Source: Ulota crispa (lineage: Eukaryota > Streptophyta > Bryopsida > Orthotrichales > Orthotrichaceae). Taken from it: 64,000 nucleotides of DNA. The translations under genes and the position numbers were made by a program. Shown here piece after piece: positions 1 through 64,000 of the stretch; within the stretch, counting starts at the first letter, position 1, and each line of letters opens with the position of its first letter. The notes beneath the pieces are model-generated. The model saw only the letters and a list, made by a program, of their open reading frames with translations. It was not told the DNA's origin and ran no database searches. Location of the stretch: assembly GCA_963920765.1 (NCBI GenBank), contig OY987246.1:6822501-6886500 (forward strand). Direction: 5' to 3'.

Positions 1-2686
1 TTGGACTTGCCACAATATTATCCTTGGCACAATAAAAACTGCAAATTTTCTATGTACAACAACTTTTTTGGAATATTTCTTTTTGCAAAATTAGGTTTTT
101 CAATGATGGTGAATCTATTTGCTTTTGCATACAAGGAGGCTTGTCATTTGTTGGACATTAAATTATTTAATTAGACATGTGAAGGAGACAAGTGGTCAAC
201 ACTAGAAATAAAACATTGCATTTCCTAATGATGGAGATTTTGAGATTGGTTGGAGTTGCTCTTACAAAAAATAAACAAGCTCAATTGATAAATGTAGTCA
301 AAATGCAGCCTATAACTTGATTATGGACTACCAAACACAATTTTGGGCTCCACATGCTCACCGTGAGGTGGTGACTTTTCGATGTCATGCACGGTGTATA
401 GAACAAAAGTCTACAAGCATGGACTAAGGCCTTCTTTATGGAAGAATCTCTTCGTGCAATTTACAAGGGTTACATATTAGCGAGTTTCTCAATTTCTTTT
501 TGATGGCATATTTATCTCAATTTAAAATATTCATGCAATTTTTGACTTTTTGTGTTTTTCATGTAATTTTGGACCATGCAAAACATCAAAATAATTGAGA
601 TATGTGCTTGTGTTTAAGCAGTACGTGAGACTTCTTGATATTCTGCATATGTTTCCAAAAAAGATTGGATAATTAGGTGTAAACTTTAGATTGTGAGTAT
701 TTATTTAATCATAGTATTATATCTTTAAGCACGGTTTTTTTAATTTTTGGTGTACAGACAATATGTAACTAGCATCAAGGTCTTCTAAGACACTCAGAAT
801 CATTCAATAAAGGCTCTCTTACTTTGCAATCGTGTTGTGCAATATGTAAAGTTCAAGACGTTCAACGTGATGGTTTTAGGTCACATTGTGATTATGATTT
901 AACTGAGGATTGTATATGCTTAGTGGAAGGCAAATAGAACCAAGTACTTTTAGTCGTAGATCTCATGCAACTTTTGTGGATAGTATGACTGTGATGCGTA
1001 AAATACCAAAATGAGTTTACAAGTGTGCATGACTCACTCAAGGAGTAATGCTTGTTAAAAAAGAAATCTCACCAAATCTTTATCATTATAATTAAGGTTC
1101 TTTTGAGGTACCGGTATAAAAATGTATATATTTGTCAAAAATATTTACCTTTATGAACTTACTTAATGATAATAAATAAATGACCTATGACTTGAAGGTA
1201 GCATCAAAAGGACTAACATCGAATTGATGATCGAATTGATGATTGGTCTTTTGTTTTTTTATTTGGATATTAAAATGAATAAATAAATATATTGAAAATT
1301 ATAATATTATGGATAGAGCATGTCATTTCCAACAACATTGGATAAATTTAAGATTATATAAACAAAATTTATGATGTCATTGAATAGAATGTTTCATTTC
1401 AATCTCCATTAAGGACCTTAGGATGTTGCCAATGATTCCTATTACCTAATATTGACCCTTAGGTCTTTTAACATCTATACTCTTATTTCAATTCCTTAAG
1501 TGATGGTATCATTATTGGTTTGATGAAAGTTTAGAATACTAAAAATTTAAAATGATGTATTTCATGAGTTTCTATAGAAGCAAGACTTTTAGGTGTTTTT
1601 TTCTTGTAATAAATAACGCATTAAAGTTTCAACACTTGACATGATTTTACCTAGATTGTGGGGCAATTTGCAAAGTATGATCCAATATTACATAAAAGTA
1701 CTCTTCAAATAAGGATTTTGTTAAATACACCATCACAGAGTACAAACAAAAAATGTCAAAGCATTTATGAACTTTTGTAAAGACAAACATTTATTGTTGA
1801 GGTATAGAAGAGGTTTTGCATTATGCTCTTTGTGTATTATGCTACAATTTCTTATCAATTCCTTAAGCAAGTGAACAAAAAATGGAAAACTTAATATTGC
1901 GTCTTTTGGTGTATTTATTCATGTAATGGTTACTCATTGTCTAGTATAAGCTTCTTTTAGAGGTCTAAATTTGTTTTTTTGGAATCTTTGTCTTCTAAAA
2001 TTTTCACTCATCTTTTGTAACCTAAACCTTTTAATATCTAATCCAATGTGTGTTTTTTTTTAATTTTATAAAGAATATTTGGTTTTAATATTTTGATATT
2101 TAACCTATCTACTTTATCATATTTGTTACTTTCTAAAGAACATTTGTCTCTTTACATCTAGTCTATGTCTAAAATTTCTCAAGACTACCAAATTGGTATT
2201 AGAATTAGGGTTTTTTGTAATTGAAAGCAAATTTTCCTTTGCCAAAAGTATTGTAGCAATCTAAATACTGCTAAATTCACACTTCTAGATTGACATTAAA
2301 AAAATTCTTGAATTTTTATATTTCCATTCCAATATAACTTTTTGAGAAAACCAAAATTTGGTATTTTTAATAGAAAAGGGATAACCCTTATTTTGAAATT
2401 ACTTAGCCTTTACAAGATGAAAACTTACATTTTACAAAATTATCATTTTTATTTTGATATTAAATATGGACTACTTGTAACTCTAATCCAAATTTTAAAC
2501 ATAAGTTTTTGCGTATTGGTGAAATTAAACAAGTGTAGATGTAAACATCACTAGTAGCACTATTTTCTAATGGTGTTTATTAGTTTTATCTTTTTAGTAA
2601 CAAACTTCAAAAGTGTTAAGTTTATAGACAACAATGTCAACTAAATCATACAATATCAAATTGGTTTTAAAAATATTTAAAGCATG
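1..2686. other. Intergenic, no recognisable feature
   Basis: AT-rich sequence with many stops in all frames. The only longer open frame (2342-2554) is lysine/isoleucine/leucine-rich low-complexity translation with no domain. I see no splice-bounded coding block, repeat array or RNA gene here. Confidence 0.6.
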
Positions 2687-4064
2687 GTGAATTCACTTGG
2701 GTGGATCACTCTTTGTATGTTGGGTGCCCCCTGTGCACCAAGGGTGTATTTTTTAAGGGCTATTTACCTCCCAAACAAAAAGATAAGGGCTTTTGTAATT
2801 ATATATTTTGACAAAATGACTTATATTAGGGTACTCTATAATTACTTATACAACCTAAGGGATTTCATTTTTTTTCAAATGTTATTTTTGTTTAAAAACA
2901 AAAATGAGTTTTCTAGCAAAGTGACAGCACAAGGTTTTGGGTAAGAGGTACAAAAGAGGTATGTGAATATTTGATGGTTGGAAGTTAATTTTGCAGGAAA
3001 CTTTGTTTTCTTTTTTACACCCTAATTTATTTGTTAAGACATTTTGGTTGGTGTTAGATTTTGCGTTTTTTTCACATCCTATGTTTTTTGTTAGAACCCC
3101 AGTTAGGGTACTTTGGTTTACACAAAGTTTTAGTATTTATTTCACTTTTTTTTTTGGTTAGACACTTCTTTTGGGCTTGAAATTATGTTTTCATTTTGTC
3201 ACCTTATTTTTTGCTATGATATAGGCTATGACACTTTTGTTGGTGTTAAATTTTGAGTTTTTTCACTTCTTGTTTTGTTTGGTACTATATTTTTGTTGGT
3301 GTTAAAATTTGGTATTTTTTTCACTTTCAATTTTTTTTCCCTTTGTGCTTGTATTCACATTTAATTTCCACACCCTACTTTATGTTATGACCAAGACTAT
3401 GGCACTTTTGATGGTGTTAGATTTTGCTTAATTTTTGGAACTCAATATCTTTTACTAATTTCGTGGCTCCTATAAATCCAATAACTTCAACAAAAATTTG
3501 ACCCCCACACTTTTCGTGTCCACCACCACTCAGCACTAGCTATTCTTATAGACACTATGCACAACCTACTTCAAAATCATAAGTCACTATGGATCATTTC
3601 AATTAGAAAACAAGACACTGCTCTATGTAATGTGCAAAAACAATACTTTGGTGACTTTGCAGCCCACGCAAAGCAAACCCTGCAACAGTCGGACCACTCA
3701 AACCTTAAAACCTTAGCCTAAAATTGAAGTTGTTGAACACCCATCCACAATCATTGCTATGACTTTTCATCTAATAGAGCTTGGCTCCTCATATACCTAG
3801 CTAGTTGTACGAACCCATAATAAATACAATACTTTACATAAGATACTTCTATATCCATTACCTTTAAATTAGTTGTAAAAAAATAAATGCCATATATTTG
3901 TAGTGTATATATATTATTTGTATTGGATTTAGCACTTTGGATGTTCCCTTCTTTATTGGTAAGTTTCTTATAATTTTTATCTTGAATGGAATAAAATCTT
4001 TGCTATATTACATCGCACGTCAATTTTAAAATGCACTAAGTGATCCACCCAAGTAAAAGGTGCA
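2687..4064. mobile_element. Putative DNA transposon with short inverted ends
   Basis: ACTTGGGTGGATCACT at 2695-2710 is exactly inverted at 4039-4054 (AGTGATCCACCCAAGT). The interior (3041-3430) has four imperfect direct repeats built on TTGGTGTTARATTTTG followed by a T-rich tract and TTTTTTCAC. No transposase frame is present, so it would be non-autonomous. Exact ends and target duplication are not resolved, so the superfamily cannot be named. Confidence 0.4.
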
Positions 4065-4399
4065 ACTTCTAATAATATGCTATTTTAAGAATGTTTTGAG
4101 CATTGAAATTTGATGAGAAGGAAAAGAACTAGTTTATTTAGGATGCAAGCCAAAAATTGGTTTTGCTACCTTGTCTAAAAAACCCCTATCTTATGATGGC
4201 ACCCAACTGCAACAAGGTGATTTGCTTATTTTTTGAATGCTTTTTAAAATTGTGTTTGTTGATTAGGGTTTAACATCTAAAAGCCTAGGCCTTTTTTTGT
4301 GAAAGTCATTATAAACTGCCACTTTGGTGGAATGAGCAGAAAAGTAGGAAAAAATGTTTTTTTGGAAATCCAACCATGAGATCTTGCCCTAGGCTATGG

Positions 4400-4620
4400 G
4401 AGGTACTTGTGGGAAAAAATAAGCTCATTCTAGATGTAGAGGAGTGAGATATTGACATCCAAAGTATAAAAAAAAGTTATTTTCCCTATTACCCAAAAAT
4501 TTCAAAAGCCTTTGACAGCTTCTATATCAAAAAAATTGCTCTACACAAAGTTGAGGTTTTTTTTCCCATGTAAAAGACCAAGTTAGATAAGTGTGGGAGA
4601 ATTTTCAAATGAATTGGAGG
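4400..4620. repeat. Dispersed repeat shared with 20540-20745
   Basis: The block containing GTGAGATATT, ACCCAAAAATTTCA, CTCTACACAAAGTTGAGGT, CCCATGTA and GGAGAATTTTCAAAT recurs in the same order and orientation at 20540-20745 with scattered differences. It is a fragment of an unnamed interspersed family. Confidence 0.5.
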
Positions 4621-5029
4621 TGTGAATCAGGCTTTGTGAAATCTTGCAATGCCATAAGGCTATGAAATTTGCATATACACTAGGCAAAATTGGAGGACAT
4701 ATGTAAAATTCAGAAACCTAAATTACTTTTATCCAAATTGTGAAAGCCAAGGAATTTTAATCTACTACAATTTGGAGAAAAAGAAAGTAAAAAAATAAAT
4801 ACACACTGTTCAAAATTTTAAAGCACCTAATTTTACAAGGGGAAAAAGGAATGGAAATTTGGAAGTCCCCCAAGATGGGCACCTTCCACTTCACTCCCCT
4901 TTGCCCAAGTGTTCACACCTTGTGCCCACAAAGACTGACCCTGTTTGGAGTCAACAGCCATTTACAAAGGAGAAGCCTTGCCCAAATTGCCCCTTCTTGC
5001 CTAGTTTCAAAAAATTACTGATAATTTCT

Positions 5030-5200
5030 TCAATAAATGTCGGAATGAAGAAAACTTAGATGGTCATGTAGGTCTTTGAATTCCCTGCCTTCAATAAAAG
5101 TTTCAAAAATCACACAAAGTAGTTTAGCTACATATACATGCCCAAAATTCATTTGTCCCCCAAGGAGATAGTTGGGCTTTTAGGTGTGAAAAGTTTTAGT
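5030..5200. repeat. Fragment of the TTAA MITE family seen at 52647-53863
   Basis: The order TTCAATAAATGTC, GGTCTTTGAATTCC, CTTCAATAAAAGTTTCAAAA, AGTAGTTTAGCTA, CATGCCCAAAATTCATTTG, then a terminus-like GGGCTTTTAGGTGTGAA matches one arm of the MITE at 52647-53863. The terminal CCTTTAGGGGTTAA has decayed. Confidence 0.5.
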
Positions 5201-5302
5201 ACAGTAGGAACCGTGAGTGTATCCCTGGCCGTGACCTACGTCTGACATAAGCTGTCAGTCATTTGAAATTAATAAATTTGGTGGTTATGGGAACTTAAGT
5301 GA

Positions 5303-5410
5303 TGGTTTTGAGTGACAAAGTGATGGTTATAGGTGACAAAGTGATGGTTATAGGTGACAAAGTGATGGTTGTAGGTGACAAAGTGATGGTTGTAGGTGAT
5401 TTGTATGATG
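5303..5410. repeat. 21-bp minisatellite
   Basis: About four consecutive copies of GTGACAAAGTGATGGTTATAG; two carry GTA instead of ATA. The unit is seven codons, so a short open frame (5299-5499) runs through it, but there is no other coding evidence. Confidence 0.8.
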
Positions 5411-5419
5411 GTTTTGAGA

Positions 5420-7612
5420 ACCCCATCCTGTTGTTTTTAGCATCTCCTACTCACGGCCATGGATTTTCAGTGATTTTGGACATTGAAAAATCTTTGTGAA
5501 CAAATGCTTGCAATTGGGACTTTGAAATTGATCCCAATATTTTTCATTCCTTCTTGCTAATCTAACAATATTATTTTCAAGCTTGTTTGATCAAGGCATA
5601 TACCCTATAATGCTTAAACTCACACTTATGGGAGTTCCTACCTTATGCTCAAAGTGAAGAAAGCATACATGCATAAAGTGGTTTACATTGAGGCTTTACT
5701 TTGAATCAAAATGATGGCATTTGTGAGTTAACCAGTCACTCATAGTTTTAATTTTTAAATTGACCATAGTCTTTGACACAATTATCAGCGTAGAATTTCT
5801 TTATTGCAAGGATATTCATATTTTCTTTGTTGGTACAATGGATACCTATACTAGTTTGAATATTAAAAAATTAGGTTTGTAAATTTCATATTTGTTTACA
5901 AGTTTTTTTTATATATATTTCTCATACAAAGAAAAAAAGTGATGGCAAAAAACACTTTGATCCGGTGGATAGAAAAGTTTAAGATTCTGACATGTTTGGA
6001 TCATGCACGATTTAGCAATGTCCTTGTCCTCCCATACAACTATATTCTTTTGTTGTTTATCATCATGTCATTTTCCCTCAATAAACCTTGAAACAATTTG
6101 TGGTGCATTCTCACTTTACACTATAACAAGAAGCCACTATCTCCAAAAACTAGCTTTTCAAAGACAAGCCATGGACCCTCTCTTGGATTTGTGCATTTTT
6201 GGAAGGATGAATCCTTGACCCCATTTCAGTAGGGACTTTGCTAGGTTCAAATTCTGCCTAGGATACTTTTAAAAAAATAGGAAGTGAAATCTAAACCCTC
6301 CCAAAAACACAAAACCAACCCAATTTCCTTCCTTTCAAAAACTAACCTAGTAGAAATGAAAAAATCCAATAAACTACCTACTCAAATTTGCAAATGTCGG
6401 ATTTAACTGAGAGAATTTTAACACTTCCGACTGAGTGTCAAATAAAAATGAAAAAAAACCAAACCAGCTTGTACAGGCACTAGAATTGGTCCGTTCAAAA
6501 AAAATAAAGTTTTTCAAACAGTGGTGCGGATGTTGTATTTGACGTCACACGGCTCTTGCATGCCTCCTGTGCGAGGCGCTAAGGTAGGAGGCTTGTAAAC
6601 CAACCATTTAAGGGAAAGTTGATGTTTATACAAAAATCAAGCCAGTTTAGTAGCTTGGAAATATTTAGTAGAAAGTCAGAGAAGAAACGCTTCTATGTTC
6701 ACTTAAATTGAATTATTTTGAGTTGATAAAAATTAATTACAATTTATTAAAGCAAAAGTTGCACTAGTAGCTATTCTTGATCATGGGCTATAGCATTCAT
6801 GGGTCAGAGGCAGCTTGTAAATGGAGCACATGAGTTCAAAAAGCAACCACTACAAAACTAAGGATGCCCATTAAGTCCTTTAAAGCATGTAAGCACCCAT
6901 TCCATATTCCATTATTCAAATTATGATTGAAAATGAGTTTTTATTTATTTTAGTATGATATATATCTATACATTATTGAAAGACAAAACTCAACACAATT
7001 ATGATAATAAGCACATTTAGTGGTAGCTCATGTCACTCTCTTGAGGTTCTAAAATAGTGCATGCACAAGTACAATTTCTGAACATAAAAAACCTGACCCA
7101 TACTAAGAAGCTGAGTGTATGGTTTTTGAAACTCCTAAGGTAGTCGACTCAAAAATTGACCATCTAAGAGCTCAATCCCCTTTTTCATGGTTTTCAATGG
7201 ATGGGAGGACTTTTAATTCATTTTTTTAGACAAAGAGAAATGGATGCGGAATGTAATACAAATCATTTCATATTTTTTAAAGTATTTTTGAATTACTTGT
7301 GAATTTTCAAAGTGCATGTGTCATAGGTCCTATTTATGACCCTAAACCTTCCAAGAACCGATCAATTGTAAGTTGTGAAGAGATTTGGAAAAGCGGGGAG
7401 AATGATTGGCTATTGCAATTAAAAACAACTTTTCTTTCATGCATCCAATGACTATAAGAGGACAATTTAAGAACCACCTCATGTCCATTTCTCTATTGTC
7501 TATATGGGCGGTTAACCAAATGCTTTTAGAGCCGATTACCTTATAGGGCGTGAGGGCTTGAGGGCACTTCAAAATAACCGCACGGTTTATGATTGTCTTA
7601 CCTTAGGGCATC
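5420..7612. other. Intergenic, nothing recognised
   Basis: AT-rich DNA with no open frame that resembles a known protein. Short frames at 6003-6218 and 7342-7572 have no motif or splice context. Confidence 0.5.
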
Positions 7613-7615
7613 TAT

Positions 7616-8132
7616 AATGGTCACTAGGAAAACTCCTGGCAAGAGTCCCGGTACTTTAGTTTGGTCTTTTAATAGACAAGGAATTTGACCATAAATCTTT
7701 AATAACTTGAAGGGAATTGAAACTATTGTTGTGAAAATGTGATAACATTTGGGTTTGGACATTGCATGATTTAGATATATCCCATCAAATGTTAGCTAAC
7801 TTCCAAAAAACTTAAAGGCTCCTCCAAATCAAGCCTAAATAAGGAAATTTTTGTAAAGGGGTTGGTACATTTGCCAACCCCTTTACTAAAATTTCATTAT
7901 TTACGTTTGAAATGGAGGGGCCTCTAAGTTTTTTGGAAGTTAGCTAACATTTGATGGGATATATCTAAATCATGCAATGTCCAGACCCAAATGTTATTAT
8001 GTTTTCACAATAATATTTTCAATTCCCTTCAAATCATTAAACATATATGGTCAAATTCCTTGTCTATTTAAAGACCGGACTAAAGTACCAGGACTCTTGC
8101 CGGGAGTTTCCCAGTGACCATTACAGATGCCC
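7616..8132. mobile_element. Tourist-like (PIF/Harbinger) hairpin MITE, 517 bp
   Basis: The left end GGGCATCTATAATGGTCACT and inverted right end differ at one of 20 positions, and the two arms (about 7616-7860 and 7880-8132) are inverted copies along almost their whole length. The element is flanked by TTA on both sides (7613-7615, 8133-8135), the 3-bp TWA-type duplication of PIF/Harbinger elements. There is no transposase; mobilisation would need an autonomous relative elsewhere. Confidence 0.85.
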
Positions 8133-8245
8133 TTAGTGAAATACACGTTTACTGCAAACTTCACAAGAATGTAACATTTATCGCACCTACTAGGGCTAGC
8201 TTCAAAGTGAAAAAATAGCCTAAAGTTTCAGTTTTGTCTGATTAA

Positions 8246-8889
8246 CCCCTAAATGCCCAAGGCACCCAATTTGGGTGTTTGCAAAAATTTGAAGACAAAT
8301 GAAACCTTATCAAATCACTATTTTTGGTATTTTCTTTTGAGCACAAGAGTGTTTTGACATCTATTTTTAGTATCAAAAATCTGATTTTGAAAATGAATGT
8401 TCATGATTTTTCTATTCAAGATTTTGTACAACAGTGTCCACTGCAATCTTGAGTTTTCTAGTGTTGGAAGATCTTGAAAATGAGCCTCAAATACACTAGA
8501 ACTTGGAGAACAATCCACATTAGAAATCCATTAAAAAAAAACACAGGAGTAGATTTTGAAAGCTGTAATTTGGTTGAAGTTAAACATGTAATGACCTTAA
8601 ACCTCATATTTTTTTGATGACCAACTTTTTAGATTTGACATGTGAAATGAGGATTAAAAACTTCAAGTCACTTTTGCAATTTTAGCACTCTCATGTTCAA
8701 ACGTTATAATCTTTCAAACTATAAGTGACATTGTTGTGTTTTCTTTTTCCATGTAATCTCTAACATGTCAAGTTTAAGTTTATATGGGTACAATTTAAAA
8801 AAACTTGATGAGATTTATGAAAAGGTTGATTGATTGTTCACTTCCTTGAAAATGCCAAGAAGTTCAGAAAGACCTTGGGCATTTAGGGG
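8246..8889. mobile_element. piggyBac-like TTAA MITE, family A copy 1
   Basis: Flanked by TTAA at 8242-8245 and 8890-8893. Ends read CCCCTAAATGCCCAAGGC and its inverse. The 644-bp interior has no coding potential and closely matches the copy at 16540-17184 in opposite orientation. TTAA duplication plus termini starting CCC(C/T)T is the piggyBac signature; that assignment is inference from the ends because no transposase is in the window. Confidence 0.85.
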
Positions 8890-9201
8890 TTAATGACGCT
8901 CAGGCTCAGCACTAAATTTCTATTTTCCCAAATTCTATAACAAACAGCAGCAGAATGTTGGTCCGTGGAGCTTTACCGGGAGTGGTTGAACACAGAGGGA
9001 CATATGCCGGGCCCGCCCCTGAAAGACCTTGGCCCGAAAGTACAGTTGTTTGCAAATTCCCTCCAGAATTGAATGCAACTACCTGTGACTGGCTCTAGGG
9101 TCCTGAGATCAAGGCCCCTGCACTCACAGCCAATGCTCCGCCATTTAATATTACGGACAATGGTCGGAGGGGTCCTTGGACTTTAGTCTCTATTAAAACT
9201 T

Positions 9202-9763
9202 GGGAAAATATCAAAAATACCCCTCAATCCTTTCAAAATATCAAATATGCCCCTATATTTAACTGGAATATCAAAAATAATCCTCGCTTAGTGTAGGAAT
9301 ATCAATTATGTCCCTAGTTCTTTGAAACCCTCAATTATTATGAAATATTAAATATGTCCTTTTATTATTTGAATTATAAAAGTATCCTTGACTCTTTGTG
9401 CCTCTTTTTGCAAATTTTTTTAATTCCTTGGATGAGAATGGAAAGTACAAACATTAAATGTAGTTGAATTCAAGTCAAATTTTGGAAGCAAGCTCTTTAA
9501 GCTCTATATAGGGTGTTTGTATGTAAGTTTATTGTGGTCAAAGCCATTACAATGATTACATTGTTATTTTTTATTCATTTTGATATACAATTTTTTTTTT
9601 AATAAAGAGGCACAAAAAATTAGGAGTATTAATAATATTCTCAAAGATAACGAGGGGTATAATTGATATTTCTACACAATGCGAGGGGTATTTTTGATAT
9701 TTCAAATAATATAGAGGTATATTTGATATTTTGAAAGAATTGAGGGGTATTTTGATATTTTCC
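9202..9763. mobile_element. Mutator-like hairpin MITE, 562 bp
   Basis: The left arm begins GGAAAATATCAAAAATACCC and the right arm ends with its near-inverse; both arms repeat ATATCAAA and CCCCT blocks. Flanks TTAAAACTT (9193-9201) and TTAAGACTT (9764-9772) match at 8 of 9 bases, the 9-bp duplication typical of Mutator-like elements. Confidence 0.8.
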
Positions 9764-9969
9764 TTAAGACTTTAAAACTTGCATTCCTGACCGGTACACT
9801 GAGTGCTTGCCAAGCAATTGCAACAGACCACTAAAAATTAAGAGTTTCACATCTCATGGCTTATATTGGCAAGGAAGTCCCACCTTGAGAGTCCATGATC
9901 AGAGGTCCAGAGTGAGGAGTGAAATGTGTGGAGCACTCTAATTTTCACCATTCTTCCCTTTAAAAAAAA

Positions 9970-10271
9970 GGGAAAATTTCATGGATACCCTTAAAGTTTG
10001 CAATCTTTCCATAGATACTCTGCTTTTTCAGAAATATCATAAGTACCCTTGGATCAAAAAAATTAGGCATTTTTTTTTGTTAAGTATATCACTTCCTTCT
10101 CCCTTTGTGTGCACATTACACTATTTCATTCTTATTATACGTGCACATAAAGGAAGAAAGGAAGTGACATGCACAACAAAATAAATGCCTAAATTTTTTG
10201 GTCCAAGGTTATTTGCAATATTTCCAAAAAAGTAATATTGCAAACTTCAAGAGTATCCATGAAGTTTTCCC
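9970..10271. mobile_element. Small hairpin MITE, 302 bp, Mutator-like ends
   Basis: Ends GGGAAAATTTCATGGATACC and the inverse of GGGAAAACTTCATGGATACT enclose two inverted arms with GTTTGCAAT and ACCCTTGGA/CCAAGGTTA blocks. The 9-bp flanks agree at only about 6 positions in an A-rich context, so the superfamily call is tentative. Confidence 0.65.
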
Positions 10272-10496
10272 TTACAAATAAATATTGAAGAAATCACTCT
10301 AATCCAAACTGCTCAAAATGCTAGAAATAAAGTAGCGTGCAGTCTAACTTTGGATTGCCACATGCTCAGCAACAAATCATCACATATATAATCTCGAAAT
10401 TTTCACTGCAGACACCTGGTACCTAGACTACTATTGTAGAGTATTTGAGTTTCCGGATTCTGTACGATTCCGCAGGAATGCTAAAGTCTGAATGGG

Positions 10497-10545
10497 GAGC
10501 AATGAGCATTGAGCGTTGAGCAATGAGTGTTGAGCAATGGGCAAA
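10497..10545. repeat. Short GAGCAATGAGC-type minisatellite
   Basis: About three imperfect 15-16 bp units of GAGCAATGAGCATTGAGC type. Similar GTGAGC-rich words recur in the inverted repeat at 19800-19992. Confidence 0.5.
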
Positions 10546-10794
10546 TTTTTCATGAAAATTTGAAAGTTAAAAATGATATTTAGTAAGTTCTATACAATTG
10601 TAAGTAGGCAAAAATGGTCACTCATGAATATATTTTTTGGATGATGTTTGAAATTTATCCATTGAAACAAACAAATGAAAAAATATTTTGGATGAATGAA
10701 AACTAAAATAGATAAATGTAAATGAAAAGAGGATAAAAAATATTATTGTTATTATTACTAATATGTATTTATTTGTGATTTTTTTCCCATTTTA

Positions 10795-12575
10795 TATATT
10801 TCTTTATTTTCTACAGATTTTGTTTTTGTGATTTGGGACCCTTCTCAGATCCTAGAAGGCTTACTTAGGCTAGTTTTGGATTATGTAAAGAGCTCCTTGG
10901 ATTCCAATGAGCACTTCTAAAAATAACAATTATTTTTTTGGATTTTATTTTAATTTTTTTGATAAAATAACTGATTTTTTTTCTACGGATATCATGTTTG
11001 TGTTTTAACCCTTTAGAGACCACCAAACTATATTTTGGTTCGGGAGAGTGGTTTTTGGCTTATAGAGTAAAATTGTTCAACAATTTGGAAACCAATCTTG
11101 AAGAACGCTTGTGCTCACAAGAAATTTGCATCCAACCAAATAAAAAACAATGAAATCAGGCATGTGAGTTGATAAATAATGATGTTTATATGGCATGGCC
11201 TCAAAATACCTATCCATATTTGGTCAAAAACGGATCAAAGCAACAACACAATACATCAAACATCCAAGAAGAATGTTAAATTTCAACTGTGGAGTCCTAA
11301 GTTTTTTTGTATTCCTCAAGAAATATGCTTGCATTGTTTCTCTATACGGTAGTAGTATAATTGTAATATTTGAAAATCTATTGAAATGGTGCTATCATTT
11401 CATATTAAAAATTTGTTGTCCTAGATTTAAGGCCAATTCTATATTGTTTTCACTAATTGGATTTTCCATAGCATTTATCAATTTTATTGTAAAATTGTTT
11501 TTGGATAGCAAATAAAGTGGGATTTTTTACCCATTTTGTCCACTTAGCTACACTTTGTGATTGCTATTTTTATCCATTTTATGTGAAACTAGTCTCATTG
11601 GAAAGTTGAGAAATCTCGCTTTCTAGAAATGCAAAGCTCTTCTTAGTCAAAGCTTGCATGAGGCCGTAACATTCAAAACCACTCAAGCATGAAAAACTAG
11701 AGATTTTCCACATACGGCTCACTCAATCATTATAATATTTCACCTCCAACAATAGATCTAGTTGAAATTTTGATACTTCATAATAAACAAGGTGTAGTTC
11801 CCATTTGTATGGTTGGATTATTGAAATCAGGTCCACATTTGATTCAATTGCACATCCAAGTTTACTACCCTGGTTTCTGATGGATTTTGTGAAAATGTGT
11901 GTGGTTTTTAAAGGGTTAAGTCCCTTCTTGGAACCCATGAGGTCCACTTGTGGTGGTTTTAGATTTAGCAAAGGGCTCCTTGGATTCTGAGGAGCATTTC
12001 TAAAAATAGCAATTGCTTTGTTTTTTTTCAAAGTTTTTTTTGTTGAAATAATTGTTTTTTTTTCTTATAATTTTTGTTTTTGTGTCTAAGGACCCTTCTC
12101 GAAACCTTGGAGGCCTACTTGTGCACGTTATGAAATTTGTAAAAGAGTCATACAATTTGTTAAAATTGCACAATTCATTGTAATGATTGTCCAAAAATAG
12201 ATAAATTTGACAATTTTCTTTCTAAAAAGGTCATTATAGCTAATTTCTAACAAGAACAACTAAGTTACTTATCAAATACCCTAGATTTTGTTGATCTTTC
12301 ATGAATTGTGCAATTTTAATTCATTTTATGACTCTTTTACAAATTTCATAACGTGCACAAGTAGGCCTCTAGGGTTTCAAGGAGGGTCCATAGACACAAA
12401 AACCAAGATTGCAAAAACAACAAAAAATGCTATTTTTAGAAGTGCTCCTTAGAATCCAAGGAGCCCTCTACAAAATCCAAAACCACCACAACTCCACAAG
12501 TGAGCCTCTTGGGTTCCAAGGAGGGTCCTAAAACACAAAAACGAAATTTGTAGAAAAAAAAAAAAATTGTAGCAA
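10795..12575. mobile_element. Large palindromic element split by a TTAA MITE
   Basis: The left arm (10795-11004 plus 11920-12230) and right arm (about 12290-12575) are inverted copies of a double unit containing GTTTTTGTGT, GGACCCTTCT, CCTACTTGTG, GGGCTCCTTGGATTC and AGCACTTCTAAAAATA. The left arm is interrupted at TTAA by the MITE at 11009-11915. Removing that insert restores the order seen in the right arm. It is a foldback or hairpin element of unknown class; terminal duplications are not resolved. Confidence 0.65.
11009..11915. mobile_element. piggyBac-like TTAA MITE, 907 bp
   Basis: Flanked by TTAA (11005-11008 and 11916-11919). Ends CCCTTTAGAGACC and, inverted, CCCTTTAAAAACC. It lies inside the larger palindrome, and the other palindrome units show the uninterrupted sequence, confirming insertion at TTAA. 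The 106-codon frame inside (11195-11515) has no homology I recognise. Length and ends resemble the copies at 36393-37298 and 41787-42683. Confidence 0.75.
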
Positions 12576-12579
12576 TTTT

Positions 12580-13674
12580 TTTTATAGGAGCTCTTTTCCT
12601 CCAAGTTTATTTATTAATTTGAGTTTTTTCAGTACTATTTTTTGGCTTAACCTCACTTTTTGTTGTTTAAAATATTTTTTTAAAAAGTAAAATGAAAATT
12701 TTCACTGCTCAAATCCAAAAAAGGCACAAGGACAAACTGCTGGTGTTTGATATTACCTCCGGGTAATTTTGACGGTATTCAAACATAAAGTTTTCCGTTG
12801 GAAGAGTAGTTACAGTGACTTGGTATTGCACTATCGCATATAGTGTACAATTCAGATTTTTAGCAATACAGTTTTTCTGAAATTGTGATGTTTTCCACGT
12901 TCCAAATTTAGACCTCCGACAATCTGTAGAGAAGCAATCTGTAGAGAAGACACTATGTCAGTTATTATTGTTCAGTTGCACAAGGAGTAGGTCACCGACA
13001 TGTCGATGACATCAAATAGATTCAAGTAATGTCTTCGGAACATTGCCAAGGAAGAATAAACTATTTCTAGTAAAATAAATGGAAACTTATCGATGAACAG
13101 GTATTAATGATAGACTGGTTCGCCTCTGATTCTCCTAAGTTTTAGTTTTGAAGCTGCGTTAAAAGAAAATCGATCTGTCTCACCTTACATTCGTGGCCGG
13201 TTCTCCTGTTCAGAGAAAAAGATAACTTATATCTTGTGGTAACGCGAGCCTCGTTGAGCAAAATTCCATCCAATGGCTATTTGACTTGCCATTAAATCAG
13301 CCTCGAATGCCTCGTAGTACAATTTCTAGAGTTCCTTCTGAAGGAGAAACCAATCCATCTTTTGACCCCACCAACGTAAGTCTTGGGTTGCCTAAGACTT
13401 ACGCCCTTGTGCACAGTTGCTTTATGTTGGTGAAGCTTACCGTGCGCATGACTAACCATACTTATGGGCTCCACGAACTGAAGCTCACTAGATAAGTACC
13501 ATATTTCAATTGACTTTCAAATCGCACAAAATGATTCATATACCACAACTCAGAATTCAGTAACCAAAGGAGACATTCATTTACAAACTTCAGGACAGCC
13601 TCCATCCAGTCATGGCTATACTCGAAAGACTTGAAGGAAACCGACCAAGACATATCAGCCGATACTGAATACAG
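12580..13674. other. Region downstream of the sirtuin gene, including its 3' UTR
   Basis: The part next to 13674 should contain the sirtuin 3' UTR; on the minus strand there is TGTAAATGAATG around 13585, like a plant far-upstream polyadenylation element. A short plus-strand frame from 13304 ends in CCAAC followed by GTAAGT at 13373, like a first exon, but no partner exon is visible. The rest is unrecognised. Confidence 0.35.
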
Positions 13675-16600
13675 TCAGGACTGCTTAAGCTCCATTAGCT
13701 CCTCTTCTCCAATACCAAGAGCCAAAGGCAGCTTCACAGACGACGGCCCTTGAAACTTGAACCTGCACCAAATCCAAAGGTAGTAAGTAGGCCATTGTTT
13801 TCATCGAGGAAAAGATTTCATGCCAGCACTAGTCTATCTAAAATTCTGGGTTGTCTCCTTTTAGAATGCTGAAACCTAATCAGCAGCTGCAATTAATACA
13901 CCAGAAAGGTTGATTGGTGGACATGTTCGACATGTGAAAATAAAAAAATAAACAAACCAGATGGACGTTATTAATCCATCAAGTTTACTGCCTTGTGTTG
14001 GAGTTTTCACATGCACATGAATCCAACATTAGCATGAATGACATAACTGTCCCTCTACCACTTAGAATCTGATGTGAATGAGGATTCTTTCATGAACTCT
14101 GGCATACAAGAGAAGTCGAGTTACCTGCAATTGTAGCTGATAGGTGTATCTTCTGTATTGAATTCGGCAACTACACCTCCATGGGCTTTCACCATGGGAG
14201 CATACCCTGCAGCTGGCTGCAAATGAATATACCAAGAACTCAACCACATTAGTCACGTGTAATGGTACTAACTCCACACGTTTCTCCAACCAGTGATGAG
14301 AGACTGGCAGGATAGCTTGCCTTGGACAGGGCTGTGAATTAAGGCATTTTTGCTAGCCCTTTATAGTTGAATGTAACGATTAGAAGCACTATTATTAAAA
14401 AATAGAAGGTGGATGATCAGCAATAAAAACTCACCAATAGCAACCGTACAAAAGTATATGAGTTTCAAAATGCTTACATAGACCACAGCCGAAGTGCCAA
14501 TTACCAAGAGCAAGTCACAGTCTTGCAACGCATCATTGGTGCGATTCACTACGTCACCCTCCAGACACTCTCCAAACCAAACTACATGTGGACGCAGTAA
14601 GCCATTGCATTTCTTGCAACGAGGTAATTGCATGGATGGGACGTTAGCTTCGTGAATAGTATCTGGTGCGCCCTGAACAAGGCCCAGTACAACCCAACCA
14701 CAATACCAGCTGTTGGCTTCCATCATTTAAGGAAGAGTTGGACAGTAAAAACAATGACACACGAGCATATACATTTTTGAAAGAGCAGACCAGAAAAATG
14801 CTCATACATCATTCAGCAGTTACACGCAAAAGAACCGAAACATTATCAGGAGCCTACTTTCAAAGATCACGTTTCACATGATACATAATCTTAACAGAAC
14901 CCCGACCGAAAAAAAAATAGGACCAGGTCTTGTTTGGTTAACCTTGCACGCTATTCTACGCTCTATCGTTCCAATCATATCAGATGCATCCAAATAATCG
15001 AATGAAAAACATGTGCTAGGGCAAACATAACTATTTCCCTGGCTACACTAATAATTATGGATAACAGGACTCAAGAGATTAATTACAGATGAAAATAACC
15101 AGATGGTTTTTGCAATCTCATCGTTTTTCACCACCTTTGTAGCCTGGCAAATGATAAAAAAATCGGAACCCCGGGGCAAATGAATCGGAAATAGCAGAAT
15201 CAACTTGCTTAGTTAATGAGAAATCTTTCCCTTCCCATTAAAGGTAGGTAATCTGTCATCTTTCAGATCACTTGAGCAGTTAGAATGATGTGGTAGAGTC
15301 GTAAGTGCATAAATACCTTTCCATCAAGTGCTACACAGATCGGCATGTCCCTGTTTGCCTCCACTGTTTTGCAGTGACAACAACGGGTCTTCCACATGGA
15401 ACCATGAAGCTCAACCGCATCGGTGCTACCAGCTTTCATATGAAGCCCATCGATGTTCTGCGCCACAATAACACAAATAGATAAAAAAATAGTTCAGGTT
15501 CGGTATTAAACAGAAGAAGATTACTACCCATTTACCTCGGGTCATGGTTAACCCCTAAAAGTACCAAGGATTCAAACTTTGAAAATAACCAATTTGACTG
15601 GCCGTATTCTGTAAAACTTAATTTATATCCCTAAAAATCAGTGAAGAACATTGCATGTGTTGATCGATAAATATATAGAATTGAGCCCCAAGTGGCCTAC
15701 TTAAAATGCTAAAAAGGACATGATACCTAATTTGGACCTCTAGTAATTTAGAGGTTAAGACTCTAACAGGTAAGAGAACACGGCAAATGCAGACAACTGT
15801 CCAGATCAAACCATAAAGTCGAATGTGTGCATACCTGCAACCAAGGTTTTCACCTACAACAGCCCAATAGTTAGGGTTGAGATCTAGCCTCTGGAAGCAC
15901 TTATGAAGTCAAAGGGAGCACCTGCGTGAGAAGAATAAAGTCTTTGTTCTGCAAGCTACATCTCCTCTGCAGTGCAGCGATAGCGTAATGACCTGCGTTC
16001 GGTGAAGCTCCAGCAACAATTGTTCTGCAAGCCACTGAATGTCGCAATTGTATTTCCAAAACTTCTTACTGATGATTGTGAATCAAGACATGTCACAAAC
16101 TAAGAGAAGAAGGTGGACATTGAGCCACCACAAACAAAACCACCAGTGATTCCAGTAAAACAGCGATTTTACATCTCTGGAATCATTGCAAAAACACACG
16201 GAGAGATAATTAAGAATAGTAATAAATGTCAAGTTATCAACTAAGAACCTTCAAGTTATCTTCCATTTCAAGCATCCACCAAAGTAAAGCTGAGGTAAAG
16301 TTGCAAATCTAGCCTTAAGAGCAAGTATATTAACCACTCTATTCATTAACCATGGACCACTCCATTTAAAATCTGCTAATGAATACAACGGCCAATGTGA
16401 ACCGAAAACTAGAGATAGGGAAGGAATAGAGAGTACTATAAACACCTGCGATAGTGATAAAACTCCCATACTAGCGACGGATTTGCTGCGAAAGCACCTG
16501 GTGTAGCAAGTTCCTGCAAAGACGCATATGTGATTTTAACCCCTAAATGCCCAAGGCCTTTCTGAACTTCTTGGCATTTTCAGGAAAGTGAACAATCAAC

Positions 16601-18229
16601 CAACCTTTTCATAAATCTCATCAAGTTTTTTTAAATTGTACCCATATAAATTTAAACTTTACATGTTAGAGATTACATGGAAAAAGAAAACACAACAATA
16701 TCACTTATGGTTTGAAAGATTATAACGTTTGAACATGAGGGTGCTAAAATTGCAAAAGTGACTTGAAGTCTTTCAATCCTCATTTCACATGTCAAATCTA
16801 AAAAGTTGGTCATCAAAAAAATATGAGGTTTAAGGTCATTACATGTTTAACCTCAACCAATTTACGGCTTTCAAAATCTACTCTTGTATTTTTTTTTAAT
16901 GGATTTCTAATGCAGATTGTTCTCCAAGCTCTAGTGTATTTGAGGCTCATTTTCAAGATCTTCCAACACTAGAAAACTCAAGATTGCAGTGGACACTGTT
17001 GTACAAAATCTTAAATAGAAAAATTATAAACATTCATTTTCAAAATCAGATTTTTGGTACTGAAAATAGACTCCAAAGCAAACTTGTGTTCAAAAGAAAA
17101 TACCAAAAATAGTGATTTGATAAGATTTTGTTTGTCTTCAAAGTTTTGCAAACACCCAAATTGGGTGCCTTGGGCATTTAGGGGTTAAGTAATAAGCTGC
17201 TTCAGGTCACATGCGGACAAGAGTCACGCATAAGCACACAATTCTATGTGATGTAGAGATTGAGGAAATATGAAGCAGAAGATTAATTCTGAAACTTGAG
17301 GGAGTGCAGCACTTGGCATTCATTAATTCTGGTGTTTGGTCTCAGCAGAAGTTGATAATCAGATAGTTTCATTATTAGCCAGAAAAACGCAAAACACTTA
17401 CTGTTGCATCGAAGGCACGCCACAGGCCACCTTCTCCACGAAACGTTGGGATACCCGACTCGGCAGATATCCCTGCCCCCGACAACACAACAATTTTCTG
17501 CTTCAGGATCAAAATCTCCATATCAGAGACGTAATCAAAGATATAATACAAGGAAGTGAATACTCAAACCACTAGGGACCAAATCAAGTCTCCTGGTATC
17601 AACCACTACTCGTGAATTCATTTACCGAGTTGTACTTATTAGCAAGAAGAGTAAGTACGACTTGGCTGGATGTTTTTGGTTCCTCATCTTTGCAAAGAAC
17701 GGGATTTTCTGCTGTCACTTAGGGTGGTCTACAGCGTCCTACTTTTATACAGAAAAACTTCACACATAGTGGTAAAGATTTGACCTCAAACAGAATAGGC
17801 TTTTATACTCAAAGAGACCTCTCAATATCACGATACTGCTCTTCCAACAAAATCACACTACTAAGTATGTTGAAAGCCTAAAATGACGCAAGAGTAACCT
17901 TTACCTTACAAACGCACCTAACTACAAGGAAAACCTTAGAAATCCTTATTTGTCGTACCCTGCAGGTGACGGAAGTTTCTAAATAAAATGCACCAGCAGC
18001 AACAAGCAGTTTCATTCATAATTAATCATTACCTGCAGAGTCTTCTTGAATGTCGGAGTTTCTATAAATCGGAAGAAAAAAAATCATTAAACTCGATCTC
18101 GTCTAAAAACTGTGCAAATTCTACAAGGTACGTTCATTTCGTCACAAAGAAAGATACAAACAAAATCAGTTGAGAAATAACCTTGGCATTCCGAAGCACG
18201 GAGCTGAAATCCTCAATCGAGTCACTCAT
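13675..18229 (-). CDS. SIRT5-type (class III) NAD-dependent protein deacylase
   Basis: Eight exons: 18182-18229, 17402-17497, 16446-16513, 15922-16024, 15317-15457, 14478-14672, 14125-14216, 13675-13762. All seven introns are GT-AG and phases join exactly (831 nt, 276 residues). The start MSDSIEDF lies one short exon before the NAD loop. Visible motifs: [14 protein letters not shown] (23-36), WEFYHYRR (64-71) with the Y67/R70 pair equivalent to human SIRT5 Y102/R105, TQNIDGLH (104-111), catalytic H123 in ELHG, zinc cysteines C131, C134, C171, C174, [11 protein letters not shown] (177-187) and GTSAVVYPAA (211-220). The Tyr/Arg pair is the class III hallmark that favours malonyl, succinyl and glutaryl lysine, so demalonylase/desuccinylase activity is inferred. 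No mitochondrial presequence is evident, unlike human SIRT5, so a cytosolic or nuclear site is possible. Intron 2 carries a MITE. No broken exon was found, so it is probably functional. Confidence 0.93.
16540..17184. mobile_element. piggyBac-like TTAA MITE, family A copy 2, in sirtuin intron 2
   Basis: TTAA at 16536-16539 and 17185-17188. Ends CCCCTAAATGCCCAAGGC and inverse. It is nearly the same sequence as 8246-8889, inverted. It sits 27 bp upstream (in gene sense) of exon 3 and makes up most of the 888-bp intron 2 of the sirtuin gene without touching either splice site. Confidence 0.85.
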
Positions 18230-18422
18230 GAGTCTCTGTTGCTGTGACCCGACCCTGCATCTCCACACCGCATGCAATTACTCACTAACCTCCATGAACA
18301 CATAGTTTCCGGTGCCAATTTACTTTTTAAATCGCAAATCATACAAGCAGGAGAAGCATCCTTGCACGACCTCAGATGGCACACAGTGCTAGGGTTTCAA
18401 CACGCACGGACTGGATATAACA

Positions 18423-18713
18423 AGATCACATTAAGAAAAGCTATCAATTGACTTCACCAAGATCAATATAAATCAAGCAGCGCATATGTAGTACAAACAC
18501 TCCATCTTACAATGCAATTCTGAGCAAGATCACAGTAAAGAACGCTATTGACTTGCTTCAACGAGATTCAAATTAAGCAGCGCAATACAGAAACTCGAAC
18601 TTACAATGCAATTTTGAGCAAGATCACACTAAAGAACGCTATTGACTGGCTTCAACGGGATCAAATTAAGCAGCGCATTACATAAACTCGAACTTACAAT
18701 GCAATTCTGAGCA
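18423..18713. repeat. Three tandem 93-104 bp repeats upstream of the sirtuin
   Basis: Units start at 18423, 18527 and 18621 with AGATCACA, followed by AAAGAACGCTATTGACT, CTTCAACG, AAATTAAGCAGCGCA, ACTCGAACTTACAATGCAAT and TGAGCA; a fourth unit starts at 18714 and breaks off. Spacings are 104, 94 and 93 bp. They lie 190-490 bp upstream of the sirtuin start, in its likely promoter or 5' UTR, so they could carry repeated regulatory sites; that role is inference. Confidence 0.85.
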
Positions 18714-18822
18714 AGATCACAACAGAATCCTCTGGAGAAGCACGTTCAATAAATTGAAAATGCTTGCGTTTAATTGATTGAATCAGGCTCTGGAGAGATG
18801 GAGCTCACCTTGCCCTTTGGAG

Positions 18823-19147
18823 ATGCCGAAGATACTTGGACGTCACACTCGCGGCCGCAAAGCCGACAAGCTTAACAGAGTTCATGAAGAGCAGGCCATG
18901 AAGAAGAAGACGGAGAAGAAGAAGGACCTCGAAGCTTATAGCAAAGCTATAACCCCTATTGGACATCAGGCGCTGCGTCTTGCCTACGTGGACATCCAAG
19001 TCAGCTTATCAAGGGGTGTTCGTCAATCAAAAAATGCCACGTGGCTGGCTTCGGGTTATACGGGTGTTTTCATATTCAATCACTTCTCAAGTATATGCGT
19101 TTCTCGTCTGAACTTGATTTTCGAGGTCGCACTGTTTGCAACGCAAT
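18823..19147 (+). CDS. Possible first exon of an unidentified divergent gene
   Basis: An open frame from ATG at 18823 (an earlier in-frame start lies at 18778) encodes a basic, lysine/glutamate-rich segment: MPKILGRHTRGRKADKLNRV, then a run of KKK/EKKK and a mixed tail. Base composition is clearly richer in G+C than the surroundings, as expected of coding DNA. It is divergent from the sirtuin gene about 600 bp away. The true end is unknown: no strong splice donor is evident and the frame runs into a TTAA element at 19151. The antisense frame is hydrophobic and ends at a GTGAGC donor-like site, so an upstream exon on the other strand is an alternative. I do not recognise the protein. Confidence 0.25.
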
Positions 19148-19150
19148 TAA

Positions 19151-19373
19151 CCCCTGAACGTCACGAAAGCCCTTGCGGCCGTATGTATGGCCATATGTAC
19201 AGATGTATTTGAGTTGCTGTGAGGGTTTTTCAAATTTTTTATGCATCCATCATCATACAATTCTCTAATATGTATGGTTGTAACAATTAATTTTCAATTC
19301 ATTCAAATTTCTAAATATTGGTTGAGACTGTATTTGGTATTGTACCTCCTGAGCCCAAGGGTCCTTTAAGGGT
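19151..19373. mobile_element. Short TTAA-flanked element, 223 bp
   Basis: TTAA at 19147-19150 and 19374-19377; left end CCCCTGAACGTCACG, inverted right end CCCTTAAAGGACCC. The ends share CCCYTRAA with the other TTAA MITEs in this window. It is probably a deleted member of that superfamily. Confidence 0.5.
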
Positions 19374-19799
19374 TAAATTAGCGTAGGTTGAAGTATTGTG
19401 TCACTTGTGATAAATTTCATGATTTTTTTATATTTTTTATTTCAAGAAAACTTAGTTTTTGCTCTTGACCCCTAAACGTCTGAGCATGCCATTGCAACTA
19501 GTACAATACAAGGTGTTCTTGTATTTGGAATAGATTCACACCTTTACTATATTGGAGATCAACAAAGAAGTTGGAGAATAGATCAAAACGGTTTTAGTAA
19601 GCTACTTGGGATCCCAAATCAAGACTTCTTTTTGGTAGCAAATGTCAATTATACAATAGCGTATATACTATGCCCTATGGTCATATAAGGGTTCATTGGT
19701 TTTAAAGTAGCTATTTGTATTCAGAATACTATAAGTTTGACCATGTATAGAGCTGTGCCAATACGATGGGGAATGCTATTTCATGAGCGAGGATCCATG

Positions 19800-19992
19800 A
19801 GCTGTGAGCGGTGAGCCTAGATTTTTTGTCAAAATAATAAATTTCACCTATAACCATGTACATAGCGCCTTATAATTGTGCACTTTAAACTTTTATCTCT
19901 TGAAAAAATCACTTTTTAAAAGTTTTTCATTTTGAGATTAAAATTGGTTTCCTGCTCACCAAATCTTGGCTCACCGCTCACAAGCTCACCAT
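19800..19992. repeat. Inverted repeat with GTGAGCGGTGAGCC arms
   Basis: GAGCTGTGAGCGGTGAGCC near 19800 is answered by GGCTCACCGCTCACAAGCTC near 19970. The arms enclose about 150 bp of AT-rich DNA. Target duplications were not identified. Confidence 0.5.
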
Positions 19993-19993
19993 T

Positions 19994-20982
19994 TTACTCT
20001 CACAAAATAATGTCGTCCGAGATGTATGTTGTTGGCTAATTGGTTGGAAACCTTAGATATGTGATAAGGTCATTAAAAACGAATCATGATATATTGTGAA
20101 AATAATATTTTTTTGATTTTGGTGATACAATTGTCATTACAAAAAAACAATTTTCTATGGGATTGTGCAATTGTAAATACATATTTTGAAACTATCTTCT
20201 GCAGCTACTTCTCACATGAATTTCGCTTATTCTCTTTCAAACTTAAATGAGGGATTCTAATTAGGTCTTCAGGTCTACTTGGTTATTGATGAAAACACAA
20301 ATTTTGAAAGCATACTAGAAGTACAAGTATCGCGTGTATGATTTGCTAAATAAATATTTTGTTGGTCATTCTACAAAAATATATTAGAAAGCTGCTTATC
20401 ATTTTAATACAAAATAACCCCTAAAAGATCAAGCCATTTTTTCTTTGAAAAACACAAAAAATTGTCACTTTTGAGGAAGCAAGTACAATGGTAATAATAT
20501 TTTTTTTTACAAGAATTCCACCGTAGGATCTTAGGTTAAAAAATCAGCTCAATTTACACAAAAATGAGTGAGATATTCACATCTGAATTGTGGAAAAATG
20601 TTTTGTTTACTACTACCCAAAAATTTCAGAAGGTTTTGACCACTCTTAGATCAAAAAATTACTCTACACAAAGTTGAGGTTTATTTTTCCCATGTAGGAG
20701 ACCAAATTAGGTATGTGTAGGAGAATTTTCAAATCAATTGGAACTATACAACACATGGAAAAAAATAGTAAGTAAAAAGAAGTAGAGAATGAGTCAAAAC
20801 ACTAAATTGTTAAGAATTTAATTATTAAAATGAAAAATGCAAATCCCAACGGTGATAATGTTGTGATAAATAATCTACATCCTTTGGTTTTGTTTTTTTT
20901 CCAAAATAATGAAAATTGAGTAAAATAAAGGACTTCAAAGTTTATTTTAGAGTAGAGAATCTAGAACTGCCCTATCACAGGA
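19994..20982. other. Intergenic with repeat fragments
   Basis: Contains a decayed TTAA-MITE terminus at about 20415 (ATAACCCCTAAAAGATCAAG) and the dispersed repeat at 20540-20745 shared with 4400-4620. No coding sequence recognised. Confidence 0.4.
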
Positions 20983-21250
20983 TGTGGTGTCGAGGGCCTC
21001 TCCGCACCGTGGTGTTTTTGTGTGGACATTCATCTAATGGATGAATGTCATCCGTTAGGGTTTGCTTGTGTGTATGTACTGCACACAAGCACTTGACTTG
21101 ACTGTCTTTGCCAAGTCAAGCCTTGTGAGTGAGTTTAGAGTTTTAGTGGATTGTCTTTGTTTGTAAGTGATGTGTTATCATTAATAAAGCCTTTTATTTC
21201 TTTACCATTTTGCACTTGTTGATTCCCCCTTGGTGGTGTGCAAGACGCTT
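20983..21250 (+). other. Possible LTR or retroelement leader fragment
   Basis: Starts TGTGGTGTCGAGGG, has a small hairpin (CATTCATCTAATGGATGAATG), the repeat CACAAGCACTTGACTTG, and AATAAA at 21183-21188 followed by a T-rich stretch. These resemble an LTR with polyadenylation signal, upstream of the DNMT-bearing element. I found no second copy at the 3' side near 35.3-35.8 kb, so this is speculative. Confidence 0.22.
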
Positions 21251-21429
21251 GACTTCTACCTACTCACTTGACAAGATCAGTTTGCTTCTAGTTGACATAC
21301 TCATGTTTACAGTTTTTGAGATTAGCGAGAGATTTATAATTTGTTAGTTGTTGAGGTGAGTTCTGTACTTGTGATTTGTATTTGTAAATGAATTCTAAGA
21401 GTAACAGAGCTGTATGAAGCTGTCCGAGA

Positions 21430-21685
21430 GTGACTTCTAGCAACGTGGAGGTTGCTGGAGCCAGGAGGAGCCAAGTTTGGCGAACAGGCGCGGGAGCCGG
21501 TCGCGTGGCAAGGCACGAGTGGCAGATCGCCGAGCAGGACAAAGCGGAAGCGTCGAGCGGCGCAGGCGGGCGTCAACGGGAGCCGTTTGGGAGGCACGCC
21601 ATGGTGGGCGACGTCAAGGCTCAAGGCTAACGGAGCCAGGCACAGGCCGCGCAGGAGCTGGCCATGGGGTTTCATCCACCTAGGG
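21430..21685. other. GC-rich island of unknown origin
   Basis: About 250 bp far richer in G+C than the flanks, open in all three plus frames and one long minus frame (to 21753). Plus-strand translations are Arg/Gly/Ala-rich and match nothing I know. It lies between the LTR-like stretch and the gag region, so it may be an untranslated leader of a retroelement or a captured host fragment. Confidence 0.35.
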
Positions 21686-21932
21686 TTCATCCGATTTTTT
21701 ATCCTCTCTCCATCCCATTTCTCATCCGCCCATCCTACTTTCATCCCTTCCAAACATTATCCATTACATGGATGATACTGCATTTTAAGGGCAGAATTAA
21801 ATTACTATGAGTTAATAGAGCCCAAAATAAAAATTATTTTGGAATTCCGATTGTGGATTTGAACTCTTAGGGGAGTAATTATCTTGTGAGGAAAGAAAAA
21901 TTTAAGTTTTTAGGATCATTCAAAAACCATTA

Positions 21933-21935
<3 letters not shown>

Positions 21936-21969
<34 letters not shown>
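21936..21969. repeat. (AT)n microsatellite
   Basis: Uninterrupted AT dinucleotides, about 17 units. Confidence 0.95.
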
Positions 21970-21973
<4 letters not shown>

Positions 21974-22567
21974 GGAGGTAGATTGTAAGGGCAATTTTAC
22001 TCGGATTTGAGTGAAATTTGTGCCTATACTTGAGCATTTTTGCCACTTAATCCAATTGTAGTGTTGGATTGGCATTTTGTCGCGTTATATCATCCACTTT
22101 GGCAATTTATATTGGGAGATTTGTATTTTGTAAACATTGTGACTAGAGTATTCTATTACCTCTTTAGTTTTAGACATTAGGAGAACACTTTTAATGTTTT
22201 CCTTTGCTTTGCAGATATTGCAATTTGGGGCTATTCATTACAGGCGTGTGCTAGTGGTGCTGACCCTTTCGATTTTTACTTTTATCTTGTTTGGGAAGAG
22301 GATCTAGTTTTGATTGTTAGATTTTGTTGATTGGGACCTTCCCAGTATGCGAACAATGTTCCGTTTTGTGTTGTTGGATGGTGGGTGTACCGTGGAGGTG
22401 ACGTCGGGTTGATTGCTGACAAGACTTTTTTGTATGTTTTGGACCTGTGTAACCCAGAATTTATCATCGATGGACCACATAGAATGATTGTGATTGCAGA
22501 TTAGGTTGCCCTTACCTTGTAGATAGTTGCAAGTACCCGATAGTTTGTTTATGGTGAGCACAAGGAG

Positions 22568-23563
22568 TTGATATTACTGCTCCCCTTCACCAGACTATCT
22601 GGAGGGTCCTTCTGTTTTAGATCTTGGGCCAAGATCGGATACCGACGAGGCTTTGAGCCTATTTCAATGTTAGATACCAATTGTAGGCTTTGGGTTTGGA
22701 CGGTTGGTATGTTTGACGACATAGAGGACGATCACTGCTATGTTGTGCAAAACTGTTTCTCAGGACAAGCTAGGGGCATCTCCCTACCCGATTGGACGCT
22801 TTGATTCCACACATGGATAAAGGAGAAGCGTTAGCAGACACCGTCGTTTAACGACTGGTATGCATTTGAGCTTCTGCTCTAGCATTTGGAGCTAGCGGCT
22901 TTTCAGACCTATGGGTCATAGACTGTACAATACGCAGAGTTGTTGCATCCAATAGAGGATTACTGGCGCAATCGGATGGAGGTGGTGATTGCTCTCAAAG
23001 AGAGTGTGGTTGGCCAAGTTTCTACTATTACTGATCAGCCCAAGACGGAAGAGGGAGCTTTCAATGGTGAGCGGCCTAGCATGGAGGTCATGTCACATTT
23101 GGCCCAAGCCACACAAGCGGTATTAGCGAAGGTTGGTCTTCCACATGCATTTGATCCTCTAGCACTTTTCTTGATGTATTTGGAAGGAGAGTACAAAGGA
23201 TTTCGACGGGATTAGATACAGCGCATCCAGAAATTCTGCCGTGAGAAGGAGGATACTTTTTGCACCATGTATACTCGATTGGCAAGGTTAGCAGCAGAGG
23301 CTAGAGATGTCTTCACGCAGCATCAGCTAGCACACATTTACGTGTCCAAATTGTATAAACGGATGGTAGATATACTTGACGTGCGTCTCCTCTTTCGCTA
23401 TCATGGCAACAAAACTTTGGCAGAAGTTTTTCCCGAGGTAGAAGAGCTAGACATGGTTCTTGGTGTGAGGGAGGTCACTATCTTAGCCACAACCATGATG
23501 GACACCCCTCAAGCCCAAGAAGCTTGCTACCGCAACTGGCAGCTTGGCAAAGGTACAACCTGA
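22568..23563 (+). pseudogene. gag-like region of the DNMT-bearing gypsy element
   Basis: One frame continues from about 22568 to 23563 broken by several stops. The best preserved parts are 22940-23215 (beginning around LLHPIEDYWRNRMEVV) and 23267-23563 (MYTRLARLAAEARDVFTQHQ), a helical, charged sequence of the kind expected for capsid protein. Assignment rests mainly on position directly before zinc knuckles. A frame change near 23560 leads into the nucleocapsid frame. Confidence 0.6.
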
Positions 23564-24941
23564 GAGGGTTATATATTGTTGAGCTTGTGGAGAAGCCGGC
23601 CATGCCAAAGGAGACCCAAAATGCTCTAAAAAGAAGGATGCACGTGCGACAAAGGCTAATCCCAAGACTGAGGCGTCTAAGTTTGAGGCACCAAAGTCTG
23701 GCAACAAAGCTAGGGACAAGGGCAAGAAGCATGTGGTATGTTTTCACTTTGGCAAATCTAACCATAGCAAGGAGAGGTGCTTTATTCTTCATCCAGATAA
23801 GCGCCCATGATCTTTCGCTGCCAGATCTACAGTTGTTGGATCAAATGAGGTGAAGGCATTTCAAGCCAAAATTGAGGAGCTTAAGAAGAAGATGAGCGCA
23901 ATGGCCTCTTTGGGGCAAGTGGCGGACACACGGGCTTCAGTGAGGAGCCATGGCTCATCCTTCGCCATGGATGCCTACTTGTATGGCTCCTCGGGGTGGA
24001 TTGTGGCAGGGGTTGCCACTCGCACTTAGACCACTGCTCAGACAGTGGTACCTTCTTCGACTCCTGCCAATAATGACGGACGTCAGCGACACATAGGCTT
24101 GCTAGATCACATTGCGCAGTCTTGGTTACCTCTATCTCTCAGCATTGCGGATGCAACTATTTCTAGTGTTACTCCTCCTTTGCCCTCTACTTCACAGAGT
24201 TCCCCCATTCAAGGGGATGCTGCTCATACTTTGGCGTACAAATAGTTGCAATTTCTTGTGTTTACTAGAGTGGACTTCATGACACAAGGTTTTCAACCAT
24301 CCAGTGTATTTGATTTGGCAGGGAGTATGTTGGAGGGCAAAGTGCCTATACCATCATTGGAGGTGTCGCAGGCAGTGACGGCTCCACCCACTAAAGAGGA
24401 TTTGTTGGCCATGATGGCCAAACTCGCAGCAAAGGCTATTTTTGCTTTTGAGGCCAACGCCCCTTTGGCATCTATTATACAGTCATCTGCAGTGGCTTAC
24501 TTAGCCAACATTGCGGCCCGTTCTGCCTTCGAAAGATGCAACTTGCATCCATAGGTGATACGTTTGGTGAATGACAACAGAGTTATGATGGTTGGTCGTA
24601 CTGATGGCAACTCTAGACAAGCCACTCCTTTGCGAGTTATGCTAAATTTTGGGGCTCAGCTAGTTATGATTGGCAAGCAGCTAGTCCAAGATTTGGATTT
24701 AGAAGCTATTGACCTTGAGCCTTGCCCCTTCATCATTGTCACATCAGTTGGGAGCACGGAAAAAGTTATGGGTTATACACAACATCTATTACAGTTGATG
24801 TTTGGTGTAGGATTGAGTCTATTGTTCTCCCAAGTATCTCTCTAGTACGCTATGACTGGTGCCACCAATTATGACATTTTGGTGGGCCAGCAAGCACTAT
24901 ATCCACTTGATTTTGGAGTGGATAACTAGACAGAGGAGGCA
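23562..24941 (+). pseudogene. Nucleocapsid zinc knuckles and retroviral-type protease
   Basis: In the frame shared with the methyltransferase, a first knuckle reads C-stop-A-C-GEAGHAKGDPKC and a second reads CFHFGKSNHSKERC, where phenylalanine stands at the expected second cysteine. A linker follows, then LRVMLNFGAQLVMIGKQL (about 24624-24680), which matches the aspartic protease active-site region but with N and F at the catalytic Asp and following Ser/Thr. The protease would therefore be dead. Stops at 24027, 24243, 24552, 24843 and two near 24925-24944 are all TAG. Confidence 0.75.
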
Positions 24942-25013
24942 TAGATTAGGTCAAAGTGGTCTGCTGGCAATGACAGCAAGGAGCTCATTCTTGTTACCTT
25001 TGTAGCTAGCGCA

Positions 25014-26099
25014 GTGACCTCAACAGCAGAGGCTATGTTTGGATGCACTACTTTGGCATCAGATTTGCCATGTGGTTTTATACTTTTGGATGAGACATAT
25101 GCATTTATGTCAACACCTAATGAGTCACGTGCGCATGCACCGATGGAGATCCTTGCACGCTATTGCAAGAATCCGTTTCCACCAAGGAGAACTCAACTGG
25201 AGCTTACTCATTATAGTAGAGAGATTGTGGATGCTTTTGATGCTCTTCAATTCCTTGTGGATTCTTCCACGCTATTGTTGGCATGCACTATCCAGTGGCA
25301 CCTATCAGACCATAGCATTACTCTTGTCGAGCTCTTTGCTGGCATTGGTACAGAATTGGCAACTATGTTAGTGGTTGGGGGCAATGTGCGGCAATACATC
25401 CATGTTGAAAGTGGCTTTGCAGCCTACCGTGTCGCTTGCCACTACATTCATTGTTTGTTGGCGTTGTATCCTGAGCAGCTTCTACATTGTGCTATCCATG
25501 GATGTTTTGGCAAGTTGCCACGGGATGCCACACTTATTAGGGATGATGATCTCAGGCGACTAGGTTACGTGGATCTGGTGATTGCCGGATGGCCTTGCCA
25601 AGATCATTCACAAGCTGGCAGCGGACATAGATTAGAGGATTTGCGGTCATCCTTCTTTGCAAATTTACTCAAGCTCATCCAATGGTGGATTATCCACCAA
25701 TCTCAGCCACCTGGGCACGCTTTTGAGAATGTACCTCCATTGGGTGACACACGAGTGAAGATGTATGAGGATGGTGCATACATCCATCACCTTCTTGGTC
25801 CTCCTACATTTGTCGATGCCACCGCATTGGGCTCATACGCCCATCGGCAACAATGGATTTGGACCAACTTGTCCTCTTTGGCGATACTTGCCTCTGCACT
25901 AGTTCAGGTGCAACGACCTATTCACTGCAAGGTTGATGATATTTTGGGTGATCATTGTATTTCCACAAAGGTCATCAAAGATGATGAGCCGGCGTTAGCC
26001 TTGGTGAATTGCATAGGCTTTCCTTGGGGAGCATTACCCACATTGATGTGTTATCCAACATCCTTTGCTTTTTGCTTAGGCGGTCCAAGCATGATTTGA
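25014..26099 (+). CDS. DNMT3-like cytosine-5 DNA methyltransferase domain in a retroelement polyprotein
   Basis: A single open frame (open from 24945) ends at TGA 26097-26099. Counting from 25014: motif I ELFAGIGT (106-113, S-adenosylmethionine site), motif IV AGWPCQDHS (191-199) with catalytic Cys195, motif VI ENV (238-240), and motif VIII-like SYAHRQQWIWTNL (274-286). The spacing VRQYIHVES after motif I and the AHRxxxxWxN form resemble DNMT3/DRM-type enzymes more than DNMT1 or bacterial enzymes. The target would be cytosine C5. Residues 1-100 are a linker following the protease. It lies in the same reading frame as nucleocapsid, protease and upstream RT, so it was made as part of one polyprotein. 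No stop interrupts it although neighbours on both sides are riddled with stops. Whether it is still expressed cannot be told from sequence. Confidence 0.9.
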   Translation: MTSTAEAMFGCTTLASDLPCGFILLDETYAFMSTPNESRAHAPMEILARYCKNPFPPRRTQLELTHYSREIVDAFDALQFLVDSSTLLLACTIQWHLSDHSITLVELFAGIGTELATMLVVGGNVRQYIHVESGFAAYRVACHYIHCLLALYPEQLLHCAIHGCFGKLPRDATLIRDDDLRRLGYVDLVIAGWPCQDHSQAGSGHRLEDLRSSFFANLLKLIQWWIIHQSQPPGHAFENVPPLGDTRVKMYEDGAYIHHLLGPPTFVDATALGSYAHRQQWIWTNLSSLAILASALVQVQRPIHCKVDDILGDHCISTKVIKDDEPALALVNCIGFPWGALPTLMCYPTSFAFCLGGPSMI

Positions 26100-26640
26100 G
26101 ATAGTACTTCCCACATTTATGACAAGTCTTCAGCCGACAAGCGAGAGCGGGCGATGGGCTTTTTGACTAGTACCACCGCCGCACCAAATCTTTCTGAGGG
26201 TCAGCGCTGTTTCTTGTTGGGTTAAGCTATTGACCTCAATATCCTTGTCTGGATTTCTGGCCTATGCTTTGCTATTTAGCGTCATCAACGTGACCATCCA
26301 CGTGTAATGGAGGCAAACTTTGATGGTTAGAGGGCATTGGTGCCACATCCCACCAAGGTTGAGGAAGCGGAGTTACTTTCTCATTTAGAGAGGCTTGCGT
26401 TAGAGGAACTTTGAGCTCAGTACATCTTTGTTGCTTTTGCCAAAGATTTCAGACAAGAGGCAGCCCAAGACTTATTTCTGCGAGTCCATCATCATGATAT
26501 GGGGTTTTTTATGGATCCCATAAATGAGGATTCTGGAGGCATGAGCTCCTTCTTTGCTACCAAGTAGCAATCATCGGCCGTGTTGGTATGTGGTGGTTCT
26601 TCAACGATGGAGAAGGAGACCACAAAGTTTGATGATTAGG
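26100..26640 (+). pseudogene. Linker between methyltransferase and reverse transcriptase
   Basis: The methyltransferase frame continues through this stretch with stops (TGA 26097, TAA at 26223, TAGs and TGA after), encoding charged and acidic segments but no domain I recognise. It links the methyltransferase to the RT N-terminus and shows that the domain is internal to the polyprotein rather than a neighbouring gene. Confidence 0.55.
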
Positions 26641-27640
26641 CTTTGAATTTAGGGCCACATCTCATCGATGCCAAAGCACAAAGGCTATAAGCGTCTATAC
26701 ATTTGTATTGCAGCTATTTTGCCTTTAGCCTCCATGATTTGGAGGGCTACAAGGACAAACCGATTCACATTCAATTGGAGGATGACCACTCTATCTTTTG
26801 ACAACTGTACAAGCTCAGTCTTTCAGAAAATGCTGGGGTTCAGATTCAATGTCAAGAGTTGTTGGCTGCTAGCTTGATTGAGCTCTCCAACGGCAAGTAT
26901 GCGTGTGCGACGGTTATGCCCTCGAAGAAGGACATCTTTGGCAACTAGATAGAGAAACGGATGGTGGGGATTATCGACCGGTCAATCGCAAGACCAAATC
27001 GGATCGGTACTCCATGCCCACGCCGGAGGAGTTATTTGATGTGGTGGGACATGCTAGAGTATTTAGTACTCTAGATTTGCGATCTAGTTATCACTAGTTA
27101 CCATTGATGGTGGATGACTGGGTGAAGACAACATTCTGGGGAGTTGATTAAGATAGAAGAGATCAGCTTTTTCATTGGAAGTTTCTTCCATTTGGACTCA
27201 AGAATGCACTCGCCGAGTTTCAAAGGGTGATGGACCGGATAGTGACCGGTCTTCCATTTATTCGGTATTACTTTGATGATGTTATCATCTTTAGTAGCAA
27301 CCCTCGGGAGCATGTGACGCATCTTCATGCAGTATTTGACACGTTACATCAATAGGGATTGCTTACACCATGGCAAGTGCAAGTGCTTCCATGACCGGTT
27401 ACCATATTTGGGGCACATGATTGTTCCAGGAGGTCTTAGTGTGCAGCAGGCCAAAGTGGATGCACTGCAGAAGATTCCAACCCCAATTGATGTGTTGCAG
27501 CTTTCAACTTTTTTTGGCTTGGCAAATTACTATCACCAATTTGTCACAAACTTTAGCTCAATTGCTAAGCCGTTGACTATTTTCACGGGGAAGGATCAAT
27601 CATGGACATGGGGACCAGAGCAACAGCAAGCCATTGCTAC
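26640..27640 (+). pseudogene. Ty3/gypsy reverse transcriptase, frameshifted
   Basis: The N-terminal part runs in the methyltransferase frame to about 26980; then frame 2 gives GDYRPVNRKTKSDRYSMPTP (from about 26960), STLDLRSSYH, FLPFGLKNALAEFQRVM and YYFDDVIIFS. The YxDD box (FDD) is intact. Near 27366 the frame changes again, giving LPYLGHMIVPGGLSVQQAKV and FFGLANYYHQFV, the gypsy RT/RNase H connection. Stops include TAG at 27095, TAA near 27148 and TAG near 27353. Not functional as it stands. Confidence 0.9.
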
Positions 27641-28125
27641 TTTGAAGTTGAAGTTTGGTTCAACGCTTGTACTTTGACGCCCAGATGCTACGCGGTCTTT
27701 CCATTTGCATACAAATTGGAGTGCTATAGGATTGGGAGCCATATTGACACAAAAAGATGAAGAAGGACATGAGTTTGTTGTGGTTTTTGCTTTTAGAAGC
27801 AACAATAACGCAAAGTCCAATTCTTCCTCCTATTAGGGAGAGGCTTTGGCGGTTCTTTGGGCCATTGCACACTTCTAGCCTTACTTGTATGGGCAACAAT
27901 TCACTTTAGTGATCAACCACCAGCCTTTGAAGTGGCTCATGGAGTCTGACAAGCTTATTGGCAAGCTTGCCAGGTGGGCTTTGTTGCTCCAAGAGTATGA
28001 TTTTGATATTGTACACCGAGCTGGCATCACGAATTTGGATGCAGATGGTCTTTCTCGCAATCCAAGTCCTTCAGAAGAAGATTTGACTAGTGTTAGGTGG
28101 CATGGGATTGTGACAAGGAGTTAGT
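27640..28125 (+). pseudogene. RNase H domain of the gypsy element
   Basis: Segments RPDATRSFHLHTNWSAIG, GAILTQKDEEGHEFVV, GEALAVLWAIAHF, QFTLVINHQPLKWLMES and HRAGITNLDADGLSRNP are typical of Ty3/gypsy RNase H. Stops at 27675, 27834 and 27879 break it. Asn replaces the expected first catalytic Asp (HTNWS). The frame then runs into a tether region cut by the insertion at 28212. Confidence 0.9.
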
Positions 28126-29310
28126 TCTGGGGTGACATGCAACCGCCTACCTCACTTTGATGTCTGGATCAACGGCATTGCTGCCATACCAGGCAGCCAA
28201 TGAAAAGCCAATGTAAGTGCTCGAACCTCCCCCTCAAGAAGTAAGCGCAAGCACAACCGAGTTCTAACAAAAACTGGAAAATGAGCTATAATAGCAAGAT
28301 GGTGGGTTTGGTTGTAGATTACCAACTAGAGATGCCTTTCAAGCAATGGATCTTTAGTAATGGTTATCCAACATATAATGATGAGCAAACGGAGTAACTT
28401 CCTAAAGAGACAAGTACTAGTTCTATATGGAATAACGGGAATGAGGAGCAAAAGTAATCATATCTTGTCGTGGGGCCCACATACCCTATAGCCTCATCGT
28501 TGATAGCCTCCATCTTCTCGGTGATTGGTTTGGAGGTGGCTGCTTCTCAATACTAACGAACAATCACAATGTACTAATGGGTTGTTGGAGATAAATCCAT
28601 TAGTGGCTTGGCTCACACACCAAATTTGTGACGAATAATCACAATGTTAGGTGCATGACTGGAAGGGAGTTTTAGGAATGACTTCCGCCTCCTCTTGATG
28701 GCTGTAATAGTGCTTGATGACGCCAATTGACTAATTAGCTTATCAACAACCAAAGTATGACGGGTTTGCTATCCCAAGGTGGCCACTATGACGCAATCAA
28801 CCAAACTTAAAGGCTAATTAATCGTGGTTCAAGATAACCTAGGGTGTACCAAATATTCTTTGAATAATTCCCAAGAGAGCCAAAAGTGTTAGGTGGGAAA
28901 ATTAAGGCTTTTTACCCCCTTATCTTTTAGCTAATTTTAGTTGGAGCTAGGGGCTACGGGCTTGGGCTCAATTGCCAAGGAGAGGGCCGGCTATAAGGCC
29001 CTAGAGGCAGCAAGGAGGCCCTGGAGGCAATGAGCAAAGCGCTGCTGGCTGAGGTACGGGTACTACTAGCGAAGTCCGGGTATTGGAGCGAGGAACACTC
29101 TGCGGCCATCTTTGCCAATTGGAGCGGCTGCGGTCTGAGTATGGGGAGCTCAAGGCTCTGGCTTGCTAGGCAGAGTTCAAGAATGCTAGATGCCTCATAG
29201 CAAGGAGCTCTTGGCTGAGTAAACTTTGAGGCTAGCTAGACCGAGAGAGGAGAGGATCAGAGGAATGTGGGGCTTAATGCTGTGTCTTGCTGACTAAGGC
29301 CAAAAGGTTG

Positions 29311-30260
29311 GGAGCTCACAATTGACTGATAGAATTTGAGGCTAAAGAGACTGAGGAGCTCACGATTGATTGAGAGAATTTGAGGCTAAAGGCTGGGAGC
29401 TCATGATTGACTGAGAGAATTTAAGGTTAGGGAGACTGAAGGGCTTGGGGCTGATTGATAGATTTTGAGGCTAGGAAGACTAAGCAGCTCACGACCAGAC
29501 TAATAGAATTTGAGGCTTAAAGGCTAGGAGCTCACAGCTAAGTGATAAAATTTGAGGCTAGAGAGATTGAGGAGCTCACGGCTGACTGAGACAATTTGAG
29601 GCTAGGGAGACTGAAGGGCTCAGGGCTGATTGATAGATTTTGAGGCTAAGGAGATTGAGTAGCTCACGGCCGGACTGATAGAATTTGAGGCGTAGAGGCT
29701 AGGAGCTCACAGCTAATTGATAGATTTTGAGGCTAGGAATTGGGAGCTTACGACCAACTGAGAGAATTCAAGGATAGAGGCTAAGAGCTCACAGCTGACT
29801 GGGAGAATTTGAGGCTAGGGAGACTGAGGAGCTCACGATTGGATTGATAGAATTTGAGGCTTGGGAGACTAAGGAGCTCACAATTGGATTGATAGAATTT
29901 GAGGCTTAGAGGTTGGGAGCTCATAACTGACTAAGAAAATTCAAGGCTAAAGGCTGGGAGCTCACGACTAACTGAGAGAATTCAAGGCTAGGGAGACTGA
30001 GGAGCTCACAGCTGACTGGGAGAATTCGAGGCTAGGGAGACTGAGGAGCTCACGACCGGACTGATAGAATTTGAGGCTTGGGAGACTGAGGAGCTCACGG
30101 CCGGACTGCTAGAATTTGAGGCTTAGAGGTTGGGAGCTCATAGCTGATTGAGAAAATTCAAGGCTAAAGGCTGGGAGCTCACGACTAATTGAGAGAATTC
30201 AAGGCTAGGGAGACTAAGGAGCTCATAGCTGGGCTAATAGAGTTCGAGGCTAGAGCTTGG
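29311..30260. repeat. 43-45 bp tandem repeat array, about 21 units
   Basis: Units begin with GAGCTCAC and continue with a variable GACTGA/GGACTGATAG, AGAATTTGAGGCT and GGGAGACTGAG. The 45-bp form equals 15 codons and reads ELTTGLIEFEAWETE, a heptad-like acidic sequence, but many units are 43 or 44 bp or contain stops. The array therefore looks like a decayed coding repeat for a coiled coil. Sequence just upstream (about 29005-29150: EALEAMSKALLAEV, LERLRSEYGELKAL) is also coiled-coil-like. Confidence 0.85.
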
Positions 30261-33200
30261 GGATGCGAGGGGCCCCACGGCTGGAAGCTTGATGGCCGGG
30301 GGGTGGTAGTTGATGATGCCACAAGTTGAAAGAATCTAGGAGCAAGGCTAGGCCTCTAGTTGCAAAAATCAGTGAGCAAGGTGGCTTCTCAGAGAGTTAC
30401 TGAGGAAATCAAGAGAGCTGGCCAATCGAGGCTGAACTGAAAGGATTATCAAAGAGCTACTGCGAGGGCTTGTAATGGTGTTGGAGTTCTAATAGCGACT
30501 GGTAAGCTAAGATTCTGGTAAGGGTTACTATTCTAACTACTACTCAACTTGAATGCAAATAGGACTTCTAAGAAGTGTGGAAGAGCGGCATCGCCAATTG
30601 TAATTCAACTTCCTAGGGGTTAGTATGACCAATACAAGAAAGGCTATGTTCTACTAAGTGTAAGGGAGAGGGCTCTATTAAAAGCAAGGGATAAGGGGGC
30701 TAGGAACTTGGCAAGACACAAGTGATGGCGGAAGTGAGTGATGGAAAGAGACCACAAGTGAAAGTAGCCAAGAGAGAGATCTAAAACAAGGAGAAGTGAT
30801 TTAAAACACAAGAAAATGGTTACAAGTGCAAAGATACCAAAGAACTATGAAGAAAGTGATCTAAACATGAAAAAGTAGTCCTAACAAGTGACAAGAGAGA
30901 TTGTTTTGAAAGGAGGTGGGCCTACCTTTATACTTTTGAAGGAGGACACCATAGCCCTCTATCTAGGAGATCCATAGATCCCTTGAAATCTATCTAAAAT
31001 CTAAGAAAAACTCAAAATGGAAGAAATCTAGATGAATTTGCCATAACTTTTGGAGCATAGCACCAAACGGCAAAGGGATGGTGGCATTGAATTCCTTGGA
31101 CCCAAAATAGCCGGTTTTGGTTGTTCACCTTTCTAATTCCAAATTACAGGGCATTGGGAATCTTGAATGAAGGGTTAGAAGTGGATGGATGAAAAACCCA
31201 GAATTGTGAATTTATCCAAAAATGAGAAATTGACTTCCCAAGGTCTTCTAATGTTGTCAAGGGAGCCAAGAAACAATCTTTGCTTCCATTGTTGGGTAGA
31301 GAAGAGCGCGTTTTAGGAATACGCGGGGTATTTGGCTGCGATTTAGTGTAGTTGAGCTTTTCAATCACAAGTTCCAAATAAGAGTTTAGAGAACACTTGC
31401 TCTCTATAATAGTTTCCAACTATTGCAAACTATCTATAAAATTTCTAAAGACAATATTCTCTCTAGAATGAGCACGGTTGTGTACTTCAAAGTCTAGATG
31501 GAAATTCTAGATGGAAATTCTAAATAAAAATTCTAGAGACAAAATTCTACAGACAATCTTGTCTCTAGAATAAATACAATCAATTACCAATTTGAAATGA
31601 AAATTCTAGAGATAATATTGTTTCTAGAATGGGCGCAGTTGTCTACTTCACCCAAGACCTCTAAAGCTCACTTCAAACTATACTACAATTAAAATTTGAA
31701 AGAAAACAAAGTGAGATTTTCTCTCCCTCTTAGGCAAACCATCCACTGTCCCTTTGAAGCTCTATAACTATTGTATTATAGCTTTAAAACAAAAATTTAA
31801 TAGCAATTGAGAAAGTTGACACTATCAAACACAACACATAAAAAATTCACTAAGAACTAAGACTCTGTCCAAAAATTATAGCCAATCAAAGTTTGGATAT
31901 CTAAATTGCAGAAGACACCTAACCTCTTAACTTATACAGATCATAACTCTCTCAAAAATCCTCTAAGTGACTTGAGTAATAACAATCTAAAAACTCAATT
32001 CAACAAACTATCACCTCTAAAATTTTCAAAAGATAATTCTATACATGTTAAAAGTCATGGCTCATCAAAGTTGAAGCATCCCTCTTGCAAAAAGACAGCC
32101 TTCCTTCCAATTTCAACTCAACACAACTTTCTCAGAAATCTTTCAAGTGATACAAGTAATAACAGTTTGAAAAGGCAATTTAACAAGCTATCATTTCTAA
32201 AATTTTCATAAGAAAGTATCAATCTAACCAGAAGATATGACTCTTCAAAGTTGTGGCCTCCCATTCATCAAAGACATGCAACCTCCAAGCCTTTGCACCT
32301 CGATATCTTCCTCTTCAAAGCTCCAAATCTCAAGTTTGATATTTTCCTAAAAAGCTTATATAATGATCTTCATTCTATCAAAATTTCATAACAAATTAAC
32401 ACGTCGTCTAGTTTCTATGGTTGATCAAAATCTCCACCCCTTCACATAGGAGGCAGCAGACCTTCCCCATTCAAACAAGCACAACTTTTGAATGCTAATT
32501 CCAAATCAAATAAGCATGAAATTTTTGGAAATCTCACACAAAGATACATGAGCTCAACAAATTTCACTTTAAATTTCATCATACACAATGAGTTATGACT
32601 CCTGCCACATTCGGGTCTCTAACCCCACTCTCCATTACACTCCAAAATTTTTAGAAACTTCCTAAGATGTTTTTTGCACATAGGTCAGCTCATACCCCTC
32701 TCACATAGGTGGCTCCTACTTCCATTGAACCTCCATAACTTACCCTTATCCTTATCTTGAGGTTATTTCACCTCAAATATTAGATTAAAGGCAAACTACT
32801 TTAGGATTTCTCCAAAAATACTTCCACCAAAGATAGCTACCTCATTTCCTTTCATATTTCCTAATAGAAAGAACAAAGATAAAACATTTACCATTATAAG
32901 GTGGCCACGCGCCCTCATAGGCATACAAAAATGTTGAAAGCTTATTTTCAGTCACTAAGCCGTGGACTTGGTTGGTTAGAGAAACGACGGTCTTTAGCCG
33001 CCACTTTTATCTCAATTCTTCGTTTATTGAAATCCAAACCAAAATAGATATTAAACGTATATCTACATGATGGAGGCATCTCCATCAGGACACCGCCAAT
33101 TAGGCTCCAATTGGATGATATTTTGAAAGTAGATGTCGCGCGCGTTCTAAAAATAAATAAAAATGTGGTTGTTCGAAGCCTTGCCGCTATCGAAATAACT

Positions 33201-33725
33201 TGAAATTTGGAGGATTGTCGTAAATCCTTGAAAAATTCTTCCATGAATTTTGGTGGCATTTTACTATTGTTTGTCAACTTCCTTTGACCGGAGTTGACTG
33301 ATAGCCTAGCAGAGTTAATTGCTTGGAATCACGCTTTCTGAAAAACGGAAGGTCTTGGAAGCCTTTGGTATAGACGCACCAAATTAGATAATAACTGAAA
33401 ACGTGAACTGATGACATGACCCTTGGCCATGGCTAAGCTAATCTACTCCTAAACTAACCCTCCTAATTAGATTAGTGGGAACTTCTGGTGGAGATCCCAA
33501 ATCCTAGTATGTGTGTCGCTCAAACTAACTAAAAACTACTAACTCTTACTAAATCACTCCTAATGACTTTGCAAATGGAGTAGGGTAAATGGCATACCGC
33601 TAACCATTTGGTTTAATTAATCTAAATTAATGTAAATGGCTATTCCACTTATATTAATATAATTTTAAAGCTAACTAAAACAAAAAATGAATGTAGGACT
33701 TCTAGTGCTGAATCTGGGATTCACA
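30261..33725. other. Remainder of the insertion, no gene recognised
   Basis: Contains a purine-rich stretch (30660-30910), a run of TCTAGA/TTCTAGA repeats (31430-31640) and long AT-rich DNA. Frames at 31144-31419, 31906-32211 and 32948-33277 have no recognisable domain. Confidence 0.45.
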
Positions 33726-33742
33726 GCCGGAGAAGGCTCAAG

Positions 33743-34515
33743 TTGTTAGTGATGTGTGGGAAGATATACCAGTCTTGTACAAGCTACAACATGGGGCACT
33801 TCTACCAGCTCTTTCAGTTATGAAGCGGGATCGAGTTGGACACTGAGTGGCCAAATTCCGTTGGGAGAATGGCCTTCTCTTTTGGTTGTGGCCAAATGGG
33901 ACTAGGCGTATAGTTTCTAGGCCAGATCAGAGGACTTTGTTGGTACGACACGTACACAAATACCTTAGACATTTTGGTGTATGACAGACTCATTCCATAT
34001 TGCGCAGCTAGTATTGGTGGATTGGCATGTGTCAGCAGATCGCCACATATGTTGTACAATGTGAAGTGTGTGATCGGATTAGATCCAGCTTCAACACTCT
34101 ATCACCGCAATTATAGCCTTTGCCCATCATGGAATTAGGCTACCGTTGGTCTTTGGATTTTGCCAAGCCACTTGTTGTTACACCATGAGGAGCCAAGTAC
34201 ATGTTGGTGATGGTGGAGCGCTTTAGCAAGTGGATTGAGTTTGTAGCACTACCGCAAAACTCTTTGGAGTTGGCGGCCATGGTATTCTTAGACCGAGTGT
34301 TGGCTCGATTTGGAGCCCCAGCTGAAGTGTTGACAGACTAGGAACGTGAGTATCTTGGGACTTTTGAGGCTTTGTGCACCAAAGCTTTGATTGATCACCG
34401 TACCACTTCTTGGGATCATTCGGAAGCAGACGAGTTGGCAGAGCGTGTGGTTCAAATAGTCAAGCGTGGCCTGTGAAAGTATGGATTACTTTAGGGCGGC
34501 CATTGTAACTGGGAC
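33743..34515 (+). pseudogene. Integrase zinc-binding domain and catalytic core of the DNMT-bearing element
   Basis: After DVWEDIPVLYKLQHGALL the HHCC domain is readable as RHVHKYLRHFGV followed by CEVCDRI. The core follows: YRWSLDFAKPLVV (first Asp), KYMLVMVERFSKWIEFVALP, DRVLARFGAPAEVLTD (second Asp) and AERVVQIVKRGL (catalytic Glu). At least six stops (for example in VGH-stop-VAKF, RS-stop-YWW, VTP-stop-GAKY, LTD-stop-ERE) interrupt it. Confidence 0.9.
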
Positions 34516-35226
34516 TTGATGATACTATGGATCGCTATGGGATACAAGTTTAGCAGAAAAGCTTCATTGGCTGCTTTCAGTCCATATCAGTTGTTATATG
34601 GACGTGAGCCAATTTTACCTAGTTCTCTAAGGAAGAAGTTAGCTCCAGTGGTGGATTTGGACAATCCAAAGATGTGGGCTCGTTGTTTACGTGACCAAGC
34701 AGAGTTCTTCAAACGGGCCATGCCAATGGCCATGGAGAATTTATCTATTACTCAGCACCATGACACATTGCGGTACGCACAAATTTGTAGCGGAGTCTAC
34801 CGGCCTCAACTACGACGTTTTACCACAAAAGATTATGTTTATCTTCAACGCGAGGCGCCCACAACATTGGATGTCAAGGCCGGGCGCACCATTCTTCATG
34901 TAAGGAATGTGTTGCCCAATGGTATCTTGTTGTTGGAAGGCAAAGACGGCAGGGAGTGTCGAGAGCACTCCAAGAATTGCGCCCCATGCCACTTACCTAT
35001 TAACGGCTCATTTCACCATGAGCTGGCCATTGTGCCTAAGGGCCTCCTATATTTTGTCTGTGATGAGAAGAAGGGTGCGACCACCATGTTATTATGTGAC
35101 TTTTGCCAACGTGGATGGCATATGGCTAGTTTGACTCCACATCTTTCTACACTACCATCTGGCGATTGGACTTGCCCTCGGTGTCATAGGTCTTCAAGTT
35201 CTGTTACACCTAGTGGAGCAACTTGA
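34516..35226 (+). CDS. Integrase C-terminal part with terminal PHD finger
   Basis: This 236-codon open frame is the end of the gypsy polyprotein. It starts within the integrase (FSPYQLLYGREPILPSSLRK), passes a basic region with YVYLQREAPTTLDV, and ends in a PHD finger: FVCDEKKGATTMLLCDFCQR, GWHMASLTPHL and WTCPRCHR (about residues 178-225). CDFC, GWH and CPRC keep the PHD pattern, but Tyr and Ser stand at two expected zinc cysteines, so folding may be compromised. PHD fingers read histone H3 tails; here it takes the place of the chromodomain in chromoviruses and could direct integration to particular chromatin (inference). The stop at 35224 is the natural polyprotein end. Confidence 0.85.
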   Translation: MMILWIAMGYKFSRKASLAAFSPYQLLYGREPILPSSLRKKLAPVVDLDNPKMWARCLRDQAEFFKRAMPMAMENLSITQHHDTLRYAQICSGVYRPQLRRFTTKDYVYLQREAPTTLDVKAGRTILHVRNVLPNGILLLEGKDGRECREHSKNCAPCHLPINGSFHHELAIVPKGLLYFVCDEKKGATTMLLCDFCQRGWHMASLTPHLSTLPSGDWTCPRCHRSSSSVTPSGAT

Positions 35227-35229
35227 ATT

Positions 35230-35866
35230 CCTCTTGCACTTGTTGTGGTATGGTGCTTTGCCATCCAACAGGAGTTCTTCATTCCGTTTCAAGGATAGAC
35301 ACACCGAAGATTGACCATGAGATTGACAACAAAAATGTCAAAGGCGATTAAGAATGGGGCTCATATTGCACCTCGCCTACCCTCTCTTAGTTACTTCTCC
35401 ATTCGTTTATTTATTCGGTCAAGGACCATTTCTTTAGCTGGATTGCTTGTAGAAACTTGTGTAATTTTTTATGCATTTTTTTGGACATCCTATCTTTTGT
35501 GTGTTAATAATGACATCAAATATAACACAAAGATGTTAGTTTTTATATATAAAAATTACATTAAGATGGTAACTTTAACATCAATTATAACATACAAAAA
35601 GTGGACGTCCAAAAAAATACGTTAAGAAAAACACGGGTTTCTACTAGTGGATGCATACACTTGTTGCAGCAGCATCACCGTGGCAATAGTCTTCTTGATG
35701 TTATGGGTTCCTAGCCGGATAGAGGGTCTTTTTATACCGCTAGGGAGGCACTTGAGGCTATATTGTACTTACTGATAGTTCAGTTTGTTTTTTGTTTTAT
35801 GGTAGGATTGTGACTCTCAATCTATTTTGTTTAGCAATCTTGCTTTATTTGATAGTCCGTAAATAA
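35230..35866. other. 3' flank of the DNMT-bearing element
   Basis: Expected to hold the polypurine tract and 3' LTR, but I could not match it to any sequence upstream of 22.5 kb. No coding region recognised. Confidence 0.35.
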
Positions 35867-36199
35867 AAACTCCTCATAACTTTCATCTCATGTATCAAAA
35901 TTGAATGATTCAAAGCTCCCTATGTCTATATAAGTCTAAAGAGCCTATTTCATATTTTTATTTGAAAAAAATGAAATTTTTAAAGAAATTTTTGGCTACC
36001 TGGGGAGCAGCATTTTCTAGATTTTTATGCATAACTTCTTTAATAAATGTCAAAATGAAGAAAAATTTATAATCCCACGTAGATTTTTGAATTCCTCACC
36101 TTTACTAAAAGTTTCAAAAAATTACGCAAAGTAGTTTAGTCATAGGTACATGCCCAAAATTCCCATTTATCCCCCAAACAGACAATGGTCCTTTAGGGG
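35867..36199. mobile_element. Half of a TTAA MITE, family C
   Basis: Matches the right arm of the MITE at 52647-53863 (CTCATAACTTTCATCTCATG ... GTCTAAAGAGCC ... CATGCCCAAAATTC) and ends GGTCCTTTAGGGG followed by TTAA at 36200-36203. The other arm is absent, so it is a truncated copy. Confidence 0.7.
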
Positions 36200-36392
36200 T
36201 TAATTAACACATTTGAAAAGCAGCTTGAAATTTTGCTTTTAAATATATCTTGAGGTAGTTAATTACAAATTAGTTACACTTTTGCACCAATTCAAACCAA
36301 ACACTAAGAACTTATGCCATAAGCACGTGAGCAAGGTTGACCTAATCTTGACTAATAGTTGGTTGGATCAAGAATAATAAACCTTACTTTAA

Positions 36393-37298
36393 CCCTTTAG
36401 GGCCGGAGGAGGAAAAAATTGCCTTCACTTGTTTTGAAACCAAATATAGGTGTGTTACCAATTTTGGACCATGGATTGATCAATTACAAACACGTAATAG
36501 ATGAAGTCTGTTTTCATGCACACTTGTTTGATCAAATTTTGGAATTACAACTTGTTGTAGAGATAGTGATGCATTGAAAAGGGTATTCGGAAACTTGAGT
36601 GTTTAATACAAATCACTCACCAAAACACCAGCAAGAGGATGACGTCACTTAACATCTTTTGGGACCTCGTAAATTGTGCTACGACAACAACAAACCCATT
36701 TATGCTTTGGCTTTGTACCCCCTCCTTGAGCTTTTCACTCTTTTTAGCATTGCATGATCAAAATCACTTATATATTGTCACACTTCTTTTGAATAGATAC
36801 ATAGTCATAGATCAATACTATTCAAATAACTTGTTTGGTTGGATTTTCTAATCATGCAAATCCCATTTTCCTAAAAAAGATCAAAATTTCATGATCTTTT
36901 CCACAATTTCTGCACCCTAACCACCCATACCTTTCCTTCATCAAATAAAATAGATGGTATGACTTTTTCCCAAATTTATAAGTTCAAACCCTTCAGCATA
37001 TCACATGTAAGAAAATTCCACAATTTCAAAGTTTGATTCTACGATAGTTGCTCATAGGAGCCATCCATACAACTTGTATGCTCCAAACTTAGTCCAATGC
37101 AACAACTTTCACTTCACCAATGCAACACATATCATAAGCAAATGGGTCCAAATTTTTATGTGCTTATCTTCCAAGACTACAGTTTACATTGGTACGGTTG
37201 GATTGTGCTTTTTACATCTAACTTAATTGCTAAAAATCTTGAAGCAATTTGATTTTCCAAAGAGACAACCGGCTTGGAGAGCAGGCAGCCCTAAAGGT
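36393..37298. mobile_element. piggyBac-like TTAA MITE, family D copy 1, 906 bp
   Basis: TTAA at 36389-36392 and 37299-37302. Ends CCCTTTAGGGCCGGAGG and, inverted, AACCTTTAGGGCTGCC. The interior aligns along its length with 41787-42683 in the same orientation (shared AATTGCCTTCAC, CAAGAGGATGACGTC-like and TGATCTTTTCCACAATTT blocks). No transposase. Confidence 0.85.
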
Positions 37299-37302
37299 TT
37301 AA

Positions 37303-40300
37303 GACTTTTCATATGGTATCTAATATAGAAAGTCCTTGAGATGCTTGTAGAATATTGAAAACTGAAGGGTTTTAGTTTCAAAATAATGGATTTATCCTAG
37401 ATTAATCATCTTGTTTTTGTTTAAGAACACTCCAAATTCCTCAAATTTGATGATTCAAATTTTCATTAGCTATTCTTAAGTTTTCTTTGCCATGTATTGT
37501 ATGTTGATGAATGCCTTCCTTGTGAAGAGCTAAGAAGAACCCCCTGCAAGATTTTGTCCTCATACTTAGATTTTAAATCTATAATTATTTCTTTGTTGGA
37601 CACTCATATCTAATCCCAATAATGTGCATTTCGTAGTTACTTGTAGGCTACTGAGAAGTATATTTTCAGTAACACAATATCCATCTAGCAATATGATGAC
37701 ATTCTTTTTTTACACAATTGAGCATGGTTGAACAAGGTTTAACCTTTGCAATTGCATTTATCAACATAAAGGTACAACTTCACTGTAGAAATAACGTCCC
37801 TTGTTACAACCACGGCTTGAAATGTTGTTTCTCTTAAGAGATTGTGCTACTCCAGAACCCTAATCTATCACTTTCATTAGCCGTTTGGAGCTTTGAGGTT
37901 AGACCAAAAGTAAGAGTTTTTGGTTGTAACATCATCCTTCTACATATTATGAAGCAATAAGCCCCAAATTCCCACCTTCGAACCAACAAAGTGTTTTGAG
38001 AATCCAAATGCAACTTAGAACTTGAGGTATGGAACTGGGACTTGGGACTTAAGGCTTAAAACATGGGACTGGGACTTAAGACATAGGACTTGGGACGTAA
38101 GACTTAAAGGCATGGGACTTGGGACTTGGGAAATGAGACATAGTGTGAAGCTGTAAGTCCCAAGTTTCAATCTCTCAATCAATCATATTGTGAAAATTCA
38201 AAGAGACTTGGGATTTAGAACAAATTGCCCTAAATCTAGAACCACAGAACTTATGTTCACAGCAGTGTTTTTTTTGGCCAATTTAAAGCCCAATTATCTC
38301 AAAAAGGAAGGTGAGCTGCAAGCCTATAGCAAAAAAAAAAGGGGGAGTTTTTTCAAAAAACGCAAGATTGCAATAATGAAAATTGCATTGCATCCTAGGC
38401 TTCATAAAAAAACTATCAAATTGAGAATTGATGCTATCATTTTATGATGAGACAAATCCTAAAGCACCATCAAAAAAGTTGATTGAGACAGCTTCTCCTT
38501 AATTTCATTATTAGTAATCATGATGTTGCAAAAAACCATATATAGGGACCACCTTCAACTCCAACCAAAAATAAGGATGAAGCCAGCAAGCTACAAACCA
38601 TTTTCAAAGAATGCCACATAGCCATTGGTCAGAAAACCAAAAAAAGAACCCTGGTTCAGAGGGTTGAGGACTTGCACAAGGCTGCATTTTGGATATTGGA
38701 ATCATAGAATGCAGATGAACTATGAATAATCTAGGCAATCGAGTGAAATAGTGAACCCCTTTGGCCTCTGTAGTACCCTGTTATGAACCAATAAATGTAC
38801 CACCTGGTTGTAAATGGGATTCATTGCAAAAGAAGAAAAAAACACCTGGTGAGTTCTCGCCTTCTCGGTTGTGATTTTTGTACGTTTGACAGACCCTGGC
38901 TCTGCTGCGAACTCTTAACTAACTTAATTGTTGGATTGGCCACTGCAGTCCTGTATTGTACCCTGGAGGCCTGGACGGCTGGACCGCAAAACCCTGCAGC
39001 TTGACCTCATGCAAAACTAGGCCTGCCACCATGCCTGCCACACAGAATCAGGATTGAATCTAGTAAGGTCTTGGTTGTTGTGTACCCGAGCAAATTTCTT
39101 TGACATTCATAACTCTTTGTCAGGGAGTTTTAATATTCTAGTCACACGTTGACCGAAATTTTCAAAATTCAAATATAAATGTTCAAAAGTGGCATATCCA
39201 AATTTATGCATGAAAACGTCGGTTATGGCCGCTCTACTCTAAGGTAGGAGGCTCATGAATGGATCATCTAAGACCTGAAACTGAATTTTGGGGGAGGTGA
39301 AACTTCTTGAAATATTTTTCAGTAAATTTTTTTTCAAAGATAAGAGAAATTGACATCTGATTTAAGTTGTTTCGTATTTTTTGGAGTTTTATGGAATTAG
39401 TTGTGAAATTTTGAAGTTGAAATGACATAGGGCTCTAAAATAGGTCACCTCTACAAATGTACTTCGTTTGTACATTGCTGAAGCATATGAAAAATAACAT
39501 GTGTAACTATAGTACATTTGAGAAGGTGATTCATTTTAGAGCCTAAGCCAAATTAGAACTTCCAACCTTAGAGCACAAAAACTTGGGGCTATTTTGACCA
39601 TAATTTCAGTCGCAGTTACCCATTGTAATTTGAGTATAACAAGGGTCAATTCTTTGGTGTGTAATGTGTTTGAGGCTAAGAGGTTGAGGCCATTAATGCA
39701 AACCATGCAAATTTCAGGAGAAATTTGATATAAATAAAAAAGACCAAATAGAGCGGTTTTTATTTATTTATCCCATCCTACAATATTTACTATTTTGAAA
39801 AGATATTTTAAATTCAAATAATGATATTTAAATCAAACATAACAATATCCTCAAGGTTAAGAGTTGGTTTTTGGTTTTCAAAAAAAACCCAAATTTTGAA
39901 GTTGAGGCCTTGTCAAATTTTGTTTTTTTAAAATCAAAACATGTTTTAAAGATTTGACCTTCACTCCTAATGTAAAGGCCTTAAGGCAATTTCAAAAAAT
40001 CAAGAAGTTAAGGTTGGGAGTGTTAGACACTAGAAACCAACCCCTACTTGTAGTGTAAAGCTGCCATGAGAGGTAAAAGATTTTCCAAATGGGTGTTTGG
40101 ATTCATCTCAACTCTAACCACTTAAATGAAATACTTTGAACGCCCACATATGTGACATAGGAACAAATCCTCAAAATAATTTATAGTTTTTTTTTCCATT
40201 ATGTGATAGCATTGAAACCCAAAACTTAATTACATTTTGGTATGCTCCTTGTCAAAAATCAATGAACAAATCACAAACCATTTTCTCTAGAATGTTGATT

Positions 40301-41782
40301 ACATTTTCATCACATGTGTAATACAATAGTAGAATTCATGTAAACTTGTTTTTTAAAGGTAGTATGAAGGACTACATGTTAGAAAAGTATGAAGTGATGA
40401 CTTCAGCTTCTTAAAAACAAACTATTTTAAAAAATATTTCTTACATTTTTCCTAATGCCAATGATTTAAAAAGCTACCCTGTGAATTGCTATACCTTCGA
40501 ATTGCTATACCTTCAGTTCCAACTACAACAAAAAAAGTCATTTAGAAATCGTTTTTGGCTCAAGGTTGTTTGTATTTGTAAAATTAAGAGTGTAATGAGT
40601 GGTTATCAGTTTTCATTGGTAGGCATGTGAAATCATTTTTGAAGGGCATCTTTTTAAGAATTTGTTTAGTTTTCATGAGTTTTTTAAAGGACAATAGCAC
40701 GTGTTTAAAGTATCATGTATTGCACATTTTTTGACCATCTTAAAAAACAATTAAGACCATTCATTGAAAGATTCATTGTATTATGACCAAGATGCACCAT
40801 TGTGTAAGTTAACGGTGTCTTCCATGATAGTTTTAGGTCTCATTGATAGAGTTCAAAAACACAAGGTCAAATAATATCAAGAGCTATCATTTTACATCAT
40901 CAAAAATACTAATGAGGCTTTGCTGCAACATTTGTGGTGACTTCAAATCAACTCAAATCATGAACTTTGTTTGCACATTGCAATAGAAAAGTTCACTGTT
41001 AACGCCTAAAAGACCGAGATGCATTTTTTTTTAGCAACCTAGCAATTTTGGGCAAGTACAAGATTTCTATATTTTAGGTTGGAATTTTACTAGAGGTGGG
41101 GACAAAGAATATCTTTCAAATGTACTAAATTTTATGATATTTGGAAGTATGAGTAAAACATTATGGTCTAACATATTGTCTTTTCTCCAAAAGGCAGCAC
41201 GAGCGCATTTAGTTACATTGCACCTAAAATTTTGGGATCTTGCCCAGAGGTTGAGGGGCAAAGATATTTCCTTACAAGCAACTATTTTAGCTTACTACCC
41301 TTTACTTCACCTTTGTTGGAAGTGACTTTGTGTTGATCAAGCTTGTCAAAACCATAGTATTTGGCAAATTTCCTTTTTTTTTCCCTCCTCTAAGCTAACA
41401 GGAACTTGAAGCTATATTATTCACATTTTGAAAATACTATTGTATATGGAATTCAAAAGTTGTTAAAAAAAAAGCTTTGTATGAGAATTTCTTGAAGCTA
41501 GTTCTCTATTTTAAATTTTTAGTATGTGTCCCCCAATTCAAAATGTTGAGAAAAAATTTAGGCATATGATTGTTTTATTATAAAAGTTAATCATAATAAA
41601 TAATTAAAAAAAGTGAAATAAATGGGTGCAATAGCCTCTCCAAATTAGAGTTGCCCAAATTTGAATGCTCCCATAAAAAACTATTTCTCACTTCAAAACT
41701 CATAATCTCACAATTTTTGCAATAAACATCTTTCAAAATTTTACCATACCATAATGAAGCAGTCTAGTAGAAAATCCTATCA
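37303..41782. other. Long intergenic stretch without recognisable genes
   Basis: Apart from the minisatellite at 38024-38140 and a TTAA-MITE-like terminus at 40999-41015 (TTAACGCCTAAAAGACC, no matching right end), this AT-rich sequence shows no coding, RNA or clear repeat signal. Frames at 38190-38447 and 38795-39004 have no recognisable domain. Confidence 0.5.
38024..38140. repeat. GGGACTTGGGACTTAAG minisatellite
   Basis: Irregular tandem copies of GGGACTTGGGACTTAAGRC and the subunit GGGACTT over about 115 bp. Confidence 0.7.
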
Positions 41783-41786
41783 TTAA

Positions 41787-42683
41787 CCCTTTAGGGCTGA
41801 AGGAGGCAAAAATTGCCTTCACAAGTTTTAAAATGAAATTTAGTGTGTTTCCAATTTTGGATCATGGGTTGACCAATTACAAATATGTAAGGAATGAAGT
41901 TTATTTTCATGCGCACTTGTTTGATCAAAGTTCATAATTTCAACTTGTTGTAGAGAGAGTGATTCATTGGAAGGGGTATTGAGAAACCTAAGTGTTTAGT
42001 ACAAAGTCACTCACCAAAACACCAACAAGAACAAGACGTCCCATGATGTCTTTAGGGACCAGGTAAATAGTGCCACAATAGTAGCCAACACAAATATTCT
42101 TTTGGCTTTGTACCCCCTATTTGAGCTCTTCAATCCTTTGAGCGTTGCACAATCAAAACCACTCATATACTATCACATTCCTTTTGAAAAAATATAAAGT
42201 TGTAGATCAATACTATTCAAACAACTTGTCCAATTGAATTTTCTAACCAAACAAATCTCCATTTTCTAAAAATGATCAAAATTTGATGATCTTTTCCACA
42301 ATTTTTGCACCCTAACCACCCATGCCTTTCCTTCATCAAATAGTACAATTTTTTTCCCAAAATCCCAAGTTCAAGCCCTTCAACATAACACATGTAAAAA
42401 AGTGCACAATTTCAAAATCTAATTCTACAACAATACCTTGAGGAGCCATTTATACAACTTTTACAATCCAAACTCAATCCTCGCGCCACCTTTCACTTCA
42501 CTTATGTAGCACATATCATAAGCATATTGGTTCAAAATTTTTACGTGCTCATCTTCCAAGACCGCAATTTACATCGAGACGGTTGAATCATACTTTTCAC
42601 ATCTGACTTAATTGTTAAAATGCCTGAAGCAGTTTGCTATTCCAAAAGAACAACCAACTTGGAAAGCATGCGACCCAAAGGGG
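41787..42683. mobile_element. piggyBac-like TTAA MITE, family D copy 2, 897 bp
   Basis: TTAA at 41783-41786 and 42684-42687. Ends CCCTTTAGGGCTGAAGG and, inverted, CCCCTTTGGGTCGC. Interior is paralogous to 36393-37298, and many differences between the two copies are C/T or G/A. Confidence 0.85.
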
Positions 42684-43488
42684 TTAATTGTACCGAGATT
42701 TAATTTCTAGTTCTTTTGCATTTGCTGTCAAAATGACCCATTTTCAAAAAAAAAAGAAGTAAAATATAGTCAAAGAACTGTAGGGGGTTAAGTATGGTTT
42801 TAGCATAAAAATTGATTTTTTTGTAAATTGGATTCTTGTAGTACCAAACTGGTATTGAACTTACACAAAAAATGCTTCTGCGTGTATTGAGCACATTGAA
42901 TCAACTATATTACCCAATGTCGAGTTCTTTGACAAGGATTTATTCTCAATGTTTCTAAGGTTTGTTTAGAAAGAGAGGAAAATGAGTTTAAGTATTATTC
43001 AATTAGAGGAGGTCAGGGTTTTTATTAAAAAACAATTGAAATGAAAAAATAATTGATGTTGAGAAAAAAATGATCACAAGTAATAGGATTAATCTCAAAA
43101 GGACTGAACATACCCAAAAAAAAAAAAATACACACGTTGGCCAAACTTAATTGAAGCATTCAAAATGTTTAGTTTTATTCCTTACATATAACAATGTATA
43201 GTAATTATCTTTTCAAGATTATATTTAGTCTTCTGTAATAAACTTGAAAAAACTCTAAATGTCAGAAGTGTTATTGCGATTGTCTCAAAACCCATATATC
43301 ACAAAGGTATTCGGTTTTCTACCTTTTCTTCAAGTAAAATTATATTTCAAATATTAATTCTTAACTCCTCAATGTGCAAGGCCTATTTGAGTTTTTTCAA
43401 ATTTTCATGAAACTCAACAATCAGCTAACCTTTTTATGAATTTCATAAAGTTTTTTTCAATTGTAATCATACAAATTTAAATTAAACA

Positions 43489-43872
43489 CTAGTGTGGCCG
43501 TGTGCTATTGGCCCAATTTTCACCTTTCATGCCCCCCCATGTCATCTCCTCATATCACCTATGGTTAAACTTGTACTCTATTTTATTTATAAGTGAACAT
43601 CCAAGTTTTACTTTAATTAAACTTGTACCCTACTATATTTTAATTGATAACTTGTCTTTAGCTAGGCAAAAATCTCTTAAATTTTAATCCATAATTTTCT
43701 TTGAAATTCAATAATTTTCTCATTTTAGACCCAAATGCCACAAAATCAAGCTTGTGCACCCCTGCTTGCCGAAAGCTTTCTAATGGTACCAAGCATACGA
43801 CGAGAGAACACATGGTTTGGGAGATCTCAATATGACAAACATCCATCCAAACATCCTAATTTAAAGTATAGA
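43489..43872 (-). mobile_element. Non-autonomous Helitron, 384 bp
   Basis: Read on the minus strand it begins TCTATACTTTAAATTAGG and ends CGGCCACACTAG, inserted between A and T with no target duplication. Family A MITEs give the empty site: AACA followed by TGTAAAG. A GGCC...GGCC pair just before the terminal CTAG can form the short 3' hairpin expected of Helitrons. No Rep/helicase is present. Confidence 0.85.
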
Positions 43873-44231
43873 TGTTAGAGATTACATGGAAAAAAAAAAC
43901 ATAACAATGCCACTTACAGTTTGAAAGATTATAATGTTTGAACATGAGGGTATTAAAATTGCAAAAGTGACTTAAAATCTTCTAATCCTCATTTCACATA
44001 TCAAATCTAAAAAGTTGGTCACCAAAAAAACAGAAGATTTAATCCATCAAGGCCTAGGCAGTGTATTTTGAGCTGTCTAGTAATTTTGGGTAGATTACAA
44101 CAAACGGGTTTTGGATTTTTTTTCACACATGAAGTACATAAGGAGTAGCTTTCAGGTCCAATAATTTTCATAACTTTTGACTATATGATTCAAAAGTTAT
44201 TGCATGATTTGTTGTTTTTTTTGCTCATCAG

Positions 44232-44705
44232 TGTCAAAGACAATCTCAGAGACAAAAATACAGTAGAAGAAATGTAGAATCAAGACAATAATTCAGAAGT
44301 ATACTTAAAACCAAGGCTAGAGAAATATATTAGAGGGTAGCAATACAAGACAAGGCTAAGGCTTGAAGGCCAAATGCTAAGGCGGCAAGATGAGTTTTTG
44401 AGACTGAAGAACGTCTCAGTCTCGACTCTTTTATATATTCAAGATTAAAGTTTGTCCGTCAAGCTTAGAAGTTGTTTGAGAAGTTTCTTCTGACTTAGAC
44501 GGCAAGCTTAGAAGTTGCTCAAGAAGCTTCCTTTGACTTGGATGGCACTCTAGCTGCTTCTACTAGATAAAAAGCTTCTTGAAAAGTTTCCAACCTTCTA
44601 GAACCTTCTGAAAACTTTTAACTTTCTCGAACCTTCTAACCTTCTAGAACCTTCTAGATGATTCTATAATTTTCTATCTTTAGTTAATCGATTATATTCG
44701 TGACA
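44232..44705 (-). repeat. 3' LTR of chromovirus 1
   Basis: Aligns with 51424-51879 throughout. On the sense strand it has TTCTAGAA-rich U3 (44588-44690), TATATAA near 44445 and a CAGTCTC segment near 44418 that corresponds to the R start in the other LTR. Confidence 0.93.
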
Positions 44706-44820
44706 TTACTTCTCTTTCTAGCTCTAAGATCCTTCAAGGAGTTTGTATAGTCATTGTTTTTGGCTTTGTTAGTTGCTATTGATGGAATTCTTGAATCTTT
44801 AAAAGTGCGTTCGATAAATT

Positions 44821-45144
44821 TTAAGCTAGTTCCCATGTACGCTTGCTAATTGGATAGTCGCTCCAATGAACAAAATATTCAACTTGCTCTCTCCAAATCT
44901 TTGAATTTAAAATCTTTTCAACTTCATACTCTTTGATGCTATCCAATTCAACGCAAGGCGGCGGAGATTGAACTCTCTTCAAAAAAATTAGATTCTCTGT
45001 AGGTTTCCAAAAGTAAAACATGAACACTGGATGTACCTTTATTGCTGCTTGTAGTTGTAGCCGATATGCAACAGCATTGATTTGCTTTTCAATGCTAAAC
45101 GGTCCAATCCAGCAATAATCAAGTTTGTTGCTTAAATGAGTCAT
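44821..45144 (-). pseudogene. Integrase C-terminus and chromodomain of chromovirus 1
   Basis: This 107-codon frame starts with the integrase C-terminal domain (LDYCWIGPFSIEKQINAVAY, LQAAIKVHPVF) and ends in a chromodomain: EYEVEKILNSKIWREQVEYF, then VHWSDYPISKRTWELA. Chromodomains bind methylated histone tails and steer integration into heterochromatin in this group. Confidence 0.9.
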
Positions 45145-45862
45145 CTTGATATTTCATCATAGTAGCCATACTTTTTCACCCACTTAAAACTATGGTTGCT
45201 CTTTTATTCTCACATCGGCAAATTCTTTGTATTATACTTGAGCCTCTTTTAAATGAGCTTTTGTTGTTGTATGTAGCTCTCGTAAATGCGTTGCCAAATT
45301 CTCTGCTGCAAGACTCTCCCTTCTTTAAGCTGGTAGCATATCAACTTTTAAATGATATCCATAATTTGCGTAAAATGGAGTCTCTTGTATTGATGCATGT
45401 TTGCTGTTGTTGTATACAAACTTTGCAAGCGGTAGCAAAGACACTCAATCGTTTTGTTGATAATTTATGATACACTGTAAATATTGCTTTAATACATGAT
45501 TTACGCGTTTGGTCTATCTATCTATTTGAGAATGAAAAGCCAAAGAAAGCTTAATCTTCATTTGTAAAACTTCAAATAGTGATTGCCAAAATTTGGAGAT
45601 GAACTGCGGGCCTTTGTCAGATCCAATGTCTTTGAATAATCCATGATATCAATAAATACTGTCAATGAAGAGCTTAGCTGTTTCTTCTCCAGTAATTGTC
45701 TTTTTGTATGAAACAAAATGTGCCATTTTTTAAAACTGATTGACTATCATACAAATAGAATCAAACTTACCTGAAAGTGATAAATTTGTAATGAAGTTCA
45801 TAGAAATAGATGACTATGGCTTTTTTGGCACTGGTAAAGGTTGTAAAAGTCCGTATGGTTGA

Positions 45863-46024
45863 TGTCACGGATTTATAATGTCATAGCACAAAAATACACT
45901 TATCCACTTATTGGTATTAAAAATGGCTTAAAACACCAAGAATATGACTTGTTTTTGTTCCACAGAGATTTAGTTTGTAGTTCTTAAAAAATGACCAACA
46001 CAATATATAGAGATCATGTTTATA

Positions 46025-46101
<77 letters not shown>

Positions 46102-47598
46102 TACATATTCACACAAGAGAAATAATCGAAAGTTCTACTCTCACGTACTCTCTAATTTCTAATTAGATCTTCATGTACACATAAATGATCCGGACTTCCG
46201 GAAAGAGTGTCCAAATCTTGTACTTCTTCCAAATCCGGCCACAACACATAAGACATGTTACAAAAGTTTAGCCTCTATATCAGAAGGTTTGGCAAATTGA
46301 TTAAAGAAAGCTGCGTGAAATCCTACCCTTCAAGAGTTTAGAGTGATTGAAGTATCACTAAACAAAACAACAACAAAGAATACAAAAACAAAAAGGTGCA
46401 AGTATTTCCTCACAGCCAATCTGGAAGTGATTCTAGATAGACAGGTTACGCATGAAATCCCTATAACCCCAATATATTACAATAACAAACCCTTCCTAAC
46501 AAAATTCATGGTGCTAAGATGGTAACCGGATAATTAAAAGATTCTTGATCCTTTGCTCACAATCACTCCTGATGGTAGAAAAACCTCTCAACCGTCAACT
46601 AGCATGCATTGAGATTGTTATCCAGATGCACCCAACCTAAAATTAGCTATCCTTCACAAGAATAACCAAATCGTATATCCAAACAGAAACTGTCCATTAG
46701 TACACACAGTTTTACAACCACCTCTATATTGGCTCTAGGAACCGGATCAAACAGAATACACGGATTATCTTCTCTTTCCAATGCTCAGCGTCTAGATACC
46801 TGCAATAAACAATGGTTCTAGCATTGCCAACATACCAATAGCAAATCAAGCGATCGATTCATAATCTTGAAGTGGAAGTCCGGAATTTTGCTTTGCATTA
46901 AGGAAATTGAAAATAAGAGAATATTCAAGGCAATTATCTTAGTTCTACCCTTAATAACTAATCCTTAAGGAATCCCTAAAGGTTTCTTATTAGAGAGCTG
47001 CTGACTAGGAATAACACATATCATTCTTTGTTCTAAAAAGTTATAGACCTCAAGGCTCCACATTGCAAAGTTCTACCAAAAGTAAATTTCAGATCCGGAC
47101 ATTCCGGGTTTGAGATTCCCAGCTTGCTAGAGAATTCCTAATCTAAAAAGCTATGAACCCCCCTTCACGTGGTTAAATCTACCAAAAGTAGGTTTTAGAT
47201 CCGAAAATTTTGGATTTGAGATTCTGGATTGCCAAGAAATGACACATATCATTTTCTGGTCTAGAAATCAATCCTAGATTTACTCAAGGATTCTTCCATT
47301 TGAACTGACTTCCGGTCTGGGAACCAGTTATTGATTCACCAGAATTCATATATTGCTCCGAATAGACTATTCTAAACAACAGTTTCCAATTAGGGAGAAA
47401 ATTATTTCCGGTTTGAAAAGAAACCCTTATTTCTTTGTTAACCGTTTTAAGTACTTAAAGAATTGTCTAATTCCTTAATCGATAATTTTGATAAACTTTT
47501 CTACTTTACTATGTAAAAGCAAAAAAATTGCTCTATGTTACATTACGTATTCTTATTTATTGTCAGAAACACTAAACTCTATATTTTATATTGCAACA
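45863..47598. mobile_element. LTR-like insert (possible solo LTR), 1736 bp
   Basis: Chromovirus 2 has continuous integrase sequence where chromovirus 1 is interrupted here. The insert has TG...CA ends (TGTCACGGATTTATAATG ... TATATTGCAACA) and no coding region, which suggests a solo LTR. Flanks GTTGA and TTTGG agree poorly, so a clean 5-bp duplication is not shown. It contains several GATCCGGAC/CCGGA words and the AT microsatellite at 46029-46096. Confidence 0.5.
46029..46096. repeat. (AT)n microsatellite
   Basis: About 33 uninterrupted AT dinucleotides, continuing as imperfect ATAC to about 46110. Confidence 0.95.
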
Positions 47599-47979
47599 TT
47601 TGGAGCGAGAATATGTGTCATAAGATAGTACAAAGTCTTTGATGGTCTTCGACATCTATGACCACCAAAAAATTTGAAAAATAAGTTTCAACATCTTGTT
47701 GAAACCAAAATGTCTAACGGCTAGAAGGTCCTGGCTTGTTTGCATGATTTGAAGATGTTGGAGTCCGTTTGCAACGTATAGATGTTTTTCAAAGTATAAA
47801 AGCTAATCTTCAATCTTGAATTCGCTGGAATTTTTTGTAGAATTGTTAAAACATTACTTGATATCAAGCATCAAGACATTTGTGGCTGAGGCTGTTTGTA
47901 TTTCGTTTAGATAATTGGAAACAGTGGAAAATAAGACCTGAGTTGTTCGTAAATGAAGGCATTCAGGCTTCAAAAGCGT

Positions 47980-49300
47980 CGTCCGTTATTGATTATATGT
48001 TGTTTCCCTTTCTTTAGGTATAAAATTGGATCTTCTAGATAAGGCATCAGATAATCCTTGTTGCTTTCCGGATCGATATATAATGTCAAAGTCAAATCTA
48101 GATAGAGACATATTTTAACGGGCTTGATAACGATTCAATACACGAGTAGACATGAAATATTCAAGGTTTTTGTGATCAATACATACTATCACCTAGATTG
48201 CAGCGCTTTTAAGAAAATGACATCATTCTTAGAAATAATCTATGATTGCAAATAGCTCTTTATTGTGAATTTCATAGTTGATTTTTGCTGCGTTGAATTT
48301 TTTTTAATGGAAAACAACTAGATGGAGTTTTCCGTCTTCATCATGTTGTGATAATATTGCACTCAATGCAAAATCCGAAGCATTTATCTTCAAAAAGAAC
48401 GATTTAAAAAAATCTGAATGTATCAATATCAAAGCTGTAGTAAAAGCTTTCTTTAGTGTTTGAAAAGCTTTATTTGCTTCTTGACTCCAATTCAACTTAT
48501 CTTTGCATGTAAGCCCTGTGAGTGGAGTGACAATCTAAGAATAATTCTTGATGAGGATTTTATAGAAATTTGCGTAACCAAAAAAACACTGATCATTGCG
48601 TATTGTCTTTAGTGTTATTCAATCTAATACGGTTTGAATATTTTTGGAATCCATTAAAATACTGTCACTCAAAATGATATAGTCAAAAAATTCAACTTGA
48701 GTAGTGTAGAGATCACACTTTTTGAATTTGACGTATAATCCGATATTGCGAAGTTTTTTAAGTACTAGCTTTATATATTTTTCATGTTGAATTGGATCCT
48801 TGAAATATATCAAAATGTCTTCTAAATAGCAAATAACAAATTTGTTTAAAAACACTCAAAATATATCATTTATAAGATGTTGAAAGATAGTCGGTGCATT
48901 TGTAAGTCTAAAATGCATGACATTGTATTCAAAATAGCCATATTTTGTCCGCAAACTTGTTTTCCATTTGTCACCTTCATTAATTTGTACAAGATTGTAT
49001 GTTCTTCTAAGATTAATCTTAATATAAATCTTTGCTTATTCAATTTAGTCAAAAAGCCCGTTGATTAGAGGTAATGGATACCAATTTTTAATTGTTACTT
49101 TGTTGGAGCTGTGGTAGTCTACGCACATTTGTAAATATCTATTTTTCTTCTTCACAAATAGAGTAGGTGCACCAGTTGGAGACTATGAGTGTTAAATAAA
49201 ATTTTTAGCTAAATTTTTGTCAAGATATTCTCTCAATGTAGAGAGCTCATTCTGCGATAGATTATAAATGGGTTCAAAAAGTGATTGTGCTCTTTGTTCA
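47980..49300 (-). pseudogene. Reverse transcriptase and RNase H of chromovirus 1
   Basis: RT catalytic region FLNKFVICYLEDILIYFKD (48780-48855) has Glu at the first Asp of the YxDD box. RNase H region NWSQEANKAFQTLKKAF and FFLKINASDFALSAILSQ (48304-48495) has Asn at the first catalytic Asp. Other readable parts are the thumb (KFKKCDLYTTQVEFFDYI) and the N-terminal palm near 48870-49230. Stops separate all pieces. Confidence 0.88.
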
Positions 49301-49413
49301 AGATCAATAGCGAAATCATAGTATCAATGCTTAGACAAAGTATCTGCGTTTTGCTTTTCAAAGACATCTTAATGTTCTTTGTACACTTTTGGAAGCATGA
49401 TTGTCTTGGTAGT

Positions 49414-50038
49414 TTACTCAAATATTGGAATAGCATATGTCACAAATATATCACCATTTTTGGTAGTTTGCATAAATACTTGAGCTTCGACACATATATG
49501 ATTAGACACATTTTGGCCGGAAAATTCTTCAAATCTAATCACTGGTTTATTTGTAGTAGGATTTTCAGGAAAAAAAGTAATACTACGATTTGCCCAATCA
49601 ATTTGGAGATTATATTTTTTAAGCCAAGAAAGTCTTAAAATCACAGGATTGGACGGAGAACAAATAATATTGTAAATTACATGGCTATTATAATTTTTTG
49701 CTACTATCTGTAAAAAAATTATCTTGTGGATAACATCACTAGAAGATAGCGGTCGTCCATCAATAACTTCAATGTGAACGGCTTTTGACTTTTGAACTAT
49801 AAGAATCTTATGCAGTTTCACAAATGATTTATCAAATAAAACATGCTAAGGCTCCAAAATCTATCAAAGCATGGACTTTAATATTTTTAGAACTTAAACA
49901 AACTAATATGATAAAACAAAAAGCGAGATTTGCAAATAATACAGGACCTAAAGATTTTGACGATGTTGTAGGATCCAATCGCACGGTTCCTATTGTGACT
50001 GAACTTTGTCGTTTTCCTGTTGAACGTTGATGCTCCAA
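49414..50038 (-). pseudogene. Aspartic protease region of chromovirus 1
   Basis: Two frames, 49832-50038 and 49414-49821, read ALIDFGALACFI and KLHKILIVQKSKAVHIEVID with ILRLSWLKKYNLQIDW, the pattern of a gypsy protease. Phe replaces the Ser/Thr after the catalytic Asp. The pieces are separated by a stop near 49822. Confidence 0.85.
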
Positions 50039-51036
50039 AGTTGTAAAGCGCGTCGCTGTTTTTCAAAACAATCGCTAACTTTATGTCATTCTTTTCTACA
50101 ATAAAAACATAATCCTCCCTTGTGTCGGCACTTCTTCTCTAGTTTAGTAAAGAGTTTGACTCAAATTGCATCAATTTGTATGACTTCAGCTTTAGATTGT
50201 TTTTCCAAACTTGAAGCCAAAGAAGTGATAAAATAGCCGGTGTAAGGTCGCGACATAGTCCATACTCATTTATCTTGTTGATGTTCAAATAGCATATTGT
50301 CGTATTTGACAGTTTCGCTAATAGCTTTGTTTAATATTGTAGGATTTGGCAACGAAAGTAGGAAGTCTTTCACTCCATCACGTAAGCCATAATAGAATTG
50401 ATTTATCAAAGCTTGTTTGCCCCGATTGATATTGCATGTGAGTTGGCCAAAATCTGAAGCATAGACTAATGCTGAACATCTTTCTTGTCGTAAGCTCCGG
50501 ATTTTTGTTATCGTAGAGCGTATTTTGTCATGTTCACTAAATGCTTATCCAAAAGCGTCTATAAACACTTCAAAACTGTTGAGTATCGAAGAATTTTTTT
50601 CAAAAAGCGGTGCATACCAAAAAAATGTTTGTCCAGATAACAAAATTCTTGCCACTCCAATGCAAGCTGCATCTCTCGAATATTGTTGAGGTTAAGGGAG
50701 CATAATGAGTCGGATTTGATTAACAAAACCACGAAATTTAAAATGCGTACCGTCAAATATCTCTAAAAAACTGACTCTAGGTTCTTTACTCTCGTTAGAA
50801 TTTAAAACCTCTAACATGGAACTTGATAGATTGTTGATTTGAATAGTTAGTGCGGGTATTACAATATGTTCCCGCTCTATAGATTGTTGCAGCCTTGCTT
50901 GAAGATCAAACAGTTTTGAGTTGAGTTCTTTGGTCTGTTTGAATATTTATTGTCACTCTAGATTCATGGTTATAATCATAGACATGATAGCATCAAATTT
51001 TAATTTGTTCATAACGATTTTGTTTTCTTCTGTCAT
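50039..51036 (-). pseudogene. gag of chromovirus 1 with CCHC knuckle
   Basis: The probable start is ATG at 51036 (MTEENKIVMNKLKF). The capsid part is decayed (50559-50756 readable). A zinc knuckle near 50070-50115 reads CFYCRKE-stop-HKVSDC, the stop standing at the expected Gly. Confidence 0.8.
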
Positions 51037-51409
51037 GGTGATAATATAGTATTATAGTAATACACGTTGATAAATACAACAAAACCGCGAACACTCAAAG
51101 AGATAAACATGGTAGATTATGACAGTAACACTTTAAAACTAGCTTCGCAAAATTTTTGTACAAGTTTCTTTCTAAATTTATGTTTAAATCTGCTAATTAT
51201 ACAAATTTTAAGATTGGAATTGAATTCACGGACAAAGGGTCTATTCATATTTATAAAACTTCAACTGTACAAAAAATCTATAGTGAGAACAGACAATACC
51301 ATCATCTTAAAATTGGGTAATCCACAACTTCTAAAACACCTTGCAATTTTCAAATAGAGGGATAATCTACACTCTACTCAAAATCAGAAAGTTTTGATAA
51401 TATTGAAGG

Positions 51410-51423
51410 CAATCTCGACAAAC
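51410..51423 (-). promoter_or_regulatory. Primer-binding site of chromovirus 1, self-priming type
   Basis: Directly next to the 5' LTR the sense strand reads GTTTGTCGAGATTG, which does not start with TGG and so is not the usual tRNA 3'-end complement. Twelve bases pair with CAGTCTCGATAA at 51598-51587 in the R region of the same LTR, 31 bp downstream of a TATATAA (51629-51623). Confidence 0.7.
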
Positions 51424-51879
51424 TATTAGAGACAAACTTAGAGACAATAACACAATAGAGGAAACATAGAATCAAGACAAGAATTCAAAAGTATATTTAA
51501 AACCAAGGCTAAAGAAATATATTAGATGGTAGTAATACAAAGTAAGGCTAAGGCTTGAAGGCCAAATGCTAAGGCGGCAAGATGAGTTATCGAGACTGAA
51601 GAACATCTCAGTTTCGACTCTTTTATATACTCAAGATCGAAGCTTGTCCGTCAAGCTTGGAAGTTACTTGTTAAACTTCCTCCGACTTGAACAACAAGCT
51701 TGGAAATTGCTCAAGGAGCTTTTTCCAACTTGGACGGCACTCTAACTACTTTTACTAGATAAAAAGCTTCTTGAGAAGCTTCCCACATTCTAAAATCTTC
51801 TAGAAACTTCTAACTTTCTAAAACTCTCTAGATGATTTTATGAGTTTCTATCTTTGGTTAATTGATTATGTCCGTGATA
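51424..51879 (-). repeat. 5' LTR of chromovirus 1
   Basis: Pairs with 44232-44705. It holds TTCTAGAA-rich U3 (51790-51850), TATATAA at 51629-51623 and the putative mRNA start CAGTCTCGATAA at 51598-51587. The terminal TGTCA has decayed to TATCA. Confidence 0.93.
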
Positions 51880-52004
51880 GTCAGGGCAACCCGGGCAACT
51901 CAAAAATTTCTTCAAAAATTACTTTTCAAGTTTGTTTTTATTTTAAATTGGTTCTTTAGACCTAAATATAAGTGGGAAGCTTTGAATCATTCAATTTCCA
52001 TTAA

Positions 52005-52642
52005 CCCTTGAGCGCCCAGAGTTATTTTAAGACTTAGGAAAAAATGGGGGGTTTAATGGCTACTATAGCTTGGAAAATTACATAAAAAAAAAATGACCAT
52101 AGGATTTGAAAAAGACTACTTTCTTAGTTGATGGGTATCAACCTTGATTGTTTTTATTGTACAAATTAAGAGAAAAAATGATATAAAGTTGTAGGTCCCA
52201 ACGATAAGATCATGTTGTTGGAGCACTTAAAAGTTAATGAAATGAAAGTTATGAGAAGTTTTAGTTTGCGGGTAGGTGTGGAGTCAACCTACCTGCCAAC
52301 TAAAACTTCTCATAACTTTCCTCTCATTAATGGAAATTGAATGATTCAAAGCTTCCCACCTATATATAGGTCTAAAGAACCAATTAAAAAAATAGCTTGA
52401 AAAGTAAATTTTAAAGAAGTTTTTGAGCTGCCCGGGCTGCCTTGACGAGCAAAGAAAACAACAAATCATGCAATAACTTTTGAACCTTATAGTAAAAAGT
52501 TGTGAAAATTATTGGGCCTAATAGCTGCTCCTTGGGTACTTCATGTGTGAAAATAAAATAAGAAACAAATGCAAAACTCATTTGTTGTGACCTGCCCAAA
52601 ATCACCAGATAGCTCAAAATACATCTTCTGGGCCTTGAAGGG
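52005..52642. mobile_element. TTAA MITE, family B, complete copy, 638 bp
   Basis: TTAA at 52001-52004 and 52643-52646; ends CCCTTGAGCGCCCAGA and, inverted, CCCTTCAAGGCCCAGA. It has inserted into another B copy, whose uninterrupted sequence (TTTCCATTAATGAG) can be read, inverted, inside this element. It has a central palindrome around GTTATGAGAAGTTTTAGTT. Confidence 0.85.
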
Positions 52643-52646
52643 TTAA

Positions 52647-53863
52647 TCCCTAAAGGACCAAGCCTCTTTTTATGGGACAAATGGGATTTTGGGCATGTAT
52701 CTATGACTAAACTACTTTGCATGATTTTTTGAGACTTTGATTGAAGGTGTGGAATTTAAAGATCTATGTGGCTATCTAATTTTTTCTTAATTCTAAAGTT
52801 TATTGAAGAAGTTAAAATTTATTTTTTGGAAAACGGGCAAGATCGGAAAGCCCAAAAACTTCTTAAAAAATATCATTTAAAAAAAAAAAAAAAATAGGTT
52901 CTTTAGACTTATATATACACATGGAGCTTTTAATCATTCAATTTTCATTGATGAGATGAAAGTTATGAGAAGTTTTTGTTTGTGGATAGGTGTGGTTTTT
53001 GAGAATCCATAACTACCTGCAAACAAAAACTTCTCATAACTTTCATCTCATCAATGAAAATTGAATGATTAAAAGCTTCCTATCTATCTATATTACTAAG
53101 TGGGAGCCTAACCCTCACTGACTCCGCACCCTTTTCTAGAAGCTTCTACAACTTTTTGGATGTAAGTTGAAGCAATAAAGGATGCCCTAGATATAAAACA
53201 CCAAGCACCCTTAAACTATGTCTTTTTCCAATATCTTCTAGAACTTTTTGGTGGAAGTTGAAACATGAAGGATGCCTCAAATATGGAACACCTAACACCC
53301 TTTAACCATGTGTTAGAAAAACAACAAAACACCAAACGTCCCCTAGCAAAGTATAAAACAAGAGCATTGTGATGAGGGCAATTATACTTTTGGTTTCCAA
53401 AATGAACCAAAAAGGTGGTGCATCAAGGTTAGATTCTAAACCAATTGTGAGGTATTGACTTTTTGTAAAACCCATTCAGATTAGACTCTAGAGCAATTGA
53501 TTTGTGAGATGTTATTTATTTGTAAAATTGAATGTTGCATTACCCATACATGTCCAATTCATGCAAAGCATGTGCTTGTATACTAGTGTATATATAAGTC
53601 TAAAGAACCTCTTTCATATTTTTATTTTATTTTTATTCAATTTTTAAAGAAGTTTTTGGGCTGCCCGATCTCACCTAGTTTTGGAAATTCATTTTTAACT
53701 TCTTCAATAAGTGTCAAAATTAAGAAAAATTTAAACGCCCAAGTAGATCTTTGAATTCCCCACCTTCAATAAAAGTTTCAAAAATTCACAAAAAGCAGAT
53801 TAGCTATAGGTACATGCCCGAAATTCATTTGTCCCTCAAGGGGACAATTAGTCCTTTAGGGGT
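52647..53863. mobile_element. TTAA MITE, family C, with Helitron inside
   Basis: TTAA at 52643-52646 (shared with the preceding MITE) and 53864-53867. Ends TCCCTAAAGGACCAAG and, inverted, CCCCTAAAGGACTAAT. Two long inverted arms meet at ACTTCTCATAACTTTCATCTC near 53030. The right arm is split by the 504-bp Helitron at 53083-53586; without it the MITE would be about 713 bp. Confidence 0.85.
53083..53586 (+). mobile_element. Non-autonomous Helitron, 504 bp
   Basis: Begins TCTATCTATATTACTAAGTG with GGGAGCCTAACCC following, and ends GCTTGTATACTAG, a typical plant Helitron pair (TC...CTAG). AAGCATGTGCTT just before the end is a perfect 3' hairpin. It sits between A and T with no duplication, and the opposite arm of the host MITE provides the empty site (CCATGTGTATATATAAG, inverted). 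It contains TTCTAGAAGCTTCTACAAC, like the chromovirus LTRs. Confidence 0.88.
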
Positions 53864-54215
53864 TAAGGTCATTACATGCCTAACTTAAATCAATTTATTG
53901 CTTTAAACTTTTGCTCTTATATATATTTTTAATGGATTTTTAATTAGGATTTTTCTCCAAGCTCTAGTATATTTGAGGCTCATTTTCAAGATCTTTCAAC
54001 ATGAGAAAACTCAAGATTGCAAGTGGACACCCTTGTATAAAAGCTTCAGTAGAAATATCATCCAAGTTTCATTTTCAAAATCAGATTTTTGGTGTTAAAA
54101 ATAGACTTAAGAAAAACTTATATTGAAAAAAAAAAAAACTAGAAATAGTGAAGTTTGATAAGGTATTATTCATCTTCAAAATTTTGCAGATTTGGCTTGG
54201 GCATTTAGGGGTTAA

Positions 54216-55214
54216 TTTATCAATGTTGAATTATTTCCCTTTTTCTTGTACATTTTTTTAAAACCTTCAAATAATTCAAACGTTTTTGGTAATGAGTGAC
54301 GATTTCTTCTACTTCACTCTTAGATAAAAACACACAAAAAATCCCACCAAAAAAATTCAAAAATCCACAATTAGGTAAGTAATAATTTCTGTAATATGAT
54401 TATCAAATTTTGGTTGCTTGATTGTTTGAAAGCTTGAGTAAGCAAAATTTTAGCAACTTGTTTGGAATGCTATATGAATTAAGATGTATATATAAACAAA
54501 CTTGTTTGAAATTTATTCCTGGTAATCATTGTAGTTTATTGAAGATATTCATAGAAAAACATATTAAAAAAATAGTTATATACTGTATTTAACAGATGTT
54601 TGATAGCAAAAAATTGAAGATAGTTGTTATTTTACAAAAAAATTGTTTGAGTCTATGGTTTTTCATACTAAGTGCATTATCTTATTACGTAAACCACTCC
54701 CAGGAAACTCGCCCTTCAGTTCTTAGGAGGTTTTTGCGTCGTAATGCTAGATTCTGCGGGTCTTCCTGCGTAATCGAGCATTATGAAATTTTCATCTGAT
54801 CTCAATTCTCATCTTTGATTTTTTATCCTTTCCTGCTTGTGCTTTACGTCAGGCAACGCCTTTGTCATTAGGTATTGTGTGAAAAAAAAGCGCATCCTCG
54901 TCGGGTTCAGCCCTCTTTGTTGGCACTTTTTTTCACGCAATGCCCTCCTCCTCAAGCATTGCCCTATACACAATGTTTTGAAATACAGATACAACAATCA
55001 AACCTTGGTATTCACGTTTTTAATGTAAAATTTATTAAAATTATTTTAGCACAAGTGCAAATACTGCTAATCACACTACATTGATGTTTGTAAAGATTAT
55101 TTACATGAAAAAAATTGGACTACTATAGTTGACTTCAATTGCAACATCGCAGACTTGTACCATTGACACCATATACCCACTTCACTCAAATTTATATTGC
55201 CCTTTCTGTATGGA
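54216..55214. other. Intergenic, no gene recognised
   Basis: A somewhat GC-richer patch at 54690-54960 has overlapping short frames on both strands (54596-54799, 54809-54997, 54837-55084) but no domain or splice-bounded structure. Confidence 0.45.
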
Positions 55215-55223
55215 GAATAATAT

Positions 55224-55635
55224 GGAAATTGATATGCGTACCACACCTTCTTGACTATCCCACCACACCCCATGGTAAATTTTAGATTTCTACCATCAAA
55301 AAGTTGAATTTGAGAATTTGGAATTCAGAGTTGAACTTCAGAGACCTGGATTTTGTCTAGAATCACAAAAAAATGTTGTAATTGAACAACATCCAATGAA
55401 AAAGCTTAGCTGGGGGTAAAAGTATGACTTTTACTTTTGTTTATAAAAAATAAAAAAAAATTCATTGGGTGTTGTTCAATTAAAACTTTTTTTGAGACTC
55501 TAGGCAAAATCACTATCTTTGAGTTCAAATTTGAATTCCAAATTTTCAAATTCAAGTTCAAGATGGTGAAAATCTAAGATTTAATCCGGGGTGTGGTGGG
55601 ATAGTCAAGAAGGTGTGGTACGTATATCAATTCCC
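55224..55635. mobile_element. Hairpin MITE, 412 bp, Mutator-like target duplication
   Basis: Left arm GGAAATTGATATGCGTACCA plus CACCTTCTTGACTATCCC is inverted at the right end. Flanks GAATAATAT (55215-55223) and GAATAATAA (55636-55644) match at 8 of 9 bases. Arms are inverted throughout, meeting at an A/T-rich centre. Confidence 0.8.
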
Positions 55636-55644
55636 GAATAATAA

Positions 55645-56683
55645 ATGTCTAAACGTGAACTATTTTGAATAAACAAGAAACCATCTAAAAAACCATGTTA
55701 TGTTACATTTATTAGTATATAAAAACATGATAACAAAAACAAATCAAAGGTGTGTTAGATCATTAACTGGGATAAGTCCTTAAATTAACCAAAAATAAAA
55801 GATAAAAGAATAAAGACTTCAATGGTCAAGTGAAGTGAACATTGTTTGAACTTCTACATCTTTTATAATTGAATGGTTGTTCAACCAATCTTGGCCCAAC
55901 ACTCACCTATTGCAAATGATATTGATTTCTCTTATAACTAATTTAAAACTACCCTAGAACATTATTTCTTTGCTAAGTGGTGCTTTCACCACTATGAGCT
56001 TTACCATAACACAATCGTTTTGATTTCATTGCTGTATACACATTTTTATTTCCAATGTGGAAGCATTTTCTATAAATAGAATTTACATTTTATTTATTAT
56101 TTGCAGCACGTTTATGTTTATAGACCTTTGGGACATTTTCCTTTTTTCATTTACACAGTTTATAGTGAGCAATGCTTCTAGAAAATGCTTTGAAATTTTT
56201 CATGGTCCTGTTTTGGAAATTTCTCATTGTCATGCCTTGAAAATTTCGCACGGTCATATCTTGGAAATATCTCAAATAGATTCTACCTCCATTCTCAACC
56301 ACAAGTTTAAACATCCCCTTATTGTTCCCCTTCCAAAGTTCCATTCTCGTACTCCAAGTACGTCTTGTGGAATATTCGACATGATTGCACAATTTCCACA
56401 TGCAAATCACTTGGTCAAAAAAATGAAGTCTCAAACTTATGATGTCGAATGAATTGAAAACATGCTTCATGTTTTTCAGTACGGTGGCTCAATGAGCAAG
56501 GAGATCCATAAAACAGTAGAAAGCCGACGAAATGAAACGCCAAAAAAACCAATACAAATTTGAATCTCTTACATACAGTAATAAAAACTAGTCAATAAAA
56601 ACTAGCCGAATTTTCAAAATTGTATAATCATATAACAAATGCATAGGCAACTATCTGATGCATCTACTTGAAAATTTTGGTTC
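55645..56683. other. Intergenic, no gene recognised
   Basis: A short direct repeat of 24-27 bp (TTTTGGAAATTTCTCATTGTC, TTGAAAATTTCGCACGGTC, TTGGAAATATCTC) at 56210-56275 gives a repetitive frame on both strands (56057-56452 plus, 56147-56470 minus). No known domain. Confidence 0.45.
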
Positions 56684-56687
56684 TTAA

Positions 56688-57327
56688 CCTCTAAATGCCC
56701 AAGGTCTTTTTTGAGCTTCTAGGAATTGTTCTAAACTTAACAAAAAGTCAACAACATTTTTATAAGTTCTATCAAATTTTTTTTAAATTGTAACTTTACA
56801 AATTCAAATTAGATATGTTAAACATCACATAGGAAAAGAAAACACAAAAATATCACTTACGGATTGAAAGATTATAATGTTTGATCAAGAGGGTGTTAAA
56901 ATTGCATAAAATGATTTCAAGTCTTTCAATCCTCTTTTCACATGTCAAATCTAAAATGTTGGTCACCAAAAAAATATGAGGTCAAAGGACGTAACATATA
57001 TCTCCAATCCATTTACTGAAAATCTCATTTACAATTTTTTTTAAATGAATTTCTCATGTGAAATTTTCTCCAAGATCTAGTGTATTTGAGGCTCGTTTTC
57101 ATGAGCTCTCAACACTAATAAAGTCAAGATTGCAATGGACACCTTTGCACAAAATTTTGAATAGAAAATTCACAATTAATAATTTTCAAAATTAGGCTTT
57201 TGATGCTAAAAATAGATTTCAAAAAGAATAATTCTAATATACAAAATACAAAAATAACAATATAGTAGGTTTTATAGAACTTCAAAATATTGTCGACACC
57301 AAAATGTGGTGCCTTGGGCATTTAGGG
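56688..57327. mobile_element. piggyBac-like TTAA MITE, family A copy 4
   Basis: TTAA at 56684-56687; the right flank is TTGA (57328-57331), a decayed TTAA. Ends CTCTAAATGCCCAAGG and, inverted, CCCTAAATGCCCAAGGC. Length 640 bp, interior paralogous to 8246-8889 but more diverged. Confidence 0.8.
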
Positions 57328-57334
57328 TTGATGA

Positions 57335-57698
57335 GGGCCGCTTCACACTATGACCAGCCAAGTTGAGAGGCCCTCAAATTGAGTGGCCAAACTTTGTCGA
57401 GAGGCCAAGAAAATTTGCTGAAAATAAACAATAAATGTTGAAACTAACAGCAATAAATGCTGGAATTGATGGCCTCCCGCCTCTATTTGGATCTCCATTT
57501 TTGCTGGATCCAAACTTCACTTTAAGAGATAGTAAACCTTGGATGATAAAGTGATGCCATTTAGGCAAATGGTGGATGACGGCCTTTGGAGTTTGGCCTC
57601 TAGTATAAAAACTTGAGCGGACGGATTTTCAGTTTTGTGCAATGTAATTGGTGCAGACCGACGGCCTCTTGACCTTCGGCCATAATGTGAAGCCGCCC
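57335..57698. mobile_element. MITE with GGGCSGCTTCACA ends, 364 bp
   Basis: Left end GGGCCGCTTCACACTATG and, inverted, GGGCGGCTTCACATTATG. Flanked by TGA on both sides (57332-57334, 57699-57701), a 3-bp duplication compatible with PIF/Harbinger-type elements although TWA is usual. Confidence 0.7.
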
Positions 57699-57838
57699 TG
57701 AGAAATGTTGGATTTTTGCAGGCAAAGCTTAACATCTCCCCAAGCATTGTGGATGTTACATAACATTTAGTAGCCTGAAAAGAGGCTGCCTTTCCCTCCC
57801 TTTAGATATCATCCACGAACTTCATCTTGACCAAAAAA

Positions 57839-57862
57839 TTATTATTATTATTATTATTATTT
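57839..57862. repeat. (TTA)n microsatellite
   Basis: Eight ATT/TTA trinucleotides. Confidence 0.9.
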
Positions 57863-58006
57863 TTGACATGGCTGGTCCCCACATCGATGTATGTGCACTA
57901 AACTAAAACTCCTTTTCATAAATTCTCTAACAAATTCAGCCAAATGTCTCCATAGCTAAAAATGGATTTGAAATATTCCATACCATTTCATCTGGAGGGA
58001 GGACAA

Positions 58007-58452
58007 TGTTATGGACGTAGTAAACATAAAACATAAAAGACTTATTTCCAAAGAAGTTTGAGGTAGAGTGTATGGCAAGATGTATGAGAAATAAGACTAG
58101 ATTTGATAAGTCAAGAAAATACAAGAGTAACGCCAAAGAGATGAGCTATAAGGTCCAAGAGTTGCGTTGTCAAGACTAACAAACTTTTTAGTCTTGACTT
58201 CTATATATACTTCTAAGTATGAAACTTTCTAACAACTTCTATTAGAGGTTTATGGATTACTCTAATTTCTCATGCATGCTATTTCATCTAGAAAGCTTCT
58301 TGAAAAGCTTCCACCTATTTATGAGTTGTTTCCTGAGTAACTTCTATATTCTTCTAGAAGGTTCTATAAGCTTCTACAAGCTTCCTGAGAGTTCTACAAG
58401 CTTCTACAAGCTTCTAGATAGTTTTACAAGCTTCTATTGTATGTCCGTGACA
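58007..58452 (-). repeat. 3' LTR of chromovirus 2
   Basis: On the sense strand it has the 10-bp array (58440-58341), TATATATAG (58209-58201), and TAGTCTTGACAA at 58178-58167, 31 bp after the TATA start, equivalent to the R start in the 5' LTR. Confidence 0.93.
58341..58440. promoter_or_regulatory. Decamer array resembling heat-shock elements in the LTR
   Basis: Ten consecutive 10-bp units of consensus CTTCTACAAG. TTC recurs every 10 bp and the alternate triplet is GAA once and TAA, CAA, GAG or GAT elsewhere, so the array keeps the 5-bp register of nTTCnnGAAn heat-shock factor sites in decayed form. TTCTAGAAGG at 58352-58361 is the best unit. The matching regions of chromovirus 1 LTRs (44588-44690, 51790-51850) have better units such as TTCTAGAACCTTCTGAAAA. 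Position upstream of the TATA box fits an enhancer. Heat response is inference. Confidence 0.55.
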
Positions 58453-59039
58453 TCACCTCCCCTTCTAGCTTTGAGGTCTCCGAGAAGTGTGTCATAGAGT
58501 TTCTTCAAAAGCGTAGAAAATCAAAAACATGTTGCATAGTTTCTGTAATATATTCAAGTTGTCTTTACCGTGTCAAATGATACATAGGTCCCTGTAACCA
58601 ACAATAGTGACCCACTCTTTCTACTTCAGACCAAACATAAACTTCCGTATCTTCATTGTGAAAACGTCATTTGAATATTATTTATGCGCGATCATCATAA
58701 GCAGGCTTAATTTCAAAAACAATGCCCAATAATCTATTGCTATGTATTCACCGTCATCTTCTTGGCTCAGCTGGTTCTTCTTCTCGAAGTTGGCAGTGCA
58801 AATTATTTGACTGAGATGATATGGCTAGCATAGCATCTGCAACGTGATTATTTATAACTAAAATCAAAGTACAAAAATGACAAACTAAAAATTAAAATGA
58901 ACAATATGTGGTTTCTCCTCCCCTTTTAAAGAGATTTAAAGGTCCAAACTCTTCAAAGTTACGCAATCGTATTGGCAATTGTTCTATTTGCGGCTACATT
59001 TTCTTAGACAGATGTCATTGATGAAATTCTTGAACTTTT

Positions 59040-59362
59040 ATTGATGAGTTGGCAAGATTACTAGCTAATTCTCATGTGCGTTTGTTAAAGTCATATCCAC
59101 GCCAATGAATCAAGTACTCAAATTTTCCTCACTTGATTTTTAAATCTAATACCTCTTCAACTTTAAATTCATGATGGTTGTCAATTTCTATCACTGAAAG
59201 AGGCGATTGCTTTTGTCTTGATATAGATGATTCGTTATAAGACTCCAGAAATGAAAAGTGAAAAATTGGATGTATCTTCAAAAATGTTGGTAGTTCCAAA
59301 CGATAAGTCACTTCATTCATTTGTTTTTGAATTGCAAAAGGTTCCAATTTTTGATAATCCAA
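59040..59362 (-). pseudogene. Integrase C-terminus and chromodomain of chromovirus 2
   Basis: MDYQKLEPFAIQKQMNEVTY and LEVxKIHPIFHFSFLE-type sequence are the integrase C-terminal domain; HHEFKVEEVLDLKIK, a stop, then GKFEYLIHWRGYDFNKRT form the chromodomain. A second stop stands where Trp is expected near 59096. Confidence 0.85.
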
Positions 59363-59439
59363 CTTCTCACATGGTTTACTAGTCTTTAAATTCCGCCAAA
59401 GAAACCATACTTTCTCACCAACTTAGAATGAAAGTTGTT

Positions 59440-60437
59440 CTTTTTTTAATACATCTGCTGCCGTTTTATATCTTTTTGGATTTTTTTCAATTGCATTTTT
59501 GTGACTCCTTGGAATTCTGTCTTTCTTGTAGTAATTTCTTCTGCTGCAGGATTCTCAAATTTTAATGATTGTAGCATGTCTAATTCTGAATGATGCCCAT
59601 AAATAAAATAAAAAAATGTTTGCTGCGTGGAAGCATAAATAGTGTTATTATAAACAAACTCCGCCAACGGTAAATAAGATGTCTAGTCGTCTTATTGATA
59701 GTTGATAGTACATTTCAAATATTGTTTTAAAACTTGATTGACCCGTTCTATTTGTCTATCAATCTGTAAATGAAAAGCAGAAGATAATTAGATATCCACT
59801 TTTAGTATTCCTAAAAGTGACTTCCAAAATTTTGAAACAAATTGTAGACCACAATCTGAAACAATGTCATCTGGCAGACCATGATAGTGATAGATATTGT
59901 CCATAAAAATTATTGCTATTTTTTCATCTATGATTATTTTTTTGCAAGGTATAAAATGTGACATTTTAGTCAACCTATTCACAACCACAAAATGGTGTCA
60001 AAAATATTTGATAGCGGAAGATTTGTAATGAAATCTATAGAAACAGACAACCATGGTTGCTTTAGAATCAATAACGGCTAAAGCAAGCTATACGGTTGTT
60101 GTTAAGGGTTCTTGAATCTAGAATAAACATCGCACAAAAATATAAGGTCTTTGACTACCTTCTATAATTCAGGCCACCAAAAATCTCAAGAGATAAGTTC
60201 TACGGTTTTATTGAATCCAAAATGTCCAGCTGCTGAAAAGTCATGTTGTGCTTGAAGAATCTTAAGTCGTGTTGGTCCTTCTAGAATATATAAACATTTT
60301 TCAAAATACAAGAGATTATCTTCAAATTTGAACTTAATAGAGTCTTCTGAATATTTGTTGATTTGATGTTTAATATCAAAAACAAGAGGATGTGATGCTA
60401 ATGCTATACAGACTTGATCAAGAAATAATGAATCCAT
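59440..60437 (-). pseudogene. Integrase of chromovirus 2
   Basis: Zinc domain: QAQHDFSAAGHFGFNKTVEL near 60200-60270, then FLCDVYSRFK near 60120. Core: MVVNRLTKMSHFIPCKK, YHYHGLPDDIVSDCGLQFVS (59860-59930) and MAEFVYNNTIYASTQQT (59620-59667). Asp residues of the core are readable; several stops and a frame change near 60000 break it. Confidence 0.88.
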
Positions 60438-60489
60438 TGGTATTAAAATTATAGTTGCTCGAAGAAAAAAAATTTAGGCTTAAATATTG

Positions 60490-61960
60490 TTGTCCGTAAT
60501 GGATCATATGCTTCTTCTTCTTCTTCTGGAGCAAAATATGATCTTCTTGATAAAGCACTTGATAGATTTTGTTGTTTTCCAAGTCTATTAGTAATATTAA
60601 ATTCAAATCAAAACAAAGACGTGCTCCATTGCGCTTGATGACAATTCAAAACATGAGCTGACATGAAGTATGCAAGATTTTTTTAATCTATATAAACTAT
60701 GACTGGATGAGTTGCCCCTTCAAAGAAATGGCGCTATTCTTAAAATGAGTCCATAATAGCAAGGAGTTTTTTGTTGTGAATCTTATAGTTAATTTCTGCA
60801 GCTGAAAAATTTTTTGAATGAAAAGCAATTGAATGTGATTTCTCTTCCTTTCTAGGTTGTGACAATACCGTTCCCAACGCAAAGTTTGAAGCATCGATTT
60901 CCATAAAAAACGGTTTATCAAAACTTGCATATATCAACATAAGAGCTAAAGTAAAAGCTGTTTTTAGCTTTTGAAATGTCAATTCTGCTTCAGTTTCCCA
61001 CTCTAATTTCTCCTTGCATATTAATCGTGTAAGTGGAGTAGCTATTTGAAGATAGTTTTTAATAAATGTCCTATAAAAAATTGTAAATTCAAGAAAACAT
61101 TATAAGTCACGCACTGTTTTTGGCGTTGTCCAGCTACTAATAGCGTCAACTTTTTTAGAATACATCAATAAGCCTTTGTTAAAAATGATATAGCCCAAAA
61201 ATTCCACTTGGAATTTATGAAATACACATTATTCCAACTTTGCGTATAATTCGGCACCTCGTAATTTTTGTAAAACAAGGCATACATTTTGTTTATAATC
61301 TTTTGAGTTCTTTGAATAAACCAAAATGTTGTCTAAATAACATACGACGAAATCGTGAAGAAATTTTTGAAAAATGTTGTTTATCAAGTGTTGAAATATG
61401 GCTGGTGCGTTGGTAAGTCCAAAAGGCATAACATTATATTCAAAATATCCGTACTTTGTTTGGAATGCGATTGTTCATTTATCTCCTTCTTTGATGCGTA
61501 CTTGATTATAAGTACCTTGCAAATCAATCTTGGTATAAATATCTACTTTACCAAGCTGGTCAAAAAGCCATGATATCAACAATAATGGATATCCATTTTC
61601 CACAATGAGTTTATTGATGTCACGATTACCAACGCACATTTGTAAAGCACCATTTTTTTTCTTTACAAATAATATTGGAGCGCCAGCAAGAGATTTTGAA
61701 TGTCGGATGAAATTTTTGGCTAAATTTTCATCAATGTATTCCCCTAATGTTGAAAGTTTGTTTTGAAATAGATTATAAATAGGTCCAAATGGTGGTTAGA
61801 CGCCCTCTTGAAGGTCAATGACACAATCATAACGTCGATGTTGCAGTAATATATTTGCATTTTTTTTTTCAAATACGTTTTTAAAGTCTTGATACTAAAG
61901 AAGAATAATTTTTGTATTATCCTTTGATAAGTCAAATATTGATGTAGCATAATTAGCAAA
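60490..61960 (-). pseudogene. Reverse transcriptase and RNase H of chromovirus 2
   Basis: RT: MPFGLTNAPAIFQHLINNIF and VVCYLDNILVYSK (61229-61429); the YxDD box reads YLDN. RNase H: FFMEIDASNFALGTVLSQ and AAEINYKIHNKKLLAIMDSF (60740-60982), with the first catalytic Asp present. Upstream RT palm is decayed. Confidence 0.88.
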
Positions 61961-62044
61961 TGCTATATTATCTTTTGTTGCTTGCATAAAAGCTTTAGCT
62001 CCAAGAAATAAATGCTGAGGTTGTTTCTTCTCTTTTTGTATTTT

Positions 62045-62353
62045 TCATGAAGAAATTTTCCGTAATTGCCAATCAATATTTGGATTGTGTAATTCAAACC
62101 AAGGAAGATCAAGAACTATTCGATTTGTAGGGCTTTGGATGATGTTAAATACAATACTTGAAATTTCATCTTCTAAATTTACTTTTAGAGGCTTTGTTTC
62201 TTCAGCAACATTTCTAGAAGCAAGTAGTCGGCCATCAATAGCTTCTACAGATGCCAGATGAATTTTTTTTAATAAACATATGTTGTATTGAGATGCAAAA
62301 TTCTTGTCCATAAAACATGCTAAAGCTCTAGTGTCTAATAAAACTGTTGTCAA
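62045..62353 (-). pseudogene. Aspartic protease of chromovirus 2
   Basis: Active-site region TVLLDTRALACFMD has Asp and Thr but Arg at the expected Gly. The second half (SSIVFNIIQSPTNRIVLDLP, then WFELHNPNIDW) matches the gypsy protease fold and the chromovirus 1 copy. Confidence 0.85.
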
Positions 62354-62556
62354 AATTTTAGTATCAAATAGTTTAATATTTATAGGAAATGTAAAACATG
62401 AAGTTGGATCTGGAGGTAGTATGGAACCTTTTATTGAAGATATGTAATTGATGGTGTCCAGTCATATGGTTCCTACTGTAACTGGGCGCTTTCGTTTTTT
62501 TATTTTTCAATGTTGGTGGATGTATTTTGCGCCTTGAATCCGTTTGATATGTTTCA

Positions 62557-63534
62557 ACAATCTTGGGTTTTATGTCCTGGTTTTCTACAATATAGGCATA
62601 AATTCTCTTGTCTTTGTCTATATTTTTCTTCTTGAGTTAATCATTTGTAGCGTATTGCATCAATTTACATTAGTTTGGACCTTATTGAGCGGTTTTCTAT
62701 GGTCCTTGAAGACAATGTTGACATATTTTGATGTACTCCTCTCTATCTAAACCTTTGCTTGTGATGTTTTTTAAATAAAAAATTGTCGCAAGCAATTGCT
62801 TGAATAATGAATTTTTTCAAAATGAACACTTTTGGCATGGTAAGCAATAGGTCTTTGACTTTGTCTTTTAGGCCAAATCAAAAATGGTTCATAAGTGCTT
62901 TATCATTTCAATCAAGATTGTAAGTAAGCTGTTGAAATTCAGCAGCATAGATGGCAGCTGATCGTGAACCTTGTTGTATAGTTTGCATCTTTGTTTCAGC
63001 CACTCTCTCTTGGTATTTATCTCCAAATGTTGCTATGAATGCATCTAAAAATACATTTAAATTGTTCAATAGTGGCAAATTTTTTTCCATGAGAAGGGCA
63101 AACCAAACAAGAGCGTTATTTGATAAAAGGAAACCAATAAATCTCACTTGAGTATATTCATCAGCATAACAAGAAGGATGTAGCCATAAAAAAAACTTGA
63201 CTTGCAGTACAAAACCTCAAAATTTTAATCTTGTTTCATTAAACTTCTCAAACAAACTTATTCCTAGTTCTTTTGTTGGTAAAAAATGTATTGGTGAAGC
63301 TTGATTACAAGCACTTGTTTTTTTGAGTTGTAAGTTTTTTCTTTATAAGCGCAGCAACTTATTGTTGATGTCTTCTTCGGACAAGACATTGATTTGTTTT
63401 CTTGTTCCGAGATTTTCTAATCGAGTGATTTCAGCACAAAAATTGTTCAAAAGTTCTTGGAGGTCAACAATTGTCGCAAATCTATTCTCGGTTCTTCCAT
63501 GAATGTTCTCTATCCCTTGATCAGTGCTCCCCAT
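62557..63534 (-). pseudogene. gag of chromovirus 2 with CCHC knuckle
   Basis: Start ATG at 63534 (MGSTDQGIENIHGRTENRFA), 63343-63534 open. The capsid core (62908-63147: RFIGFLLSNNALVWFALLME, FLDAFIATFGDKYQERVAET) is a Retrotrans_gag-type domain. A complete zinc knuckle CLYCRKPGHKTQDC lies at 62598-62557. Confidence 0.88.
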
Positions 63535-63796
63535 TATAATGTTTATTCAACAGTATTAAAAAAATCACACGACAAATACAACCATTTAGAGGTGGGTAAT
63601 CCACAACCTCTAAAAAATTTAAACCTTTCAATCGAAAGGTAGTCTACTCTCTTAAGAAAGATCAAGTTTAATGGACGAAGAACAATACCGCATTAGAGGA
63701 AGATAATCCGCAACCTCTAAAAAGCTTTTGTTTATTCTAAAAGAGGAGTAGTCCACACTCTTTCAAAAAGATCAAACTTTGGTATTGCTCAAAAAA

Positions 63797-63810
63797 CAGT
63801 CTCAACAAAC
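63797..63810 (-). promoter_or_regulatory. Primer-binding site of chromovirus 2, self-priming type
   Basis: Sense strand GTTTGTTGAGACTG abuts the 5' LTR. Twelve bases pair with CAGTCTTGACAA at 63982-63971 in the same LTR. Differences from chromovirus 1 in both partners keep all twelve pairs. Confidence 0.7.
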
Positions 63811-64000
63811 TGTTATGGACGTACTAAACACAAAATATAAATGACTTGTTTCCAAAGAAATCTGAAGTAGAGTGTATGGCAAGATGTATGCGAAATAAAA
63901 ATAGATTTGATAAGTCAAGAGAGTACAAAAGTAACGTCAAAGAGATGAGTTATAAGTTCCAAGAGTTGTGTTGTCAAGACTGAGGAACTCTTTAGTATCG
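63811..64000 (-). repeat. 5' LTR of chromovirus 2, partial
   Basis: The first 190 bp on the plus strand align with 58007-58196; the rest, including TATA and U3, lies beyond the window. Confidence 0.93.

Follow-up and report, generated by a model that had tools for sequence, protein, structure and literature searches.

A locus in the moss Ulota crispa bears on the question of why a mobile element should bring along an enzyme that would silence it. In the window analyzed here (64,000 nt; contig OY987246.1 of assembly GCA_963920765.1, positions 6,822,501-6,886,500), a first-pass annotation had described a gypsy element in which protease and reverse transcriptase (RT) flank a DNMT3-like cytosine methyltransferase (MTase), together with a PHD finger in the same element. 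The MTase arrangement was recovered in the window, in an open relative (L001), and in copies from the same assembly, i.e., the moss's own genome, and the PHD finger was confirmed by a Pfam match (PF00628, E 6.8e-8). L001, a relative with both ORFs open, lies on a 9.3-kb contig of a soil-crust metagenome-assembled genome (MAG), where it is probably plant contamination, so that its host is a matter of inference; this metagenomic sequence is the sole DNA copy with open ORFs in the analysis.

A decayed Ty3/gypsy element

The element in the window is very probably a relic from a Ty3/gypsy LTR retrotransposon family of land plants in which a DNMT3-like MTase is combined with a PHD finger. It had been placed at 22568-35226, which holds for the location of the coding sequence but not for the borders: comparison with L001 put the coding remains at 22551-35226, with the Gag ATG at 22551, a 5' LTR from 20973, and blastn homology as far as 35847. 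The 5' part of the 5' LTR (20973-21253) begins TATCACAGG versus TGTCACGGG in L001, and positions 21026-21253 are 79% identical to L001 7159-7390 (blastn). This was the only LTR seen, as blastn with L001 recognized no 3' LTR within the window; the 3' untranslated region (35227-35847) matches L001 up to 6825 and then 6839-7047, and the homology stops just short of the 3' LTR place.

Between these ends, and like them on the forward strand, lie Gag remains (22551-24632, by homology to L001 ORF1) with zinc knuckles near 23574 and 23733, broken over several frames and containing stops; aspartyl protease remains (24633-24974), whose motif reads NFGA versus DSGA in L001; the MTase domain (25290-26268), with an open frame at 24945-26099; RT and RNase H remains (26568-28170), identified by homology to L001 ORF2; and integrase remains with zinc-binding and core parts (33727-35049; 80% nucleotide identity to L001 5136-6825). 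The PHD finger follows the integrase at 35050-35196 and has lost two of the eight zinc ligands, all of which are kept in L001 according to residue comparison. A nested later insertion of about 5.5 kb (28180-33710, borders approximate) is missing from L001; degenerate repeats form an array within it at 29.2-30.25 kb. Rfam at gathering scores and a tRNA scan gave no matches.

The zinc knuckles (23574, 23733) and the protease (24633) do share one frame with the beginning of the RT, as the first-pass annotation had stated; however, that frame is not intact. Alignment with L001 (6562 nt, 77.5% identity) revealed 34 aligned in-frame stops, one of which is common to both, as well as many indels, and substitutions affect the protease catalytic Asp, two zinc ligands of the PHD finger, and several residues in the MTase motifs. 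The window copy is unable to make any product now.

Copies in the U. crispa genome

At least 89-93 MTase places were counted in the moss's own genome, these being lower bounds because 113 of 159 candidates were scored, and every MTase match listed there contains a stop. Of 46 PF00145 places, 31 were inspected (27, window counted, plus 4) and 15 were left out. Among 16 element copies picked by their MTase, RT-RNase H was present in all 16, protease in 15, and integrase and PHD finger in 14 each. Full-length copies with LTRs had been proposed as a check, and direct LTR pairs, 84-90% identical and 9.4-9.6 kb apart, were found in 5 of the 16.

In the comparison of L001 with the window, C>T changes amounted to 228/749 at CG, 179/660 at CHG, and 348/2173 at CHH sites, and the reverse direction gave 37/354, 34/359, and 206/2323, respectively. 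C-to-T decay was thus highest at CG and CHG sites, a pattern suggesting that the window copy was once silenced by CG and CHG methylation.

The methyltransferase lies ahead of an in-frame stop

In L001, ORF1 (Gag-protease-MTase) is followed by one in-frame UAG and then by ORF2 (RT-RNase H-integrase-PHD), in which RVT_1, RT_RNaseH, Integrase_H2C2, rve, and PHD domains were recognized. The L001 protease match (PF13650, E 7.8e-4) is under the Pfam cut-off, and PF13650 also appears in the precomputed Pfam listing of proteins P0143 and P0144. The Ty3/gypsy order protease-RT-RNase H-integrase was found in the L001 domains, in the window by homology, and in the own-genome copies. As read from these sequences, the family almost certainly has an ORF1 of Gag, zinc knuckles, protease, and MTase, an in-frame UAG in a CAR-YYA context, and an ORF2 of RT, RNase H, integrase, and PHD finger. 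Since the UAG of L001 stands between MTase and RT, the MTase would be made with Gag rather than inside one polyprotein. The earlier description of the MTase as internal to one polyprotein is therefore not upheld: L001 has a stop that closes Gag-protease-MTase before the RT, and so do 18 of the 19 own-genome copies read there, window included.

The junction sequence UAG-CAA-UCA, at 26565-26573 on the forward strand of the window and at 3489-3497 in L001, is identical in the two and is a tobamovirus-type readthrough context. TAG-CARYYA occurs once among the 996 TAG triplets of the window's forward strand. CARYYA has been described as essential for readthrough in tobacco mosaic virus (TMV), and in the portions of that work consulted, readthrough in planta is given as 32% for the TMV sequence and 11% for that of BNYVV (PMC2754532).

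To count junctions, 28 element loci (16 + 12) were reduced to 19 distinct copies, the window copy being L035. Repeats were left out (L039 = L028; L040 = L017; L038 and L042, which pair with L037 and L041 and share their junctions), L016, L022, L023, L026, and L031 fell outside the count, and the reading of L043 is shifted by one base relative to its tblastn frame. UAG was found at 16 of the 19 junctions, followed by CAA in all 19 and by YYA in 18; the three others have UAA (two) or CAA (one). The complete UAG-CARYYA motif is present in 15 of the 19, window included. C>T decay alone could change CCA to CTA or TTA.

The stop context is common to two families with differing flanking codons. In family A, the junction stop is present in 6/6 copies and any other stop position in at most 4/6, with MTase, tail, and RT-RNase H codons compared. 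In family B, non-junction stops recur in up to 8/15 copies, and for this reason stop recurrence is weaker evidence there. The RNA 3' of the UAG folds somewhat better than shuffles in L001 (z -2.3), and in the window the difference is smaller (z -1.5); this modest folding counts against the best explanation, which is given below. Altogether, the sequence context makes readthrough of the UAG very likely.

Class and origin of the methyltransferase

The open frame at 24945-26099, for which cytosine MTase motifs had been claimed, matches PF00145 (E 1.7e-8) and contains FAGIGT, WPCQ, FENV, and AHRxxWIWTNL. Thirteen MTase homologues from several sequence sources, 46-70% identical, together with the L001 alignment, indicate that the match is not due to chance. 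In a PDB profile search, DNMT3A/B were the best matches (DNMT3A, 81 bits), followed by 4onj ('DNA methyltransferase'; 43), which we take to be a plant DRM structure, HaeIII (38), DRM2 (33), and HhaI (31); DNMT3 ranked ahead of DNMT2, and no DNMT1 was among the 52 sequences with E <= 0.01. A first AlphaFold model, for which full-length rows of mixed kind were used, had a low pLDDT of 38. The predicted structure of the L001 MTase domain reached pLDDT 85, and the best 50 of its 1117 Foldseek matches were all DNMT3 structures. The motif order I-IV-VI-VIII-X is unrearranged in the element MTase, whereas the host DRM gene L005 has VI before I. By profile and predicted fold, the element MTase appears to be of the DNMT3 type, and on the profile scores and Foldseek matches DRM-type or bacterial-type enzymes were rejected as the closest class.

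It is quite unlikely that the domain plays no role in DNA methylation and instead serves Gag as a structural or nucleic-acid-binding part, or acts as an RNA methyltransferase. Such a function would suit a domain that adjoins zinc knuckles and protease in ORF1, and RNA methylation has been raised for the LINE class in the available text of PMC5890265; however, the best profile match is DNMT3 and not DNMT2, and the catalytic Cys is kept in 16/16 decayed copies and the Glu of ENV in 12/16, although these copies were chosen by PF00145 matches, which lean on this motif.

The host genome has its own DRM genes and its own DNMT3 genes, the latter split into exons, and an intron-bearing host MTase as nearest relative had been named as a finding that would speak against the element; the host DNMT3 exists but is not nearest in a small tree. 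This tree has 13 short rows, with five element rows out of ten planned. Host DNMT3 and DRM group in it with human DNMT3A; the element MTases fall outside that group, toward three bacterial rows (95/94) that had been picked as nearest matches, and form no supported group of their own (52/32). A larger MTase tree was built from 56 of 112 rows, those covering at least 170 aa of the domain. The element MTase does not resemble a recently copied DNMT3 or DRM gene of this host. Recent capture of a host DNMT3 was set aside on the 13-row tree, which carries moderate weight only because its rows are few and short. A bacterial MTase, as implied by the name of P0003 ('Candidatus Obscuribacterales'), was dismissed as P0003 was taken for plant contamination. 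A first scan of genome contigs and scans of viral contigs found no relative.

A host MTase gene with a retroelement inserted in or beside it, or an assembly chimera, might be entertained in a genome with its own DNMT3 and DRM genes; however, the same order recurs in L001 and in the own-genome copies, some 90 MTase places exist, and in the small tree host DNMT3/DRM sequences do not enclose those of the element. The recurrence of the order in the fetched copies ruled this out, and its probability is practically nil.

Possible role of the methyltransferase

If most ribosomes halt at the UAG, the MTase would be produced at the level of Gag, and the few that read through would supply RT and integrase; placing the MTase with Gag, ahead of a stop in a leaky context, predicts that the particle contains more of this enzyme than of RT. 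The protease would release the MTase inside the particle, the freed enzyme would methylate double-stranded cDNA before or during nuclear entry, and the PHD finger would then steer the integrase to an H3-tail state. Methylated incoming cDNA might be mistaken for self DNA or be protected against attack on its cytosines, with silencing after insertion as the cost. That cDNA methylation is the main job of the MTase is tentatively suggested by its position and by the available text of the 2018 paper (PMC5890265), and we hold it to be somewhat short of probable. Taken as a whole, this scheme of a decayed element with a readthrough stop, a particle-borne MTase, and a PHD-guided integrase is the best explanation and somewhat more likely than not. 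The Ka/Ks values between L001 and the window (MTase 0.20, protease 0.16, RT-RNase H 0.15, PHD finger 0.14, integrase 0.10) count in its favor, although the MTase value is above those of RT-RNase H and integrase, which counts against it. A further reading, in which the lineage packs a de novo MTase at the level of Gag, marks its cDNA by methylation ahead of integration, and chooses insertion sites through the PHD finger as a self-silencing strategy, is unlikely; if it were true, new copies would arrive premarked as silent chromatin, and the element would persist by sparing its host.

The MTase might instead target host chromatin or rival elements, e.g., by providing methylated sites for entry of the PHD-integrase, rather than its own cDNA. 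The DNMT3-type fold, that of the nuclear de novo class, and a finger of the histone-reader type on the same element favor such a target; however, the MTase is encoded with Gag ahead of the stop and separately from the integrase-PHD part, which suggests a role in the particle, and action on host chromatin or rival elements is unlikely.

Comparison with known systems

The first-pass annotation had proposed a copy or sister of the kind of element reported by de Mendoza et al. in 2018, and this is supported by that paper as far as consulted (PMC5890265). KnitGypsy-Dnmt3 of Klebsormidium nitens is described there as a Ty3/gypsy element whose DNMT3-like domain is intronless, unrearranged, and under purifying selection (Ka/Ks < 0.2), and retrotransposon DNMTs of another lineage as performing de novo CG methylation. 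It is conceivable, if on the improbable side, that the moss element belongs to the KnitGypsy-Dnmt3 lineage, passed down into land plants with its layout unchanged, such that only the host range is new. Superfamily, the unrearranged DNMT3-like domain, and a streptophyte host agree, as does a Ka/Ks of 0.20 here (L001 versus a decayed copy); however, the same source places the DNMT of KnitGypsy-Dnmt3 in the Pol polyprotein ORF, indicates DIRS-like repeats in a figure legend, and leaves PHD unmentioned in its main text, whereas the moss element has ordinary direct LTRs, an integrase-linked PHD finger, and an MTase in a Gag-protease ORF closed by a UAG that splits it from the RT. KnitGypsy-Dnmt3 was compared by its published description, and Klebsormidium was not named among the homologue-search matches listed. 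SymbioDIRS-Dnmt3 and SymbioLINE-Dnmt of Symbiodinium are likewise retrotransposons with cytosine MTases, but the former is described as a DIRS element with a tyrosine recombinase and the latter as a LINE, and neither is gypsy (PMC5890265).

Among liverworts, integrase-PHD proteins of Marchantia polymorpha (P0037, P0045, P0048) and Calypogeia fissa (P0046, P0047) are 54-58% identical over the integrase C-terminus and PHD finger (best 120 of 252 matches), and Marchantia P0163, 40% identical to P0001, joins a zinc knuckle and protease motif (by reading) and an MTase (by Pfam) in one protein. These relatives are annotated as hypothetical proteins, and ORF1 and ORF2 were not seen together on a single piece of DNA there; none of the five papers listed for the Marchantia gene names mentions them. 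Retrotransposon-borne DNA MTases are thereby extended from one charophyte alga and dinoflagellates to a land plant, with relatives in liverworts, and what is new relative to the 2018 precedent is an MTase that shares an ORF with Gag, ahead of a stop that looks leaky. A single in-frame stop before the polymerase, in the UAG-CAR-YYA context of the plant-virus type I motif, is shared with the tobamovirus TMV as described in PMC2754532, and one in-frame stop between an upstream protein and the polymerase with gag-stop-pol retroelements such as Tca2, as described in PMC2194720; unlike either in these descriptions, the moss element has an MTase on the Gag side, upstream of the stop.

The methyltransferase and PHD finger belong to one gypsy element

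The first-pass annotation had placed a cytosine methyltransferase (MTase) domain at 24945-26099 and had claimed that it shares a frame with zinc knuckles and protease upstream and part of RT downstream, and that the element also carries a PHD finger. The domain is a genuine cytosine-5 MTase (PF00145, E = 1.7e-8), its ORF is in frame with the zinc knuckles, the protease and the RT start, and the ORF at 34495-35226 encodes the integrase C-terminus and the PHD finger. At E <= 1e-3, 21 homologues of the window MTase were found; 13 belong to its family, at 46-70% identity, and the other 8 are distant, at 32-35%.

A profile of integrase-PHD proteins was scanned against bacterial and archaeal genomes, and the three contigs that matched are apparently eukaryote contamination of those genomes. 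One of them, L001 (CADCWO010000201.1, 9285 nt), is a relative of the window element in which both ORFs are open: the frame at 3-3491 holds Gag in part, along with zinc knuckles, a protease (whose Pfam match scores under the cut-off) and the MTase, the frame at 3492-6635, immediately past one TAG, holds RT, RNase H, integrase and PHD, and the remaining Gag is at the opposite contig end. The first 127 nt of L001 recur at the contig end, as expected if the assembler collapsed the two LTRs of an element into one and closed the contig there. The other two contigs, L002 and L003, are integrase-PHD gypsy pieces (46-48% identical) from MAGs named Halorubrum and Mollicutes. Their available stretches are without an MTase; because that of L003 is cut approximately 165 residues upstream of its RT match, whereas that of L002 lies downstream of RT, they are uninformative on this domain. 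Judged from these two sequences, the integrase-PHD join may predate this MTase-bearing family. A public record (P0003) also assigns the MTase of this element to Candidatus Obscuribacterales, probably through plant contamination of a MAG.

The window copy is dead, because the codons aligned to L001 contain 34 in-frame stops, in addition to short indels. The two sequences are 77.5% identical across 6562 aligned nt, and the alignment is interrupted by a nested insertion of ~5.5 kb in the window. A degenerate array of ~44-base units (GAATTTGAGGCTAGGGAGACTGAGGAGCTCACG) lies within this insertion at 29200-30250.

A stop in readthrough context separates ORF1 and ORF2

The junction between ORF1 (Gag-protease-MTase) and ORF2 (RT-RNase H-integrase-PHD) reads AAG TAG CAA TCA in both L001 and the window (26562-26573). 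In the available excerpts of PMC2754532, CAR YYA behind UAG is called essential for TMV readthrough, and the TMV and BNYVV contexts are given as CAA UYA, with in planta readthrough of 32% and 11%. On the + strand of the window, one TAG among 996 is followed by CARYYA, and it is the junction; the junction TAG is likewise the single stop in this context among the 34 aligned in-frame stops. Across the junctions of 19 distinct own-genome copies, window included, the junction codon is TAG in 16, TAA in 2 and CAA in 1; CAA follows in 19/19 and YYA in 18/19, and the full motif is present in 15/19. All six junctions of family A, which is close to the window copy, read TAG CAA TCA. Family B, in which MTase identity to L001 is mostly 45-56%, has CCA at 10 of 13 junctions and flanking codons that differ from those of family A. 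Apart from the junction, each stop position within the codons of MTase, tail and RT-RH is common to at most 4 of 6 family A copies, and in family B to at most 8 of 15 copies.

Among 110 MTase proteins, 36 extend to motif X, and 9 of these 36 finish in the GGM.AL.AT[KQ] tail of L001. A crude RT-motif scan of the MTase proteins returned two matches, both YVDDIL within the MTase, and their Pfam listing contained no RT domain within the length range searched; full-length MTase-RT fusions would escape notice, because the protein search admits only that range.

Constraint, decay and proposed working of the element

Ka/Ks between L001 and the window was 0.20 for the MTase, 0.14 for the PHD finger, 0.16 for the protease, 0.15 for RT-RH, 0.10 for the integrase, 0.22 for Gag, 0.28 for the linker and 0.24 for the MTase tail. 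We infer that the true constraint was stronger, because some of this divergence postdates the death of the window copy. C>T changes from L001 to the window affect 30% of CG, 27% of CHG and 16% of CHH sites, against 9-11% at CG, CHG and CHH alike from the window to L001, and 25 of the 33 window stops other than the shared TAG are explainable by C>T or G>A alone. This pattern resembles the footprint that plant-type methylation of CG and CHG sites would leave, and together with the host genes and the liverwort relatives it suggests that the host is a land plant, probably a bryophyte.

The architecture, the stop context and the retention of catalytic residues are established; the catalytic Cys is kept in 16/16 and the Glu in 12/16 decayed copies, at loci chosen by matches that lean on that motif. 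All eight zinc ligands are present in the L001 PHD finger, and two of the eight are lost in the window copy. Because the L001 PHD sequence matches many different readers, including CHD4, PHF12, UHRF1, KDM5 and ATXR5, its ligand is not fixed by sequence. In the working proposed here, readthrough of the junction UAG would yield the ORF2 products; the MTase would be made at the Gag level, would be located in the particle and could methylate element cDNA, and the PHD finger may guide insertion.

Copies in the genome and relatives in liverworts

In the own genome, which spans 274.8 Mb in 157 contigs, a search with the L001 MTase gave at least 115 matches, merging to at least 89-93 places, and at least 12-13 places have identity >=60%; every match listed carries at least one stop. 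Sixteen of 20 PF00145 loci fetched are element copies, and four are without an element domain. RT-RH is present in 16/16 copies, protease in 15/16, and integrase and PHD in 14/16 each; the available stretches of two copies, L015 and L031, end before the integrase. LTR pairs were found in 5 of these 16 copies; the five are old, because their paired LTRs are 84-90% identical.

A more divergent copy, L016 (47%, 57% and 60% identical to L001 in MTase, RT and integrase), perhaps represents a third family by its sequence. Two MTase pairs, L037/L038 (C3:32.75 and 32.77 Mb, ~20 kb apart) and L041/L042 (C4:9.40 and 9.41 Mb, ~11 kb apart), are in opposite orientation with equal scores and stop counts, as would result either from recent inverted duplication or from an artefact of assembly.

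Among the relatives of the integrase-PHD part are proteins assigned to Marchantia polymorpha and Calypogeia fissa. By reading, Marchantia P0163 joins Gag, protease and MTase in one protein. The gene model P0045 (Marchantia MARPO_0060s0038) reads as integrase-PHD plus an apparent remnant of a broken MTase, and probably fuses two element fragments under one annotation.

The element MTase resembles DNMT3

In a profile search, DNMT3A/B scored best (81 bits), against 43 for 4onj, which we take to be a plant DRM, 38 for HaeIII, 33 for DRM2 and 31 for HhaI. An AlphaFold model of the L001 MTase domain had a pLDDT of 85, and DNMT3 structures fill the best 50 of 1117 structural matches. The motif order of the element MTase is unrearranged; host DNMT3 genes L009 and L010 are exon-split and host DRM genes L005 and L008 are rearranged (all by reading; L009 and L005 were also tested).

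In a small tree, a branch (95/94) separated the element MTases from host DNMT3, host DRM and human DNMT3A, but the element rows had no supported group of their own (52/32). Because of that value, the few and short rows and the choice of bacterial rows as nearest matches, this tree was read solely for the capture question, and recent capture of the MTase from this host appears unlikely. In a larger MTase-only tree (56/112 rows), the window, L001 and the protein P0001 share a starred ten-member group, on a long branch (0.4); P0163 is in the opposite half of the 56-row tree.

Other features in the window

A Sir2-family (sirtuin) gene exon is at 14361-14726 on the - strand (PF02146, E = 1.5e-14), and resembles the SIRT5 class in its wording. 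Other gypsy remains on the - strand include retroviral-protease-like ORFs at 49414-49845 (RVP_2, E = 4.8e-5) and 62045-62461 (by eye, without a Pfam match). Long inverted repeats at 8242-8893 and 16536-17188, ~8 kb apart, are 94-96% complementary, and less similar sequences related to them lie at 43.9, 53.9 and 57 kb; a long hairpin at 7627-8112 has 239-nt arms, 90% complementary, with 8 nt between.

Comparison with known systems

In the excerpts of PMC5784723, Marchantia methyltransferases are given as MET, CMT and DRM, without DNMT3, and neither these excerpts nor those of PMC8616336 describe an MTase-carrying element of this type. No report of such elements in land plants was found in the portions of open-licence PubMed Central literature covered. 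MTase-bearing retroelements are already known as a kind, namely Klebsormidium KnitGypsy-Dnmt3 and the Symbiodinium elements described in PMC5890265. Compared with those elements, as the excerpts of that paper present them, the element studied here differs in carrying its MTase in the Gag ORF ahead of a type I stop, and in its integrase-linked PHD finger, its ordinary LTRs and its host range.
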